From NCBI RefSeq assembly GCF_034555375.1, contig NZ_CP140706.1, positions 1,293,001-1,357,000 of the forward strand: DNA of 64,000 nucleotides, read 5' to 3'. Below are positions 1 through 64,000 of this stretch, one piece after another; within the stretch, counting starts at the first letter, position 1; every line of letters begins with the position of its first letter. Source of the stretch: Pseudomonas sp. B33.4. GTDB taxonomy: Bacteria; Pseudomonadota; Gammaproteobacteria; Pseudomonadales; Pseudomonadaceae. The notes beneath the pieces were generated by a model that was not told the DNA's origin, did not search any database, and worked only from the letters and a program-made list of their open reading frames with translations. The translations under genes were made by a program, and so were the position numbers.

Positions 1-1
1 G

Positions 2-1105
2 CGCACGATGAAGCTGCGCCTCGACGCGCCGGACGTGAATACGTCGGAGTTCAAGTTCACGGTGAACGATGAGGGCCGAATCATCTATGGCCTGGGCGCG
101 ATCAAAGGCGTAGGCGAGGGGCCGGTTGAGGCGATCACTGAGGCGCGTCTGGCGGGGCCATTCAAGGACCTGTTCGATTTCTGCGCCCGGGTCGACCTCA
201 AGCGCATCAACAAACGCACGCTCGACGGCTTGATCCGCAGCGGCGCTCTGGATCGCCTTGGTCCGTACTTCCACGATGAGCAAAAAGCCTACCAGGCCAA
301 CATCGATCGCAACCGCGCGGTGCTGCTGACGGCCATGGAGGAGGCGATCAAGGCCGCCGAACAAACTGCACGCACTCAGGACAGCGGGCACTCGGACCTG
401 TTCGGTGGACTGTTCGTCGAAGAGGACGCTGACGTTTACGCCAACCACCGCAAGGCCAAGGAGTTGACGCTCAAGGAGCGGCTCAAAGGGGAGAAAGACA
501 CCCTGGGCCTGTACCTGACCGGTCACCCGATTGATGAATACGAAGGTGAAATCCGTCGTTTCGCCCGCCAGCGCATCATTGATCTGAAACCGGCGCGGGA
601 TACCCAGACCGTCGCGGGCATGATCATTGCGCTGCGGGTCATGAAGAACAAGAAGGGCGACAAGATGGGGTTCATCACCCTGGATGACCGCTCTGGACGC
701 ATCGAGGCCTCGCTGTTTTCCGAGTCATTCCATGCGGCGCAGTCGTTGTTGCAGACTGACGCGATGGTGGTCGTCGAAGGCGAGGTCAGCAATGACGACT
801 TCTCCGGTGGCCTGAAGCTGCGGGTCAAGCGCGTGATGAGCATGGAAGACGCTCGGACCAACCTGGCCGAAAGCCTGCGTCTGAAGCTTCAGACTCAGGA
901 CTTGAAAGGCGATCAGCTACGCTGGTTGGGCGAGTTGCTCAAGCGTCATCGCGGCGCGTGTCCGGTGACCATGGAGTACACCAGCCCCGATGCGAAGACC
1001 TTGCTGCAGTTTGGCGAGACCTGGCGGATCGACCCGGCGGATGCCTTGATTCAGGCTCTGCGTGACCAGTTCGGGCGAGACAACGTCTTCCTCCAATACC
1101 GTTGA
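2..1105 (+). CDS. dnaE: DNA polymerase III alpha subunit, C-terminal part (cut by window start)
   Basis: Only the last ~367 codons are inside the window; the reading frame is open from base 2, so the gene begins upstream. The fragment matches the C-terminal third of the replicative polymerase: a helix-hairpin-helix/fingers-end segment (IKGVGEGPVEAI, then LIRSGALDRL), then an OB-fold stretch around fragment residues 200-280 (TVAGMIIALRVMKNKKGDKM, then FITLDDRSGRIEA), then the tau-contacting C-terminal domain. DnaE catalyses chromosomal DNA synthesis within the holoenzyme. It lies 139 bp upstream of accA, the usual order in gamma-proteobacteria. Identity is certain; the N-terminal polymerase and PHP domains cannot be judged here. 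Confidence 0.97.
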   Translation, partial: RTMKLRLDAPDVNTSEFKFTVNDEGRIIYGLGAIKGVGEGPVEAITEARLAGPFKDLFDFCARVDLKRINKRTLDGLIRSGALDRLGPYFHDEQKAYQANIDRNRAVLLTAMEEAIKAAEQTARTQDSGHSDLFGGLFVEEDADVYANHRKAKELTLKERLKGEKDTLGLYLTGHPIDEYEGEIRRFARQRIIDLKPARDTQTVAGMIIALRVMKNKKGDKMGFITLDDRSGRIEASLFSESFHAAQSLLQTDAMVVVEGEVSNDDFSGGLKLRVKRVMSMEDARTNLAESLRLKLQTQDLKGDQLRWLGELLKRHRGACPVTMEYTSPDAKTLLQFGETWRIDPADALIQALRDQFGRDNVFLQYR

Positions 1106-1244
1106 CCGGTGAGTGCCATCATGGCGCTCGCCCGCAACCTGAATTTTTAATCTCGACCTCAGCGCGCCTCTCCCTTAAGGTAGGGCGCGAATAGACAACC
1201 GGCCGGCCCAAGCTTATTTGGGACACGACCCAAGACGGACGCCT

Positions 1245-2192
1245 ATGAACCCGAATTTTCTAGATTTCGAACAGCCGATCGCCGACCTGCAAGCCAAGAT
1301 CGAAGAGTTGCGCTTGGTCGGTAATGACAATTCGCTGAATATCGGCGATGAGATCTCCCGCCTGCAGGACAAGAGCAAAACGCTGACCGAAGACATCTTC
1401 GGCAAGCTGACCAGCTGGCAGATCGCACGCCTGGCGCGTCACCCGAAACGCCCGTACACCCTCGACTACATTCAGCACATCTTCACCGAGTTCGACGAAC
1501 TGCACGGCGACCGTCACTTCTCTGACGACGCGGCAATCGTTGGCGGTATCGCCCGACTGGAAGACCAGCCGGTGATGATCATCGGTCACCAGAAAGGCCG
1601 CGAAGTGCGCGAGAAAGTTCGCCGCAACTTCGGCATGCCGCGTCCGGAAGGCTACCGCAAGGCTTGCCGTCTGATGGAAATGGCCGAACGTTTCAAAATG
1701 CCGATCCTGACCTTCATCGACACCCCGGGCGCTTACCCTGGGATCGACGCTGAAGAGCGCAACCAGAGCGAAGCGATCGCCTGGAACCTGCGTGTGATGT
1801 CGCGCCTGAAGACCCCGATCATCGCCACCGTTATCGGTGAAGGTGGTTCCGGCGGTGCATTGGCGATCGGTGTCTGCGATCAGTTGAACATGCTGCAGTA
1901 CTCGACCTACGCGGTGATCTCGCCGGAAGGTTGCGCTTCGATTCTGTGGAAAACCGCAGAAAAGGCCCCGGATGCCGCTGAAGCGATGGGTATCACCGCC
2001 GAGCGCCTGAAAGGCCTGGGTATTGTCGACAAGGTGATTGGCGAGCCTTTGGGCGGCGCACACCGTGATCCGGCGGCTGCCGCTGCGTCGATCCGTGCCG
2101 AGCTGAGCTCGCAACTGGCGATGCTGAAGAAGTTCGATAACGAAGCGCTGTTGAAGCGCCGTTATGATCGACTGATGAGCTACGGTCTCTAA
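1245..2192 (+). CDS. accA: Acetyl-CoA carboxylase carboxyltransferase subunit alpha
   Basis: The 315-residue protein is the normal length for AccA. With AccD it transfers the carboxyl group from biotin to acetyl-CoA, giving malonyl-CoA for fatty-acid synthesis in the cytoplasm. The crotonase-like core is visible: [14 protein letters not shown] near residues 158-170 and the oxyanion/acyl-CoA loop [13 protein letters not shown] at 198-210. I chose the ATG at 1245 ([10 protein letters not shown]), the conserved family N-terminus; an in-frame ATG at 1218 would add nine unconserved residues. It follows dnaE in the same direction and is separated from tilS by a REP pair. Confidence 0.97.
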
Positions 2193-2210
2193 GTCGAGCG
2201 CAATACCCCT

Positions 2211-2297
2211 GTAGGAGTGAGCCTGCTCGCGATGAGGTGTAACATTCAACCAATGTGTTGGCTGTCACACCGCTATCGCGAGCAGGCTCACTCCTAC
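2211..2297. repeat. REP doublet (inverted pair)
   Basis: Two perfectly complementary 22-bp arms (2211-2232 and 2276-2297; core gagcctgctcgcga) face each other across a 43-bp spacer between accA and tilS. The same arm sequence recurs at 38898-38988, so this is a dispersed pseudomonad REP/REPIN-type element and not a gene-specific terminator. Confidence 0.9.
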
Positions 2298-2323
2298 ATT
2301 TGTTTTGGGGCAAAGAGTGAGAT

Positions 2324-3652
2324 ATGGGTCAGTCCATGATTGATTTGCCTTCGCAGCTGTTGCTGAAACTTGAGCCTTGGCGCAATGCCGCTCATTGGCG
2401 TATCGCCTTCTCCGGTGGCCTCGACTCCACTGTCCTGCTGCATCTGCTTGCCACTCTGGCGAAATCCGAATCCCTCCCTCCGCTAAGCGCTGTCCATATC
2501 CATCACGGCCTTCAGGCTGTGGCTGATGCGTGGCCGCAACATTGCCAGTCTGTTTGCGATGCTTTGGGTGTGCCCCTGCTGATCGAGCGGGTGAAGGTGC
2601 AACCTGGCGCGAGTCTGGAGCGGGCGGCGCGGGATGCGCGTTACGCGGTGTTCAGTTCGCTGACGCAAGCCAATGACCTGTTGCTGACCGGTCAGCATCG
2701 CGATGATCAGGCGGAAACGCTGTTGTTCCGCTTATTGCGCGGCGCCGGCGTGCGCGGATTGTCCGCAATGCCGGCGCAGCGGCCAGTGGGGCAGGGCACG
2801 CTGGTTCGTCCGTTGCTGGAAGTCTCTCGGGCCGAACTGGAAGCGTATGCGCAGGCTCATCAATTGGTCTGGATTGAAGACCCATCGAATCAGGATGAGC
2901 AGTTCTCGCGCAACTACCTGCGGCGTCAGATCATGCCGCTGCTGACCGGGCGTTGGCCGCAAGCGCAGGCAAGCATGGCCCGCAGCGCCGCGCATCTGCG
3001 TGAAGCGCAGGAGCTGCTCGATGAGTTAGCGCAGATCGATCTGGCTCACGCCGCCACCGCTCATGAGTTCGAATGGCTGGGATTGCCATCATTGGAACTG
3101 GCGCCGTTGGCTGCGCTGTCGATCGCCCGCCAACGAAACGTGATCAGCCATTGGCTCGAACCCTTCACGCAACTGCCCGATAGCGACCATTGGTCGGGTT
3201 GGACGAATATGTGCGATGCAGCGCCCGATGCTTCGCCAATCTGGCGTTTGGCCAATGGCGAGTTGCATCGCAGCGCCGGACGGCTGTGGTGGCTCAGCGG
3301 CCACTGGTTGCGCACGCCGGTGATCGGCGCCGACTGGCAAGCGCCGGCGTCGGCGCTACGCTTGGCCGATAACGGCTGTGTCATGTTCAGCGGGCAGACT
3401 CCCGTCGGGCCGTTGCGCATAGCCTATCGTCAGGGCGGAGAAGTCATGCACTTGGCGGATCGCGGTCACCGTGATCTCAAGCGCCTGCTCAATGAGCGGG
3501 CGGTGCCGGGGTTCGTGCGTGGCAGATTGCCGCTGCTGTTTCGCGGCGATGAATTGCTCGCGGTGGCGAACCTGCCGGGACTTGATGGTCATGTGCAGGA
3601 CGGCTGGAAATTGCATTGGCTGCCAACAGACGAAGATCAAGGTTTGAGCTGA
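2324..3652 (+). CDS. tilS: tRNA(Ile)-lysidine synthetase
   Basis: The protein has 442 residues, normal for the long gamma-proteobacterial form. TilS uses ATP to attach lysine to C34 of tRNA-Ile(CAU), changing its decoding from AUG to AUA. The PP-loop ATPase signature SGGLDST sits at residues 30-36. A second conserved segment, LLTGQHRDDQAETLLFRLLR, follows near residue 125, then EDPSNQDEQFSRNYLR. A C-terminal tRNA-binding domain fills residues 360-435. The start at 2324 has an agagtgag Shine-Dalgarno-like run; a second ATG at 2336 (MIDLPSQ) is an alternative. The gene stands between accA and pyrG as in other pseudomonads. Confidence 0.95.
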   Translation: MGQSMIDLPSQLLLKLEPWRNAAHWRIAFSGGLDSTVLLHLLATLAKSESLPPLSAVHIHHGLQAVADAWPQHCQSVCDALGVPLLIERVKVQPGASLERAARDARYAVFSSLTQANDLLLTGQHRDDQAETLLFRLLRGAGVRGLSAMPAQRPVGQGTLVRPLLEVSRAELEAYAQAHQLVWIEDPSNQDEQFSRNYLRRQIMPLLTGRWPQAQASMARSAAHLREAQELLDELAQIDLAHAATAHEFEWLGLPSLELAPLAALSIARQRNVISHWLEPFTQLPDSDHWSGWTNMCDAAPDASPIWRLANGELHRSAGRLWWLSGHWLRTPVIGADWQAPASALRLADNGCVMFSGQTPVGPLRIAYRQGGEVMHLADRGHRDLKRLLNERAVPGFVRGRLPLLFRGDELLAVANLPGLDGHVQDGWKLHWLPTDEDQGLS

Positions 3653-3905
3653 AAGGAGCATTCCGGTAGACTACGCTCCCTTCTTGATACAACTTCTGTG
3701 GATTCGCCTGAATTGCAGGAGTTGCCGATTACCAAGCAGTCTTTGCTGGGCGATTCCAAAAAATGTGTAGCGAGCAACGTACCGGTATTTTCACTTCCGG
3801 TCTGTCCCAACGCGGCGGTTTTTTTGAAAGGTGCACTGTGATTAATGCAGGTGATCGGGGGCTTCGGCCTTCCTTCGCTTTCCCCGGCGGCTCGTACCGC
3901 TTTAA

Positions 3906-6409
<2,504 letters not shown>

Positions 6410-6427
6410 CACTCAATTCTCCGGTAA

Positions 6428-7855
<1,428 letters not shown>

Positions 7856-7941
7856 GTACAAATCGATGGAAGGACACCGGATTGTGTCGAAAAAGTCGTG
7901 ACAGCGATGGATTTGCCACTAATCTGATGCCTTGAATGCAC

Positions 7942-7962
7942 AAGCCTGGATCTTCCAGGCTT
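7942..7962 (+). terminator. Hairpin between eno and ftsB
   Basis: A 9-bp inverted repeat (aagcctgga / tccaggctt) with a 3-base loop lies 86 bp after eno. It lacks a T-run, so it is at most a weak terminator or a mRNA end stabiliser in the 171-bp eno-ftsB gap. Confidence 0.35.
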
Positions 7963-8026
7963 CGTGCTATCAGATGCTTCAAAGTTTTGGCGTGGCTGTC
8001 TTTTTTCACTGGATACCTGATATTCG

Positions 8027-8305
8027 ATGCGCAGTCCTTACTGGTTGTTTCTCGTTTTGCTCTTGCTGCTGGCCGGTCTGCAGTACCGCCTGTGGGTGGG
8101 CAATGGCAGTCTGGCGCAAGTCGCCGAGCTGAATCAGCAGATTGCTGATCAACATGCCGAGAACGAAGGTTTGCTGGAGCGCAACCGAGTGATGGACGCT
8201 GAAGTCAGCGAGTTGAAAAAGGGTATGGAGACCGTTGAAGAGCGGGCTCGCCACGAGCTGGGCATGGTCAAGGACGGCGAAACCCTTTACCAGTTGGCCC
8301 AATGA
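8027..8305 (+). CDS. ftsB: Cell division protein FtsB
   Basis: The 92-residue bitopic protein has one N-terminal membrane segment (about residues 3-20, PYWLFLVLLLLLAGLQYRL) followed by a periplasmic coiled coil (about 28-70) and a short C-terminal region ending ELGMVKDGETLYQLAQ. FtsB joins FtsL and FtsQ in the septal complex that activates FtsWI. It overlaps ispD by 4 bp (atga), so translation is coupled. The eno-ftsB-ispD order is typical of gamma-proteobacteria. Confidence 0.95.
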   Translation: MRSPYWLFLVLLLLLAGLQYRLWVGNGSLAQVAELNQQIADQHAENEGLLERNRVMDAEVSELKKGMETVEERARHELGMVKDGETLYQLAQ

Positions 8306-9009
8306 TCAATTCCCTTCCGGCCTTCTGGGCCGTGATTCCTGCCGCGGGCGTCGGTGCCCGAATGGCCGCGGACCGTCCCAAGCAGTATCTGCAACTGGGC
8401 GGGCGCACAATTCTTGAACACAGCCTTGGCTGTTTCCTCGATCACCCGAGCCTCAAGGGGCTGGTGGTCAGTCTTGCAGTTGATGATCCCTACTGGCCAA
8501 ACCTGGCCTGCGCCAGCGATCCGCGCATTCAGCGAGTTGAAGGCGGTGCCGAGCGTTCTGGTTCGGTGCTCAATGCCTTGCTGCACCTGCATGCGCAGGG
8601 TGCCGATGATGAGGATTGGGTGCTGGTCCACGATGCAGCACGGCCGAATCTGAGCCGCGACGATCTCGACAAGCTACTCGATGAACTGGCGGATGATCCG
8701 GTCGGCGGTTTGCTCGCGGTGCCGGCGCGCGACACCTTGAAGCGGGTCGATAAACACGGTCGTGTGGTTGAGACCGTTGATCGCAGCATTATCTGGCAGG
8801 CGTATACGCCGCAGATGTTTCGCCTTGGTGCGTTGCATCGGGCTTTGGCGGACAGTCTGGTGGCAGATGCGGTGATTACCGATGAGGCTTCGGCGATGGA
8901 GTGGGCAGGGCTTAAGCCGCGCCTGATTGAAGGGCGGGCGGATAACCTCAAGGTGACCCGGCCAGAAGATCTGGAGTGGTTGCGCCAGCGTTGGGCGAAT
9001 CGCCGCTGA
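8302..9009 (+). CDS. ispD: 2-C-methyl-D-erythritol 4-phosphate cytidylyltransferase
   Basis: The 235-residue enzyme couples CTP to MEP in the non-mevalonate isoprenoid pathway. The nucleotide-binding signature PAAGVGARMAADRPKQYL lies at residues 13-30, and VLVHDAARPNLS near residue 110 and AVPARDTLKRV near 145 match the family. It starts inside the end of ftsB. The next enzyme but one of the pathway, ispF, is also in this window (12266), though in a separate transcription unit. Confidence 0.97.
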   Translation: MINSLPAFWAVIPAAGVGARMAADRPKQYLQLGGRTILEHSLGCFLDHPSLKGLVVSLAVDDPYWPNLACASDPRIQRVEGGAERSGSVLNALLHLHAQGADDEDWVLVHDAARPNLSRDDLDKLLDELADDPVGGLLAVPARDTLKRVDKHGRVVETVDRSIIWQAYTPQMFRLGALHRALADSLVADAVITDEASAMEWAGLKPRLIEGRADNLKVTRPEDLEWLRQRWANRR

Positions 9010-9034
9010 TTGCTGTGGCGCATTTCAGATTGCC

Positions 9035-9127
9035 TTCGCGAGCAGGCTCGCTCCCACCTTTGATCTGCGGTGAATACGGATGGGATGTCCACTGAAAATC
9101 CCCTGTGGGAGCGAGCCTGCTCGCGAA
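9035..9127. repeat. REP doublet downstream of ispD
   Basis: Two perfectly complementary 23-bp arms (9035-9057 and 9105-9127; core gctcgctcccac) flank a 47-bp spacer between the convergent ends of ispD and the LysR gene. It is a dispersed REP family element, a sequence variant of those at 2211 and 38898, and may insulate the two convergent genes. Confidence 0.9.
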
Positions 9128-9152
9128 AGCGATAGTTCAGGCAACCCGTCAC

Positions 9153-10049
9153 TCAGCTTCGATACTCCGGTCGTTCAGCCAATCCCACCTTTAAAAAATC
9201 CACCAACTTGCGCACCTTTGGCGACAAATGTCGCTGTTGCGGATACAGCGCCCACACCGCCGTATTCGGCGGCTGATGCGCCTCCAGCAGCGAAATCAGC
9301 GCCCCGCTGTGCAGATGTTCCAACACGTAGTAATCCGGCAACTGACACAACCCAACCCCCTGAAGTGCCGCGTCCAGCACCGCCTGCCCACTGTTGCAGC
9401 GCCAGTTCCCCTGCACCCGCTGAGAAAACTCTCGGCCATTTTGCTCAAGCTGCCAAATATCCGAGCTGCCGATCAGGCAATTGTGCCGGCTCAGTTCCGA
9501 CAAGCTGTGTGGGCGACCGTACCGTTCAATGTAGGACGGTGAAGCGCAGAGAAACATCCGCCTCGGCGCCAGTCGCGTCGCGACCAGCCGCGAATCCTGT
9601 AAGCGACCCAAACGAATCGCCAGATCCAGACCTTCATGCACCAGATCGAGCTGGCGGTTGCTCAATTCGATATCGATGCGCAGCTGCGGATAAAGCCCCA
9701 TGAAACGCGTCACCAGCGGAACGATAAAACGTTCGCCGTAAGCCACGGCACACGTCATGCGCAGCATGCCTTTCGGTTCGCTGGTCAGATCGCCGACCGC
9801 TCGCAGCGCTTCTTCGCGACCGTCCTGCAAGCGCTGGCAATGTTGCAGAAAGGTTTGCCCCGCCTCGGTCAGTGTCACGCGACGGGTACTGCGATAAAGC
9901 AGACGCGTCTGAAGCCGCTCTTCCAACCGTACGATTTGGCGACTGACATGGGAGGAAGAAACCCCAAGGCGCTCGGCTGCGGCGGTGAACTGGCTGCATT
10001 CGGCAACGGCGACGAACTCGTCGATGCCTTCCCAGCGATTTTCGGACAT
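9153..10049 (-). CDS. gfnR: LysR-family regulator, probable formaldehyde-response regulator
   Basis: The 298-residue protein has an N-terminal LysR winged helix (residues 8-65: FVAVAECSQFTAAAERLGVS, then SSHVSRQIVRLEERL) and a C-terminal effector-binding domain. It is divergent from adhC-fghA, whose genes detoxify formaldehyde through glutathione. In P. aeruginosa the LysR gene in this place (GfnR) activates adhC in response to formaldehyde. The symbol is assigned by synteny plus family; the 117-bp shared intergenic region is the expected operator site. The DNA-binding role is sure; the effector is inferred. Confidence 0.8.
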   Translation of the reverse strand: MSENRWEGIDEFVAVAECSQFTAAAERLGVSSSHVSRQIVRLEERLQTRLLYRSTRRVTLTEAGQTFLQHCQRLQDGREEALRAVGDLTSEPKGMLRMTCAVAYGERFIVPLVTRFMGLYPQLRIDIELSNRQLDLVHEGLDLAIRLGRLQDSRLVATRLAPRRMFLCASPSYIERYGRPHSLSELSRHNCLIGSSDIWQLEQNGREFSQRVQGNWRCNSGQAVLDAALQGVGLCQLPDYYVLEHLHSGALISLLEAHQPPNTAVWALYPQQRHLSPKVRKLVDFLKVGLAERPEYRS

Positions 10050-10106
10050 CGGGATTATCCCTGTGTGGCAATAATGTTTTGCTTTTGTCCTGATTATTCA
10101 TCGTAA

Positions 10107-11279
<1,173 letters not shown>

Positions 11280-11289
11280 AAGCAGCCCC

Positions 11290-11370
11290 AAGTTACAAGC
11301 TTCAAGCTGCAAGCAAAGGCGCTTTTGCCTTTTCTTGAAGCTCGAAGCTTGCCACTTGCAGCTGGGAGAA
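11290..11370. repeat. Imperfect inverted repeat between adhC and fghA
   Basis: Complementary tracts rich in caagct/agcttg (for example agcttcaag at 11298-11306 with cttgaagct at 11334-11342) form a long imperfect hairpin in the 96-bp gap. Composition resembles a second dispersed intergenic repeat of pseudomonads, but only one copy is in this window. Confidence 0.45.
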
Positions 11371-11375
11371 TCCCC

Positions 11376-12221
11376 ATGAGTCTGGAAAACATCTCCTGTC
11401 AGAAGAGTTTCGGCGGCTGGCACAAACGCTATCGTCATCGCTCCGATGTGCTCGGCTGTGACATGGTGTTCGCCGTGTACCTGCCGCCGCAGGCGGAGCA
11501 GGGCGGCAAGTTGCCGGTACTGTACTGGCTGTCGGGCCTGACCTGCACCGATGAAAATTTCATGCAGAAGGCCGGCGCGATGCGTATGGCGGCCGAACTC
11601 GGGCTGATCATCGTCGCTCCGGACACCAGCCCGCGCGGGCCGGATGTACCGGGTGATCCGGATGGCGCGTGGGATTTCGGGCTCGGCGCCGGGTTCTATC
11701 TGAATGCCACACAGGAACCGTGGTCGCGTCACTATCGGATGCATGACTATGTCGTGCAGGAATTGCCATCACTGGTGGAGGCGCATTTCCCTGCATCGGA
11801 TAAACGCAGCGTCAGCGGCCACTCGATGGGCGGTCACGGTGCGTTGGTCTGCGCACTGCGAAACCCAGGTCGCTATCAATCGGTGTCGGCGTTCTCGCCA
11901 ATCAACAATCCTGTGGATTGCCCATGGGGGCAGAAGGCATTTTCCCGTTTCCTGGGCGAAGACCGTTCGAAGTGGAGGGAATGGGATGCCTGCGCACTGA
12001 TTGCCGACGCGCACGAAAAACTGCCGCTGCTGGTCGATCAAGGTGATCGCGACGACTTCCTTGCCACTCAACTCAAACCTGAAGCCTTGCAACAAGCGGC
12101 AAAACAAGCAGGCCACCCGCTGGAACTGCGCCTGCAACCGGGCTACGACCACAGTTATTTTTTCATCTCAAGCTTCATAGACGACCACTTGCAGCATCAC
12201 GCACGCGCCCTGCGCGGTTAA
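11376..12221 (+). CDS. fghA: S-formylglutathione hydrolase
   Basis: The 281-residue esterase-D-family alpha/beta hydrolase releases formate and regenerates glutathione, finishing formaldehyde detoxification started by AdhC. The nucleophile elbow is [10 protein letters not shown] near residue 147; the acid lies in [11 protein letters not shown] near 220 and the histidine in GYDHSYFF near 255. The ATG at 11376 gives the family N-terminus [15 protein letters not shown] and has a gggag Shine-Dalgarno. A terminator begins 14 bp after its stop. Confidence 0.96.
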
Positions 12222-12234
12222 TGCAGGTAGAATC

Positions 12235-12265
12235 ACGCCCTGACAAAAATCGGGGCGTTTTTTTT
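12235..12265 (+). terminator. Intrinsic terminator abutting the ispF start codon
   Basis: A 6-bp stem (acgccc 12235-12240, gggcgt 12253-12258) is followed by eight T residues that end exactly at the ATG of ispF (12266). It is well placed to end adhC-fghA transcription, yet it occupies the whole ispF ribosome-binding zone. See the separate observation. Confidence 0.75.
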
Positions 12266-12739
12266 ATGCGTATTGGCCACGGCTATGATGTGCACCGTTT
12301 CGCTGAAGGCGATTTCATTACTCTGGGCGGCGTGCGCATTGCACACAGCTTCGGGCTGCTCGCTCATTCCGACGGTGACGTCCTGCTGCACGCCTTGAGC
12401 GATGCCTTGCTCGGCGCGGCGGCGCTGGGTGATATCGGCAAACACTTCCCGGACACCGACCCGCAATTCAAAGGCGCCGACAGCCGCGCGCTGCTGCGTC
12501 ACGTGGTCGCGCTGATCCACGCCAAAGGCTGGAAAGTCGGCAACGTCGATAACACCATCGTTGCCCAGGCGCCAAAAATGGCCCCGCATATCGAATCGAT
12601 GCGCGCGCTGATCGCGGCGGATCTACAAGTTGAGTTGGATCAAGTGAACGTGAAAGCTACCACCACCGAAAAGCTTGGCTTTGTCGGTCGCGAAGAAGGC
12701 ATCGCCGTGCACTCCGTTGCCTTGTTGCTGCGCGCATGA
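12266..12739 (+). CDS. ispF: 2-C-methyl-D-erythritol 2,4-cyclodiphosphate synthase
   Basis: The 157-residue enzyme forms the cyclic diphosphate of the MEP isoprenoid pathway as a zinc-dependent homotrimer. The metal ligands Asp8 and His10 are in GYDVHRF and a further histidine is in [20 protein letters not shown]; the conserved [14 protein letters not shown] and [12 protein letters not shown] segments follow. The family start [10 protein letters not shown] corresponds to the ATG at 12266, but the bases before it are a terminator T-run and no Shine-Dalgarno is visible. An ATG at 12221 would add 15 residues read through the hairpin. It overlaps truD by 4 bp (atga). Confidence 0.95.
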
Positions 12740-13781
12740 ATGAACTGCAACTGCTCGGCCCACGGGCCTATGGCGAACCCCTCGGCAGCGCAGTACTGAA
12801 AGCCATCGCTGAAGATTTCCAGGTCGATGAAGTCCTCGATATCCCGTTCAGCGGCGATGGCGAGCATCTCTGGATCTGGGTCGAAAAGCGCGGTCTCAAC
12901 ACTGAGGAAGCCGCACGGCGTATTGCCAAGGCTGCCGGCGTGCCGTTGCGTACGGTCAGCTACGCCGGGCTCAAGGATCGTCAGGCGCTGACCCGTCAGT
13001 GGTTCAGCGTGCAACTGCCGGGCAAGGCCGATCCTGATCTGTCGACGGCGGAAAACGACACGCTGAGGATCCTCAAGACCACTCGCCACAAGCGCAAGCT
13101 GCAACGTGGCGCGCATTCGGCCAACGGTTTTACCTTGCGCCTGACTCAGTTCGCTGGCGACAAAGACGCGATTGAACAGCGCTTGCAGTTGATCACCCGG
13201 CAAGGCATCCCCAACTATTTCGGCGCTCAGCGTTTCGGCCATGACGGCGGCAACGTCTTTGATGCCCGTTCGTGGGCGGCACGCAAGGCCTTGCCGGAGC
13301 AGCGCAATGTGCGTTCGCGTTTGCTTTCGACCGCACGCAGTTTTCTGTTCAACAAAGTGCTCGCCGCACGGGTAGCCGACGGCACGTGGCAAAAAGCCCA
13401 AGTCGGTGATCTGCTGGCCTTTACCGACAGCCGCAGTTTTTTCCCGGCCGGTGAGGCCGAGTGCAGCGACCCGCGTCTGGCGATTCTTGACTTGCATCCG
13501 ACCGGTCCACAGTGGGGCGAAGGTGACTCGCCGACCGCAGGGGCTGTCCATGATCTGGAGCAGGGGATTGCCGCGGGTGAAGCGGATCTGCGCGATTGGT
13601 TGATCAACGCCGGCATGAGCCACGAACGTCGCATCCTGCGGCTGCCCATTGGCGGGTTGACGTGGCATTATCCCCAGCCTGACATTCTGCAACTGGAATT
13701 CGTCCTCCCGGCCGGATGCTTCGCCACCGTATTGGTGCGCGAGCTCGTTGATCTGGTGCCGGTGGGGCAGACGGACAGCCC

Positions 13782-13794
<13 letters not shown>
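12736..13794 (+). CDS. truD: tRNA pseudouridine(13) synthase
   Basis: The 352-residue protein makes pseudouridine at position 13 of tRNA-Glu. The catalytic aspartate is Asp81 in [13 protein letters not shown], and [10 protein letters not shown] near residue 160 and [13 protein letters not shown] near 115 match the family. Its start overlaps ispF by 4 bp and its end overlaps surE by 13 bp, so ispF-truD-surE-pcm form a tightly coupled translational unit. Confidence 0.97.
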
Positions 13795-15208
<1,414 letters not shown>

Positions 15209-15420
15209 GCATTTGTTTGCGTGCGCTGAATTCCTTTCGTTCGCCTGTGTCTTACTCCGGCAACGTTGGTTTAAACGCAGCAGATTGCCAACTTGCAAAC
15301 GTGTGCGCGAAGCGATTTTGCTTCATTAAAGGTAAAGCCGATCCGGCCCGTTATACTTGCGACATCTCATGCCGGAATCCGGCATTTCACATTTTTCAGC
15401 CACCACAAAGGGAGCGGCGG

Positions 15421-16290
15421 GTGAGTCTCACAGTCATTGCGCAGCGTATGGGTAACACGAGCTTTCAGCGCCTGGTGACTGGCCTTGTCTTGAGCACCTT
15501 GCTGGTCGGTTGCTCCAGCACCAAATCGAGCAATGTGCGGGTGGTCGATCGCAACAATGCGGTGGCCCAACGTCCTGCCGTGACGACCGGCCAGTATGTA
15601 GTCCGTCCGGGCGATACGATGTTTTCGATCGCGTTTCGCTACGGCTGGGACTACAAAGCCCTCGCGGCCCGGAACAATATTCCTACGCCGTATACGATCC
15701 ATCCGGGTCAGACAATTCGCTTTGACGGCCGCACCGGTTCAACGCCGACGGCGGTGGTGAGCAACAGCAGTTCTTCGCCTTCTTCGTCGAGTAAAACCAC
15801 GGTAATCCGGCGCCAGGCAAATGGCACGACAACCACCACAACCACCGGTTCTGCGGGGGCTGTACCGTCCGTCGCCAACAAACCAGCACCCGCTCCACTG
15901 CCTCCAGCGGGCCCGGCCCCGACCGGCTGGGGATGGCCATCTAATGGCATTCTGATTGGAAAATTCTCTTCAAACGGTAGTTTGAATAAAGGAATTGATA
16001 TCGCCGGAGATTTGGGACAGCCTGTTTTAGCTGCGTCTGATGGGACGGTAGTTTACGCCGGGAGTGGCTTAAGGGGCTACGGCGAATTAGTCATCATCAA
16101 ACACAGCGAAACCTACGTCAGTGCCTACGGACATAACCGCAGGCTGTTGGTTCGGGAGGGACAGCAGGTCAAGGTCGGACAGACAATTGCCGAAATGGGG
16201 TCAACGGGTACAGACCGGGTGAAACTGCATTTTGAGATTCGCCGCCAAGGTAAACCTGTAGATCCACTGCAGTTCCTGCCAAGACGTTGA
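15421..16290 (+). CDS. nlpD: Lipoprotein NlpD, amidase activator (LysM + LytM)
   Basis: The 289-residue lipoprotein starts with GTG at 15421 (MSLTVIAQRM), chosen because gggagcgg lies just upstream. A signal peptide ends in the lipobox LLVGC, giving lipidated Cys31. A LysM domain (YVVRPGDTMFSIAFRYGWDY, then HPGQTIRFDG) spans about residues 60-103. A Ser/Thr/Pro-rich linker follows, then a C-terminal M23/LytM domain with HFEIRRQGKPVDPLQFLP. The HxxxD zinc motif is absent (GIDIAGD), as in catalytically dead amidase activators, so it probably activates AmiC at the septum. In pseudomonads the main rpoS promoter lies within nlpD. Confidence 0.95.
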   Translation: MSLTVIAQRMGNTSFQRLVTGLVLSTLLVGCSSTKSSNVRVVDRNNAVAQRPAVTTGQYVVRPGDTMFSIAFRYGWDYKALAARNNIPTPYTIHPGQTIRFDGRTGSTPTAVVSNSSSSPSSSSKTTVIRRQANGTTTTTTTGSAGAVPSVANKPAPAPLPPAGPAPTGWGWPSNGILIGKFSSNGSLNKGIDIAGDLGQPVLAASDGTVVYAGSGLRGYGELVIIKHSETYVSAYGHNRRLLVREGQQVKVGQTIAEMGSTGTDRVKLHFEIRRQGKPVDPLQFLPRR

Positions 16291-16396
16291 TTTGTAAGCC
16301 AGCCTGTTCCGTCACGTAGAGGGGACAGGCTCCAGCGCTGCCAAGGATAAAGGCGTCGCTTGAGCTTGGGGTCGAACTCACCAAAGGACTATAACA

Positions 16397-17407
16397 ATGG
16401 CTCTCAGTAAAGAAGTGCCGGAGTTTGACATCGACGATGAGGTTCTCCTTATGGAGACCGGCATCGATTCGGAATCTTCGATGTCGAATGATGAAGGGGC
16501 TGCTCCACCTTCCGTTCGTTCCAAATCCAAACACTCCGCTTCACTTAAACAACATAAGTACATCGATTACACGCGGGCACTTGATGCCACGCAGTTGTAT
16601 CTCAACGAAATCGGCTTTTCCCCATTGCTCTCCCCGGAGGAAGAAGTTCATTTTGCGCGACTGTCGCAAAGTGGCGATCCGGCCGGGCGCAAGCGCATGA
16701 TTGAAAGTAACCTGCGGCTGGTGGTCAAAATCGCCCGGCGTTACGTCAATCGGGGGCTCTCGCTGCTGGATCTGATCGAAGAGGGCAACCTCGGATTGAT
16801 CCGCGCGGTGGAAAAGTTCGATCCCGAGCGCGGCTTCCGCTTCTCGACCTACGCGACCTGGTGGATTCGTCAGACCATCGAGCGCGCGATCATGAATCAG
16901 ACCCGGACCATCCGGTTGCCGATCCATGTGGTCAAGGAACTCAACGTGTACCTGCGGGCTGCACGGGAGCTGACACAAAAGCTCGACCACGAACCTTCAC
17001 CCGAAGAAATCGCCAACCTGCTGGAAAAACCGGTGGGCGAGGTCAAGCGCATGCTCGGCCTGAATGAACGGGTTTCTTCGGTCGACGTCTCGCTGGGTCC
17101 GGATTCGGATAAAACCCTGCTGGACACCCTCACCGATGATCGTCCGACCGATCCATGTGAATTGCTGCAGGATGACGACCTGTCGCAGAGCATTGATCAA
17201 TGGCTGTCGGAGCTGACCGACAAGCAGCGCGAGGTGGTTGTACGCCGCTTCGGTCTGCGCGGTCACGAAAGCAGCACGCTGGAAGATGTAGGCCTGGAGA
17301 TCGGCCTGACCCGGGAACGGGTGCGGCAGATCCAGGTAGAGGGCCTCAAGCGCCTTCGTGAAATCCTTGAGAAGAATGGCCTGTCGAGCGAGTCGCTGTT
17401 CCAGTAA
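16397..17407 (+). CDS. rpoS: RNA polymerase sigma factor RpoS
   Basis: The 336-residue sigma-70-family protein directs transcription in stationary phase and general stress. Region 1.2 ([17 protein letters not shown]), region 2 ([20 protein letters not shown], then [20 protein letters not shown]) and region 4 helix-turn-helix ([19 protein letters not shown], then [11 protein letters not shown]) are intact. It follows nlpD by 106 bp and is closed by an intrinsic terminator. The downstream rsmZ places a Gac/Rsm regulatory RNA beside this stress sigma factor, as in other fluorescent pseudomonads. Confidence 0.98.
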
Positions 17408-17434
17408 GCGCTTCACACGCTCGCCCGCAAGAAG

Positions 17435-17457
17435 CCCCGACTGGTTCGGGGTTTTTT
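17435..17457 (+). terminator. Intrinsic terminator of rpoS
   Basis: Stem ccccga / tcgggg with a 5-base loop (17435-17451) is followed by six T residues, 28 bp after the rpoS stop. Confidence 0.9.
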
Positions 17458-17542
17458 GTTGGCCTGGATTTGATGGTCATCTCACCCGCCTTTTTCATTG
17501 TCAGACATACGGTACGCATTTCCATCCTTTGTAGTCTCGCGG

Positions 17543-17560
17543 CGTAAGCCTTGTCTTACT
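17543..17560 (+). promoter_or_regulatory. GacA upstream activating sequence of rsmZ
   Basis: cgtaag-N6-cttact matches the known GacA-box pattern TGTAAG-N6-CTTACA at 10 of 12 fixed positions. It lies about 173-190 bp upstream of the predicted rsmZ start, the distance known for this gene, so phosphorylated GacA should bind here. Confidence 0.88.
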
Positions 17561-17696
17561 CTCTCGTAAGTGTTCCCTATTTTTACAAGACGGCAGACGT
17601 CGATTACCGCCATCGTTTAAAGTTAAATCGTTGTTTTATAAGTTTATTTTTTTAAGTTAAGTGCTTATGACAACCTTTTTCGGCACCCAGAGCCGA

Positions 17697-17724
17697 TTGC
17701 TCTTGTCAGGGAACTCTCTAGTAT
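17697..17724 (+). promoter_or_regulatory. rsmZ core promoter
   Basis: A sigma-70-type pair, ttgctc (17697-17702) and tagtat (17719-17724), is separated by 16 bp and sits 8 bp before the RNA start. Confidence 0.7.
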
Positions 17725-17732
17725 CGGGGTTG

Positions 17733-17860
17733 TGTCGACGGACAGACACGCCCTTCAAGGAAGAGGGGAACGGACATCGCAGGATGCGATTCATCAGGAC
17801 GATGAAAAGGAATACAGGGAATAGGGAAAAAATGTGGGCGGGTCATACCGCCCCTTTTTT
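17733..17860 (+). ncRNA. rsmZ: Small regulatory RNA RsmZ (PrrB)
   Basis: The 128-nt RNA begins tgtcgacgg and ends with a G+C hairpin (gggcgg / ccgccc) plus six T residues. It carries repeated GGA motifs (ACGGAC, AAGGAA, ACGGAC, CAGGAT, CAGGAC, AAGGAA), the binding sites that titrate the translational repressors RsmA/RsmE. The length, start sequence, upstream GacA box and position between rpoS and fdxA all match RsmZ/PrrB of fluorescent pseudomonads. When Gac signalling is on, RsmZ frees mRNAs for secondary metabolites and exoenzymes. Confidence 0.95.
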
Positions 17861-17874
17861 CGCCTGCAGAAAAG

Positions 17875-17900
17875 TAAAAAGGCCCGCGAGGGGCCTTTTC
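17875..17900 (-). terminator. Terminator of fdxA (works on both strands)
   Basis: A 9-bp stem (aaaaggccc / ggggcctttt side) with a 5-base loop carries T-runs on both strands. It lies 19 bp past the fdxA stop and also backs up the rsmZ terminator. Confidence 0.85.
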
Positions 17901-17918
17901 GTTCGAGCGCGGGGCTGA

Positions 17919-18242
17919 TCAGCGTTCGAGGTCTTTGATCTTGCCTTTGACGCCATCCCACTCTTCGGCATCTGGCAGCGATTCTTTCTTCTCGGTGATG
18001 TTCGGCCAGATTTCAGCCAGCTCAACGTTGAGTTGAATGAACTCCTGCATCTCTTCCGGAACTTCGTCCTCGGAGAAAATGGCTACGGCCGGGCATTCCG
18101 GTTCGCACAGGGCGCAGTCGATGCACTCATCCGGGTGAATCACCAGGAAATTCGGGCCTTCGTAAAAGCAGTCCACCGGACAGACTTCTACGCAGTCGGT
18201 GTACTTGCACTTGATGCAGTTGTCGGTGACGACGAAGGTCAT
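17919..18242 (-). CDS. fdxA: Seven-iron ferredoxin FdxA
   Basis: The 107-residue electron carrier has the N-terminal cluster ligands [18 protein letters not shown] and the second set in [12 protein letters not shown], the pattern of [3Fe-4S][4Fe-4S] ferredoxins of the Azotobacter FdI type. The ATG at 18242 gives the family start [14 protein letters not shown]; a longer reading to 18284 adds 14 unconserved residues. It lies between rsmZ and mutS, the usual pseudomonad order. Its exact redox partner is not shown by the sequence. Confidence 0.96.
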
Positions 18243-18405
18243 TTCTAATTTTCTCCTCAGGCGGCGGCAGCGTTGCCCCTTCACGGTTGGGGTCGCCAGG
18301 TTCGGGAGCGATACCTGCTGGCCAGGCTATTAGCCAGCAGCATCCCAAACCGCGCGAGATTCTAACAGCTTGAAGCCGTTTGCGTTATATCCGCTTCTTC
18401 AGTGC

Positions 18406-20988
18406 TTATATCCGGTTCTTCAGTGCATAGAGCATTTCGAGCGCACGGCGCGGGGTCAGGTCATCCAGATCCAGTTTAGCCAGCTCATCGAGTACCGGGT
18501 GCGGCAGGCTGGCGAACATGTCGCTTTGCTGTGGCGTCGCCGGTTTGCCCTTGGCGGCAGGTTTCGGCGCTTCATGCGGCAAGGCAGTTTCTTCCAGTCG
18601 GCTCAGGTGCTCGCGGGCACGCACGATCACTTCGCTCGGCACACCGGCCAGTTGCGCCACCGCCAGGCCGTAGCTCTGGCTGGCAGGGCCGGGCAGCACG
18701 TGGTGCAGGAAAACGATGCGTTCGTTGTGCTCGGTGGCGTTGAGGTGGACGTTTGCCACCAGCGGCTCTGCTTCCGGCAACACAGTCAGTTCGAAGTAGT
18801 GCGTTGCGAACAGCGTGTATGCGCGCAAATGAGCCAGACGCTCAGCCGCGGCCCATGCCAGCGACAGACCGTCAAAGGTGCTGGTGCCACGACCGACTTC
18901 GTCCATCAGCACCAGGCTGCGCTCGGTGGCATTGTGCAGGATGTTGGCGGTTTCGCTCATCTCAACCATGAAGGTCGAACGGCCACCCGCGAGGTCATCG
19001 CTGGAACCGATACGGGTGAAAATGCGATCGACCAGCGACAGTTCGCAACTGGCTGCCGGCACGAAGCTGCCGATGTGCGCCAGCAGCACGATCAATGCGG
19101 TCTGGCGCATGTAGGTGGATTTACCGCCCATGTTCGGGCCGGTGATCACCAGCATGCGCGTATTGTCGTCCAGGCTCAGGTCGTTGGCCACGAACGGCGT
19201 GGTCAGCACTTGCTCGACCACCGGGTGACGACCCTGGGTGATGCGCATGCATGGCTCGCTGACGAAACGCGGGCAGTTCAGGTCGAGGTTCAGTGCGCGC
19301 TCGGCAAGGTTGCTCAGCACGTCGAGTTCGGCCAGTGCGCCAGCGGTGTCCTGCAATGGTGGCAACTGGCTGATCAGATCTTCCAGCAGCGCTTCGTACA
19401 GCATCTTTTCGCGTGCCAGGGCGCGGCTCTTGGCGGACAGGGCCTTGTCTTCGAACTCTTTCAGTTCCGGCGTGATGAAGCGTTCAGCGCCTTTCAGCGT
19501 TTGCCGACGGATGTAGTCCGCCGGCGCCGATTCGGCCTGCTTGCTTGGCAATTCGATGAAGTAGCCATGAATGCGGTTATAGCCGACTTTCAGGTGGCTG
19601 AGGCCGGTGCGCGCTTTTTCGCGGGCTTCGAGATCGATGAGGAACTGGCCGGCGTTTTCACTCAGCGATTGCAACTCGTCGAGTTCGCTGTCGTAACCGG
19701 TTTTCAACACACCGCCGTCACGGATCACCGCTGGCGGGTTGTCGATGATGGCTTTTTCCAGCAATGCCGCCAGTTCCGGATAAGTGCTGGTGATCGTCGC
19801 CAAACCTTGCAGGTGCGGCGCTTCCAGATCGGTCATCGCCATTTGCAGTTCAGGCAGCGCGCCGAGGGCGTCACGCAGGCGCGCGAGGTCACGAGGGCGG
19901 GCATTACGCAGGCCGATCCGCGCGAGGATCCGCTCGATGTCGCCAATTTCCTTGAGCTGCGGTTGCAGCTTTTCGAAGCGATAGCGATCAAGCAGGCATG
20001 TGATCGAGGTCTGTCGCGCCAGCAACACGGTCAAGTCGCGCAAGGGACGGTTCAGCCAGCGGGTCAGCAAACGGCTGCCCATGGCGGTCTGGCAGCGATC
20101 AACCACCGATTGCAGGGTGTTGTCGCGGCCGCCAGCGAGGTTGGTGTCGAGCTCCAGATTGCGGCGGCTTGCGCCGTTGAGTACCACGGTGTCGTCGAGA
20201 CGTTCATGGCGCAGGCTGCGCAGGTGGGGCAGGGCGGTGCGCTGGGTTTCCTTGGCGTAGGCCAACAGGCAACCCGCAGCGCCGATGGCCAGGGTCAGGT
20301 TCTCGCAACCAAAGCCCTTGAGGTCTTGGGTGGAGAATTGCTGGCAAAGGCTTTTCAGTGCCGAGTCGCGCTCGAAATCCCACGGCGCACGGCGACTGAC
20401 GCCACGGCGTTTTTCCGCCGGAAGATCCCTTGGCCAATCGTCCGGGATCAGCAATTCCACCGGGTTGATCCGCTCCAGTTCCGCCAGCAGATTTTCCCAG
20501 CCTTTGATTTCCGATACGCTGAAGTTGCCGCTGGTGATGTCCAGCACGGCCAGACCGAACAGGCGCTCGTCACCCAGCAGCGCAGCGATCAGGTTGTCGC
20601 GGCGCTCGTCGAGCAGCGCCTCGTCGCTGACCGTCCCCGGCGTGAGGATGCGCACCACCTGACGTTCCACCGGGCCTTTGCTGGTGGCCGGGTCGCCCAC
20701 CTGCTCGCAGATCACCACCGACTCGCCAAGCTTCACCAGCTTCGCCAGATAGCCTTCCGCCGCGTGGTAAGGAATGCCACACATCGGAATCGCCTGCCCC
20801 GCGGACTGCCCGCGCGCGGTCAGGGTGATGTCGAGCAACTTGGCTGCCTTCTTCGCGTCTTCGTAGAAGATCTCGTAGAAGTCGCCCATGCGGTAGAACA
20901 TCAGCTGATCCGGGTGCTGATTTTTCAGGCGCCAGTACTGCTGCATCATCGGAGTGTGGGAGGACAGGTCTGAAATAGCTTTATTCAT
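18406..20988 (-). CDS. mutS: DNA mismatch repair protein MutS
   Basis: The 860-residue mismatch sensor has the mismatch-reading motif GDFYEIF (Phe37, Glu39) in domain I. It also has the Walker A loop [13 protein letters not shown] near residue 618, Walker [17 protein letters not shown] near 695 and the helix-turn-helix/C-terminal segment. The ATG at 20988 ([15 protein letters not shown]) is preferred; the frame is open further upstream to 21156 but that part has no conservation. A 2.6-kb open frame on the opposite strand is a coding shadow. mutS marks the left edge of the tailocin insertion hotspot. Confidence 0.97.
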
Positions 20989-21227
20989 CAGAGGTTTAGC
21001 TTTACCGGAAAAAGTGACAAGGCAAAAACGGGGTCGTTTGCATCTACGAAATAGCGAGTGTTTGCCAGCGATGCGGCCCGTGGGTTGATTCAGTGGGACG
21101 GAGTATGAAGTTTTTTTGAGGTGGATGCAGCAACGCGCGGCCGCTCGGGTTGGCATTGTGTCCTATAGTGCCGAAAAGCTATCGAATGATCGGAATTCGA
21201 GGATTGCAGATCAGTTGAGGACGCAGC

Positions 21228-21986
21228 TTGGAACAGTCAGAGGGCATCGGCTCACAAGCGTCAGCGAGCGATTGTTACTACGATGCAGAAAAAATGACTC
21301 TCAGCCGGGCGCGGCGGTCAGTCTTGCTGGGCAGCAATGAAAGCGATCTGCTGCTGGCGCTGATAGCCGGCGTGACCGATAAGGAACAGCTCATCTCCAG
21401 GGTCTGGGGGGAGCGCGGGGTGGTGATTTCCGACAGCAGTTATTACAAGACCCTGCACATGCTTCGCACGCATTTCGCTGACGTCGGGTTGCCTCGGGAC
21501 AGTCTCAAGACCTTGCCTCGCCGTGGCGTGGTGCTGTTGTGTGAAATCCGGTTGGTCAGCGCACAGACTCAAGCCTCTGAGTCGTCGTCTGCGCTGGTAA
21601 TCGATGCTGAACCCTTCATCGTCGACGCTCCCTCGGTGAAAAAGCCATTCAGTCGTTACTGTCGCTTCCTTTTGCCAGCAATCCTGGTGCCGGCGATTGC
21701 TCTTCCGGTCTTTTACGCTTATCTGGTGTTTAAAAAACCTGCTGATCTGGAGGAGTGGAAACTCATCTGGCAAGAAGGCGAAGCGAAATTGTATGTAGAA
21801 GAAAGTGAAAGAATGTCCAAAGAGGATATTGTCAAAGCGCTCAGCGAGTTCGAGCCACCCATTGTATTGTCCGATATTAACTACTATGTGCGAAAACCGC
21901 TCTCCCAATTACTGGTCAAGTGTATCAAGCCGGAAAGTAAGGGGGAGGCCATATGCGTGAACTACCAACTCGTTGGAAAAAAATAG
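21228..21986 (+). CDS. ToxR/CadC-like membrane-anchored winged-helix regulator
   Basis: The 252-residue protein has an OmpR-type winged helix in residues 15-108 (LLLALIAGVTDKEQLISRVW, then SYYKTLHMLRTHFADVGLP and LKTLPRRGVVLL), a linker, one transmembrane helix (about 147-168) and an ~85-residue outer domain. No receiver domain is present, so it resembles one-component ToxR/CadC regulators that bind DNA from the membrane. The start is TTG at 21228 with gagg 8 bp upstream; an ATG at codon 23 would remove the first strand of the domain. It overlaps the next gene by 34 bp. Target and signal are unknown. Confidence 0.75.
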   Translation: MEQSEGIGSQASASDCYYDAEKMTLSRARRSVLLGSNESDLLLALIAGVTDKEQLISRVWGERGVVISDSSYYKTLHMLRTHFADVGLPRDSLKTLPRRGVVLLCEIRLVSAQTQASESSSALVIDAEPFIVDAPSVKKPFSRYCRFLLPAILVPAIALPVFYAYLVFKKPADLEEWKLIWQEGEAKLYVEESERMSKEDIVKALSEFEPPIVLSDINYYVRKPLSQLLVKCIKPESKGEAICVNYQLVGKK

Positions 21987-22444
21987 TCGCACTGTTTGGT
22001 GTCTTGTCTGCATGCATCTTTGGTGCTCTGGTTATCAAGTATTTCTATTTTATTAATCGCGATATTCCACGCGCACCCTGCTTTGCATCCATCGATTTTG
22101 TCCATACTCATGATCACAAAGTCCGTTGGCATGGCGTTGGTGATATGACGATCGATCCAAGGGAGGGCGCTCTCTATGTGTACTACGTCGTCAAAACCCC
22201 TGAAGGCAAAGTTTATACCTATGATCGCAAGTTCGAGATTGCACTGACACATCTGGACACTTCCAGGTTTCTGTTCAAGACGCGTTCGATTGTAAAGTTT
22301 GACGCGGACACCGCCGGCGATGAGCTTCCGTTTATGGAAAGAGGTTTTCAAGGCGGTATGGTGACGTTCAATTACTTCTCCGATGCCGAGTATTATTACA
22401 ATATCAATAACCTGATCAACGGCGTCTGCCACGTCCCTCGCTAG
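21953..22444 (+). CDS. Membrane protein partnered with the ToxR-like regulator (FidL/ToxS-like arrangement)
   Basis: The 163-residue protein has a single N-terminal membrane helix (about residues 9-31) and a periplasmic domain with beta-strand-rich sequence (GDMTIDPREGALYVYYVVKT, later YYYNINNLINGVCHVPR). The gene begins inside the regulator gene, after a strong ggggagg signal. A ToxR-type regulator followed by an overlapping gene for a small membrane partner is the arrangement of ToxR-ToxS and MarT-FidL. I infer a stabilising or signal-sensing partner; sequence similarity alone is not enough to name it. Confidence 0.7.
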   Translation: MRELPTRWKKIVALFGVLSACIFGALVIKYFYFINRDIPRAPCFASIDFVHTHDHKVRWHGVGDMTIDPREGALYVYYVVKTPEGKVYTYDRKFEIALTHLDTSRFLFKTRSIVKFDADTAGDELPFMERGFQGGMVTFNYFSDAEYYYNINNLINGVCHVPR

Positions 22445-22645
22445 CGCAAACCCTTGAGGTGCAAAGCCTCTGGGCGAGTAAGTAAGACTGAGTAAGATGC
22501 CAGTAAGGCCTCGGCGGCCCTGCGTTGTTAATGTGGTTCGAGTCAAGCCAACAGCCCCTGCGACTACCGGAGAGTCAGGCGTAGTGCGGCTGTTTAGTTG
22601 CCTTGAATGACATGATGATGTTTAAGCTGTTGAGGAAGGTTATAA

Positions 22646-23005
22646 ATGCTCTGGTTTTGCGTGCGCAGTTCTCACGGGGCCAAGTCTCCCGCCTGGAAAC
22701 GATCGATTGCAATAAATCGGGAAGGTATGGTGTTTGTGCCGGCGGTTATTGCAGGAAAAGAAAAGGACGTCAGTTTTTTCACGTTGTCCGATCGCACTCC
22801 GGTTTTACTTTGCTTCGATCATGTTTACGTACCAGTGGCGTGGATGGTCGAACACTTCCCGGTGTGCAGAACTCGCTGTCGCGACATGATGATGGCGGCA
22901 CTTTCTGGTGTGCGGGAAACGTTAGGTTGTCGTAAGGCATGGTCTCGGGTGAGCCACTTCCGTGGACGCGCTGGAGAAAAAAGTTATATGGGGTTTGTTT
23001 TATGA
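22646..23005 (+). CDS. Hypothetical protein coupled to the DUF1090 gene
   Basis: The 119-residue product (MLWFCVRSSHGAKSPAWKRS...) is not recognised. It has no signal peptide or clear membrane segment and contains six cysteines. Support for coding is a good aggaagg signal 6 bp before the ATG and a 4-bp atga overlap with the next gene. Two other frames over the same stretch are open for shorter lengths (for example from 22603), so the call is tentative. Confidence 0.5.
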   Translation: MLWFCVRSSHGAKSPAWKRSIAINREGMVFVPAVIAGKEKDVSFFTLSDRTPVLLCFDHVYVPVAWMVEHFPVCRTRCRDMMMAALSGVRETLGCRKAWSRVSHFRGRAGEKSYMGFVL

Positions 23006-23382
23006 GGCCGAGTCTGTTTTGGCATCTGTCTCTTCTGATGGGTAGCGTTTTGATCATCGATAGTTCATGGGCTGGCGCGGGGGAAAGTTGTGCGCAGCGC
23101 CGCGCCGAACTGGTGTTGCAAATTGAGCACGCTGAGGCGGCGGACAATGTTTATCGCCAATCCGGTTTAGAGCAGGCACTTGCCAATGTCGAGCGTTATT
23201 GCCAAGAACCTTCCGCGCAAGATGACCGTTCAAGCGCCATCCAAAAGGCCGCAGCCGAAGTGCGGCGCAGACAGAACTATCTGGATGCCGCACGTCAGTA
23301 CGGTGATGTGAAAGTCATCAAAAAACAGGAAGCCAGGTTCGAACGGGCTCAGACAAAACTGCAAAAGCTCATGGATGAGTAA
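23002..23382 (+). CDS. DUF1090 family periplasmic protein
   Basis: The 126-residue protein has a signal peptide (MRPSLFWHLSLLMGSVLIID, then SSWAGA) and a mature part dominated by a charged coiled coil. It has two cysteines (CAQRRAELVLQIEHAEAADN, YCQEPSA) and ends KKQEARFERAQTKLQKLMDE, the pattern of DUF1090/YqjC proteins. Function is unknown for the family; some members are acid- or stress-induced. Its ATG overlaps the stop of the upstream gene by 4 bp. A longer in-frame reading from 22939 is unlikely because the signal peptide would then be internal. Confidence 0.75.
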   Translation: MRPSLFWHLSLLMGSVLIIDSSWAGAGESCAQRRAELVLQIEHAEAADNVYRQSGLEQALANVERYCQEPSAQDDRSSAIQKAAAEVRRRQNYLDAARQYGDVKVIKKQEARFERAQTKLQKLMDE

Positions 23383-23468
23383 AGGGGCCACCACCAACGA
23401 ACCGCAGCAGGTTTTCTCTTTCAACTCTGCAATCCAACGTGCTCATCAGTGACACTGGAAAATCGAAT

Positions 23469-23651
23469 ATGAAAAACATCCTTATCTTTGCTTCAGTCTT
23501 TACTTCTGCTGTGCTGATCTCTGGCTGCACCGCCACCGATTGGGTGCATGCTGCCGGTGGAATCATGGGCGCCAAGGACGATTACGACAGGAAGGCCAGA
23601 ACCGATCGACTTAAAAAGGCCAATGCTGCCGCGCGACGCGTCAGAGGCTGA
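23469..23651 (+). CDS. Small lipoprotein
   Basis: The 60-residue product begins MKNILIFASVFTSAVLISGC: a short positively charged start, a hydrophobic core and lipobox LISGC with lipidated Cys20. The mature part is ~40 residues, basic and helical (DDYDRKARTDRLKKANAAAR). It is not recognised beyond being a lipoprotein. It is the last gene before the tailocin regulator; nothing ties it to the tailocin function. Confidence 0.7.
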   Translation: MKNILIFASVFTSAVLISGCTATDWVHAAGGIMGAKDDYDRKARTDRLKKANAAARRVRG

Positions 23652-23681
23652 CAGCAAGTTACATCCGGGCCGTTATTCAAT

Positions 23682-23712
23682 TCAAAATGATGGCTCGGTA
23701 GTATCATTTTGA
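23682..23712 (+). terminator. 10-bp inverted repeat after the lipoprotein gene
   Basis: tcaaaatgat (23682-23691) and atcattttga (23703-23712) are perfect complements across 11 bp. The repeat may terminate the lipoprotein transcript or serve as a regulator site in front of the repressor gene; the right arm ends in a T-rich tract. Confidence 0.45.
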
Positions 23713-23728
23713 GGATGAATTCATATTT

Positions 23729-23797
23729 ATGCGTTAATTATGCAAATCAGCATTTGTCTTCGCGAATAACTTCAAGCACTATGCGCGTTATGCAAAA
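23729..23797. promoter_or_regulatory. Probable autoregulatory operators of the tailocin repressor
   Basis: Two related sites, atgcgttaattatgcaaat (23729-23747) and atgcgcgttatgcaaaa (23781-23797), share atgcg...ttatgcaaa. The same atgc/gcat vocabulary fills the operator array at 24611-24679. The second site covers the likely start codon, which would let the repressor limit its own synthesis. Confidence 0.55.
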
Positions 23798-24524
23798 ACG
23801 CAACGTAGCCTCCGTCTTAAGAGCACTGCTCGACCAGCACGGGATCTCCCCCACGGAGCTCCACCGTCGCACTGGCGTGCCTCAATCCACTCTCTCGCGG
23901 ATTCTCAGCGGGAAGATCGTCGATCCCTCGGATAAACACATTTCGAAGATCGCCGAATACTTCTCCGTGAGCACCGATCAATTGCGCGGGCGCGCAGATG
24001 TCGCGCCGTCGGCCGGAGCCGCGCGTGATGACGTACACGCGGAACTCAAGGACATAATGCTGTGGGACGACGATACGCCGGTCGATGATGACGAAGTATC
24101 GGTGCCGTTCCTTCGCGAGGTTGAATTGGCAGCAGGATCAGGAAGATTCGTCATCGAAGAGAGCGAGCGCTCTAGCCTGCGCTTCGGCAAGCGTAGCCTG
24201 CGTCATAACGGTGTGCAGTTCGATCAGGCCAAATGTGTGACCGTGCGTGGCAACAGCATGTTGCCAGTGCTGCGTGATGGCGCCACTGTCGGCGTGAATG
24301 CGGGCAAGTGCGGGATCGGCGACATCATTGATGGCGACCTGTACGCGATCAATCACAACGGCCAGTTGCGCGTGAAGCAACTCTATCGCCTGCCGACCGG
24401 CATTCGTCTGCGCAGCTTCAATCGCGATGAGCACCCGGACGAGGACTACAGCTTCCAGGAAATCCAGGAAGAGCAGATTGTCATCCTCGGTCACGTCTTC
24501 TGGTGGGGCATGTACGCCCGCTAA
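23781..24524 (+). CDS. LexA-like tailocin repressor (XRE DNA-binding + S24 self-cleaving peptidase; PrtR-type)
   Basis: The 247-residue protein has an XRE helix-turn-helix in residues 8-66 (GISPTELHRRTGVPQSTLSR, then ILSGK). A linker with the probable self-cleavage site ELAAGSG (117-119) leads to a LexA/S24 peptidase domain with catalytic Ser159 in VRGNSMLPV and Lys199 in LRVKQLY. RecA filaments should trigger cleavage, lifting repression of the cluster, as for PrtR of pyocins and CI-type repressors. The start is either 23781 or the ATG at 23790; a frame open to 23709 adds unconserved residues. No PrtN-like activator gene accompanies it. Confidence 0.9.
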   Translation: MRVMQKRNVASVLRALLDQHGISPTELHRRTGVPQSTLSRILSGKIVDPSDKHISKIAEYFSVSTDQLRGRADVAPSAGAARDDVHAELKDIMLWDDDTPVDDDEVSVPFLREVELAAGSGRFVIEESERSSLRFGKRSLRHNGVQFDQAKCVTVRGNSMLPVLRDGATVGVNAGKCGIGDIIDGDLYAINHNGQLRVKQLYRLPTGIRLRSFNRDEHPDEDYSFQEIQEEQIVILGHVFWWGMYAR

Positions 24525-24542
24525 CCACACCGCCTTCAGATA

Positions 24543-24568
24543 AGCCCGCCAATCGGCGGGTTTTTTTT
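24543..24568 (+). terminator. Terminator of the repressor gene
   Basis: Stem cccgcc / ggcggg with a 4-base loop followed by eight T residues, 18 bp after the stop. Confidence 0.92.
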
Positions 24569-24610
24569 CGCCTTGATGAAACCGGCAAACCCTTGAGCAG
24601 CGGGGCTTCC

Positions 24611-24679
24611 ATGCATCTGCGCATTTCAAATGCATAAATAAATGCATTTGCGCATTGACTTGATATGCATACATGCATA
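24611..24679. promoter_or_regulatory. Operator array of the tailocin promoter
   Basis: Two near-identical 14-mers, atgcatctgcgcat (24611-24624) and atgcatttgcgcat (24642-24655), are 31 bp apart. Between them lies aaatgcataaataaatgcat (24628-24647), and tatgcatacatgcata (24664-24679) fills the promoter spacer. The dense gcat half-sites resemble those before the repressor gene and are the likely binding sites for it. Confidence 0.65.
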
Positions 24680-24683
24680 TTCT
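24655..24683 (+). promoter_or_regulatory. Main tailocin promoter
   Basis: ttgact (24655-24660) and tattct (24678-24683) are separated by exactly 17 bp, a good sigma-70 pair, with an operator palindrome lying between them. No other comparably good promoter was seen before the holin gene, so this is the probable single start of a very long transcript. Confidence 0.65.
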
Positions 24684-24749
24684 TGCCACCAAGCCGCTCG
24701 ACAAAGCGGCTGGCAAGAAAGCTCTTTAGTTCCACAAGAACAGGCAGCG

Positions 24750-24860
24750 ATGAACCGGCCTCAACGGTTCAGAGGGTTGGCAACTGACCCGGGTGTGCAG
24801 CGTAAAGCACCAGAAGCAGTTATCCGGCGGGCAGGGACCGCGGTCGGAAAAACAATTTGA
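24750..24860 (+). CDS. Possible 36-residue leader peptide
   Basis: The frame MNRPQRFRGLATDPGVQRKA... is basic and has a weak ggcag signal before its ATG. No homologue is recognised. It may be chance; its only support is position within the leader. Confidence 0.2.
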   Translation: MNRPQRFRGLATDPGVQRKAPEAVIRRAGTAVGKTI

Positions 24861-24934
24861 ATGGACTCGTACCGCGCCAGTAGCGCCGAACAGTCAGCTT
24901 CCTTCTTGAACACAGGATTTGAAGGAAGGCGAAG

Positions 24935-24985
24935 GAGCGCATTACTGAAAGGCCTGGCCTGAGCGCCGGGCCTTTTGGAATGCCT
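24935..24985 (+). repeat. Hairpin repeat, copy 1 (before the orphan chaperone genes)
   Basis: A 51-bp segment beginning gagcgcattactgaaa contains an 11-bp stem (aaaggcctggc / gccgggccttt, one G-U pair) and a short T-run. It is nearly repeated at 26558-26607. It could act as a weak intrinsic terminator or attenuator. Confidence 0.8.
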
Positions 24986-25031
24986 TCATGAATGTAATAC
25001 CCCCCCGGATCAAAAAGCCAAGGAGTATCAA

Positions 25032-25433
25032 ATGAACCTTTATGCACTCATTGAGTACGGCAAAGTCAGTCAACTGGAAGAAAGCGAAACCAAGCCACCT
25101 TCTGTATCAGCAACGGCTTCCTGGGTCGATGTGACAGGAAATACGGAAGTGCGGGTTGGCTGGACGGCGACACTCAACGGCGTCTGGACGTTTACTGCGC
25201 CATCCGAGCAAGACTTGCGCAATGACGCTCAGGAAAAAAAGTGGGAGTTGCTGAATGGGGCAACGATGTGGCTGATGCTCAACTCTCTGCAATTCAAGGC
25301 AGATCTTAACGTAGTAGACCCGCAGGAGCAGGCGTTGCTACTTCTACACAAACAGTACTGCATTGCTCTCAGCGATATCGATAAGCAAGCAGGTTACCCG
25401 GTGACCATTGATTGGCCAACCGTACCTTACTGA
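25032..25433 (+). CDS. Tail-fibre-assembly-like protein, orphan 1
   Basis: The 133-residue protein has the N-terminal pattern of phage fibre chaperones (MNLYALIEYGKVSQLEESE..., ASWVDVT, VRVGWTATLNGVWTF) and a C-terminal end LLHKQYCIALSDIDKQAGYP followed by VTIDWPTVPY. Such proteins fold or trimerise phage tail fibres, but no fibre gene is adjacent. The N-terminal half resembles the product at 55686 and the C-terminal half that at 51140. A clean aaggag signal precedes the ATG. The next two genes are paralogues (roughly a third of residues shared by eye). Confidence 0.75.
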   Translation: MNLYALIEYGKVSQLEESETKPPSVSATASWVDVTGNTEVRVGWTATLNGVWTFTAPSEQDLRNDAQEKKWELLNGATMWLMLNSLQFKADLNVVDPQEQALLLLHKQYCIALSDIDKQAGYPVTIDWPTVPY

Positions 25434-25544
25434 CAAGTGCACATTGCCGGTTGCTCCGCTAATAGCAGCTTGGCTGCCTGCCTGAACTCGCACGCGTTTA
25501 AATTTCAGGTAAGTACTGATTTAAATATACATAAGGAAGAAACA

Positions 25545-25967
25545 ATGAATCGTTATGCCCTTATCGAGACGGTGTATCAACAAAGCTATTACGTCGTTAC
25601 GCAACTAGTGGATGCGGAAGATTTTCCTCCCTTCCCTGAAAATGGCGGGGGAAGCTGGATTGATACCGCGGGCCTCGCGGTTCAAGTGGGTTGGCTGGCT
25701 CAATTTCAGACGTTTCAGTGGGTCTTTACCGAGCCGGACTACGAGGCTTACGTGCGTCTTGCCACAGCCCGAATGAGCGAGCGTTTTGATAAAGCCATTC
25801 ACTGGCTTACCTTTAATCCACTGCAGTACAAAAAAGATATCGGTACCGCCACGCCTGACGATGAAGCTGCACTGTTTTCTTACAAGCAGTACTTTGTCGC
25901 CGTCAGCGAAGTAAAACACCAGTCTGGTTATCCATCAACTATCAATTGGCCAATCGCGCCATTCTGA
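25545..25967 (+). CDS. Tail-fibre-assembly-like protein, orphan 2
   Basis: The 140-residue paralogue of the preceding gene shows MNRYALIETVYQQ, GSWIDTAGLAVQVGWLAQF, WVFTEPDYEAY and the C-terminal FSYKQYFVAVSEVKHQSGYP then STINWPIAPF. The start at 25545 follows an aaggaag signal; a longer frame from 25437 is not supported. It is separated from orphan 1 by 111 bp with no obvious element. No fibre is encoded beside it. Confidence 0.75.
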   Translation: MNRYALIETVYQQSYYVVTQLVDAEDFPPFPENGGGSWIDTAGLAVQVGWLAQFQTFQWVFTEPDYEAYVRLATARMSERFDKAIHWLTFNPLQYKKDIGTATPDDEAALFSYKQYFVAVSEVKHQSGYPSTINWPIAPF

Positions 25968-26100
25968 AAAATAAAAAGCTCGGGGAGTCGCCGGCTTTCT
26001 TACATGTTCATTCACTCGCCGCACCTATTTCGAACGGATGAATTGAAAGTCGAGAAGCGCCGAAAATCATGCCTGTTGTTAATGCAAACAAGGAATTAAC

Positions 26101-26529
26101 ATGAATCGTTACGTATTCATTGAGATGAGTAATCAGTACCCGTTTTCCCGGGTTGCGGAGATTATCGAGTCTGAAGAAACACCGCTCACTCCTCCTCAGG
26201 GAATCTCGGGCAGTTGGTACCAGGTTGCAACGGACACCATCGTTCAAGTGGGCTGGAAGGCTACGTATGCGGCAACTGGCTGGGTCTACTCGGAGCCAAC
26301 GTATCAGGACTATGCCGATCTCGTCTTGACACGTATTCGTCAGCGCATCGGTGCTGCGTCCAGCTGGCTTGATCTCAATCCCGTGCATTACAAGGTCAAT
26401 CTAGGCGTCGCCACGCCAGAAGAACAGGCAGCCTGGACTTCTTACCAGCAGTACTACATCGCTGTCACCGCTGTGAAAAATCAACCGGACTACCCGTTCA
26501 CTATCGACTGGCCGGTAGCGCCCTTCTGA
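26101..26529 (+). CDS. Tail-fibre-assembly-like protein, orphan 3
   Basis: The 142-residue third paralogue is closest to orphan 2: MNRYVFIEMSNQYPFSRVAE, SGSWYQVATDTIVQVGWKAT, GWVYSEPTYQDYADL and a C-terminal TSYQQYYIAVTAVKNQPDYP then FTIDWPVAPF. The ATG follows aaggaatt. Conserved aromatic and Trp-Pro residues across the three copies indicate selection on all of them. Hairpin copy 2 begins 28 bp after the stop. Confidence 0.75.
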   Translation: MNRYVFIEMSNQYPFSRVAEIIESEETPLTPPQGISGSWYQVATDTIVQVGWKATYAATGWVYSEPTYQDYADLVLTRIRQRIGAASSWLDLNPVHYKVNLGVATPEEQAAWTSYQQYYIAVTAVKNQPDYPFTIDWPVAPF

Positions 26530-26557
26530 TTACGTAGCGCCTGTCAGACGAAACCGA

Positions 26558-26607
26558 GAGCGCATTACTGAAAAGCCTGGCCCTGCGCCGGGCTTTTTGG
26601 AATGCCT
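26558..26607 (+). repeat. Hairpin repeat, copy 2 (after the orphan chaperone genes)
   Basis: The 50-bp near-copy of 24935-24985 keeps the stem as aaaagcctggc / gccgggctttt: a G-C pair of copy 1 is replaced by A-T on both arms, a compensatory change. Five T residues follow, so termination potential is somewhat better than in copy 1. Confidence 0.8.
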
Positions 26608-26670
26608 ACCTGAAGAGACATCGCTTGATCCCAACACACATCACTCATCAATCACCTACGGAGGCGTGAC

Positions 26671-27009
26671 ATGACAAACGAGCAACAAGCGTTGGCAGAC
26701 ATGCCGATCTGGCTGGTCATCCTCCTTGCCGTCGTCGGCGGGGTGTCCGGCGAAATGTGGCGCGCGGACAAGGAGGGCGCCCGTGGCTGGCCGCTTATGC
26801 GGCGTCTGGCCTTGCGCTCCGGCGCCTGCATGATCTGCGGCGTGTCGGCAATCATGCTGCTGTACGCCGCCGGCATGTCGATCTGGGCGGCCGGCGCGTT
26901 CGGTTGTCTCACCGCAATGGCCGGGGCCGATGTGGCCATCGGTCTGTACGAGCGCTGGGCCGCCAAGCGCATCGGCGTCTGCGAAGTCCCACCCCGCGAC
27001 CAGCCTTAA
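26671..27009 (+). CDS. Holin
   Basis: The 112-residue membrane protein has three likely membrane segments (about 12-29 IWLVILLAVVGGVSGEMW; 50-70; 73-93 with AAGAFGCLTAMAGADVAIGL) and a charged tail. Size, topology and place at the head of the structural genes match the holins of R-type tailocin clusters. The holin permeabilises the inner membrane so that the endolysin (55977) reaches peptidoglycan. The split of holin from endolysin by 29 kb follows from the two structural modules between them. The start has a ggaggcg signal. Confidence 0.8.
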   Translation: MTNEQQALADMPIWLVILLAVVGGVSGEMWRADKEGARGWPLMRRLALRSGACMICGVSAIMLLYAAGMSIWAAGAFGCLTAMAGADVAIGLYERWAAKRIGVCEVPPRDQP

Positions 27010-27079
27010 CCTCAAATGTGGTTCGTGCCGCCCTTTGGGCGGCAGGGCTGCGCGTGGACGATTGAAAAGGAGGTCATGT

Positions 27080-27592
27080 ATGCCCACACCGATCCTGCAG
27101 CCGTCGCAACTGTTCACAGCCATCGCGACGACGCTGCGCAACACCGCCGGGCTCAACATCATTGTCGGCAATCACGATGATTTCACTGCACCTGGCGATC
27201 AAGCCTGGGTGCTGATTGACTTCGACCGGAATGCGCCTGGCGCCCGTGCCGCAGATGGGCGTATTGCTCATGTCCTGACGCTGTCGCTGCAAGTCATTCC
27301 GGCACTTTCAGCCAGCGCCTTTGCAGCGTGCGACCTGATCGCCGTGCTGAAGAACCTGATCACTGACAACCGCTGGGGCCTGCCCGGCGATCAGTCTGAT
27401 CTGCCGACCAATATCGATGGCTTGCCGTCATTACTCGCCCAGCAATACAAAGCCTGGACCCTGACGTTCGAGCAGACGCTCTACCTCGGCCCGACCTTGC
27501 TCGACGATCCACTCGGTACGCCGAAATTCGCCCGCACCTGGGAAGTCAGCAATATCGACGACCCTGACCAATACACCGCGCTGGAGGCCTGA
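27080..27592 (+). CDS. Module 1: tail completion/terminator-like protein
   Basis: The 170-residue protein precedes the baseplate genes, where P2-type clusters keep tail completion genes. Its sequence (WVLIDFDRNAPGARAADGRI, LTLSLQVIPALSASAFAACD, LIAVLKNLITDNRWGLPGDQ) has the look of the tail-terminator fold also encoded at 39038 for module 2. A perfect aaaggaggt signal precedes the ATG at 27080. It ends 3 bp before gpV. The role at the tail end is inferred from place and pattern. Confidence 0.55.
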   Translation: MPTPILQPSQLFTAIATTLRNTAGLNIIVGNHDDFTAPGDQAWVLIDFDRNAPGARAADGRIAHVLTLSLQVIPALSASAFAACDLIAVLKNLITDNRWGLPGDQSDLPTNIDGLPSLLAQQYKAWTLTFEQTLYLGPTLLDDPLGTPKFARTWEVSNIDDPDQYTALEA

Positions 27593-27595
27593 CCG

Positions 27596-28204
27596 ATGTT
27601 CGACGCGTTATTGCGTATGCAACTGGGCCCGATCATCGAACGCCTGGCCGAAATGGAAGCGGAAATCGACGACCTGCACCGTCGCGCCGAAAGCTTCTGT
27701 CGCATCGGCATTTGCCAGACAGTCGATGCGGCGAGCAATACCTGCCAGGTCAGCCACGGTGGCTTACTGACGCCGGCGATCAAGTTTTTCAACCCCAGCG
27801 CCGGCGCACAGAGTGAGTCGCGGATTCCGACCGTGGGTGAGCAGTGTCTGCTGTTCAACTACGGCAGCGGCGAAAGTGGCGCACAGAGCGTGGCGTTGTT
27901 TGGTTTGAACAGCGACCGTTTTCCACCTGCCTCAACCGTGCCGACGCTGACCCGTCGGGTGCATCAGGACGGCAGCGAAAGCGGTTACGACGATGCCTCG
28001 CACACCCTGCACTGGCAGAACGGCCCGGCAGCATTCAGCGGCTCACGCGAATCGCTCGAACTGAGCATCGGCCCGGCACGACTGGCTATGACACCACAGT
28101 TGATCACCCTGCAACTAGGCGCCGTCGGCTTGAACATCGACGCCTCGGGCGTGCACTTCAGTGGCCCATTGGTCGATCACCAGGGCCGCGTCATCAGTCC
28201 CTGA
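27596..28204 (+). CDS. Module 1: baseplate spike protein (P2 gpV-like)
   Basis: The 202-residue protein is the P2 V/R-pyocin PA0616-like spike: an N-terminal helix (MFDALLRMQLGPIIERLAEM), an OB-fold with TPAIKFFNPSAGAQSESRIP and GEQCLLFNYGSGES, and a repetitive beta-helix (SLELSIGPARLAMTPQLITL). The iron-binding HxH of many spike tips is not evident here, unlike the module 2 spike. The spike forms the piercing tip on the baseplate hub. It begins the V-W-J-I order typical of P2. Confidence 0.88.
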   Translation: MFDALLRMQLGPIIERLAEMEAEIDDLHRRAESFCRIGICQTVDAASNTCQVSHGGLLTPAIKFFNPSAGAQSESRIPTVGEQCLLFNYGSGESGAQSVALFGLNSDRFPPASTVPTLTRRVHQDGSESGYDDASHTLHWQNGPAAFSGSRESLELSIGPARLAMTPQLITLQLGAVGLNIDASGVHFSGPLVDHQGRVISP

Positions 28205-28218
28205 TTCAGGAGCCTCCC

Positions 28219-28551
28219 ATGATCGGAATCGATAGAGACAACGGAACCACGGTCGACGACTGGCTGCAGTTTGTGCAGCGCGCGACCCGGGCCCTGACCA
28301 CGCCGCTGGGCACCCGGCAAAAACGCCCGTTGTACGGATCGTTGATCCCCACGCTGCTGGGGCAAAACCTCGGTGACGACGTGCTGCTTCTGGCGCAGAG
28401 CCATGCCGCACAAGCGTTCTACAACAAGCAAAACGGCATCGACGATTTTCAACCACAAGTGATCGTTGCCAGCCGTCAGGGCGCCGGTCTGTTGTTGCGC
28501 TTCGCCGGCACCTGGAAAAACCGTCAACAAACCTTCGAGGTCGTGACATGA
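28219..28551 (+). CDS. Module 1: baseplate wedge protein (P2 gpW/T4 gp25-like)
   Basis: The 110-residue protein has the gp25 lysozyme-like wedge pattern: LTTPLGTRQKRPLYGS near residues 27-42 and the C-terminal half with RFAGTWKNRQQTFEVV. It sits between V and J, overlaps J by 4 bp (atga), and should connect sheath to baseplate. The ATG at 28219 (MIGIDRDNG) is chosen over the longer open frame. Confidence 0.9.
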   Translation: MIGIDRDNGTTVDDWLQFVQRATRALTTPLGTRQKRPLYGSLIPTLLGQNLGDDVLLLAQSHAAQAFYNKQNGIDDFQPQVIVASRQGAGLLLRFAGTWKNRQQTFEVVT

Positions 28552-29543
28552 GCATGTTGATCCCCGGCCAGAACCAACTGGCCGAACCCGCGCTGATCAC
28601 CGTTGAAGCCTTTGAAGACTTGCTCGCCGAGTTCAAGACTTTCGTCATCGAATACGTCGGTGTGCGTTCGCCGGACAGTGCCGCAAAACTCAAGACCAGC
28701 CTCGACAACGAAAGCGAGCTGCTGACTCTGGCACTGGAAGCTTTCTGCGTGCGGCTGCAAACCCACGAACGCAAATACAACGCCCGTATCAAACAGATGC
28801 TGGCGTGGTGGGCGACGGGGAGCAACCTCGATGCGCGGCTGGCGGACATGGGCCTGGAGCGGCAGTTGCTCGATCCGGGCGATCCGGCGGCATTCCCGCC
28901 GGTGCCGGCGATTTATGAAAGCGACGACGACGCTCGCTTGCGTTATTACCTGGCGCCGCATGCGCCGGCAGCAGGTTCGCGGATGCAGTATCGCCGCGAA
29001 GTTTTCACCCTCGGCGAGCGTCCGACAGTGCAGGTCGAATCCACCGAGGCAGGTGTGGTGAATGTCACTTACACCTTCAACCTGGACGGTCTCGCCGCGC
29101 AGGTCAAGGATGGCAATGCTCGGCGCACCGCGCCGGGCGAAGTGCAGGTCACTGTGCTGTCCCGCGACGGCGATGGCACGCCTTCCGCGTCATTGCTTGA
29201 CGGCGTTCGTCAGCACTTCGCTCGGCCGGATGTGCGACCTGAAACCGACCTCGTCACCGTCAAGGCTGCTGACATTCAGCGCTACAAGATTCGCGTCGTC
29301 GCCAAGATCAATTCAGGCCCGGATTCGGGCCTGACCAAAGTCGCCGCACAGCAACAATTGCAGGCCTACGCTGACAGTTGCCATCGTCTTGAAGGCCGCG
29401 TTGATCCAAGCTGGATCGACTACACGCTGCACGGCGCCGGCGCTGTGCAATTGCAGATTCTCGAACCGCTGGTGCCGATCGTGACGACAGCGTTTCAAGC
29501 GCCGTACTGCACCGCAGTCGAAGTTGAGGTGCTGACGCTATGA
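28548..29543 (+). CDS. Module 1: baseplate wedge protein (P2 gpJ-like)
   Basis: The 331-residue protein belongs to the baseplate J family (T4 gp6-like). It starts MSMLIPGQNQLAEPALI and carries the middle segment HERKYNARIKQMLAWWATGS, RYYLAPHAPAAGSRMQYRRE and PGEVQVTVLSRDGDGTPS characteristic of the family. Six wedges built from J, I and W form the baseplate that controls sheath contraction. It overlaps both W (4 bp) and I (4 bp). Confidence 0.93.
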   Translation: MSMLIPGQNQLAEPALITVEAFEDLLAEFKTFVIEYVGVRSPDSAAKLKTSLDNESELLTLALEAFCVRLQTHERKYNARIKQMLAWWATGSNLDARLADMGLERQLLDPGDPAAFPPVPAIYESDDDARLRYYLAPHAPAAGSRMQYRREVFTLGERPTVQVESTEAGVVNVTYTFNLDGLAAQVKDGNARRTAPGEVQVTVLSRDGDGTPSASLLDGVRQHFARPDVRPETDLVTVKAADIQRYKIRVVAKINSGPDSGLTKVAAQQQLQAYADSCHRLEGRVDPSWIDYTLHGAGAVQLQILEPLVPIVTTAFQAPYCTAVEVEVLTL

Positions 29544-30175
29544 GTGAGCAAACTCAGCGGCCGACGCTGCTGCCGGCCAACAGTTCAGCACTCGAACGAG
29601 GCCTGGATCTGGGCTTTGGTGCCTTGCTTGATCGCGTTGCACCGCCGTTTCCCGAGCTGATGAATCCTGCAGAAACACCCGCCGATTTTCTGCCGTATCT
29701 GGCGGCGGATCGCGGTGTTGCTGAATGGAGCACCGATGCGCCGCAAGCTGAAAAGCGCCTGACCGTCGAACTCGCCTGGCCCACCGCGCGTCAGGCCGGT
29801 ACTCGCAAGGCGCTGGAAAACGCCGCCAAGGGTTTGCAATTAAGACCCGAGATCCGCGCCTGGTACGAACAGACACCAGCGGGCGAGCCCTACAGCTTCT
29901 CCGTCCGCGCTTTCAGCGAGCAACCCTACAGCGAAGAAATCGACGCCCGTCTCGACCGACGCCTGGCTGATGCCAAGAGCGAACGCGATGTGCTGACGGT
30001 CTCCGTTGGCTTGAGCGCTTTCGGCAATCACGTCATCGCCGCCGCGACGTTCTGCGGCGAACTGACCACGGTTTATCCGGTGTTCATCGAAGGCCTTGAA
30101 ACCTCGGGAGAGGCGTTCATGGCCGCCGGCATGTACACCGTCGAAACATCCACTATTTATCCTCAGGGGGCCTGA
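29540..30175 (+). CDS. Module 1: baseplate-fibre connector (P2 gpI-like)
   Basis: The 211-residue protein matches tail protein I: LLPANSSALERGLDLGFGAL, LPYLAADRGVAEWSTDAPQA, RQAGTRKALENAAKGL. gpI links the baseplate wedge to the fibre encoded next. It overlaps J by 4 bp and abuts the fibre gene with no gap. Confidence 0.92.
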   Translation: MSEQTQRPTLLPANSSALERGLDLGFGALLDRVAPPFPELMNPAETPADFLPYLAADRGVAEWSTDAPQAEKRLTVELAWPTARQAGTRKALENAAKGLQLRPEIRAWYEQTPAGEPYSFSVRAFSEQPYSEEIDARLDRRLADAKSERDVLTVSVGLSAFGNHVIAAATFCGELTTVYPVFIEGLETSGEAFMAAGMYTVETSTIYPQGA

Positions 30176-31789
30176 ATGGCTGACTATTACACCCTGCTCA
30201 CCAACGCAGGGATTGCCTACGAAACGGCGTGCAAGGCCGCGGGCACGCCGATCAAGTTGGCGCAGATTTCCGTCGGTGACGGCGGCGGCTCGGTCTACAA
30301 CCCGGCCGCGACCGCCACTGCGCTGAAACGCGAAGTCTGGCGCGGGCCGCTCAATGCGCTGTTCCAGGACGAGAAGAACCCGAGCTGGCTGCTCGCCGAA
30401 GTGACCATTCCGCCGGATGTTGGCGGTTGGTATGTGCGGGAAGCGGGGTTGTGGACTGATACTGGCGTTCTCTATGCCATCGTCAAATATCCGGAGTCGT
30501 TCAAACCGGTTCTGGCGATGTCGGGTTCGGGCAAAGAGTTCTACATTCGCTCGATTTTCGAGACCAGTAATGCGCCGCTAGTGACGTTGTTGATTGATGA
30601 CACCGTGGTCAAAGCCACGCGTGCCTGGGTCATGAGTTATCTCGCCGAAGAACTCGGCAAGCTGGATGGCAAGCAGTCGGTGCGTGTTGCCGCGACGGGC
30701 AATGTTGTGTTGAACGGTGCGCAGCAGATTGACGGTGTCGCAGTGATTGCGGGCGACCGCGCGCTGTTGCCGAGTCAGACGCTGGCCAAGGACAACGGCC
30801 TGTGGATCGTCGCCAATGGCGACTGGGTGCGGGCGACCGATGCCAACAGCAGCGCCAAAGTCACGCCGGGCCTGACGGTGATGGTGGAGGAGGGAACAAC
30901 GAACGGTGATTCTCTGTGGCACCTGACCACCAATGCGCCGGTCATCCTGGGCAGCACCGCGCTGACGTTCAAGATGCTCGCCGGTCGCACCGGGATTGCT
31001 GCCGGGACTTACAAGAGTCTGACGGTCGATGAGTATGGTCGAGCGACGGCTGGGGCCAACCCCGCGACCCTGGCCGGCTTCGGGATCACTGACGCCCTTG
31101 GCATCAACGCAACGGCGGTAGCGGCTCGCAAGCTTGAAACGGCGCGCAGTATTGCCATTTCCGGCGCGGCTAGCGGTAGCACTTCGTTTGACGGCTCGGC
31201 AAACGCAAACATTTCACTGGCGCTGGCCGACTCGGGCGTTTCTGCCGGTACTTACACAAAAATTGCCGTCAATGCCAAAGGGTTGGCTACCAGCGGCGGG
31301 AACCTGATTGCATCGGATGTCCCCGCTCTGGACTGGAGCAAGATCAGCTCAGGAAAACCCAATACGTTGGCGGGCTATGGAATTGTCGATAGCTATACCC
31401 AAGGCCAGACCAACAGCGTTGTCAGCACTGCTTTCGCCAACTTTTCTGCCACAACCCTCCAGAGTCCTGCATTTATCAACGGCTTCACCGACACCAACTC
31501 CTCCCGATACTGGAGAGCCAACGGCAATGTCTATGTGAGCATCGACGCCGCACGCTGGATTAGTAACGGAGTCACTGCGTTGGTCATGTTCACACTTCCA
31601 CCAGGCTTTCGGCCTCTGTGCAGAATGTGCGGGACGGGTGATTGGGGAACGACTGGTCAGCTTGGGTTCGGATGGCTGTCGTGGCGTGTGGAAACCACGG
31701 GCGAGGTTGTCCTGGATTACTCGATTGGATCGACGGCGGGCGTGGCGGGTTACATGTGCCAGTTCAGTTTCTGCGTTCAAGCGGCTTAA
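30176..31789 (+). CDS. Module 1: tail fibre (P2 gpH-like)
   Basis: The 537-residue fibre has a conserved N-terminal tail-collar-fibre domain (residues 1-160: MADYYTLLTNAGIAYETACK, PPDVGGWYVREAGLWTD, YPESFKPVLAMSGSGKEFYI). A repetitive stem follows, with paired motifs such as AGTYKSLTVDEYGRATAGAN and AGTYTKIAVNAKGLATSGGN, and TLAGFGITDA / TLAGYGIVDS. A C-terminal receptor-binding part begins about residue 440 (SRYWRANGNVYVSIDAARW). This is the only fibre of module 1, so it should set the killing spectrum of that particle. Confidence 0.9.
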   Translation: MADYYTLLTNAGIAYETACKAAGTPIKLAQISVGDGGGSVYNPAATATALKREVWRGPLNALFQDEKNPSWLLAEVTIPPDVGGWYVREAGLWTDTGVLYAIVKYPESFKPVLAMSGSGKEFYIRSIFETSNAPLVTLLIDDTVVKATRAWVMSYLAEELGKLDGKQSVRVAATGNVVLNGAQQIDGVAVIAGDRALLPSQTLAKDNGLWIVANGDWVRATDANSSAKVTPGLTVMVEEGTTNGDSLWHLTTNAPVILGSTALTFKMLAGRTGIAAGTYKSLTVDEYGRATAGANPATLAGFGITDALGINATAVAARKLETARSIAISGAASGSTSFDGSANANISLALADSGVSAGTYTKIAVNAKGLATSGGNLIASDVPALDWSKISSGKPNTLAGYGIVDSYTQGQTNSVVSTAFANFSATTLQSPAFINGFTDTNSSRYWRANGNVYVSIDAARWISNGVTALVMFTLPPGFRPLCRMCGTGDWGTTGQLGFGWLSWRVETTGEVVLDYSIGSTAGVAGYMCQFSFCVQAA

Positions 31790-31798
31790 GGGGGCAGC

Positions 31799-32377
31799 AT
31801 GATTTTTGTCATTGATCAAACCGGGCTATTTCTCTACGCCACCGATGCCCCGGCCGGGGCCGAAAACTGGACGGCTGTCCAATTGCCTCAACCTTGCTGG
31901 AATCCGCGATTCAAAGGTGAGCGAATCAGTGATACCGGCGAATGGAAAGGCCAATGGGAGCATGACGGCGAGCCTGCGCCTACCGTTGCTGACCTGTGCG
32001 CGAGAATTGATAACTCCGCCGACCAGGCTCGGCGGATGGTTGCAGTCGATCCACTCCGGGCGGTCGAATACGAACGAACGGCCGCCGAAGCACAAGCATT
32101 CAAAGACGCCGGTTATCCCGCAGATGCGGTACCGCGCACTGTGGCTGCCTGGGCAATCGCAGGCCGTACGCCTCAAGAATCTGCCGACGGCATCCTGATC
32201 GAAGCCGCCCGCTACGCAGAGGCTCTATACCTGATTCGGGAAAGGCGCCTGGAGGCGAAGGAACTGATTAAGGCCAGGATTGCAGTTGATGCAATCGATG
32301 AAGCCAGACAGATCGCCGACGAAGCAATCAAGGCTTTCCAAGCGACGGTGACTGGCATTGATCGTGTGCAGGGTTGA
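31799..32377 (+). CDS. Module 1: tail fibre assembly chaperone
   Basis: The 192-residue protein follows the fibre by 9 bp. It opens MIFVIDQTGLFLYATDAPAG and has a long helical, Ala/Glu/Arg-rich C-terminal half (RYAEALYLIRERRLEAKELI), the layout of tailocin fibre chaperones. It should help fold or trimerise the fibre at 30176. It is unlike the five chaperones of module 2 in its second half, so the two modules probably do not exchange chaperones. Confidence 0.75.
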   Translation: MIFVIDQTGLFLYATDAPAGAENWTAVQLPQPCWNPRFKGERISDTGEWKGQWEHDGEPAPTVADLCARIDNSADQARRMVAVDPLRAVEYERTAAEAQAFKDAGYPADAVPRTVAAWAIAGRTPQESADGILIEAARYAEALYLIRERRLEAKELIKARIAVDAIDEARQIADEAIKAFQATVTGIDRVQG

Positions 32378-32379
32378 CG

Positions 32380-32472
32380 GTGCGCGTAGTACGTCTGTGG
32401 TTTCGCAGTGCGGATAGTCCGATGAGTGCACTGATTCGTGAACTCGTCACCCAAGTGGATCCTGATACCTGA
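32380..32472 (+). pseudogene. 30-codon remnant after the fibre chaperone
   Basis: A GTG-started frame reads MRVVRLWFRSADSPMSALIR then ten residues to a stop. The first 20 residues resemble, from memory, the start of longer hydrolase-like proteins found after tailocin fibre genes in other pseudomonads, so it may be the stump of a deleted gene. It may also be a chance frame. Confidence 0.3.
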
Positions 32473-32480
32473 AGTACCCA

Positions 32481-32586
32481 CCGGTTCAACCTGAACCGGC
32501 AACTCAACAAACGCCCCGAACCCGGAGCGTTTTCTTTCCCTCATAAAACACTCAACACCCGCCAAGCCCCTCCCCACGAGGGGCTT
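32481..32586 (+). terminator. Three hairpins before the module 1 sheath gene
   Basis: In ~105 bases there are ccggttca/tgaaccgg (32481-32499), an imperfect aacgc...gcgtttt hairpin with a T-run (about 32509-32533), and aagcccctc/gaggggctt (32564-32586). Together they look like a partial terminator or RNA-processing zone between fibre and sheath genes. No strong promoter was recognised after them. Confidence 0.55.
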
Positions 32587-32609
32587 TCCCGTTTATGGAG
32601 AAACGAAAA

Positions 32610-32795
32610 ATGGCAACCCGCCAAACCTACACCGTGCTCGTCCCATTCCCCACCGGCGGTGGGCACTGGTCGAGCGTCGGTCAAGACCTTGATCTGCTCG
32701 ACGTCGAGGCCAGTGCGCTGCACTTCGCCGGTCGGCTGGAACTGAAAACCCCCACCACCCAGGCCAAAAAGGCCGCTGCCAAGAAGGCTGACTGA
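32610..32795 (+). CDS. Module 1: small DUF2635-like protein before the sheath
   Basis: The 61-residue protein (MATRQTYTVLVPFPTGGGHW...) ends in a Lys/Ala-rich tail (QAKKAAAKKAD) and stands 2 bp before the sheath gene. Module 2 has a protein of like size and tail in the same place (39619, ending APAKQKGAK). It is small, basic and probably an accessory tail protein; exact role unknown. Confidence 0.6.
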   Translation: MATRQTYTVLVPFPTGGGHWSSVGQDLDLLDVEASALHFAGRLELKTPTTQAKKAAAKKAD

Positions 32796-32797
32796 CT

Positions 32798-33964
32798 ATG
32801 GCTGAGGTTCTGAACTTCGAGCACAACGGCATTACCGTCAATGCCACCGAATCCCCCGAGGCCATGGGTGGCCTGGGTGACAACGTTATCGGTCTGGTCG
32901 GCACTGCGCCGAAAGCCGATCCGCTGATTCCGCGTAACGCGCCGTTTCGCATCAACAGCTTCACCACCCACGCGCTGCTCGATCCGACCGGTTCGGAAGA
33001 GGGTACCCTGTACCACGCGGTTTACCAGATCCTCAAAGTGGTCAAGGTGCCGGTCTACGTAGTGATCGTCGAAGCGGGCGCGACCCCGGCCGACACCGTC
33101 AACAACGTGATCGGTGGTGTTGATCCGCTGACTGGCCGCAAGCTCGGTCTGGCTGCGCTGGGCAGTGTCCCGGAAGACCTGACCATCATTGGTGCGCCGG
33201 GCTTCACCGGCACCAAAGCGGTGGCCGGCGAGTTCGCCTCGTTCGGCAAGCGCATCAAGGCCCGTGTGGTGCTGGACGGCAAGGACGCTTCGGTCGCCGA
33301 TCAAGTCCTGTACAGCCAGGAACTCGGCGGCGCCGATCTCGGTTTCGACCGTTGCCTGGTGGTGCACAACATGCCTGCCGTGTATTCGAAAGCGGCGAAG
33401 AAAAACGTGTTCCTGTCGCCGTCGAGTCTGGCGATTGCCGCGCTGGCCAAGGTCAAGCAGTGGGAGAGCCCGGGCAACCAGGTGACCTACGCCGAAGACG
33501 TTTCGCGGGTCGTTGAATACAACATCCTCGACACTTCCACCGAAGGCGATCTGCTCAACCGCTACGGTGTCAGCTACTACGCCCGTACCGTGCTTGGCGG
33601 CTTCTCGCTGCTGGGTAACCGCTCGATCACCGGCAAATTCATCAGCTACGTCGGCCTCGAAGATGCGATCAGCCGCAAGCTGGTCAAGGCCGGCCAGAAA
33701 GCCATGGCCAAAAACCTCACCAAGTCCTTCATGGATCAAGAGGTCAAGCGCATCAACGACTGGCTGCAAACCCTGGTCGCCGACGAAACCATTCCTGGCG
33801 GCAGCGTGTATCTGCACCCGGAACTCAACAGCGTCGAGAAGTACAAGAACGGCACCTGGTACGTGGTCATCGACTATGGCCGCTACGCGCCGAACGAACA
33901 CATGGTTTATCAACTCAACGCCCGCGATGAAATCATCGAGCAGTTCCTGGAGGACGTTCTCTAA
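32798..33964 (+). CDS. Module 1: contractile tail sheath (P2 gpFI-like)
   Basis: The 388-residue sheath monomer matches P2 FI/R-pyocin PA0622: GLGDNVIGLVGTAPKADPLI near residue 25, PGFTGTKAVAGEFASFGKRI near 133, a family-typical stretch GVSYYARTVLGGFSLLGNRS near 255, and C-terminal RVDYQ-like region HMVYQLNARDEIIEQFLEDV. Sheath contraction drives the tube through the target envelope. Its stop overlaps the tube ATG by one base. Confidence 0.96.
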   Translation: MAEVLNFEHNGITVNATESPEAMGGLGDNVIGLVGTAPKADPLIPRNAPFRINSFTTHALLDPTGSEEGTLYHAVYQILKVVKVPVYVVIVEAGATPADTVNNVIGGVDPLTGRKLGLAALGSVPEDLTIIGAPGFTGTKAVAGEFASFGKRIKARVVLDGKDASVADQVLYSQELGGADLGFDRCLVVHNMPAVYSKAAKKNVFLSPSSLAIAALAKVKQWESPGNQVTYAEDVSRVVEYNILDTSTEGDLLNRYGVSYYARTVLGGFSLLGNRSITGKFISYVGLEDAISRKLVKAGQKAMAKNLTKSFMDQEVKRINDWLQTLVADETIPGGSVYLHPELNSVEKYKNGTWYVVIDYGRYAPNEHMVYQLNARDEIIEQFLEDVL

Positions 33965-34470
33965 TGTTTACCAACCGCGTAAGACAGGCCATCGCGGCCA
34001 CCCTGCAAGGCCTGCCGTTGTCGGCGACCGTTGAAGAATTCACCCCGCCGAAGATCGAGTTCGACGTAGAAGAAATGCGTGGCGGCCGCTTCATCGTCGA
34101 AGAAATGGCCAAGGGCGGCAAAGCGCTGAACGCCAAGCTGACCCTGCAAGGCCTCGGCGCCGAAGTCATGCTCGCACTGGGTGTGAAGCTGGGCGACGAC
34201 ATCCTGCTGAACGTGCGTGAAGCCGGTCAGGATCAGGATGGCAACACCTGGTTCACCTACCACACCGTCGGCGGCAAGCTGAAGTCCCTCGAAGAAACCG
34301 CCGTGAAAATGGGTGAAAAACCCAAGACTAATCTTGAGCTGTCCTGCCGCACCTACAACCGCCTGGAAAACGGCGTGCCGGTGATCGACATCGACGTGCG
34401 CACCCAGAAGTTCGTGCTCAACGGCGTCGACATCCTCGGTGATGCGCGGCGTGCGGTGCTGATGCCGTAA
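33964..34470 (+). CDS. Module 1: tail tube (P2 gpFII-like)
   Basis: The 168-residue tube protein shows the FII pattern: an N-terminal TNRVRQAIAATLQGLPLSAT, VEEFTPPKIEFDVEEMRGG and C-terminal VIDIDVRTQKFVLNGVDILG. It stacks as hexamers inside the sheath and dissipates the target membrane potential when injected. A REP hairpin lies 27 bp after its stop, separating it from the less needed chaperone and tape-measure genes. Confidence 0.95.
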   Translation: MFTNRVRQAIAATLQGLPLSATVEEFTPPKIEFDVEEMRGGRFIVEEMAKGGKALNAKLTLQGLGAEVMLALGVKLGDDILLNVREAGQDQDGNTWFTYHTVGGKLKSLEETAVKMGEKPKTNLELSCRTYNRLENGVPVIDIDVRTQKFVLNGVDILGDARRAVLMP

Positions 34471-34496
34471 CTCACGGCTTACAGGCAATCACAAAA

Positions 34497-34530
34497 CACT
34501 GTGGGAGCGAGCAAGCTCGCTCCCACAGTG
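34497..34530. repeat. REP hairpin after the module 1 tube gene
   Basis: A perfect 16-bp inverted repeat (34497-34512, 34515-34530; core gtgggagcgagc) with a 2-base loop. It is a compact REP element inside the tailocin operon and shares its arm with the doublet at 9035-9127. Confidence 0.92.
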
Positions 34531-34560
34531 GATCTAAACGAATCACCAAGGAATTCATAC

Positions 34561-35142
34561 ATGTCGTGGATGCCACCCCAGCATGACCTGTTGTCGCCCA
34601 TCACCGGCGACGACGGTTCGCAGATCGAAACGATCCAGCTCAAGCCACTGTTCTACGCCGCGCAAAAAGAAGCGCTGGAACGCGCCGGCGATGACGAAGA
34701 CGATCAGTTCTTCGAACTGGCACTGCTCGCCACCGGCCTGTCGGTCAAGGAACTCGACCAGCTCAAGCGCCCGGACTACGTGAGCATCGCCCAGTACGTG
34801 CACGAGATGTCGACCCGCCCGGCGTCGTACTTTCTGGAGCAGGTCGAAGACGCGGAAAAATCCGCAGATCCCGACGAAGTGCAACTGCTGCAACCGCTCG
34901 CCGTGACTGGCCGCACCGTGACCTCGCTGAGCCTGGAAATGCCTGTGCTGCGCGCCACCAAAGTGATGAAGAAACTGAAAACGGCCAAGGAACGCGCCGA
35001 GTTCATCACTGCCCATTGCACCGGCCTGATGATCCCCGATCTGGCCCTGATGACAGTCCCGGACTGGACGCAATTGCAGGTGCGCATCGACGATTTTTTA
35101 AACCAGCCGGCGGCCTACTTTCGGAACGCGACATCGAAGTAA
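34561..35142 (+). CDS. Module 1: tail assembly chaperone, short form (P2 gpE-like)
   Basis: The 193-residue protein is the unshifted product. It starts MSWMPPQHDLLSPITGDDGS (ATG at 34561, aagg signal) and has an acidic helical body. As in P2 E, it should coat the tape measure while the tube polymerises. It carries a slippery T-run near its end and produces a longer version by -1 frameshift (see next entry). Confidence 0.85.
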   Translation: MSWMPPQHDLLSPITGDDGSQIETIQLKPLFYAAQKEALERAGDDEDDQFFELALLATGLSVKELDQLKRPDYVSIAQYVHEMSTRPASYFLEQVEDAEKSADPDEVQLLQPLAVTGRTVTSLSLEMPVLRATKVMKKLKTAKERAEFITAHCTGLMIPDLALMTVPDWTQLQVRIDDFLNQPAAYFRNATSK

Positions 35143-35264
35143 TCCTCGATATCGTCCCGCTCATTTACCCGGTAAGTGAAGCGGAAATTCTCGAATGGGA
35201 CGCCGAAAAGGCGTTGCGCCGCTACGACATAGCGATCACTCGCCTTGGCGTGAAACAGGAGTAG
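34561..35264 (+). CDS. Module 1: frameshifted tail assembly chaperone (E+E' type)
   Basis: Ribosomes slipping -1 on T TTT TTA (35094-35100) read on from AAA at 35100 for 54 more codons (KPAGGLLSERDIEVILDIVP..., ending RLGVKQE), giving 234 residues. The downstream frame is open only from within the short gene, has no own start signal, and its sequence is protein-like (LIYPVSEAEILEWDAEKALR). This matches the E/E+E' frameshift between tube and tape-measure genes of P2-like tails. The stop is 7 bp before the tape-measure ATG. Confidence 0.85.
35094..35100 (+). other. Programmed -1 frameshift site, module 1
   Basis: The heptamer T TTT TTA is in the correct zero-frame phase (GAT TTT TTA), allowing both tRNAs to re-pair on TTT after a -1 slip. 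Confidence 0.85.
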
Positions 35265-35271
35265 AGCGGCA

Positions 35272-37248
35272 ATGGCAGAGAGTAAATATGCACCGATAAA
35301 TGCCGGTGAAAGCGGCGTTGCGGCGGCCGGCAATATCAGTTTGAACATGGCAGCAGTGAGCTCCGGTACAGGAGCGATCGGCCGCGAGCAGATTTCCAGC
35401 CTGAGTCAGGCGCTCATCACTGCGAGTATCAAGATCGGCTCGCTGACGGCCGCGATCGACTCATTGAGGCTGGCGTTGTCCAGCCTGCGTTCGATTTCGC
35501 TGAACAACAATGCGAAGAGCGAGTCGACCCGCGAACCTACTACGCCGGGTGAGGCCAGTGAGCGGGCCAAGGTGCCTGAGAGTCTCAAGCCAGCGATTGA
35601 CTTGTACACGGCTGCTGCCGAGTTGGGCATCGCCGCGCAACTGCCGCCAAAGCAGACCAACGAAATGGCGCTGTCGAGCCTGATCATAGCCACTAAGCCA
35701 TTGGTGGCCGCGGGCGGCACCAGCGGTCAAGAGTTGCTCAAGGCCGCTACGCTGGCAGCTGACGCAGGGGTTGGCAATGAGCTGACGAATGCGGCGGACA
35801 AACCCTTTGAATTGCTCAACTTTGCTGGCGACGCTGCAATCGTTGCATCAGCCTTCAAAGTCCCGGCTGAGGAAGTCGCCGAAATGATGGCGGTGTGGCG
35901 CACTTCGATGAAGCTCACTCGCGACCAGGCGTTTGACCTTGCGGATGCGACAAACCAGCTCGGCAAAATACCGGGTGGTGCCAAACCGGCAGACATCGGT
36001 GCCGTTCTCAAACAGTCGGGTGATGCGGCCATTGCGGTAGGCATGCAACCCGAGCAAGCCGCCGCGCTGTCCGCAGCCTTGCTCAACAGCGGGACGAAAA
36101 AAGACGATGCCGGCGACGCGTTGAAGCGCATTGCCCACGCGCTGGACAGGGGGGACAACGCGTCCGCCACCGAGCGTGGCGCCTGGAAGCAACTGGGGCT
36201 GGATCCCGCGGCCGTGACCGCGGCGATGCATGACCCGGACAAGCAAAGTGCACAGGGAGCGGTACTGTCGGTGCTGGCTGCGCTGAACGCCCAACCGGCC
36301 GAGCAACGCGCCCAGTTGGCGCAGACACTCTTTGCCGATGGCGGTAATGCGGTGCAGTTGCTGTCGCAGAACCTTGGCGACGTCAATCAGGCCTTCTCGC
36401 AAGTGAAGGACAAAGACCAATACGCGACGTCGAAGGTCGGTGATCAGAGTTCGGTGCGCCAGTCTGCACTGGCGCTCTCCAATACCCCGCAAGGACAGTG
36501 GAACGCTCAGAATGCGCGAAGCGATCGGTTGACCATCGCCAGCGCCAATGCCGTGGCGCCTTCTCCAGAGGCGCTAAGTGTTGCCGGTGCCAGCCTCGAC
36601 AGGATGAGTGAATTCGCCGAGGCCCATCCGACGACGGCTGCGGTGATCATCACTGTCGGCACAGCCTTGAAAAAGATATTCGATGTGCTGTTGGACACCG
36701 CTGTCGAGGAGGGGAAAGAGCGGCTGGGCAAACGGATACCCGGTGGCGCGCCGGGCAATCCTCCCGATCTTTCATCTACCGGCGATTCTGCAGTGCAGCT
36801 TCCAACGGATGCGCCGGTCGTGGAGATCGCCAGTCTGGCGCCCGCGACTGCCAGGGAAATGGACATCGGCGAACCCTCCCCCTTGCTCAATACGCCGCGC
36901 CTGGGGCCTCCGAGCGTTGCCATGGAAACGATTGCCCAGGTTGCTCCAGCTTCGGACAAAGTTGCGGGAGCTGCATTGAGTGATCGGCTCGTGTTCTTCG
37001 CTCCCGACACCCTCTCCGCGCCCGGCCAGGTCAGCAAGGATCTGGCGAGCGCCCAGGCCGCCAACCAGCATGTCACTTACGCACCTTCGGTTCAGGTGTA
37101 CTGCAGTGATCCGGGTAGTTCGGAAAACATCGGATTGCTGGTGACACAGCACCTGCGAAGCCAGTTCGACAGCCAATTCACACCGCTGATGACCAGCAAC
37201 CCCCTCGCCACCCGCCGTGACGCAGCCTTGACCGATGGAGTCGCCTGA
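35272..37248 (+). CDS. Module 1: tape measure protein
   Basis: The 658-residue protein sets tail length. It is mostly helical and Ala/Ser-rich, with a central phage-minor-tail-type region (EVAEMMAVWRTSMKLTRDQA, KIPGGAKPADIGAVLKQSGD, AAALSAALLNSGTKKDDAGD). A hydrophobic segment lies near residue 450 (TTAAVIITVGTALKKIFDVL) and the tail end is globular. It has no repeat arrays like the module 2 counterpart. Its stop overlaps the gpU start. The place after the frameshifted chaperone and before U-X-D fits the P2 order. Confidence 0.88.
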   Translation: MAESKYAPINAGESGVAAAGNISLNMAAVSSGTGAIGREQISSLSQALITASIKIGSLTAAIDSLRLALSSLRSISLNNNAKSESTREPTTPGEASERAKVPESLKPAIDLYTAAAELGIAAQLPPKQTNEMALSSLIIATKPLVAAGGTSGQELLKAATLAADAGVGNELTNAADKPFELLNFAGDAAIVASAFKVPAEEVAEMMAVWRTSMKLTRDQAFDLADATNQLGKIPGGAKPADIGAVLKQSGDAAIAVGMQPEQAAALSAALLNSGTKKDDAGDALKRIAHALDRGDNASATERGAWKQLGLDPAAVTAAMHDPDKQSAQGAVLSVLAALNAQPAEQRAQLAQTLFADGGNAVQLLSQNLGDVNQAFSQVKDKDQYATSKVGDQSSVRQSALALSNTPQGQWNAQNARSDRLTIASANAVAPSPEALSVAGASLDRMSEFAEAHPTTAAVIITVGTALKKIFDVLLDTAVEEGKERLGKRIPGGAPGNPPDLSSTGDSAVQLPTDAPVVEIASLAPATAREMDIGEPSPLLNTPRLGPPSVAMETIAQVAPASDKVAGAALSDRLVFFAPDTLSAPGQVSKDLASAQAANQHVTYAPSVQVYCSDPGSSENIGLLVTQHLRSQFDSQFTPLMTSNPLATRRDAALTDGVA

Positions 37249-37631
37249 TGAAACAACAAATGGCACTGGGCAGTTTCATCTTCGGCCTCTCGCGTCAATT
37301 TGCGTACCACCAGTTGTTGCGCAAGTCCGATGGCGGCTGGACCGAAATACAGATCCTCACCAGCAAACCGAAATCCAGCCAGACCGGCCAGAAGTCGGAA
37401 ACCCTGACCATCACCGGCAAATCGATGTACGCCGTGGCCATGGATCGGCTCGATGAATTGCGCGCCTTGCAGGCCCTGCGAATACCGCTGCCATTGATTG
37501 ACGGCATAGGCCGCAACTGGGGTTTGTGGCGGATCAACAACGTTCAGGAAACCCAGACCCAGATCATCGATGACGGCACGGCGATGGTCGTCGATTGGGT
37601 CATCGAGTTGGCGGAGTTCAATAATGCGTAA
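37248..37631 (+). CDS. Module 1: tail protein gpU-like
   Basis: The 127-residue protein matches the P2 U family: MALGSFIFGLSRQFAYHQLL then RKSDGGWTEIQ, SETLTITGKSMYAVAMDRLD, PLPLIDGIGRNWGLWRIN. It belongs to the tube-baseplate junction. It overlaps the tape-measure gene by one base and X by 8 bp. Confidence 0.93.
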   Translation: MKQQMALGSFIFGLSRQFAYHQLLRKSDGGWTEIQILTSKPKSSQTGQKSETLTITGKSMYAVAMDRLDELRALQALRIPLPLIDGIGRNWGLWRINNVQETQTQIIDDGTAMVVDWVIELAEFNNA

Positions 37632-37836
37632 GGTCCGAAGCGTGGCCGGTGATTCGGTGAATCTGCTGCTCTACCGCGAAACCGGGCGCAGCGACGATGC
37701 CGCTGAAGAAGCCCTGTGGAAACTCAACCCGACCCTGGCTGAACACGGCCCGGTTCTGCCCGCTGGCATCTGGGTCGTGCTGCCTGAACTCGACAGCAAA
37801 CCCGCCGCAATCAAAGCGCTCACGGCTTGGGATTAA
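37624..37836 (+). CDS. Module 1: tail protein gpX-like (LysM-like)
   Basis: The 70-residue protein opens MRKVRSVAGDSVNLLLYRET and ends VLPAGIWVVLPELDSKPAAI..., the compact LysM-like fold of P2 X/T4 gp53-type wedge clamps. It overlaps U by 8 bp and is 9 bp before D. Confidence 0.9.
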   Translation: MRKVRSVAGDSVNLLLYRETGRSDDAAEEALWKLNPTLAEHGPVLPAGIWVVLPELDSKPAAIKALTAWD

Positions 37837-37845
37837 GGAGGTTGT

Positions 37846-38877
37846 ATGGCATTGGGTTTTACCCCGGTCGTTCAGATTTATGGCGCAAACGCGGATCTGC
37901 TCAACCAGCGTCTGATCAGTTGGGAACACATTGATGCCGCCGGTATCGAGTCGGATCAACTGACCATGACCATTGATCTGGAAGGCCTCGAAGGGCTGCC
38001 AAATCTGGGCGGGAAAATCGGCCTGCTGGTGGGTTACCTGGAAATGGAAGAGATGGTCGACAAGGGCCAGTTCAAAGTCACTCGCCTGACACCGACGCTG
38101 TTTCCGTTTCGCCTGACCCTGGTGGCCACTGCAGCGCCTTTCAGCAAGGATGACGAGACCGGCTTCAAGCAGCGCCGCACCGCCAGTCATGGACCGACGA
38201 CGCTCGGTCAATTGTTCAGCAAACTGGTGTCGCAGCACGGTTTTTCATCGCGTGTCGCTGCGGACGTGTCGATGATCAAGATCGCCCACGTCGACCAGTC
38301 CAATGAAACTGACATGGGCTTTCTGACGCGGCTGGCGAAGAAGTACAACCTGGTCGCCAAACCTTATGGCGATGCGTATGTGCTGGCGCGGCCCGGGCAG
38401 ATCAAATCCATCTCGGGGCAGAAACTGCAGGATGTGACATTGTCGGTCACCCACAACAATCGTCCCGGCGATCACGCCTTCATCAGCGCCACGCTGGAAG
38501 AGGCCGCCCGCGAACAGGCAAAGGGCTGCAAGACCTGTTTTGTCGATGCTGTTACAGGCGTTTTACATTGGGTCGAGACGGGACTTGCGCCGTTCAAGAC
38601 CATCCGCCAGAAGCAACCCAATGAAGCCGACGCCATTGCCGTCGGCGAGGGTGAAGTGCGCAAGATGCTCCGGCAAAAGTTCAAGGTGAAGATCACCTGC
38701 CCGGGCGATCCGCGACTGGCCGCTGAAGGCCTGGTGCTGCTCGATGATACCTGGCCGGATTTCATGCGCGGACGCTGGTCGATCGACAAGGTCACCGCCA
38801 GCGGCAATCGCGAGAACAGCTATCGCTGCCTGATCGATGCATCGTGCCTGGACCCCAAAGCCGAAGCCAAAGACTGA
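37846..38877 (+). CDS. Module 1: baseplate hub protein (P2 gpD-like)
   Basis: The 343-residue protein matches the late control protein D family (T4 gp27-like hub): MALGFTPVVQIYGANADLLN, HIDAAGIESDQLTMTIDLEG, NETDMGFLTRLAKKYNLVAK, VLLDDTWPDFMRGRWSIDKV. The hub joins tube and spike. In single R-type clusters D is followed directly by the endolysin; here a REP pair and the whole of module 2 intervene. Confidence 0.95.
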   Translation: MALGFTPVVQIYGANADLLNQRLISWEHIDAAGIESDQLTMTIDLEGLEGLPNLGGKIGLLVGYLEMEEMVDKGQFKVTRLTPTLFPFRLTLVATAAPFSKDDETGFKQRRTASHGPTTLGQLFSKLVSQHGFSSRVAADVSMIKIAHVDQSNETDMGFLTRLAKKYNLVAKPYGDAYVLARPGQIKSISGQKLQDVTLSVTHNNRPGDHAFISATLEEAAREQAKGCKTCFVDAVTGVLHWVETGLAPFKTIRQKQPNEADAIAVGEGEVRKMLRQKFKVKITCPGDPRLAAEGLVLLDDTWPDFMRGRWSIDKVTASGNRENSYRCLIDASCLDPKAEAKD

Positions 38878-38897
38878 TCTCTCAGCCCACGAGTCCC

Positions 38898-38988
38898 CTG
38901 TAGGAGTGAGCCTGCTCGCGATAGCGGTGTGTCAGGCACATTGATTTTGAATGTGGCACCGCCATCGCGAGCAGGCTCACTCCTACAG
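38898..38988. repeat. REP doublet at the junction of the two tailocin modules
   Basis: Two perfectly complementary 25-bp arms (38898-38922, 38964-38988) enclose 41 bp. The arms share 22 bp with the accA-tilS doublet at 2211-2297. Its site exactly between module 1 and module 2 could mark the joint or buffer expression between them. Confidence 0.93.
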
Positions 38989-39037
38989 TGGATTCGCGGT
39001 GTTTTCTGCAACTCATTTCAATTCTGGAACACCCCCC

Positions 39038-39622
39038 ATGAAGATCACCCCGATCCTCACGCAACTGCGTGGGCAATGCCCTGGCCTTGCCAATCACATT
39101 TCGGTGGGTGTCGATCTGGCTTTGCTGCAAGGCAATGTCGATCTGCCGACACCCTCGGCCCATGTGCTGCCACTGGCCGACTTGGCGAGTGAAAGCACCA
39201 CACAAAACCTCACCACTCAACCGATCCGCGAGCGCTTCGAAATCGTCCTCGTGCTTGACGCCACCGACGCTACAAAAGCGCTGGATCTGTTGCACGACCT
39301 GCGTGCCGAACTGTGGCGCGCACTGGTGGGATTCAAACCCGCTTCCGACTACAGCGCCATCGTCTATGACGGCGGCGAAATGGTCTCGATCAACAGCAGC
39401 CGCGCTTTCTACCGGCTGCGCTTTTTTGCCGAGTTCCAGCTCGGCCGCAATCTGCCAAGTCAGCCTGCGGAGAGTTGGCACGAACGCGAACTGGACGGTT
39501 TGTCGTCCTTTACCGGGGCCACCGTGCGGGTCGATGCGATCGATCCTGCCGACCCCAACCTGAAACGCCCGGGCCCCGATGGGCGCGTGGAAATGACTTT
39601 CTCTGGAGACGTAACCCCATGA
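39038..39622 (+). CDS. Module 2: tail terminator-like protein (Mu gp37-like)
   Basis: The 194-residue protein starts MKITPILTQLRGQCPGLANH and has VLPLADLASESTTQNLTTQP, RERFEIVLVLDATDATKALD and LRAELWRALVGFKP, patterns of the Mu/SfV-type protein that caps the tail tube. It opens module 2 and overlaps the next gene by 4 bp. In a tailocin without a head the terminator closes the tail's upper end. Confidence 0.75.
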   Translation: MKITPILTQLRGQCPGLANHISVGVDLALLQGNVDLPTPSAHVLPLADLASESTTQNLTTQPIRERFEIVLVLDATDATKALDLLHDLRAELWRALVGFKPASDYSAIVYDGGEMVSINSSRAFYRLRFFAEFQLGRNLPSQPAESWHERELDGLSSFTGATVRVDAIDPADPNLKRPGPDGRVEMTFSGDVTP

Positions 39623-39798
39623 GCAATCGCATCACCGTACTGCCGGCCGCTGGCCGTGTCGTACCTGACCCGGAGGCGGGCGATCTGCTGCCGCTGGAAG
39701 GCCGTGAAGTGCTGGACAGCGCCTGGTGGCGCCGACGTCTGGCGGACGGCGATATCACCCTCAAAACCGCACCAGCCAAACAAAAGGGAGCCAAATAA
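39619..39798 (+). CDS. Module 2: DUF2635 protein
   Basis: The 59-residue protein (MSNRITVLPAAGRVVPDPEA, ending TAPAKQKGAK) has the DUF2635 pattern VPDPE..GDLLP..GREV. Proteins of this family regularly precede the sheath in Mu-like tails; function unknown. It overlaps its neighbours on both sides (atga with 39038 gene, taatg with the sheath). Confidence 0.85.
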   Translation: MSNRITVLPAAGRVVPDPEAGDLLPLEGREVLDSAWWRRRLADGDITLKTAPAKQKGAK

Positions 39799-41294
39799 TG
39801 GCGATCGGATTCAGCAACATCCCTGCGGACATTCGTGTACCGCTGTTCTATGCCGAAATGGACAACTCGGCCGCCAATAGCGCGAGTTCGACCCTGCGTC
39901 GTTTGATCGTCGCTCAGGTCAACGACAACATCGCCCCGACCGAAGTCGGCAAACTGGTGCTGGTCTCCAGTGTTGCGCTGGCCAAGAGCATCGGCGGCCA
40001 AGGCTCGATGCTCGCCTCGATGTACGAAACCTTCCGCAAGGCTGACCCGATCGGCGAGATCTGGTGCCTGCCGCTGCACAACGCTGAAGGCGCCATCGCC
40101 AAAGGCGTGCTGACCCTGACCGGCACCGCCACTCAGGCCGGCGTGCTCAATCTGTATGTCGGCGGCGTGCGTGTGCAAGCCACCGTGGTCAACGGTGCCA
40201 CTGCTGCACAAGCGGCCACCGCACTGGCGCAGAAAATCAACGCCACCGCCGACCTGCCGGTCAGCGCTGCGGCTGCCGAAGGTGTGGTCACCCTGAACGC
40301 CAAATGGACTGGCGACAGCGGTAACGACATCAGTCTGCAATTCAATCGCCTGGGCAAGAGCAACGGCGAAGACACCCCGGCCGGCCTTACCACTGCGATC
40401 ACCGCCATGACCGGCGGCGCCGGCGTGCCGGATCAAGTGGCGGCGATTGCCGCTCTGGGTGATGAGCCGTTCGAATTCATCGCACTGCCATGGTCCGATC
40501 TGTCGACCCTCAACACCTGGCAAGCGGTCATGGATGACAGCACCGGTCGCTGGTCGTGGGCCAAGCAACTGTTCGGTCACGTCTACAGCGCCAAGCGCGG
40601 CACCGTCGGTACGCTGGTTGCAGCCGGCCAGGCACGCAACGACCAGCACATGACCATTCAGGCGCTGGAGCCGGGCGTTCCGCAACCGTTCTGGGTACAA
40701 GCGGCGGCACTGGCTGCACGCACCGCGGTGTTCATCTCCGCTGACGCCAGCCGTCCGACCCAAAGCGGCAGTCTGCCGGGTGTTGATCCGGCGCCAGCGA
40801 GTGAGCGTTTCACCCTGACCGAGCGTCAGTCGCTGCTCAACTACGGCATCGCCACCGCGTACTACGAAGGCGGCTACGTGCGCATCCAGCGCTCGATCAC
40901 CACTTACCAGAAAAACGCTTACGGTCAGGCCGACAACTCCTATCTGGACAGCGAAACCATGCACCAGTCGGCGTTCATCGTGCGCCGTCTGCAAAGCGTG
41001 ATCACCAGCAAATACGGTCGCCACAAACTGGCTTCCGACGGCACCCGTTTCGGCGCCGGCCAGCCAATCGTCACCCCGGCGACCATTCGCGGTGAGCTGA
41101 TCGCCCAGTACGCCAAGCTCGAACTGGAAGGCCACGTCGAGAACGCCGAGCTGTTCGCCGAGCACCTGATCGTCGAACGCGACGTGCAGGACCCGAGCCG
41201 CGTGAACGTGCTGTTCCCGCCGGATTACATCAACGGTCTGCGCGTGTTCGCACTGCTCAACCAGTTCCGTCTGCAGTACGACGACGCGGCTTGA
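39798..41294 (+). CDS. Module 2: contractile tail sheath (Mu gpL-like)
   Basis: The 498-residue sheath is longer than that of module 1 and of the Mu type: MAIGFSNIPADIRVPLFYAE at the start, an inserted domain around residues 90-200 (GVLTLTGTATQAGVLNLYVG), FIALPWSDLSTLNTWQAVMD near residue 230, and C-terminal RVNVLFPPDYINGLRVFALL. The two sheaths have little in common by eye, so the modules have separate phage origins. A hairpin terminator lies between it and the tube gene. Confidence 0.95.
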   Translation: MAIGFSNIPADIRVPLFYAEMDNSAANSASSTLRRLIVAQVNDNIAPTEVGKLVLVSSVALAKSIGGQGSMLASMYETFRKADPIGEIWCLPLHNAEGAIAKGVLTLTGTATQAGVLNLYVGGVRVQATVVNGATAAQAATALAQKINATADLPVSAAAAEGVVTLNAKWTGDSGNDISLQFNRLGKSNGEDTPAGLTTAITAMTGGAGVPDQVAAIAALGDEPFEFIALPWSDLSTLNTWQAVMDDSTGRWSWAKQLFGHVYSAKRGTVGTLVAAGQARNDQHMTIQALEPGVPQPFWVQAAALAARTAVFISADASRPTQSGSLPGVDPAPASERFTLTERQSLLNYGIATAYYEGGYVRIQRSITTYQKNAYGQADNSYLDSETMHQSAFIVRRLQSVITSKYGRHKLASDGTRFGAGQPIVTPATIRGELIAQYAKLELEGHVENAELFAEHLIVERDVQDPSRVNVLFPPDYINGLRVFALLNQFRLQYDDAA

Positions 41295-41319
41295 TCGCCG
41301 CGTTTGACCACCAGCATTC

Positions 41320-41343
41320 AGCCCACCGCGCGTGGGCTTTTTT
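41320..41343 (+). terminator. Intrinsic terminator-like hairpin between sheath and tube, module 2
   Basis: A 7-bp stem agcccac / gtgggct with a 5-base loop is followed by six T residues. It lies inside the operon, 26 bp after the sheath stop, so read-through must occur for downstream genes. Confidence 0.8.
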
Positions 41344-41361
41344 AATCAAGGGAGTAACACC

Positions 41362-41709
41362 ATGGGTCAACTGATTGCAGGCACCTGCTACGTCAAAGTC
41401 GACGGCGCACAACTGACTATCAATGGCGGCTGCGAAGCCCCGCTGATGGCGGTCAAACGCGAAACCGTCGTACCCGGTTTCTACAAGGAAACCGATATTG
41501 CGCCGTCGTTCAAAGTGACCGCGCTGCACACCGCCGACTTCCCGCTGAAGAAGCTGATCGAAGGCACCGACATCACCGTCACCTGCGAATTCAGCAACGG
41601 CAAAGTCTACGTACTGGCCGGTGCGTATCTGGTCGAAGAGCCAGTCTCCAAAGGCGATGACGCCACCATCGAACTGAAATTCGAAGGCATCAAGGGGACC
41701 TGGCAATGA
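41362..41709 (+). CDS. Module 2: tail tube (Mu gpM-like)
   Basis: The 115-residue protein shows the Mu-type tube pattern: MGQLIAGTCYVKVDGAQLTI, GFYKETDIAPSFKVTALHTA, and a C-terminal AYLVEEPVSKGDDATIELKF. It starts at ATG 41362 with an agggag signal and overlaps the next gene by 4 bp. Confidence 0.92.
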   Translation: MGQLIAGTCYVKVDGAQLTINGGCEAPLMAVKRETVVPGFYKETDIAPSFKVTALHTADFPLKKLIEGTDITVTCEFSNGKVYVLAGAYLVEEPVSKGDDATIELKFEGIKGTWQ

Positions 41710-42002
41710 GCGGCGCCGTGAAGCTTCAGGTTGCGATCGAAGCTCACGGCGAGCCCCTGACCGAACTCGTCCTGCGCCGTCCGACGGTGCAGGAGGTGCG
41801 AGCGATCAAGGCGTTGCCGTACAAGATCGACAAGAGCGAAGAAGTCAGCCTCGACATGGACGTGGCGGCCAAATACATCGCCGTGTGCGCCGGCATTCCG
41901 CCGTCGTCGGTCAACCAGCTGGATCTGGCTGACCTCAATGCGCTGAGCTGGGCCGTTGCGAGTTTTTTCATGAGTGCGGCGTCGGCGCCATCACCGACCT
42001 GA
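41706..42002 (+). CDS. Module 2: tail assembly chaperone, short form
   Basis: The 98-residue protein (MSGAVKLQVAIEAHGEPLTE..., VLRRPTVQEVRAIKALPYKI) has the phage tail-chaperone (E/gp41-type) pattern including LDLADLNALSWAVASFF. It overlaps the tube gene by 4 bp and carries the slippery T-run at 41963. Confidence 0.85.
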   Translation: MSGAVKLQVAIEAHGEPLTELVLRRPTVQEVRAIKALPYKIDKSEEVSLDMDVAAKYIAVCAGIPPSSVNQLDLADLNALSWAVASFFMSAASAPSPT

Positions 42003-42133
42003 TCGCCGTCGCCTATGACCTGGCCTGGTTCTGGAAGGTTGACCCCGAACAGATGATGGCCAGGCCACTGGATGTGCTCCGCGAATCGCTGGAGCACGCG
42101 CAACGGATCAATGCGATGCAGCAGGTGCAGTGA
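41706..42133 (+). CDS. Module 2: frameshifted tail assembly chaperone
   Basis: A -1 slip on T TTT TTC (41963-41969) continues from CAT at 41969 for 54 codons (HECGVGAITDLIAVAYDLAW..., LEHAQRINAMQQVQ), giving 142 residues. The extension has no start of its own, is protein-like (Trp/Asp-rich DLAWFWKVDPEQMM), and its stop overlaps the tape-measure start as tgatg. This is the second such element in the locus, in an unrelated module. Confidence 0.85.
41963..41969 (+). other. Programmed -1 frameshift site, module 2
   Basis: Heptamer T TTT TTC in proper phase (AGT TTT TTC). After slippage both tRNAs pair with TTT. Confidence 0.85.
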
Positions 42134-43908
42134 TGGCAGACGAAGAGAAAAAAGTGAAAACGCCGGTGCTGATCACGGGCATCGATGAACTGTCGCCCAA
42201 ACTCGGCGCCCTTCAAGCCAAGGTCGAGGGTTTCAAGAAAAATCTCGAACAGGCTGGCCTCGGCAAACTGGACATCAGCGGTCTGTTCAAGGGCGGCAGC
42301 GTGATCACGCCGTTCGTGGAGGGGATCAAATCGGCGGCGGCGTTTCAGGGCAAATTGACTGAAGTCAGCGACACGGCAAAAACCGTCGACCTGCCCGCCA
42401 CACCGAAAGTCGCTGCGCAAAACATGAACGTGTTCAGTGCGTCGATGGAAAAGGTCTCAGCCGCCGTGGACGCGGCACTGGTGCCGGCGGTGGGGGCGTT
42501 GGTGGTCGGGCTGGAACCGATGCTGACCCAAGTCGGCAGCCTGCTCGCCGACAACCCGAAACTGGTCGAAGGCCTAGCGGCGGGGGCGATTGCCTTTTCG
42601 GCGATGCAAACCGCCGTCACCGGTATGACCCAGGTGATGGACGTGATGAGCATGGTGCTCAAGACCAACCCGATCATGCTGATCGCCATGGGTATCGCAG
42701 TGGCGGCCGGATTGATTTATGCCAACTGGACGCCGATCAGCGCTTTCTTCAAAGGCATGTGGGAGGGCGTGAAAAACATCGGTGCGAGTGCGATGGCGAC
42801 GTTGCGCTCGATCCTCGATTGGCGACCGCTGGATGCACTGGCGGCGCTGTGGTCACCGCTCGCGGGATTTTTTTCCGGGATCTGGGGCACGGTCAAAGCG
42901 GTCACCGCGCCAGTGATCGACTTCTTCAAATCGGTGTTCTCGTGGACGCCCGCCGGCATGATCCTGGAAAACTGGGCGCCGTTGACCGGTCTGTTTTCGG
43001 CGATCTGGAACTTGCTCAAGGCCTTGAGTGTGCCGGTGAAGTCGTTTCTCAAAGGACTGTTCGACTGGACACCGTTGGGGATGATCATCAACAACTGGGG
43101 GGCGATCACTGGCTTCTTCGCCTCGATCTGGACGGCGCTGCAACCGGCGGCACAAGCCATCAAGGACTTCTTCGGCACGTTGTTCGACTATTCCCCACTG
43201 GGCATGATCGTCAACAACTGGGGCAGCATCGTCACGTTCTTCGAACCGATCTGGGCCGCACTACAAGCGTCGGCGCAGCAGATCAAAAGCTTCTTCCAGG
43301 GCCTGTTCGAATGGTCGCCGCTGGAACAGATCGCGATGTACTGGCAACCGATCAGCGAAGTGTTTTCGGCGCTGTGGGGCGTGGTGCAAGCGTTGGCCGC
43401 ACCGGTACTCGAGTTTTTGCACAACATGTTCGAATGGACGCCGTTGGGGCAGATCATCAAGAACTGGGGGCCGATCACCGAGTGGTTCGGCGAGTTGTGG
43501 CAAAAGCTGCAAACCGTCATTGCGCCGATCCAAGAGCTGTTCGACGGCGGCTTTGCCGGACTGATCGCCAAGGTCACCGGCAAGGTGGAAACGTTCACCG
43601 AAGCGCAACGCCAGACCAATGCCGAAGGCAAAGGAGAGCTGGCTCCGGCGTTCTTCGGGGCAACGCCGCAAGCAGCGGGCAACGGTGCACTGCAAAGTGG
43701 TTCGTTGCCACAGAGTTCTGGCGCACTGATTCAACAAAGCGCAATCAACAACCGCACGCAGCTCGAAGGCGGCCTGACCGTGCGCTTCGAAAATGCGCCG
43801 GCCGGGTTGCGCACCGATCAACCGCAAACCAATCAACCGGGCCTGGCGCTGTCTTCGCGCATCGGCTATCGCTCGCTGTCGATGGGAGGTTCCAATGAAC
43901 TGGCGTGA
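42133..43908 (+). CDS. Module 2: tape measure protein with 41-residue repeats
   Basis: The 591-residue protein has a helical N-terminal third with a hydrophobic stretch (MLIAMGIAVAAGLIYANW near residue 180). Six complete tandem repeats of exactly 41 residues follow, from 42727 to 43464, with a partial seventh. Each repeat reads about W-x-P-I-x-x-F-F-x-x-I-W ... F-F-x-x-L-F-x-W-T-P-L-G. The C-terminal ~130 residues are polar and non-repetitive. The tape measure fixes tail length, so repeat number may do so. ATG 42133 is preferred over a GTG at 42130. Confidence 0.9.
   Translation: MADEEKKVKTPVLITGIDELSPKLGALQAKVEGFKKNLEQAGLGKLDISGLFKGGSVITPFVEGIKSAAAFQGKLTEVSDTAKTVDLPATPKVAAQNMNVFSASMEKVSAAVDAALVPAVGALVVGLEPMLTQVGSLLADNPKLVEGLAAGAIAFSAMQTAVTGMTQVMDVMSMVLKTNPIMLIAMGIAVAAGLIYANWTPISAFFKGMWEGVKNIGASAMATLRSILDWRPLDALAALWSPLAGFFSGIWGTVKAVTAPVIDFFKSVFSWTPAGMILENWAPLTGLFSAIWNLLKALSVPVKSFLKGLFDWTPLGMIINNWGAITGFFASIWTALQPAAQAIKDFFGTLFDYSPLGMIVNNWGSIVTFFEPIWAALQASAQQIKSFFQGLFEWSPLEQIAMYWQPISEVFSALWGVVQALAAPVLEFLHNMFEWTPLGQIIKNWGPITEWFGELWQKLQTVIAPIQELFDGGFAGLIAKVTGKVETFTEAQRQTNAEGKGELAPAFFGATPQAAGNGALQSGSLPQSSGALIQQSAINNRTQLEGGLTVRFENAPAGLRTDQPQTNQPGLALSSRIGYRSLSMGGSNELA
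42727..43464 (+). repeat. Six tandem 123-bp coding repeats in the tape measure gene
   Basis: Repeat starts fall at 42727, 42850, 42973, 43096, 43219 and 43342, each with a tgg codon; a partial seventh starts at 43465. Unit length is constant although DNA sequences have diverged, so selection holds the 41-residue period. Confidence 0.9.
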
Positions 43909-45130
43909 CCGTTTGTTGCCGGCATCCTTTCGTGGTGTCGGTTTCTGGATCGATCAGGCGAAAACCCCGGTCGGTCGCAAAGGTCAGTTGCACGAGTATC
44001 CGCAACGCGATCTGCCGTATTTCGAAGATCTCGGCCAACAGGCGAGGATTCACGACGTCACCGCATTCATCATCGGCGCCGATTGCCTGGAGCAGCGCGA
44101 CAAGCTGCTCAAGGCACTGGAGGCGGGCAGTGGTGAACTGGTGCATCCGTGGCTGGGGCGACTGCAAGTCAAGGTCGGCGAATGCGACATGACCCACACC
44201 CGCCAGGACGGCGGGTTAGTGACCATTACGCTGAAGTTCTATCCAGACCAACCGTTGCCGTTTCCGACCGCTACCGTCAGCACACAGAAAGTGTTGCTGG
44301 CCAAGGCCGACACGCTTTTGGGGTCTGCGGTGGCACGTTTCGAACAGGCGATGACGCTGATCAAGGCCGCGCGGATCGGCATTGCCAATCTGCGTAACAG
44401 CCTGACCGGCGTTTATGAGGTGATCAAAGAACAGCTCAAGCCGCTGATCGAGCAGTACCGGCAGATCACTGAACTGGTCAAAGCGGTCAAGGAGTTACCC
44501 AAGGAAGTGGCGGCGGAGTTCAAAGGCCTGCTCGGCGATATCAAGGAGCTCAAGGAATTCGCGAAGGAGGGCTACCGTGGCGTGATTGCCGACGTGTCCC
44601 AACAACTCGAAGCAATCCGCAAGGCTGATGCGCCGAAGATCACCACCGGCAAGGACACCAACGCCGCAGCGCAGGCCATGGCCGATCTGGTGCAGGACAC
44701 GATGCTGGTCAAAGTGGCGCAGTGGGTGGCGTCGATGCCAGTGGCGAGCCCCGCCGTGAAGCTGTCGTCGACACCCTCGGTGGCGCATCAGGCGGATCAA
44801 CCGGTGACCCGTCAGGAAGTACCGGTGACCGAAGAAATGAAAGCGCTGCAGAAGGCGGTCGGGGTGGCCATTGACCCGATGCTGGACAAGGCCGATCCCA
44901 AACACCACCAGGCAATCAACGATGTCAAGGAAGCGCTGCTAGCGCATCTCAAGGCAGTGGCGTCATCCGGTGTGCGACAGGTCACCAAATCGTTCCAGGA
45001 AAGCTTGCCGGCGCTGGTTGTGGCCTACAAGCAATTTGCCGATGCCACACGGGTGACGCAAGTGACTCAGAGCAACGCGATGAACCATCCGGGCTTTTCA
45101 CCCAACGACGTGAAAGTGTCCAGGGAGTGA
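43895..45130 (+). CDS. Module 2: DNA circularisation N-terminal-type tail protein (Mu gpN-like)
   Basis: The 411-residue protein begins MNWRDRLLPASFRGVGFWID and HEYPQRDLPYFEDLGQQARI, the N-terminal domain called DNA_circ_N; in Mu-like tails this protein sits at the tube-hub junction. The middle is a long helical region (LKPLIEQYRQITELVKAVKE). The ATG at 43895 has a gggagg signal and overlaps the tape-measure gene by 14 bp. The name circularisation is historical; a structural role fits this context. Confidence 0.9.
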   Translation: MNWRDRLLPASFRGVGFWIDQAKTPVGRKGQLHEYPQRDLPYFEDLGQQARIHDVTAFIIGADCLEQRDKLLKALEAGSGELVHPWLGRLQVKVGECDMTHTRQDGGLVTITLKFYPDQPLPFPTATVSTQKVLLAKADTLLGSAVARFEQAMTLIKAARIGIANLRNSLTGVYEVIKEQLKPLIEQYRQITELVKAVKELPKEVAAEFKGLLGDIKELKEFAKEGYRGVIADVSQQLEAIRKADAPKITTGKDTNAAAQAMADLVQDTMLVKVAQWVASMPVASPAVKLSSTPSVAHQADQPVTRQEVPVTEEMKALQKAVGVAIDPMLDKADPKHHQAINDVKEALLAHLKAVASSGVRQVTKSFQESLPALVVAYKQFADATRVTQVTQSNAMNHPGFSPNDVKVSRE

Positions 45131-45133
45131 GCC

Positions 45134-46180
45134 ATGAGCGAGATGGATAACCGCGTCACGTTGACCGTCAACAACATGGAATACGGCGGCTGGAAAAGCG
45201 TGGAGATCACGGCCGATCTGGAGCGCCAGTTCCGCACGTTCAAACTTGACATCACCTGGCAGTGGCCGGGGCAGACGGTGGACCAGCGGATCAAGCCGGG
45301 TGACCCCTGCGAAGTGAAAATCGGCCAGGATCTGGTGCTCACCGGCTATGTGTTCAAGGCGCCGATCAGCTATGACGGACGCCAGATCAGCCTGAGCATC
45401 GAGGGCAGTTCCAAGACCCAGGATCTGGTCGATTGCGCCGCCAGAAACCAGCCGAACCAGTGGCAGGAGCAACCGCTGCTGAGCATCGTTCAGGCGCTGG
45501 CGATGGAGTACGGGCTGATGGTGGTCAATGAAATTCCCGAGACTGCACGGCTGACCAAGCACACGATCGTGCCGGGTGAAACCGTGTTCCAGTCGATCGA
45601 CCGTTTGCTCTCGTTGCTGCGGGTGTTTTCCACCGATGACGAGCAGGGCCGACTGGTGCTGGCCAAACCCGGCAGCGGTGGTCGGGCCAGCGATGCGCTG
45701 GAACTGGGCAAGAATATCCTGTCGGCCAATGCCCCCATGGATCAGAGTCAGGTGTTCTCCGAATACCGGGTGATCGGCCAGCAGAAAGGTTCGGACAAGA
45801 AGAGCGGGGCGGCGGTCAGCGAGGTTGAATCCAGCGCGACCGATCTGAGCTTCAAACGTCGACGCACCACCATCATCAACGAGGGCACCGCGCTGACGTT
45901 CGAACTGGCCCAGCAACGCGCCCAGTGGGAGTGCGCCACCCGTATGGGGCGGGCGCAGACCACCACGTATCAGGTGCAGGGCTGGCGCCAGGCCAACGGT
46001 GATCTTTGGCGGCACAACACGCTGGTCAAAGTCACGGATCCGGTGCTGGGGTTTGATGGCGACATGCTGATTTCCAAGGTCACGTATTCGTTGTCGGCAC
46101 AGGGTTCGGTGACCACACTGCAAGTGGCGCCGCCGCATACCTTCGATGCCAATCCCAGCCCCCCGAAAAAAACCACATAG
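45134..46180 (+). CDS. Module 2: baseplate hub protein (Mu gpP-like)
   Basis: The 348-residue protein matches Mu P/T4 gp27-like hubs: NRVTLTVNNMEYGGWKSVEI, DPCEVKIGQDLVLTGYVFKA, SLSIEGSSKTQDLVDCAARN, VPGETVFQSIDRLLSLLRVF, RWECATR-like QWECATRMGRAQTTTYQVQG. It starts 3 bp after the previous stop. A long REP hairpin follows immediately. Confidence 0.93.
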   Translation: MSEMDNRVTLTVNNMEYGGWKSVEITADLERQFRTFKLDITWQWPGQTVDQRIKPGDPCEVKIGQDLVLTGYVFKAPISYDGRQISLSIEGSSKTQDLVDCAARNQPNQWQEQPLLSIVQALAMEYGLMVVNEIPETARLTKHTIVPGETVFQSIDRLLSLLRVFSTDDEQGRLVLAKPGSGGRASDALELGKNILSANAPMDQSQVFSEYRVIGQQKGSDKKSGAAVSEVESSATDLSFKRRRTTIINEGTALTFELAQQRAQWECATRMGRAQTTTYQVQGWRQANGDLWRHNTLVKVTDPVLGFDGDMLISKVTYSLSAQGSVTTLQVAPPHTFDANPSPPKKTT

Positions 46181-46186
46181 GCCCTG

Positions 46187-46263
46187 AAAAGATCGCAGCC
46201 TTCGGCAGCTCCTACAGGTGTACGCCGATCTCATGTAGGAGCTGCCGAAGGCTGCGATCTTTT
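46187..46263. repeat. REP-like long hairpin between hub and spike genes of module 2
   Basis: Two perfectly complementary 30-bp arms (46187-46216, 46234-46263; core gatcgcagccttcggcagct) with a 17-base loop lie 6 bp after the hub stop. The sequence is unlike the other REP elements of the window and belongs to a different dispersed intergenic repeat family. Confidence 0.92.
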
Positions 46264-46294
46264 GACGTCGGCCCGTTTCTTACAGGAACCAAGC

Positions 46295-46804
46295 ATGAGC
46301 CTACTGACACGCCTGCTGGCGCGCGGCACTGTCGTGCTCGCCAATTCGGCATCCAAGCTGCAATCGCTGCAAATGCGCCTCACCGCTGGCGAAGTGAACG
46401 ACGACATGGAGCACTTTGAACCTTACGGTTTCACCAGCCACCCGCTGGCCGGCGCTGAAGGTGTCGTCACGTTCATCGGCGGCGACCGTTCCCACGCCAT
46501 CGCCCTGGTCATTGCCGATCGCCGTTATCGCCTGCAATCGCTGGCATCGGGCGAAGTGGCGATCTACACCGACGAAGGCGACAAAATTCACTTCAAGCGC
46601 GGGCGGATCATCGACATTGAAACCGCCACGCTGAACATCCGCGCCAGCAGCGCGGTGAACTTCGACACGCCGGTGATCAATCAGACCGGGAAAATCGTTT
46701 CCACCGGCGACCAGTTGGCCGGCGGCATCAGCCAGATCAAACACGTGCACGTCGGCGTACAGGCCGGCAGCGGCCAGACCGGCGCGCCGGCAGGAGGCAA
46801 GTGA
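46295..46804 (+). CDS. Module 2: baseplate spike (Mu gp45-like) with HxH tip
   Basis: The 169-residue protein shows the Mu gp45 pattern: LLTRLLARGTVVLANSASKL, YGFTSHPLAGAEGVVTFIGG, HAIALVIADRRYRLQSLASG, a beta-helical part (IDIETATLNIRASSAVNFDT) and a tip KHVHVG, whose HxH can bind iron at the point of the spike. It overlaps the next gene by one base. The start is ATG 46295. Confidence 0.93.
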   Translation: MSLLTRLLARGTVVLANSASKLQSLQMRLTAGEVNDDMEHFEPYGFTSHPLAGAEGVVTFIGGDRSHAIALVIADRRYRLQSLASGEVAIYTDEGDKIHFKRGRIIDIETATLNIRASSAVNFDTPVINQTGKIVSTGDQLAGGISQIKHVHVGVQAGSGQTGAPAGGK

Positions 46805-47202
46805 TGCTGATCAGCCAAAATCTCCACGCCGCACTGACCCGCTCCGTACTGATCAGCCTGTTCACCTGGCGCCGCGCCGCCGATGACGACGCCCTCGACG
46901 ACGACGAACGTTTCGGCTGGTGGGGCGATACGTTTCCCAGCGTTGCCGACGACCGCATCGGCTCGCGGCTATGGCTGCTGCGCCGGGTGAAATTGACCCG
47001 GCAAACGCAGATGGACGCCGAGTTTTATGCCCGCGAAGCCCTTCAATGGCTGATCGACGACGGCCACTGCAGCGCCATCGACATCATCAGCGAACGCCTC
47101 GACGCCCAGCGCCTGAACCTGCGCACGGTCCTGACTCTGGCCGACGGCGAACGTCTGGACATCAACCCCGATAACAGTTGGCAGGTGATCTATGCCGTTT
47201 GA
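46804..47202 (+). CDS. Module 2: baseplate protein (Mu gp46-like)
   Basis: The 132-residue protein belongs to the phage GP46 family: FGWWGDTFPSVADDRIGSRL then WLLRRVKLTRQT, AREALQWLIDDGHCSAIDII. It is a wedge component equivalent to gp25. It is flanked by one-base and 11-bp overlaps with spike and gp47 genes. Confidence 0.93.
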   Translation: MLISQNLHAALTRSVLISLFTWRRAADDDALDDDERFGWWGDTFPSVADDRIGSRLWLLRRVKLTRQTQMDAEFYAREALQWLIDDGHCSAIDIISERLDAQRLNLRTVLTLADGERLDINPDNSWQVIYAV

Positions 47203-48235
47203 AACCCCTTCGCTGCCGGTGCTGATCAAGCGCACCCAAAGCGACCTGGCCGGCGATTCGCTGCGCCAGTCCGATGCGCAAGTGCTGGCCCGTACCCTCG
47301 GTGGCGCGGCTTATGGTCTGTACGGTTATCTCGACTGGATTGCCGAGCAGATTCTGCCGGACAAGGCCGATGAGTCGACCCTGGAACGCATTGCCGCTCT
47401 GCGTCTGAACCAACCGCGCAAACCCGCGCAAGTGGCCACCGGCAGCGTCAGTTTTACCGCCACTGCCGGCGCGGTGCTCGACGCCAATACGCTGCTGCAG
47501 ACCAATGACGGCCGCACCTACAAAGTCACCGCCGCGCGCACCACCGTCAATGGCAGCAACACCACCACGATCGCCGCGCTGGATGCCGGCAGTCTGGGCA
47601 ATGCCGACGCCGGGCTGGCGCTGACCCCGGTGCAGCCGATTGCCGGTGTGATCGGCAACAGTTTTGTGGTGCTGGCGCCGGGACTCAGCGGCGGTGTGGC
47701 GCGGGAAAGTCTGGAGTCGCTGCGTTCGCGGGTGATCCGTTCCTACCGCGTGATTCCCCATGGTGGCTCGGCCAGTGACTACGAAACCTGGGCGCTGGAA
47801 GTGCCCGGCGTAACGCGCGCCTGGTGCCGTGGTGGCTTGCTCGGGCCGGGCACCGTCGGCGTGTACATCATGCGTGACGACGATCCGCAACCGGTGCCGA
47901 ACGATGAACAACTGGCCGAGGTTCAGGCTTATATCGAACCCTTGCGTCCGGTGACGGCTGAAGTGCATGTGCGTCCACCGATTCAAGTGCCTGTGACCTA
48001 TCGCCTGAAGTTGACCCCAGATACCAGCGCGGTGCGCGCGGCGGTCGAAACCCAACTGCGCGACTTGCATAACCGCGAGGCCGACCTCGGCGAAGATCTG
48101 TTGATCAGCCATATCCGCGAAGCGATCAGTAGCGCCGCAGGTGAAACCGACCACGTGCTGACAGCTCCCGTGGCCAACGTCACGGCCAACGACAGCGAAC
48201 TGCTGACCTTCGGAGGTTGTGTATGGGGGGCATAA
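47192..48235 (+). CDS. Module 2: baseplate J-like protein (Mu gp47-like)
   Basis: The 347-residue protein is a baseplate J family member: LYGYLDWIAEQILPDKADES, LERIAALRLNQPRKPAQVAT, SLRSRVIRSYRVIPHGGSAS then DYETWALEVPGVTRAWC, VHVRPPIQVPVTYRLKLTPD. It builds the baseplate wedge. It overlaps gp48 by 13 bp. Confidence 0.95.
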   Translation: MPFETPSLPVLIKRTQSDLAGDSLRQSDAQVLARTLGGAAYGLYGYLDWIAEQILPDKADESTLERIAALRLNQPRKPAQVATGSVSFTATAGAVLDANTLLQTNDGRTYKVTAARTTVNGSNTTTIAALDAGSLGNADAGLALTPVQPIAGVIGNSFVVLAPGLSGGVARESLESLRSRVIRSYRVIPHGGSASDYETWALEVPGVTRAWCRGGLLGPGTVGVYIMRDDDPQPVPNDEQLAEVQAYIEPLRPVTAEVHVRPPIQVPVTYRLKLTPDTSAVRAAVETQLRDLHNREADLGEDLLISHIREAISSAAGETDHVLTAPVANVTANDSELLTFGGCVWGA

Positions 48236-48822
48236 GAACCGTCGCACAATATCAGGCGCAACTGCGCGCCTTGCTGCCCAGTGGCCCGGCGTGGGACCCG
48301 GAGCGCGTGCCGGAACTGGAGGAAGTGCTGCAAGGCGTCGCCGTCGAACTGGCACGCCTCGATGCGCGCGCCGCCGACCTGCTCAACGAGATGGACCCGG
48401 CCGGCGTCAGCGAACTGGTGCCGGACTGGGAGCGGGTGATGAACCTGCCCGACCCATGCCTGGGTGCGACGCCACTGTTCGACGACCGCCGGCTCGCCGT
48501 ACGCCGACGCTTGCTCGCGGTCGGCAGCCAAGCGGTCGGCTACTACCTCGAAATCGCCAAAAGCCAGGGCTATCCCAACGCCACCATCACCGAACTCGAA
48601 GCCCCGCGCATGGGCCGTTCGCGTTTCGGCTCGGCGCACTGGGGCACGTGGGAAGCGCAGTTCATGTGGACCCTCAACACCGGCGGGCGCTTGTTGCTCG
48701 GTCGGCGTTTCGGCGCGAGCTACTGGGGCGAGCGCTTCGGCGTCAATCCGGGGTCGGCGCTGGAATGCCTGATTCACCGCAGTGCGCCGGCGCATACCAA
48801 GGTGCACATCAATTATGACTAG
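48223..48822 (+). CDS. Module 2: baseplate-fibre connector (Mu gp48/DUF2313-like)
   Basis: The 199-residue protein (MGGIRTVAQYQAQLRALLPS, GPAWDPERVPELEEVLQGVA, LVPDWERVMNLPDPCLGATP, CLIHRSAPAHTKVHINYD) matches the YmfQ/gp48 family, which links wedge and fibre. ATG 48223 follows ggaggtt; a TTG at 48217 is also open. It ends 14 bp before the first fibre gene. Confidence 0.92.
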   Translation: MGGIRTVAQYQAQLRALLPSGPAWDPERVPELEEVLQGVAVELARLDARAADLLNEMDPAGVSELVPDWERVMNLPDPCLGATPLFDDRRLAVRRRLLAVGSQAVGYYLEIAKSQGYPNATITELEAPRMGRSRFGSAHWGTWEAQFMWTLNTGGRLLLGRRFGASYWGERFGVNPGSALECLIHRSAPAHTKVHINYD

Positions 48823-48836
48823 GGAGGAATGACGGG

Positions 48837-49568
48837 ATGGATTATCCGAAGAGCGTGCCCAGTTCCGGGCTGGTGAATGGCAAATTTGTTGATGAAAACC
48901 CATTGATGGGAACGCCGGGTTCATTGATTCCGGCGCGATGGGGCAACAGCGTTACCGACGAAGTAATCAACGTGATCACTGCCGCCGGACTAGTCCCCGA
49001 CGAGGGCGACACTACGCAACTCAAAGCGGCGATTTCGGCAATTGTCGAAAAGAACAAAAGTGATTCTCTGGCAAGCAAGGATGAGGCCGAGGCGGGTACC
49101 AGCAGCAGCCGTCTGATGACTCCGCAGCGGGTGTTCCAGGCGATCGAAAAGAAAGTGGTGCAAGCCACTGAAACGGTTTTTGGCTGGGCGCGGATCGCGA
49201 CTCAAGCCCAGGTCAATGCGGGGACGGATGACACCACTTTCGTCACGCCGAAAAAACTCTGGTTTGGTGTTTCCTACAGCATTGGCGCGAACGGCTATAT
49301 CGCTTTTCCGAGCTGGTTGGGGGGCTTCATGATTCAGTGGGTCATGATCACCGTCGCTACAGATAAAACCTATGTTGCAAAACCCTGGCCGGTGGCTTTC
49401 AAGACCCAGTGCGCCGCTACCTGGGCAAGTTACTCGCACAGCGGCAACGCACCCTTTTTCGATATCGTCACTCCACCCTTGGTGACCTACTTTGATCCCA
49501 GCCAGGTTCAAGTCTTGAGTAATTCCGGTGGCTCCGGTTTTGTCACTGTCCTGGGGGTGGGGAACTGA
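48837..49568 (+). CDS. Module 2: tail fibre A
   Basis: The 243-residue fibre starts with the shared anchor (MDYPKSVPSSGLVNGKFVDE, GTPGSLIPARWGNSVTDEVI), about residues 1-70. A stem with the common phage-fibre pattern KDEAEAGTSSSRLMTPQRVF and NAGTDDTTFVTPKKLW follows. The C-terminal knob (SWLGGFMIQWVMITVATDKT) resembles gp53-type fibre ends. Its chaperone gene follows by 1 bp. It is nearest to the baseplate genes and so may be the best expressed of the five fibres. Confidence 0.88.
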   Translation: MDYPKSVPSSGLVNGKFVDENPLMGTPGSLIPARWGNSVTDEVINVITAAGLVPDEGDTTQLKAAISAIVEKNKSDSLASKDEAEAGTSSSRLMTPQRVFQAIEKKVVQATETVFGWARIATQAQVNAGTDDTTFVTPKKLWFGVSYSIGANGYIAFPSWLGGFMIQWVMITVATDKTYVAKPWPVAFKTQCAATWASYSHSGNAPFFDIVTPPLVTYFDPSQVQVLSNSGGSGFVTVLGVGN

Positions 49569-49569
49569 C

Positions 49570-49995
49570 ATGAAACGTTTCTATAGCCGAACCACCGGCA
49601 ACACCTATTTGTCGGGTTATCACACCAGCCTTCCGGACGATGCCGTTGAAATCGACGAGGCGCGTTATGAGTCGGTCATCGCAAATCCTGTAGCGGGTAC
49701 CGAGCGATCCCATGACGAGCAAGGTCTGCCGATCCTGGTCGAGATGACAGCTCTTTCAGATGAGCAAACTTCGGCCGAAGCCAAGGCGTGGCGCGATCAG
49801 GAATTCAACCGGGTTGCCTGGTTGCGCGATCGCCACCGTGACGAAGTGGAGCTAATGAAGGCCACCACGCTGTCCGACGCTGAATATCTGACGCTGCTGA
49901 CTTACCTGCAGGCGCTGCGCAAGTGGCCCCAGGCGAAGAAATTTCCCGCCAAACGCTCTCGACCGAAAAAGCCTGCCTGGATGACTGCCGAGTGA
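49570..49995 (+). CDS. Module 2: fibre chaperone A
   Basis: The 141-residue protein (MKRFYSRTTGNTYLSGYHTS) has the helical C-terminal chaperone pattern WRDQEFNRVAWLRDRHRDEV, TTLSDAEYLTLLTYLQALRK and RPKKPAWM. It should fold fibre A. C and D chaperones share this C-terminal type. Confidence 0.85.
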   Translation: MKRFYSRTTGNTYLSGYHTSLPDDAVEIDEARYESVIANPVAGTERSHDEQGLPILVEMTALSDEQTSAEAKAWRDQEFNRVAWLRDRHRDEVELMKATTLSDAEYLTLLTYLQALRKWPQAKKFPAKRSRPKKPAWMTAE

Positions 49996-50052
49996 CTGGA
50001 TGCTGCTTTGTCGGCATCGCCTATCAATATTCCAGGTATAGGAAAAACAATT

Positions 50053-51132
50053 ATGGATTATCCAAAAAGTGTCCCCAGCGTTGGCTTGATCGATGGTCGT
50101 TTCGTCGATGAAAACCCGGTGGCGGGTACGCCGGGATCGTTGATTCCGGCGGTGTGGGGCAACAGTGTGACTCAGGAAATTCTGAGTGTGATTACAGGGG
50201 GTGGGTTGGTGGCCTCAGAGGCGGACACCACTCAGTTGTTCAAGGCGATTCAGTCAATTGTCGGCAACGCCAGCCCGATGCGTTCGGTGATTACTCGGGT
50301 TGGAGCGTCCAGGTCATTGACCACCGATGAGTTGGGCTTGGTTCTGATCGATGCCGGGGCCAGCGCATTGACCGTCAGTTTGCCTCCAGCCAATACCAGC
50401 CTTGGGGTGTGTGACGTCATTATGCGGCGCGTCGATAACAGCGGTAACCGCTTGGTCGTGAGAAGTGCAAGCGGCGATGCGATCAAGTTTCACACCCACC
50501 TGAATGCTTCGGGTTATCCGTTTCTCGTATTGATGGGAGCCGGTGACTGGTGGCACTTGCGCAGTGACACAGCGGGTAATTGGTGGCCGATCGGTCGTCT
50601 GGACGGTTCGTCACTCGGGTACGTAGCCTTCGAGACCACTCTGGCTGTGCTGCCCGGTGGCTATGCCGCATTGAATGGTTCCGTACTGAATCGCTCGGAA
50701 TGGCCGTGGCTCTGGGACCACGCGCAGCAGTCGGGCATGTTGCGTTCCGAGGCGGATCGTGGCGGTGCGTGGACGCCTGGAGACGGCGCCACGACTTTTC
50801 GCCTGCCAGAAGCCCGTGGTGAATTCTTGCGCGTCCTGGCCGAAGGCGGTTTGGTCGATACCGGTCGTGCGGCGGGATCCTGGCAAAAAGGCTCGTTGGT
50901 TCAGGGGGACAACGGCGTCGCCGACAATATTTTGTTTGCGACAAACATCATTTCCCAGAAAGCCCAGCTGGGTTTCGATATGGGCAACTACGCCGATTAC
51001 GCCGGCGCCACCGTCAAATACATCACACCTGCTGCGCCGATTACGCCAATCGCCGATTCAGAACTGCTGAACCACGGCGGTATCACGCGTCCTCGAAATA
51101 TTGCTTATCCGGGTCGAATCAAACTTGTCTGA
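50053..51132 (+). CDS. Module 2: tail fibre B (tail-collar type)
   Basis: The 359-residue fibre has the shared anchor (MDYPKSVPSVGLIDGRFVDE, GTPGSLIPAVWGNSVTQEIL). A beta-rich stem follows (TDELGLVLIDAGASALTVSL), then a phage tail-collar domain (ALNGSVLNRSEWPWLWDHAQ near residue 213, GATTFRLPEARGEFLRVLAE near 250) and the end GGITRPRNIAYPGRIKLV. The collar-type tip differs from A, C, D and E. ATG 50053 is chosen because it aligns with the other anchors. Confidence 0.9.
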   Translation: MDYPKSVPSVGLIDGRFVDENPVAGTPGSLIPAVWGNSVTQEILSVITGGGLVASEADTTQLFKAIQSIVGNASPMRSVITRVGASRSLTTDELGLVLIDAGASALTVSLPPANTSLGVCDVIMRRVDNSGNRLVVRSASGDAIKFHTHLNASGYPFLVLMGAGDWWHLRSDTAGNWWPIGRLDGSSLGYVAFETTLAVLPGGYAALNGSVLNRSEWPWLWDHAQQSGMLRSEADRGGAWTPGDGATTFRLPEARGEFLRVLAEGGLVDTGRAAGSWQKGSLVQGDNGVADNILFATNIISQKAQLGFDMGNYADYAGATVKYITPAAPITPIADSELLNHGGITRPRNIAYPGRIKLV

Positions 51133-51139
51133 GGTGCTC

Positions 51140-51706
51140 ATGTTTAATTATCTGATTGATCATCTGGGCTGTTTGACCGGCCCTGTCGAGTTTGACGTCA
51201 CCCCCGGTCTTGGTGTTCAGCTGCCGAGTAATGCCGTTCAACTTTCATTCGAGCTGCCATCGCCCGAAAGCGGGCGAGTATGGGCACTGGTTAACAATGT
51301 TCCTCGAGAGCTGACAGACCGGCGCGGTGTGGTTTACCGCAAAAACGATGGAGTCAGGCAAATATGGACCGAACTGGGAGAGTTGCCAGACACCCTGACC
51401 GCCCAGTCGTGGCCAGGGGAGTTCCATGTCTGGCGCGACAACGCCTGGGTACAGGATGAGCAGACTCGCTTGGCGAGCGTAAGACAGCAATGCCTCAATC
51501 AGCGTGACGCAGTGCTACGCGATGCCGTACTGCGCATCGCACCCCTGCAATACGCCGAAGACATTGGCGATGCCAGCCATGACGAACAACTGCTGCTGAT
51601 CGAGTGGAAGCTCTACAGCGTCGAGCTGAACCGCATCGAAAAACAGGCCGGTTTCCCCGATGAAATTACCTGGCCGGTCGCACCCGGCGCAACCGTAGCC
51701 AACTGA
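51140..51706 (+). CDS. Module 2: fibre chaperone B
   Basis: The 188-residue protein is the longest chaperone of the array: MFNYLIDHLGCLTGPVEFDV, LPDTLTAQSWPGEFHVWRDN, and a C-terminus LLLIEWKLYSVELNRIEKQA then GFPDEITWPVAP. This C-terminal type is shared with the three orphan proteins at 25032-26529 and not with chaperones A, C and D. Confidence 0.82.
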   Translation: MFNYLIDHLGCLTGPVEFDVTPGLGVQLPSNAVQLSFELPSPESGRVWALVNNVPRELTDRRGVVYRKNDGVRQIWTELGELPDTLTAQSWPGEFHVWRDNAWVQDEQTRLASVRQQCLNQRDAVLRDAVLRIAPLQYAEDIGDASHDEQLLLIEWKLYSVELNRIEKQAGFPDEITWPVAPGATVAN

Positions 51707-51728
51707 TTTCAGCACAGGAAGCAGTGCA

Positions 51729-52655
51729 ATGGATTATCCAAAAACTATCCCCGGCGTGGGACTGGTCAACGACGGCTTCGTCGATGAAAACCCGCTCGCC
51801 GGGACACCGGGATCATTGATTCCCGCGGCGTGGGGCAACAGCGTCACGCAAGAAATTCTCAACGCGATCAAGGCCGCCGGATTGATACCGGATGAAGCCA
51901 GAACCGATCAGCTGGCCAGCGCAATCGGTGCACTGGTCGACTTCAATAAACTAAAAAATACCCCAACCACGTTGGTCGGTTATCGCATCACCGATGCGGT
52001 GGGGCGGTTGCTGGCAGTCAGGCAGATCGAGACGGTCGGGATCACGGTTTACAAGCCCAACCCGAGGGCCAAACGGATTCGTGTGCGGCTGGTCGGGGCG
52101 GGTGGATCTGGCGGTGGTTGTGCAACTGTCGCCGCCGGTAATCTGCGTCTCGGTGGCGGCGGTGGGTCGGGGGCCTATGCGGAGAGTCTTTATGACGTGA
52201 CGCCCCAGATGCTTGCCGGTGTGCCCGTTTCTTTGGGGGCGGGTGGACCTGCCAGCACTACGATGGGGCTGGCAGGCGGTGGGGCTTCCTTCGGCTCCTA
52301 CATGAGCGCTGCAGGAGGCGCCGGTGCACAGATCCTGAACATCGATACGACAACCTCTTCCTCAGGGTACGTTCAGGGTGGGACTGGAGGACAAGACGCC
52401 GTGGGCGGCAACCTTGCCAATGCACGGGGTCACACCGGTGGCTACGCGATGTTCAACGGCAATTGGGGAATGCTCTCCGGAGGCGGAGCGGCGAGCCCGT
52501 TCGACGGTGGCGGCCCGTACAGGGGCGTACACAATCCTGGTTTCGCTGGCGTCCGAGGCTCGGGAGGCAGTGGCTCTTGTTCGTCCAATCCTTCGAGTTC
52601 ATTCGTCAGTGGCGCCGGCGGCAACGCCTTCTGTGAAATCTGGGAGTACGAGTAA
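51729..52655 (+). CDS. Module 2: tail fibre C (glycine-rich tip)
   Basis: The 308-residue fibre has the anchor MDYPKTIPGVGLVNDGFVDE, a short stem and, from residue ~105, a glycine-rich domain (RIRVRLVGAGGSGGG, LRLGGGGGSGAYAESLYDVT, SCSSNPSSSFVSGAGGNAFC) ending CEIWEYE. Such glycine-rich domains in phage adhesins can form stacked polyglycine-II sheets that expose receptor-binding loops. Fibre E has the same tip class with different loops. The stop overlaps its chaperone as taatg. Confidence 0.87.
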   Translation: MDYPKTIPGVGLVNDGFVDENPLAGTPGSLIPAAWGNSVTQEILNAIKAAGLIPDEARTDQLASAIGALVDFNKLKNTPTTLVGYRITDAVGRLLAVRQIETVGITVYKPNPRAKRIRVRLVGAGGSGGGCATVAAGNLRLGGGGGSGAYAESLYDVTPQMLAGVPVSLGAGGPASTTMGLAGGGASFGSYMSAAGGAGAQILNIDTTTSSSGYVQGGTGGQDAVGGNLANARGHTGGYAMFNGNWGMLSGGGAASPFDGGGPYRGVHNPGFAGVRGSGGSGSCSSNPSSSFVSGAGGNAFCEIWEYE

Positions 52656-53122
52656 TGGCCCGTTATGCACGACTGGAAAACGGTATCGCGATCGAACTGA
52701 TCGATACCGGTGAGTACGCAATCACTCAACTGTATGCACCGGCTTTTGTCGAGGCGATGGTGCAGGTGCCGGAGGGCATGCACCTTGAGATCGGCGCACC
52801 CATCAGTGAACTGCGCCATGAGGTCACACCGTTGCCGGACATGGGCAAGTCTGTGGTCATTCCTGAAACGGTGGTCGAGGAGCAAGAGCCTTTGGCAGCA
52901 GCGCGCACCTGGCGTCAGTCCAGTCTGTCGGCCACCGAATGGCGGGTGACGCGGCATCGCGACGAGCAGGCGCTGGGGCGTGGGACGACGCTCAAGGCCG
53001 CGCAGTATCTGGAGTTGCTGGAATACCGCCAGGCGCTGCGCGACTGGCCTGATTCAAGCCAGTTTCCTTCGGCCGTTTCCCGGCCTTCGGCCCCCGAGTG
53101 GCTCGCCGCTGATGTTGGCTAG
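52655..53122 (+). CDS. Module 2: fibre chaperone C
   Basis: The 155-residue protein (MARYARLENGIAIELIDTGE) has the C-terminal chaperone pattern WRQSSLSATEWRVTRHRDEQ, GTTLKAAQYLELLEYRQALR then DWPDSSQFP, RPSAPEWLA, closely matching chaperone D. It overlaps fibre C by one base. Confidence 0.85.
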   Translation: MARYARLENGIAIELIDTGEYAITQLYAPAFVEAMVQVPEGMHLEIGAPISELRHEVTPLPDMGKSVVIPETVVEEQEPLAAARTWRQSSLSATEWRVTRHRDEQALGRGTTLKAAQYLELLEYRQALRDWPDSSQFPSAVSRPSAPEWLAADVG

Positions 53123-53163
53123 CGCCATCAAGTTGCATGTGTTTTCCGAACAGGAGATGAGTA

Positions 53164-54060
53164 ATGGATTATCCAAAAAGTGTTCCCAGTGCGGGTCTGG
53201 TGGACGGCAAGTTTGTCGATGAGGATCCGGTAGCGGGTAAACCGGGATCGTTGATTCCGGCGAGTTGGGGGAACGGCGTCACGCAGGAGTTACTGAAGGT
53301 CATCCAGACTGCCGGTCTTACGCCTGCAGAGTCCGCCAATGATCAACTGTTGGGGGCTTTACGCAGTAACAGGTTATTTGTGACTGCGCCGCAATTCGAC
53401 AGTGGCAAATCGGTTGCAACGACTGAATTCGTAACCCGAACCGGTTTGCAGTTTTCCGGTTTCGCGTCCTATGGAGTGAGCACAGTTCTGAGCGCTGCCA
53501 ATATCGGTGGAGTCGCCAGCTTTGCGAGTAACTCGCCGATCACGGCGACGTTGCCTTCAGTCAACGGAATTGCCCACGCCAGTACCCTTCACGTGATCAA
53601 TGCGGGCACCGGTATTTTAACGATCAGTCCGGCAGCCAATGAACAGATCGAAACCTGTAATGGCACATTCGGACCGCTGAAGCTGGATCTTGGTGATTCC
53701 GCTTATCTGATCAAGCTGAGCAATCAGTGGCGTTTATATGGGGGATCGGTCAGCGATAGGTATGCCACAGCGCATTCCGGTGTCGTAGGCAACGTCGGTT
53801 ATCAACGCTATCCCAGCGGTAACATCGACCAGTGGGATGTTGGCACCACGGATGCCAAAGGCGAAGTTAATGTCAGTTTTCCTATCTCTTTTCCCAACGC
53901 GTTTTCATCGATCGTGGCCATCCACTCGGGGGGCGACGGCGCGATGGTCATCATGCTCTCCACCTCTGCGACGAAACAGGGCTGCCGGCTGAAGGTCCGT
54001 AGCTACACCGGTGAAGTCAGTGCGAACTGGGGTGTTTTTTTTCTTGCAAAGGGCTACTGA
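53164..54060 (+). CDS. Module 2: tail fibre D
   Basis: The 298-residue fibre has the anchor MDYPKSVPSAGLVDGKFVDE, GKPGSLIPASWGNGVTQELL. A middle domain follows (ANIGGVASFASNSPITATLP, INAGTGILTISPAANEQIET), then a C-terminal knob (GNVGYQRYPSGNIDQWDVGT, PISFPNAFSSIVAIHSGGDG, FFLAKGY) of the gp53-like type. The chaperone gene starts on the base after the stop. Confidence 0.88.
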   Translation: MDYPKSVPSAGLVDGKFVDEDPVAGKPGSLIPASWGNGVTQELLKVIQTAGLTPAESANDQLLGALRSNRLFVTAPQFDSGKSVATTEFVTRTGLQFSGFASYGVSTVLSAANIGGVASFASNSPITATLPSVNGIAHASTLHVINAGTGILTISPAANEQIETCNGTFGPLKLDLGDSAYLIKLSNQWRLYGGSVSDRYATAHSGVVGNVGYQRYPSGNIDQWDVGTTDAKGEVNVSFPISFPNAFSSIVAIHSGGDGAMVIMLSTSATKQGCRLKVRSYTGEVSANWGVFFLAKGY

Positions 54061-54507
54061 ATGAATCCGTTCAATGTTTTGTTTAGCGCCAGTACCCGGG
54101 GCGCCTATGTGCCGGGTATCAACTCAACGGATATTCCCGACGACGTTATCGAAATTCCTCAGGGTTACTGGATCTCGCTGCTGCAGCAGATGGCGGTCAC
54201 CCCGAAAGTGATTGGCGTGCGTGCCGATAACGGCTATCCGGTTCTGGTCGATCCACCACCGCCTTCACCGGATGAAGCTGCTGACATCGAGCGCTCGTGG
54301 CGTACGGCGCAACTCGCCGCCACCGACGGTCTGGTGGCCCGTGATCGTGATGAGCTGGAGGACGGCGGCGGTACCACATTGACCACCGGGCAATACGCCG
54401 AATTGCAAACCTATCGCCGTGAATTGCGGGACTGGCCGCAGGGTTCTTTTTTTCCGTTCAGCGAGCATCGGCCGATTGCGCCGAAGTGGTTGGCTGCTGC
54501 GCTGTAA
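54061..54507 (+). CDS. Module 2: fibre chaperone D
   Basis: The 148-residue protein (MNPFNVLFSASTRGAYVPGI, NSTDIPDDVIEIPQGYWISL) carries the chaperone C-terminus WRTAQLAATDGLVARDRDEL, GTTLTTGQYAELQTYRRELR then DWPQGSFFPF, RPIAPKWLAAAL. Its N-terminal part resembles chaperone A (opening FYSRTTGNTYLSGYH...PDDAVEI), while its C-terminal part is nearer to C. Confidence 0.85.
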   Translation: MNPFNVLFSASTRGAYVPGINSTDIPDDVIEIPQGYWISLLQQMAVTPKVIGVRADNGYPVLVDPPPPSPDEAADIERSWRTAQLAATDGLVARDRDELEDGGGTTLTTGQYAELQTYRRELRDWPQGSFFPFSEHRPIAPKWLAAAL

Positions 54508-54525
54508 GTCATCAGGGAAGTTGAA

Positions 54526-55686
54526 ATGGACTATCCAAAAAGCGTTCCCAGTGTTGGGCTGGTGAATGGCAAATTTGTCAATGAAGACGTCGTCGCGGGA
54601 TTGCCCGGATCGTTGATCCCGGCGACCTGGGGCAACAGCGTTACCGATGAATTATTGAACGTCCTCAAATCCGCCGGCCTTGAGCCGAGCGAAGCCGATG
54701 CAACCCAGTTGTTGCAAGCGGTGAAAAAACTCAGTCAGGCAGGTGAAGACAAACATGCCGCTGACATCGGCGCCGCCAATCTCTACATGGCTAATTATGT
54801 GCCTGCCGTCACCGCATTGAAGGACGGCTTGGCGCTGCGCTTTACTGCCGGTAATGCCAATACCGGGGCGAGTACGTTTGCACCGAACGGGTTGATGCCC
54901 AAGCCGATGGTCAGTCTTGCAGCGAGTGCATTGCGCCCTGCAGAGATTGTCGGCGGTAGTGTGTGTTCGGTGGTGTACAGCGCAGCACTGGATAGTTGGG
55001 TGCTGGTGTATGCGAGTGGTGGCAATGCTGCAAGTGGTCGGCTCCTGGGGATCAAGACGTTTACCGCATCCGGCAACTATGTGCCGTCAGTGGGAATGAA
55101 GAACGTATTGGTCACCATCGTCGGCGGAGGTGGTGGCAGCTCGGGAATCGGTGCGACGAACTCCACCCAGGTTTCCCTTACAGGCGGTGGCGCTTCCGGT
55201 AGCTACGCACAAGCCTGGTTATCATCTACCGCGATCGGGCAGAGCCAAATCATTACAGTGGGGGCCGGCGGCGCGGCGGGGGTTGTCGGCACAGGCGGGG
55301 GAAGTGGCGGAACAAGTTCGCTGGGTTCATTGGTTTCGGCCACTGGCGGTGGCGGGTCTCCCTGGAATTCTCCGCTCACGCTTCCTGGATTCGGCTTGTA
55401 TGTGGGTGGTTTTCCCAGCCAAACCTCAAGTGGCGGCAACATTGTCAATTCGGCAGGTGCGGCCGGCAACCCTGGGATGTGCCTCACCGGATCAACACTT
55501 GCCGGGCATGGCGCAAACTCACCACTTGGCAGTGGTGGTTATGCGAGCAGCGTTGCATTGAGTGTGGCTGCGCCTGGTTCCGGTTATGGCTCAGGCGCTG
55601 GCGGGATCGCTAACACAACCAATCAGCCTGGTAGATCGGGCGCAGCAGGCGCGTCCGGCGCCGTGATCATCTTCGAGTACGCCTGA
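54526..55686 (+). CDS. Module 2: tail fibre E (glycine-rich tip)
   Basis: The 386-residue fibre is the longest of the array. It has the anchor MDYPKSVPSVGLVNGKFVNE, a stem domain (AVTALKDGLALRFTAGNANT, LAASALRPAEIVGGSVCSVV) and a glycine-rich tip from residue ~175 (VLVTIVGGGGGSSGIGA, VGAGGAAGVVGTGGGSGGTS, GSGYGSGAGGIANTT) ending GAVIIFEYA. It shares tip class with fibre C. Its stop overlaps the next gene as tgatg. Confidence 0.88.
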   Translation: MDYPKSVPSVGLVNGKFVNEDVVAGLPGSLIPATWGNSVTDELLNVLKSAGLEPSEADATQLLQAVKKLSQAGEDKHAADIGAANLYMANYVPAVTALKDGLALRFTAGNANTGASTFAPNGLMPKPMVSLAASALRPAEIVGGSVCSVVYSAALDSWVLVYASGGNAASGRLLGIKTFTASGNYVPSVGMKNVLVTIVGGGGGSSGIGATNSTQVSLTGGGASGSYAQAWLSSTAIGQSQIITVGAGGAAGVVGTGGGSGGTSSLGSLVSATGGGGSPWNSPLTLPGFGLYVGGFPSQTSSGGNIVNSAGAAGNPGMCLTGSTLAGHGANSPLGSGGYASSVALSVAAPGSGYGSGAGGIANTTNQPGRSGAAGASGAVIIFEYA

Positions 55687-55940
55687 TGAAAACCTACGCA
55701 CGCATCACCCACAACACCGTGGTCGAACTGTTCTCGACCAACGGAAACATGGCCGAGATGTTTCATCCGGATCTGCTCTGGGTCGACATCACTGAAATCA
55801 CTCCGGCACCGCAAATCGACTGGACTGCCAATTTCGGCACACTCGGTTGGATGTTCACATCCCCCGAAGAACTTGCTCCGGAGAACTCTCTGAAAACTCT
55901 GGCAAGAAAATGGTTCACAGGTGTTGGTCGTCAACCGTGA
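55686..55940 (+). CDS. Module 2: short fibre chaperone E (N-terminal domain only)
   Basis: The 84-residue protein (MKTYARITHNTVVELFSTNG, HPDLLWVDITEI, IDWTANFGTLGWMFTSPEEL) matches the N-terminal half of the orphan proteins at 25032-26529 but stops where their C-terminal helical half would begin. No continuation was found in the other frames, so it is a truncated or naturally short version. It may act with a C-terminal half supplied in trans. Confidence 0.75.
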   Translation: MKTYARITHNTVVELFSTNGNMAEMFHPDLLWVDITEITPAPQIDWTANFGTLGWMFTSPEELAPENSLKTLARKWFTGVGRQP

Positions 55941-55976
55941 TTCAATCGGGGCAATATCCAGGGAGGATCAAGCATT

Positions 55977-56543
55977 ATGCAAATAACTGAAAACAACCTT
56001 ATCGACATCATGCCCAACGCCCGCTCCCAAGCGGGCGTTTTTGTTTCTGCACTCAACAGTGCCATGGCTCGGCGGCGTATCGACACGCCTAAACGTATTG
56101 CTGCGTTCCTTGCACAAGTCGGCCATGAGTCGGGGCAGTTGCGCTATGTGCGCGAACTGGGCAACAACCAATACCTGAGCAAATACGACACGGGTACGTT
56201 GGCCTTGCGTTTGGGCAATACACCGGAGGCCGATGGCGACGGGCAAAAATACCGAGGTCGCGGGTTGATTCAGATTACCGGCCGTTCGAATTACCGTCAG
56301 TGCAGCCTCGGTCTGTTCGGCGATGAGCGTCTGCTGTCGTTGCCCGAGTTGCTCGAACAACCGCAATGGGCCGCTGAGTCTGCCGCTTGGTTCTGGGAAC
56401 AGAACGGCTTGAACGAACTGGCCGATCGCGATCAGTTCAACACCATTACCCGTCGCATCAATGGTGGGTTGAACGGCTTGCAGGATCGCCTGGAAATCTG
56501 GGCGCGGGCGAGGGCGGTGCTATGCCAATCCCCTGGCGAGTGA
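55977..56543 (+). CDS. Endolysin (glycoside hydrolase family 19 type)
   Basis: The 188-residue enzyme should cut peptidoglycan to release the tailocins. The catalytic glutamate is in FLAQVGHESGQLRYVREL near residue 57, and the family signature KYRGRGLIQITGRSNYRQ lies near residue 92, followed by WAAESAAWFWEQNGLNELAD. There is no signal peptide, so export depends on the holin at 26671. A gggagg signal precedes the ATG. It overlaps the spanin gene by 22 bp. Confidence 0.92.
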   Translation: MQITENNLIDIMPNARSQAGVFVSALNSAMARRRIDTPKRIAAFLAQVGHESGQLRYVRELGNNQYLSKYDTGTLALRLGNTPEADGDGQKYRGRGLIQITGRSNYRQCSLGLFGDERLLSLPELLEQPQWAAESAAWFWEQNGLNELADRDQFNTITRRINGGLNGLQDRLEIWARARAVLCQSPGE

Positions 56544-57040
56544 TCGGCATCTTATTGCTGGCCGCTGCTGCTTTTGCTGCGGCGTGGCAGTTTCAGGAGT
56601 GGCGCTACGAGCGGCAATTGGCGGAGCAGGCACGGTTAAACGCCGAAGTCCTCAATCAACAGAATTTTGCTGCTGCCTCAGCGCAACAGGCTGAGCAGGA
56701 TAAACGCCTGGCGCTGGAGCAACGACTCGCCGCCAGTGAACAAACCCATTATCGAGCGCTGAGCGATGCCCAACGTGATCAGGATCGCCTGCGCGATCGC
56801 CTTGCCACTGCTGATGTGCGCCTGTCAGTCCTTCTCGACGCCAGCGACGTTGCCCCAGGCTGCAACATGCCAGCCACCACCGGCGCCGGCGGCGTGGATC
56901 ATGCAGCCGTACGCGCCCGACTTGACCCGGCGCATGCTCAACGAATTGTCGCCATCACCGACACCGGCGACCGTGGACTGATCGCCTTGCAGGCGTGTCA
57001 GGCGTATGTCAGAGCGCTGGCGCCTGCACATTTTGAATGA
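56522..57040 (+). CDS. Inner-membrane spanin (Rz-like)
   Basis: The 172-residue protein has one N-terminal membrane helix (residues 5-22, WRVIGILLLAAAAFAAAWQF) and a long periplasmic coiled coil (RQLAEQARLNAEVLNQQNFA ... RDQDRLRDRLATADVRLS), the layout of Rz (DUF2514/lysis protein). With the nested Rz1 lipoprotein it should fuse inner and outer membranes at lysis. It follows the endolysin in the standard endolysin-Rz-Rz1 order. Confidence 0.85.
   Translation: MPIPWRVIGILLLAAAAFAAAWQFQEWRYERQLAEQARLNAEVLNQQNFAAASAQQAEQDKRLALEQRLAASEQTHYRALSDAQRDQDRLRDRLATADVRLSVLLDASDVAPGCNMPATTGAGGVDHAAVRARLDPAHAQRIVAITDTGDRGLIALQACQAYVRALAPAHFE
56766..56981 (+). CDS. Outer-membrane spanin lipoprotein (Rz1-like), nested in Rz
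   Basis: The 71-residue frame lies entirely inside the Rz gene in another reading frame. It begins MPNVIRIACAIALPLLMCAC, a signal peptide with a lipobox (LMCAC) and lipidated Cys20. The mature part is proline-rich (PPPAPAAW, PSPTPATVD), as usual in Rz1. Nested Rz1 genes of this kind are well known in phages. Confidence 0.78.
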   Translation: MPNVIRIACAIALPLLMCACQSFSTPATLPQAATCQPPPAPAAWIMQPYAPDLTRRMLNELSPSPTPATVD

Positions 57041-57107
57041 GTCTGTGTATTGAAAGCGCAACCGGCTCGTGTACGGTGGAGGCATTCCACACGATCCGGA
57101 GTGCGCC

Positions 57108-57608
57108 GTGAAAGAGATCACCCAACTGGCTGCCGACCTTGGCCGACGCCTGCAACTGCTCAATGCCCACGTCACCACCGCCGAGTCCTGTACCGGTGGC
57201 GGCATCGCAGAAGCGATCACGCGGATCCCGGGCAGTTCGGCGTGGTTCGAGGCGGGCTACGTCACGTACTCCAACCGGCAGAAAACCCAGCAACTGAATG
57301 TGCCGGCCGAGTTGTTCGAAACGGTGGGCGCGGTCAGTCGCGAGGTGGTCGAAGCGATGGTGCGTGGTGCTCAGGACAAAAGCCTGGCGCGATTTGCCGT
57401 GGCGGTGAGTGGCGTGGCCGGCCCGGACGGTGGCTCGCCGAACAAACCGGTCGGCACGGTGTGGCTGGCCTGGGGCGTTGGCGAAACAGTCACCAGTGAG
57501 GTTCAGCACTTCCCCGGCAACCGCGATGAAGTCCGCCGACAAACGGTGAAGGCCGCGCTAGAGGGGCTCCTGCGACTAGCGGCACGAGAAATCGAAAATC
57601 AGGGGTAG
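57108..57608 (+). CDS. pncC: Nicotinamide-nucleotide amidase (CinA C-terminal domain)
   Basis: The 166-residue single-domain CinA/PncC protein deamidates NMN to nicotinate mononucleotide for NAD recycling. Family motifs are [53 protein letters not shown] and WLAW. The start is GTG at 57108 with ggag upstream. It lacks the N-terminal COG1058 domain, as in E. coli YgaD. It marks the right border of the tailocin locus and precedes recA by 83 bp. Confidence 0.95.
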
Positions 57609-57633
57609 GCGATCCGCGAACGCTGTGGAATAA

Positions 57634-57653
57634 TACTGGCTACTTATACAGGT
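57634..57653 (+). promoter_or_regulatory. LexA (SOS) box of recA
   Basis: tactggctacttatacaggt contains ctg-N10-cag (57636-57651) with an A/T-rich right half, matching the SOS-box pattern. It is 39 bp before the recA ATG. Confidence 0.88.
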
Positions 57654-57691
57654 GTTGGCCGTCAGGCCTTATTGATTACGTGAGGACTTTA

Positions 57692-58747
57692 ATGGACGAC
57701 AACAAGAAGAAAGCCTTGGCTGCGGCCCTGGGTCAGATCGAACGTCAATTCGGCAAGGGTGCCGTAATGCGTATGGGCGATCAGGACCGTCAGGCGATCC
57801 CGGCTATCTCCACTGGCTCTCTGGGTCTGGACATCGCGCTCGGCATTGGCGGTCTGCCAAAAGGCCGTATCGTTGAGATCTACGGTCCTGAATCTTCCGG
57901 TAAAACCACACTGACCTTGTCCGTGATCGCCCAGGCTCAGAAAGCCGGCGCGACCTGCGCATTCGTCGATGCCGAACACGCCCTCGACCCTGAGTACGCC
58001 GGCAAGCTGGGCGTCAACGTCGACGACCTGCTGGTGTCCCAGCCGGACACCGGTGAACAGGCTCTGGAAATCACCGACATGCTGGTGCGCTCCAACGCGG
58101 TTGACGTGATCATCGTCGACTCCGTGGCCGCACTGGTACCGAAGGCTGAAATCGAAGGCGAAATGGGCGACATGCACGTGGGCCTGCAAGCCCGTCTGAT
58201 GTCCCAGGCGCTGCGTAAAATCACCGGTAACATCAAGAACGCCAACTGCCTGGTGATCTTCATCAACCAGATCCGCATGAAGATCGGCGTGATGTTCGGC
58301 AGCCCGGAAACCACCACCGGTGGTAACGCGCTGAAGTTCTACGCGTCGGTTCGTCTCGACATCCGCCGTACCGGCGCGGTGAAGGAAGGCGACGAAGTGG
58401 TCGGTAGCGAAACCCGCGTCAAGGTTGTGAAGAACAAGGTCGCTTCGCCGTTCCGTCAGGCCGAGTTCCAGATTCTTTACGGCAAGGGCATTTACCTCAA
58501 CGGCGAGATGATCGACCTGGGTGTGCTGCACGGTTTCGTCGAGAAGTCCGGCGCATGGTATGCCTACGAAGGCACCAAGATCGGTCAGGGCAAGGCCAAC
58601 TCGGCCAAGTTCCTGGCAGACAACCCGGAAATCGCCGCGAAGCTCGAGAAGCAACTGCGTGACAAACTGCTGACTCCTGCGGTGATCGACTCCAAGGCTT
58701 CTGCAGTCAAAGAGACTGAAGACGACCTGGCCGACGCTGATATCTGA
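57692..58747 (+). CDS. recA: Recombinase RecA
   Basis: The 351-residue protein has Walker [11 protein letters not shown] near residue 66, [17 protein letters not shown], Walker [13 protein letters not shown] near 140, loop L1 [20 protein letters not shown] and loop L2 [20 protein letters not shown]. RecA-ssDNA filaments drive recombination and trigger self-cleavage of LexA and of S24-type repressors such as the one at 23781. It is SOS-regulated and followed by recX. Confidence 0.99.
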
Positions 58748-58755
58748 TTGCAGCG

Positions 58756-59226
58756 ATGACCACCGCCGTACTCGATACCCTCGTCGCGGTGCGGCGAACC
58801 GCCATGGATCTGCTCGCACGTCGCGAGCACGGTCGAGTCGAGTTGACGCGCAAGCTGCGTCAACGCGGCGCTGAGGCGGAGATGATCGAAACCGCCCTCG
58901 ACCGTTTGACGGAAGAGGGGCTGCTTTCCGAAGCCCGTTACCTTGAAAGCTTTGTTTCCTACCGTGCCCGTTCCGGCTACGGCCCTCTACGGATTCGCGA
59001 GGAGCTGAGCCAGCGCGGTTTGCAACGCGCGGATATCGAGCTCGCCCTGCGCGAAAGCGGTATCAGTTGGCAGGAACAACTTCAGGACACGTGGCGCCGG
59101 AAGTTCTCCGGACATTTACCGATTGATGCGAAAGAACGGGCCAAGCAAGGTCGGTTCCTGGCCTATCGGGGGTTCTCGATGGAGATGATCAACCGTTTGT
59201 TCAGCGGTCGAGGGATGGACGATTAA
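58756..59226 (+). CDS. recX: Regulatory protein RecX
   Basis: The 156-residue helical-repeat protein limits RecA filament growth. Typical segments are [60 protein letters not shown] and [17 protein letters not shown]. It starts 8 bp after the recA stop, so it is read from the same transcript, and ends in a strong terminator. Confidence 0.96.
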
Positions 59227-59237
59227 AGCGCTTCAAT

Positions 59238-59278
59238 AAAAACGGCCCGCTATGAAAATAGCTGGCCGTTTTTTTTTT
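59238..59278 (+). terminator. Intrinsic terminator of recA-recX
   Basis: Stem aacggcc-c-gcta / tagc-t-ggccgtt with a 6-base loop is followed by about ten T residues. It also separates recX from the convergent gene at 59283. Confidence 0.93.
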
Positions 59279-59282
59279 GCCT

Positions 59283-60401
59283 TCAGATTGCCTTTGATGG
59301 CTCGCGGCTGCGTTGCGCGGTTTGTGGTCTTGAATCAGCCCAGTTTTCCGGCAGATTGATGTAATCGATCAACTCCCTCAGGCGCCCGTGAGTGCGCGCG
59401 TTGAAGGCGAAGGCCAGGCGCGTCAGATGGCTGAACTGCGCTTCGTCGTGCTCTTCGCCGTTGTAGGCGTGCTGATGAAATTGGTCGCTCAGGCACAAGT
59501 CGGCGAACGCTTCCTGCATATGCTCCAGCGCCTGATCGCTGAGCTTGTGGTGCATGCGGATCACGAATTGCCGCTTGAGCCAGCGGCTGGAGTGGAAGTT
59601 GCTGTAGAACTGGTTGATCTGTTCCACCGCTTCCTCAACGGTGTAAACCAGTCGCATCAGTTTCATATCGGTCGGCAGGATGTAATGGTTCTCCTCCAGT
59701 TGCTGACGGATGAAGTCCATCGCGCCTTGCCAGAATGTGCCGCCCGGCGCATCCAGTAGCACCACCGGCACCAATGGGCTTTTGCCGGTCTGGATCAGCG
59801 TCAGCACTTCCAGTGCTTCATCCAGCGTGCCGAACCCGCCCGGGCATAACACCAGGGCGTCAGCCTCTTTGACGAAGAACAGCTTGCGCGTGAAGAAGAA
59901 GTGGAACGGCAGCAGATTACCGGTACCGTCGACGGTCGGGTTGGCATGCTGTTCGAAGGGCAGGGTGATGTTGAACCCGAGGCTATGATCGCGGCCGGCG
60001 CCTTCATGGGCGGCGGCCATGATGCCGCCCCCGGCCCCGGTGATGACCATCATCTCCGAACGGGTCAACGCCGCGCCGAGCTCTCGGGCCATGGCATACA
60101 GCGGATGTTCGACGGGTGTGCGCGCAGAGCCGAACACCGTGACTTTGCGTCGGCCCTTGAATTGTTCCAGTACCCGGAACGCTTGCTCCAGTTCGCGCAG
60201 GGCTTGCAGGGTGATCTTGGCGTTCCAGCGGTTGTGGTCTTCCTGGGCCATGCGCAGCACAGTCAGGATCATGTCGCGGTAGATGGGAAGGTTGGGGCTG
60301 TTGGGGGAAACACGGCTGAGTTGTTCTTCGACCTGGCTGATGAGGTCGGGACCGCTTTCCTGAAAATGACGGCTCAAGAGGTCATTCGGTTGGTAAGGCA
60401 T
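59283..60401 (-). CDS. LOG-family (lysine-decarboxylase-like, TIGR00730-related) protein
   Basis: The 372-residue protein has a central Rossmann domain with VTVFGSARTP near residue 87, VITGAGGGIMAAAHEGA near 119 and the LOG motif PGGFGTLDEALE near 187, characteristic of cytokinin-riboside-monophosphate phosphoribohydrolases and nucleotide 5'-monophosphate nucleosidases. The N- and C-terminal extensions (about 85 and 110 residues) make it longer than plain LOG proteins, like the PpnN-type or large LOG group. Exact substrate is not shown. Confidence 0.85.
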   Translation of the reverse strand: MPYQPNDLLSRHFQESGPDLISQVEEQLSRVSPNSPNLPIYRDMILTVLRMAQEDHNRWNAKITLQALRELEQAFRVLEQFKGRRKVTVFGSARTPVEHPLYAMARELGAALTRSEMMVITGAGGGIMAAAHEGAGRDHSLGFNITLPFEQHANPTVDGTGNLLPFHFFFTRKLFFVKEADALVLCPGGFGTLDEALEVLTLIQTGKSPLVPVVLLDAPGGTFWQGAMDFIRQQLEENHYILPTDMKLMRLVYTVEEAVEQINQFYSNFHSSRWLKRQFVIRMHHKLSDQALEHMQEAFADLCLSDQFHQHAYNGEEHDEAQFSHLTRLAFAFNARTHGRLRELIDYINLPENWADSRPQTAQRSREPSKAI

Positions 60402-60749
60402 TCAACGTCTCCTTCTGCACAGAGCGGATGGCCCTGACGAGCGGCGTCAGTGCCGCGCTGCAAAAAACACACGATCGGCAGTTCCTTGCCTGCCGTTGAA
60501 AAGTGATCGGGAATACTCTGAATCTAGACCCTTGCGCGCAATCGCGCTGATTTGATCATTGCGCCGCAACATTTTGTCTGGCAACCGTTTATTGATTTTC
60601 CGCCGCTGCGTCACCGCTCGTCCGAACGTGCGCCGAGCGGCAATCCCTCTGATTAACTAACGTACAGGCGCCGTACGACAGCTTTGCGTCAACAAACGTA
60701 CGCAAGGTGCACGCGATTCAAGGATTTGCGGGTGGCAAGGAGGCGGGAC
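60402..60749. other. 348-bp intergenic region
   Basis: This stretch lies between two divergently read genes. It contains one small inverted repeat (cgtac 60661-60665, gtacg 60673-60677) and no recognised RNA gene, promoter or terminator. It probably holds both promoters. Confidence 0.4.
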
Positions 60750-60944
60750 ATGGCCAGAGTGATTCTGGAGATCGATACGCAGTTGTATCGAATGTTGAAG
60801 GCATCAGCCGAGACCAATCATCTCAGTCTCGAAGAGGAGTGCTGCCGGCGCTTGGCTGGCGGCGAGCGCCGTTCGCACTATTTACAGGCCTTGCTGGCCG
60901 AACTGCGCGCCGAGGATGAACAGCGGCGCGCCAATTCGAGATGA
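60750..60944 (+). CDS. Small ribbon-helix-helix-like protein
   Basis: The 64-residue protein (MARVILEIDTQLYRMLKASA, then ETNHLSLEEECCRRLAGGER) has the strand-helix-helix pattern of Arc/FitA-type DNA-binding proteins, but no toxin gene lies beside it. An aaggagg signal supports ATG 60750; a longer frame from 60684 is not supported. The DNA-binding role is inferred from pattern only. Confidence 0.55.
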   Translation: MARVILEIDTQLYRMLKASAETNHLSLEEECCRRLAGGERRSHYLQALLAELRAEDEQRRANSR

Positions 60945-61370
60945 TTACTTCTTCTTCGCCGGGCCGGCTTTCGGGCAATCCGATTCCTGGTAGCTGGCGG
61001 AGCCGATCGCTTTGTTGGTTTTCACTTCGGTGAAGTCGTAACGCATGATCGCGCCCTTGGCCATCAGCTTGCGAAACGACGGGTTGTTGCACACTGAAGC
61101 GCCCAACTGGAAATACACGGCTTTAGGATCAGCGCGCATCTTGTCGGCGTGGCTCTTCTGCACGCTCAGGTGGTTGATCAACTGCGTGCCTTCAACGGTG
61201 AAGCCCTGATCAAGAATGTCTTCACTGATGGCGCGTGGCGTGCCGACGCTGCTTTGGGCGGCGACGTTGCGCAGCTCGCGGTTCAGATTCTGCTCACTCA
61301 GGGAGGCAGCCTGAGCGGTGAAGGACGACGCCAGCAGAATGGCAGCGGTGGGAACGATAAGGCGCAGCAT
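60945..61370 (-). CDS. Secreted PA3611-like protein
   Basis: The 141-residue protein has a signal peptide (MLRLIVPTAAILLASSFTAQ, cleavage near AQA-AS) and a mature region with SLSEQNLNRELRNVAAQSSV, TVEGTQLINHLSVQKSHADK, and two cysteines in LGASVCNNPSFRKL and ESDCPKA that could form a disulphide. It resembles the P. aeruginosa PA3611 family, described as a quorum-regulated secreted protein of unknown activity. The assignment is from memory of the family pattern. The start is ATG 61370, after a ggagag signal on the minus strand. Confidence 0.7.
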   Translation of the reverse strand: MLRLIVPTAAILLASSFTAQAASLSEQNLNRELRNVAAQSSVGTPRAISEDILDQGFTVEGTQLINHLSVQKSHADKMRADPKAVYFQLGASVCNNPSFRKLMAKGAIMRYDFTEVKTNKAIGSASYQESDCPKAGPAKKK

Positions 61371-61559
61371 GAAACTCTCCTGGTTCAGTGACTGGTGGTT
61401 CGACCAGCCACGTGACTGTGCGTTCAGTGGCGGCGAATTATAGGGGAGCCGGTCGGGAGGGTACAGGCTTGTGCCCGTCGCTCTGATAAACTGCCGGCCT
61501 TTATTGCCCTGCCGAGTGTTGTTCGTGTCGAGTTTTCCTGTCTGCCGGCGCTGCCCGCG

Positions 61560-62306
61560 ATGAACCATGCCCCCAACGCCGTCGCCCGTCTGCGTGACCA
61601 GCGCGAAGATGAAGGTATCAAGCCGATTCAGGCCCGTGGCTTTCGCTCCGAGCGCTGCCGCGATTGTCGGGTGATCATCAGCCATTGCCTGTGCGCGTGG
61701 CGGCCGAGCGTCGAAACCCGTTCGGGCGTGTGTCTGATCATGACCGGCAAAGAAGTGTTCAAACCGAGCAACACCGGTTGGCTGATTGCCGATGTGGTGC
61801 GCGATAACCACGCGTTTATCTGGTCGCGCACCGAGCCTGATCCGCAGATGCTGGCGCTGCTCAACGATCCCCAGTGGCAGCCTTATCTGGTGTTTCCCGG
61901 TGAATACGTGGAGCCGTCGCGAGTGACCAACACCGTCGCGATCGATAGCAGCAAGCGCCCGCTGTTCATTCTGCTCGACGCCACCTGGACCGAAGCACGA
62001 AAGATTTTCCGCAAGAGCCCGTATTTCGATCGCTTGCCGATTCTTAGCCTGCTGCCGGATAAACTTTCGCGATATCGCTTGCGCCGTTCGACCCGCAGCG
62101 AGCACTTGTGCACCGCCGAAGTCGCCGCGCTATGTTTGGAACTGGCCGGTGACAGCGACGCGGCTTCTGCGCTGGACGCCTATTTCGACGTGTTCAGCCA
62201 GCATTACCTCGGTGCCAAGCAACAACTGGATATGAATGAATCGACCCCCGCTCACGCCGAGCTGCTGCCCTATATACGAAAGCCGCAGCCGGAGTTGGCC
62301 CGATAG
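61560..62306 (+). CDS. tapT: DTW-domain tRNA-uridine aminocarboxypropyltransferase
   Basis: The 248-residue protein has the cysteine cluster CRDCRVIISHCLCAW near residues 33-47, then LDATWTEARKIFRKSPYFD (the DTW-type motif, here DATW) near 143 and the basic segment YRLRRSTRSEHLCTAEVAAL near 175. TapT-type enzymes use SAM to make acp3U in the tRNA variable loop. The gene name follows the family; ATG 61560 is the first start placed before the cysteine cluster. Confidence 0.82.
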   Translation: MNHAPNAVARLRDQREDEGIKPIQARGFRSERCRDCRVIISHCLCAWRPSVETRSGVCLIMTGKEVFKPSNTGWLIADVVRDNHAFIWSRTEPDPQMLALLNDPQWQPYLVFPGEYVEPSRVTNTVAIDSSKRPLFILLDATWTEARKIFRKSPYFDRLPILSLLPDKLSRYRLRRSTRSEHLCTAEVAALCLELAGDSDAASALDAYFDVFSQHYLGAKQQLDMNESTPAHAELLPYIRKPQPELAR

Positions 62307-62530
62307 TGGCCCATACTGTACAAGCCAGCGGCCGTGCTGCTTGACCACCCCGTCTTCGCTGGGCATGCTTGGCGCCGATTAGGGTGCGGCCAAGGTTTGA
62401 AACGCCGTGTTTGCTGTTGATTGGCGTTGAACGTGCCCCTGTGGATATCGCTTCAAAAGCGGCATCTTGAGTTGCTTTGGCCAGACCGGAATGCACCGGG
62501 TCTGCCATCAAAAACAGGATCATTTGAAAA

Positions 62531-63181
62531 ATGGCCACATACGACATCCTGATTGCCGATGATCACCCCCTGTTTCGTAGCGCCCTGCATCAAGCGGTGA
62601 CGCTGGGCCTTGGCCCGGATGTACGGCTGGTGGAAGTGGCGAGCATCGCCGAGCTGGAAACCCGCCTGACCGAAAAAGCCGACTGGGATCTGGTCCTGCT
62701 GGACCTGAACATGCCCGGCGCTTTCGGGTTTTCCGGGTTGGTCATGCTGCGCGGCCAGTACCCGCAGATTCCGGTGGTGATGGTTTCGGCGCAGGAAGAA
62801 GCGTCGGTGATGGTCAAATCCCGTGAGTTTGGCGCCAGCGGCTTCATTCCCAAGTCCAGCGACCTCAGCGTGATTCAGGAAGCGGTGCGTAAAGTGCTCG
62901 ATGGTGATGTGTTCTGGCCGCCGCAGGCGTTCGAAGCCGTTGCCGTTTCCGACGAAGCCAAGGCCGCCAGCGATGGTCTGGCCAGCCTGACCCCGCAGCA
63001 GTTCCGCGTGTTGACCATGGTCTGCGAAGGGTTGCTGAACAAGCAGATTGCCTATGAGCTGAGTGTGTCGGAAGCGACCATCAAAGCCCACGTCACGGCA
63101 ATCTTTCGCAAGCTGAATGTGCGTACTCGCACGCAGGCGGCTTTACTGCTGCAACAACTTGAGTCAATTCCGAGCCAATAA
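62531..63181 (+). CDS. erdR: LuxR-family two-component response regulator (ErdR-like)
   Basis: The 216-residue protein has a receiver domain with the acidic pair Asp10-Asp11, phosphoacceptor Asp58 in LVLLDLNMPG and the lysine in FIPKSSD. A C-terminal LuxR helix-turn-helix follows (LTPQQFRVLTMVCEGLLNKQ, SVSEATIKAHVTAIFRKLNV). Its place beside dgkA and the DTW gene matches P. aeruginosa ErdR (PA3604), which controls acetate and ethanol metabolism genes. No cognate kinase gene is adjacent, so the input is not shown here. Confidence 0.85.
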   Translation: MATYDILIADDHPLFRSALHQAVTLGLGPDVRLVEVASIAELETRLTEKADWDLVLLDLNMPGAFGFSGLVMLRGQYPQIPVVMVSAQEEASVMVKSREFGASGFIPKSSDLSVIQEAVRKVLDGDVFWPPQAFEAVAVSDEAKAASDGLASLTPQQFRVLTMVCEGLLNKQIAYELSVSEATIKAHVTAIFRKLNVRTRTQAALLLQQLESIPSQ

Positions 63182-63255
63182 TGGCTGGCGTCTTCACGCT
63201 TTTTTGACTTTTGTTGCTCTAGCTTTCCCACTCCTTTTTGGTTGGTTTCTACTTT

Positions 63256-63618
63256 ATGTCACCTTTCAAGGGCCAGACCGGCCTGAAACGTATCCTCAAC
63301 GCCTCCGGTTACTCGCTGGACGGCCTGCGCGCAGCTTTCACCGGTGAAGCGGCCTTTCGCCAACTGGTACTGCTCAATGTGGTGCTGATTCCGCTGACGT
63401 TCTTCCTCAATGTCAGCCGTGTCGAACAGGCCTTGTTGATTGCGGTGTGTCTGCTGGCGCTGATCGTCGAGTTGCTGAACTCGGCAGTCGAAGCGGCCAT
63501 CGACCGCATCTCGCTGGAACTGCACCCCCTGTCGAAGAACGCCAAGGACATGGGCAGCGCCGCGCAATTCGTGGCACTGAGCATGATCGCGCTGGTGTGG
63601 GCGGTGATTCTGCTTTAA
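63256..63618 (+). CDS. dgkA: Diacylglycerol kinase
   Basis: The 120-residue inner-membrane enzyme phosphorylates diacylglycerol released during membrane-derived oligosaccharide synthesis. Three membrane helices and the signature ELLNSAVEAAIDRIS near residue 70 (DgkA family), with the charged loop GEAAFRQ before helix 1, are present. ATG 63256 (MSPFKGQTGLKRILNASGYS) is preferred to one six codons upstream. Its stop overlaps the convergent LysR stop. Confidence 0.95.
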   Translation: MSPFKGQTGLKRILNASGYSLDGLRAAFTGEAAFRQLVLLNVVLIPLTFFLNVSRVEQALLIAVCLLALIVELLNSAVEAAIDRISLELHPLSKNAKDMGSAAQFVALSMIALVWAVILL

Positions 63619-64000
63619 GCGATTGTCGGCAAGACGATCTCGTCGCTGCGCTGCACCCCAGCGGTGAAAGCGCGGCACAGATCGAGAAATTCGCGCATGG
63701 CCGAAGTCTGATACTTCTGCTTGTGCCAGATAAAGTAGAACTGCCGCGCCAGATCCAGATCCGGCGTTTCCACCGGCACCAGACTGCCGCGCCGGAACGC
63801 GTCACGCAGCGCCAGCCGCGAGATACAGCCAATCCCCAGCCCTGACTCCACCGCGCGTTTGATCGCTTCGGTGTGTTCCAGCTCCAGACGGATATTCAGC
63901 GCACTGCGATGGTGACGCATGGCCTGATCGAAGGTCAGGCGTGTGCCGGAACCCTGTTCGCGCAGAATCCACGCTTCATGAGTCAACTCTTCCATGGTCG
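63615..64000 (-). CDS. LysR-family regulator, C-terminal part (cut by window end)
   Basis: About 128 codons of the effector-binding domain are inside the window (WILREQGSGTRLTFDQAMRH, EAIKRAVESGLGIGCISRLA, FYFIWHKQKYQTSAMREFLD), and the frame runs out of the right edge. The pattern ESGLGIGCIS and the end LCRAF are typical of LysR co-inducer domains. The DNA-binding part is outside, so the target cannot be judged. It is convergent with dgkA. Confidence 0.88.
   Translation of the reverse strand, partial: TMEELTHEAWILREQGSGTRLTFDQAMRHHRSALNIRLELEHTEAIKRAVESGLGIGCISRLALRDAFRRGSLVPVETPDLDLARQFYFIWHKQKYQTSAMREFLDLCRAFTAGVQRSDEIVLPTIA

Follow-up and report, generated by a model that had tools for sequence, protein, structure and literature searches.

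A predicted Mu-like R-tailocin of Pseudomonas sp. B33.4 with five fibre cassettes in an order kept among relatives

We found five fibre/chaperone cassettes in the soil bacterium Pseudomonas sp. B33.4, located directly after the baseplate genes of a predicted Mu-like R-tailocin (positions 48837-55940 of the window, the whole 64,000-nucleotide stretch analysed). Such arrays are common in close relatives; the fibre types hold fixed places in them, and tips swap between strains. Judging from the sequence, the locus probably encodes a Mu-like R-tailocin whose five receptor-binding fibres are interchangeable and arranged in a set order. Tailocins with several (three) fibres have already been published; the fixed slots appear to be the new part, and a search of the open-licence literature, mostly titles and the first lines of abstracts, found no description of a five- or six-fold or an ordered fibre array.

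Results

Five fibres share one anchor and differ in their tips

All ten genes of the array are on the + strand (Table 1), and the five fibres share an N-terminal anchor of about 70 residues. The anchor DNA is the only direct-repeat family of at least 30 nt at 46-58 kb, with five copies of 197 nt, four of them 66-71% identical to the reference copy. This confirms the original prediction of five fibre genes with a common anchor. The anchors had been described as nearly the same, which holds for the proteins (62-71% identity to A, with 31 invariant positions out of 69) but not for the DNA, where the longest identical run between two anchors is only 11-23 nt. A search of the bacterium's own genome at E 0.001 found these five anchors and no others.

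Table 1. Features of the fibre array and its borders. Positions are those of the window; fibre genes start at ATG (for fibre B the ORF list has TTG 50008 instead); slots and families (T numbers) are given in the text.
Feature	Position	Strand	Description
Mu/SfV-like contractile tail and baseplate genes	38951..48822	+	would carry the five fibres
Fibre A	48837..49568	+	243 aa; anchor and Gp53-like tip below Pfam cut-off; slot 1, T07a
Chaperone A	49570..49995	+	141 aa; Phage_tail_APC
Fibre B	50053..51132	+	359 aa; anchor and collar-like tip just below Pfam cut-off; slot 2, T01
Chaperone B	51140..51706	+	188 aa; Caudo_TAP; like Mu tail fibre assembly protein U (5yvq_B, E 0.0034)
Fibre C	51729..52655	+	308 aa; anchor and Gly-rich tip; slot 3, T04
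Chaperone C	52655..53122	+	155 aa; Phage_tail_APC
Fibre D	53164..54060	+	298 aa; anchor and Gp53-like tip (like 4mtm, E 0.0018); slot 4, T03
Chaperone D	54061..54507	+	148 aa; Phage_tail_APC just below cut-off; PHROG 188
Fibre E	54526..55686	+	386 aa; anchor and Gly-rich tip; slot 5, T06
Short partner of E	55686..55940	+	84 aa; no family match
Lysin (Glyco_hydro_19)	55977..56543	+	downstream border of the array

The tip classes predicted earlier stand for D (Gp53-like_C) and for C and E (Gly_rich_2), which score above the curated Pfam cut-offs, but A (Gp53-like_C, 20.7 bits for a cut-off of 24.9) and B (Collar, 23.6 bits for one of 24.0) stay below them. Fibre A is 99% identical to fibre L012_1. 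Structure models of E and C had a mean pLDDT of 45 and 46, respectively, and were not used.

Each fibre had also been expected to have its own chaperone. This is the case for A-D, whose partners are of the Phage_tail_APC/Caudo_TAP type (D's at 26.4 bits, the cut-off being 26.6), giving at least two complete fibre/chaperone pairs behind one baseplate module, as defines a multi-fibre tailocin, but the partner of E has no recognised chaperone domain. This partner measures 82-85 residues in all 16 intact copies of the T06 cassette family, window included, which rules out a truncation peculiar to one strain, and its C-terminal tail resembles the tail found in most of the short partners belonging to T05, the alternative family at slot 5. 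T05 partners have 128-151 residues in 7 of 19 copies and 65-93 in the other 12, sizes suggesting a possible loss of a domain in the short slot-5 forms. At 40% identity, the chaperones of T01, T02, T06 and most of T08 each have their own cluster; at 50%, some clusters mix tip families (10 T03 with 5 T07b; 5 T05 with 8 T07a).

The array belongs to one of two predicted tailocins at the mutS-cinA/recA locus

The locus, bordered by MutS on the minus strand (18406-21156) and by CinA, RecA and RecX, in a position known for tailocins of the fluorescens group, holds two predicted tailocins, namely the Mu-like one with five fibres and a P2-like one with a single fibre, whose tail set reaches to 38877. 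The Mu-like set comprises terminator, sheath, tube, tape measure, DNA_circ_N, gpP, gp45, gp46, gp47/J and gp48, and the contractile genes of an R-tailocin (sheath, tube, tape measure, baseplate) are present, with two sheaths and two tape measures at the locus. Regulation and lysis are represented by an S24/HTH repressor (23709-24524), a holin (26671-27009), a GH19 lysin and an Rz-like protein. No capsid, portal, terminase or integrase family was found in the subset of ORFs scanned between mutS and cinA. On its genes the element is predicted to be a Mu-like R-tailocin.

Expression signals and the search for a switch

The original prediction had seen no promoters, terminators or inverted recombination sites between the cassettes. 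Promoter-like sites are indeed lacking in 46000-57700 (0, compared with 3.3 in shuffles). Terminator-like sites are in no excess over shuffles (10, compared with 11.7), although a weak one on the + strand falls within the chaperone D gene (54424-54441), inside the array. Downstream of the array, the lysin gene has a hairpin at 56016. The only inverted repeat of at least 30 nt at 46-58 kb is a pair at 46187-46263, outside the array, and the claim is borne out for repeats of that length within 48837-55940. In phage Mu, fibres are switched through DNA inversion. Here the alternatives all lie in one orientation, without inverted repeats of 30 nt or more, and no invertase family was found among the ORFs scanned; at this scope, the features of an invertible switch of the Mu G segment or carotovoricin type were not found. 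Furthermore, the anti-Shine-Dalgarno pairing energies before the fibre starts differ (A -11.7, B -4.2, C -4.3, D -7.4 and E -5.2 kcal/mol), and because of this the fibre dosage may be very unequal.

Arrays of four to six cassettes are common among close relatives

At 77 complete related loci, at least two cassettes were found in 55, at least four in 33 and six in two. Genus-wide, 32 of 398 genomes have at least four anchors. A five-fold array had been thought well beyond the usual one or two fibres, a view that the comparison does not support; most of the complete loci closest in kind to the window (30 of 36) have between four and six fibres in parallel, and the five-fibre array is not exceptional within its group. 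Phages were rejected as a source of the array, since anchors on the phage side number only one or two per record or contig: among eight phage records matching the B anchor, none has it in more than two places besides EU982300, a tailocin locus with three, and the 5 of 80 viral contigs without gp48, cinA and recA carry one or two.

Fibre families keep their slots

The comparison of cassette number and order proposed with the original prediction found multi-cassette arrays to be common and their order fixed. Relatives' arrays have up to six positions (slots), each with one to three alternative families: T08 or T10 at slot 0, T02 or T07a at slot 1, T01 at slot 2, T04 at slot 3, T03, T07b or T14 at slot 4, and T05 or T06 at slot 5. 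Among 337 within-array pairs, drawn from related genomes, family order was kept in 332 and not in 5, compared with a mean of 118 misordered pairs (minimum 99) in 500 shuffles. Applied to a second collection, whose viral contigs may include the same strains, the same order gave 263 concordant, 7 discordant (6 in one contig) and 3 tied pairs out of 273, compared with a mean of 135 misordered (minimum 111) in shuffles. The exceptions are L070, L071 and L076, and contigs L210 and L180 of the second collection, three contigs of which carry two slot-4 families next to each other. Positions can be lost or exchanged, but changes of order are rare.

A fixed order could reflect an assembly hierarchy in which fibres dock on one another, and phages of the CBA120/G7C type do join several tailspikes through adaptor domains. 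We regard such a branched complex as highly improbable here, given that the five N-termini are the same short module, that no docking domain came up when the five fibres were scanned against Pfam and PHROG, and that slots are missing in many relatives.

Tips are exchanged within slots

On the core tree, slot content changed 9, 4, 12 and 17 times at slots 1, 2, 3 and 5, similar to shuffled labels, the value for slot 2 carrying little information with only 4 of 37 genomes missing it; slots 0 and 4 retain some signal. Among 255 same-family pairs whose cores are at least 0.90 identical, 37 combine an anchor identity of at least 0.90 with a tip identity of at most 0.80. The opposite pattern, tips at 0.90 or more with anchors at 0.80 or less, occurred in none, a contrast that faster tip divergence can mimic in part. 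For example, fibre B of the window and L011_2 are 96% alike in the anchor and 56% in the tip, with cores 95% alike, whereas the same tip is 92% alike in L036_3, with cores 86% alike. Between the window and L012, identity falls just after the B anchor, at about 50280 (one junction of that kind was scanned), and homology between alternative slot-5 alleles resumes at about 55890, just before the lysin. These comparisons support the exchange of tips within a slot, probably by recombination near the anchor.

The anchor repeats had been proposed as recombination substrates. This fits the tip swaps near the anchor (37 against 0 of 255) but not the idea that the repeats of one array serve each other as substrates: anchor identity is 0.674 within a genome and 0.675 between slots of different genomes, which rules out homogenisation among the five, and only 2 of the 57 arrays with several cassettes contain any tip family more than once (in one of these, L020, as two subfamilies split by slot). 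No tip family is repeated in the B33.4 array, and recent tandem duplication is thereby ruled out as the origin of its cassettes.

Same-slot exchange through flanking cassettes would leave the order in place without any extra mechanism. The order could instead be held by selection, with position setting dosage on a long transcript; in favour of this, slots 1, 3 and 5 turn over like shuffled labels, yet families hardly move, and T07 consists of two sequence clades split exactly by slot (8 and 6 copies). Given that homologous replacement alone would suffice, and that L070 and L076 keep full-length fibres in a different order, we think selection on order unlikely. Linkage between slots was dropped as well: T04 co-occurs with T06 (Fisher p = 0.0006 in 37 genomes, with no correction for relatedness or for the testing of 45 pairs), but with phylogenetically independent pairs the median p is 0.0625.

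The cassettes are intact and under purifying selection

Median dN/dS, from pairs with dS of 0.05-1, is 0.05-0.14 for tips (ten families) and 0.10-0.34 for chaperones (nine families). Only 3 of 243 fibre ORFs are shorter than 200 residues away from a contig end, the other 240 being at least that long or cut by a contig end; L034 has one anchor fragment. The low ratios support purifying selection on the tip families. Together with the open frames they rule out silent relics, which the original prediction had named as what would count against it, and its proposal of one tailocin with five alternative tips on a common anchor is supported.

The same data bear on whether one or two cassettes, for example A, are used and the rest are variants stored for recombination. 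A lies nearest the baseplate genes and has the strongest of the unequal pairing energies, and tip exchange is frequent. However, dN/dS is similarly low across tip families, the frames are open, and a reservoir needs exchange between slots, of which the anchors show none. We therefore hold a reservoir to be very unlikely.

Discussion

In the mechanism that we favour, SOS induction would give one long transcript and from it all five fibres. Each fibre trimer would be folded by its own chaperone and dock via the common anchor onto the same baseplate sites, and one producer would release particles of several specificities, probably as separate classes rather than mosaics, by analogy with P. chlororaphis. 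Spectra would shift by homologous exchange in the same slot, the breakpoints lying within the anchor, beside it or in flanking cassettes.

Alternatively, the five trimers might load randomly, making most particles mosaics with less avidity per target. That all anchors are one module with 31 invariant residues, and that no sorting feature was found in the sequence, is what such mixing would predict. However, a review's account of the P. chlororaphis R-tailocin (Dorosky et al. 2018) has its three fibres assembled in three distinct complexes (PMC12090994), and contraction is described as triggered by the binding of multiple fibres (PMC10598620), such that mosaics might fire poorly; mosaics are accordingly doubtful. 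Separate classes remain our preferred reading. A further-reaching version is a slot-addressed targeting deck, in which every position has its own tip set, alleles are exchanged faster than the core diverges, position sets dosage, and a strain is one draw from a shared six-slot pool and makes defined proportions of single-fibre particles. We put this forward with low confidence. The slot structure makes it testable how particles assemble with several fibre species present, how a producer withstands every tip that it encodes, and whether killing spectra can be predicted from slot content.

As summarised in the available accounts, P. chlororaphis is the closest parallel, a rhizosphere pseudomonad with several fibre genes in one tailocin (PMC12090994, PMC10598620, PMC12961389), two tailocins, a shared lysis cassette and several specificities from one producer, a likeness that for B33.4 comes from the genes. 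It has three fibres, whereas B33.4 has five and its relatives up to six, and the portions of these sources covered do not describe slot order or alleles. Prophage 01-like elements of P. fluorescens share the mutS-cinA locus and the SfV/Mu-like tail (PMC2647930). The Q8r1-96 record (EU982300) has three fibre/partner pairs, not five, in the order T02-T01-T14; they are annotated as separate tail proteins, and no comment on an array was found in the part of that paper covered. Carotovoricin fibre loci of Pectobacterium similarly have a conserved first half of the fibre gene and interspecies exchange by homologous recombination, but use DNA inversion by an invertase (PMC13195805), in contrast to up to six parallel cassettes here. 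Similarity to Mu and its S/U module is seen in the baseplate families gp45-gp48, in the anchor, which is weakly like S (5yvq_A, E 0.019), and in the weak likeness of chaperone B to U (Table 1).

Five cassettes with a common anchor

The five fibre genes of the array (A to E, each forming a cassette with its chaperone or partner gene) start with a common anchor of 69 residues, 31 of which are invariant. At the DNA level, identity of the other copies to the reference is 66-71%, and the longest exact runs between anchor pairs are 11-23 nt. PHROG matches of the cassettes are for the most part phage tail fibre proteins, and the partner genes start from 1 nt inside the fibre gene to 7 nt past its end. 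The original prediction assigned Gp53-like tips to A and D, a collar tip to B and glycine-rich tips to C and E. This holds for D, which is above cut-off, and for C and E, whereas A is Gp53-like below cut-off and B collar-like just below it. The array had also been described as having no promoters, terminators or inverted recombination sites between cassettes; we found no promoter-like sites there, but one weak terminator-like site lies inside the array at 54424. Terminator-like sites near the array show no excess over shuffles.

The partner of E (55686-55940) has no recognised chaperone domain and is short, as in all 16 intact copies of its cassette family T06, window included (82-85 aa). In T05, the alternative family of this slot, 7 of 19 copies have a chaperone of 128-151 aa, and a C-terminal tail like LKTLA-KW is common to the T06 partners and most short-partner T05 copies.

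Multi-cassette arrays in relatives and in the genus

A search with the baseplate protein supplied 80 named loci, the best 80 of 138 and biased to close relatives; 79 carry the anchor, 77 of these being complete to lysin or cinA. The complete loci hold one (22 loci), two (7), three (15), four (15), five (16) or six (2) cassettes. The window's closest matches, 36 complete loci within L009-L046, hold at least four in 30 cases. Across the genus, we sampled 398 genomes including that of the window (anchor threshold E 1e-20, at most 15 candidates scored per genome): 122 have the anchor; at least two anchors are found in 62, at least four in 32 and at least five in 19, counts that are per genome and include some anchors outside the array, for example one each in genomes G019 and G002.

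Tip families occupy fixed slots

Tips were grouped into families by single linkage (50% identity over 75% of length), which placed 240 of 243 fibres, the other three being too short. Within arrays, 323 pairs of families stand in the majority order and 13 run against it (1000 shuffles: mean 122 against, minimum 96). T07 is found either early or late, and a 60% identity threshold splits it exactly by position (8 and 6 copies); once T07 is divided in this way, 332 pairs are in order and 5 out of order (500 shuffles: mean 118, minimum 99). The exceptions come from three loci (L070, L071 and L076), all outside the 49-row tree branch of the window. L071 (11639-17498), with the order T10 T04 T20 T08, is a clear exception.

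The order fixed beforehand (T08/T10, T02/T07a, T01, T04, T13, T03/T07b/T14, T05/T06) was then applied to 80 viral-collection contigs, of which 75 carry tailocin markers and some may share their source strains with the first set. Leaving out T15, T18 and T23, which have no assigned slot, and with 10 of 248 fibres unclassified, 263 pairs were concordant and 7 discordant (shuffles: mean 135, minimum 111), six of the latter in contig L210 and one in L180; three pairs were two families of one slot. The cassette order of L210, T02 T13 T04 T08 T01, is likewise a clear exception.

Slot content turns over

We compared slot content with a quick tree built from 1640 nt upstream of the array, in which 31 of 77 inner branches are well supported. 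Across 37 genomes, the fewest changes required at slots 0 to 5 are 7, 9, 4, 12, 7 and 17, against shuffled-label means of 10.3, 8.5, 3.9, 12.5, 9.5 and 17.6. Tree signal is kept at slots 0 and 4 and absent at slots 1, 3 and 5; slot 2 is absent in 4 of the 37 genomes and its change count says little. Since slots 1, 3 and 5 change like shuffled labels, the content of several slots varies freely, with families staying in position. Among the 37 arrays there are 26 distinct arrangements.

Among 159 anchors, likeness is 0.815 for the same slot and family, 0.669 for the same slot but another family, and 0.674 between slots of one genome. The low value between families at one slot indicates that anchor and cassette are replaced together. 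Inside a family, anchors reflect local lineage better than tips: an anchor at least 0.90 alike with a tip at most 0.80 alike occurs in 37 of 255 pairs with a close core (core identity at least 0.90), and the reverse, an unlike anchor with an alike tip, in none of the 255. Fibre B is 92% identical to its counterpart in related locus L036 versus 62-63% in L009 and L011, and fibre D is 92% identical to that of L039 versus 48% for L010. In junction scans, identity drops directly past the B anchor against L012. In the comparison with L009, whose slot-1 family differs, the drop begins where the A anchor begins. Identity is regained in both at about 55890, near the end of the partner gene of E (its last ~50 nt).

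Selection and probable use of the fibres

Tips have a median dN/dS of 0.05-0.14 and chaperones one of 0.10-0.34, for pairs restricted to dS 0.05-1, with most tip pairs dropped. Of the 243 fibres, 3 fall below 200 aa and do not run into a contig end. Together, the low dN/dS and the few short fibres argue that all five fibres are most likely made and used. A review reports that in P. chlororaphis several fibre genes with one tailocin give several particle types (PMC12090994).

A conserved hairpin in the lysin gene

A terminator-like hairpin lies early in the lysin gene (table). Its nine core pairs are all kept in 73 of 76 lysins and eight are kept in the other 3; pair 7 is C-G in 66 and changed on both sides to G-C in 7; two lysins have G-T there, and in 1 the pair is broken. 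The codons AAC, GCC, CGC, CAA, GGC and GTT of this stretch are invariant or nearly so, and among 167 eight-codon windows of the lysin, synonymous conservation is strongest in that from codon 14, with a second peak at the gene end, near codon 174. Among the 80 lysins of the viral collection, the motif is missing from two, eight pairs survive in one and nine in 77, of which 23 lack cinA/recA in the 1.5 kb flank. Taken by itself, the window copy does not fold to an extreme degree: 9 of 200 shuffles did as well (z -1.83). We read the hairpin as a conserved nucleic-acid element and possibly an attenuator that would delay the lysin and time lysis.

The surrounding locus

The window sits within a single-contig genome of 6.6 Mb, whose nearest named relatives by baseplate region are Pseudomonas sp. 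CROZ-RG-20F-R04-15, P. crudilactis UCMA 17988, P. fluorescens HKI0874 and PS655. The double tailocin locus lies between mutS and cinA/recA/recX, and the ORFs scanned included no capsid, portal or terminase family. P. protegens CHA0 has been described as carrying two R-tailocins in the mutS-cinA/recA interval (PMC7815802).

Features of the double tailocin locus and its lysin
Feature	Position	Strand	Remarks
mutS	18406-21156	minus	upstream border of tailocin locus
S24-type repressor, then holin			between mutS and P2-like tail
Three fibre-assembly chaperone genes	24975-25433, 25437-25967, 26101-26529		between repressor and holin; Caudo_TAP, third at cut-off
Only fibre of P2-like contractile tail	30176-31789
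Mu/SfV-like contractile tail	38951-48822		followed by the five fibre cassettes and the lysis genes
Terminator-like hairpin	56016-56039		10 pairs, then TTTGTTTC; within lysin (55977-56543) codons 14-21

The P2-like tailocin has a single fibre and chaperone (30176-32377). The relation of this chaperone to those of T02 cassettes (50% over 117 residues) is a hint that the two tailocins have undergone exchange. The three Caudo_TAP genes at 24975-26529 have no adjoining fibre gene. With the middle one as query (E <1e-15), homologues were found in 16 of the 32 genomes (that of the window among them) that have at least four anchors, as well as in 3 of 8 one-anchor genomes; in four genomes the matched stretch contains stop codons. 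Between the gpP and gp45 genes lies a perfect inverted repeat (46187-46263; two 30-nt arms, 17 nt spacer), which resembles a Pseudomonas REP pair.
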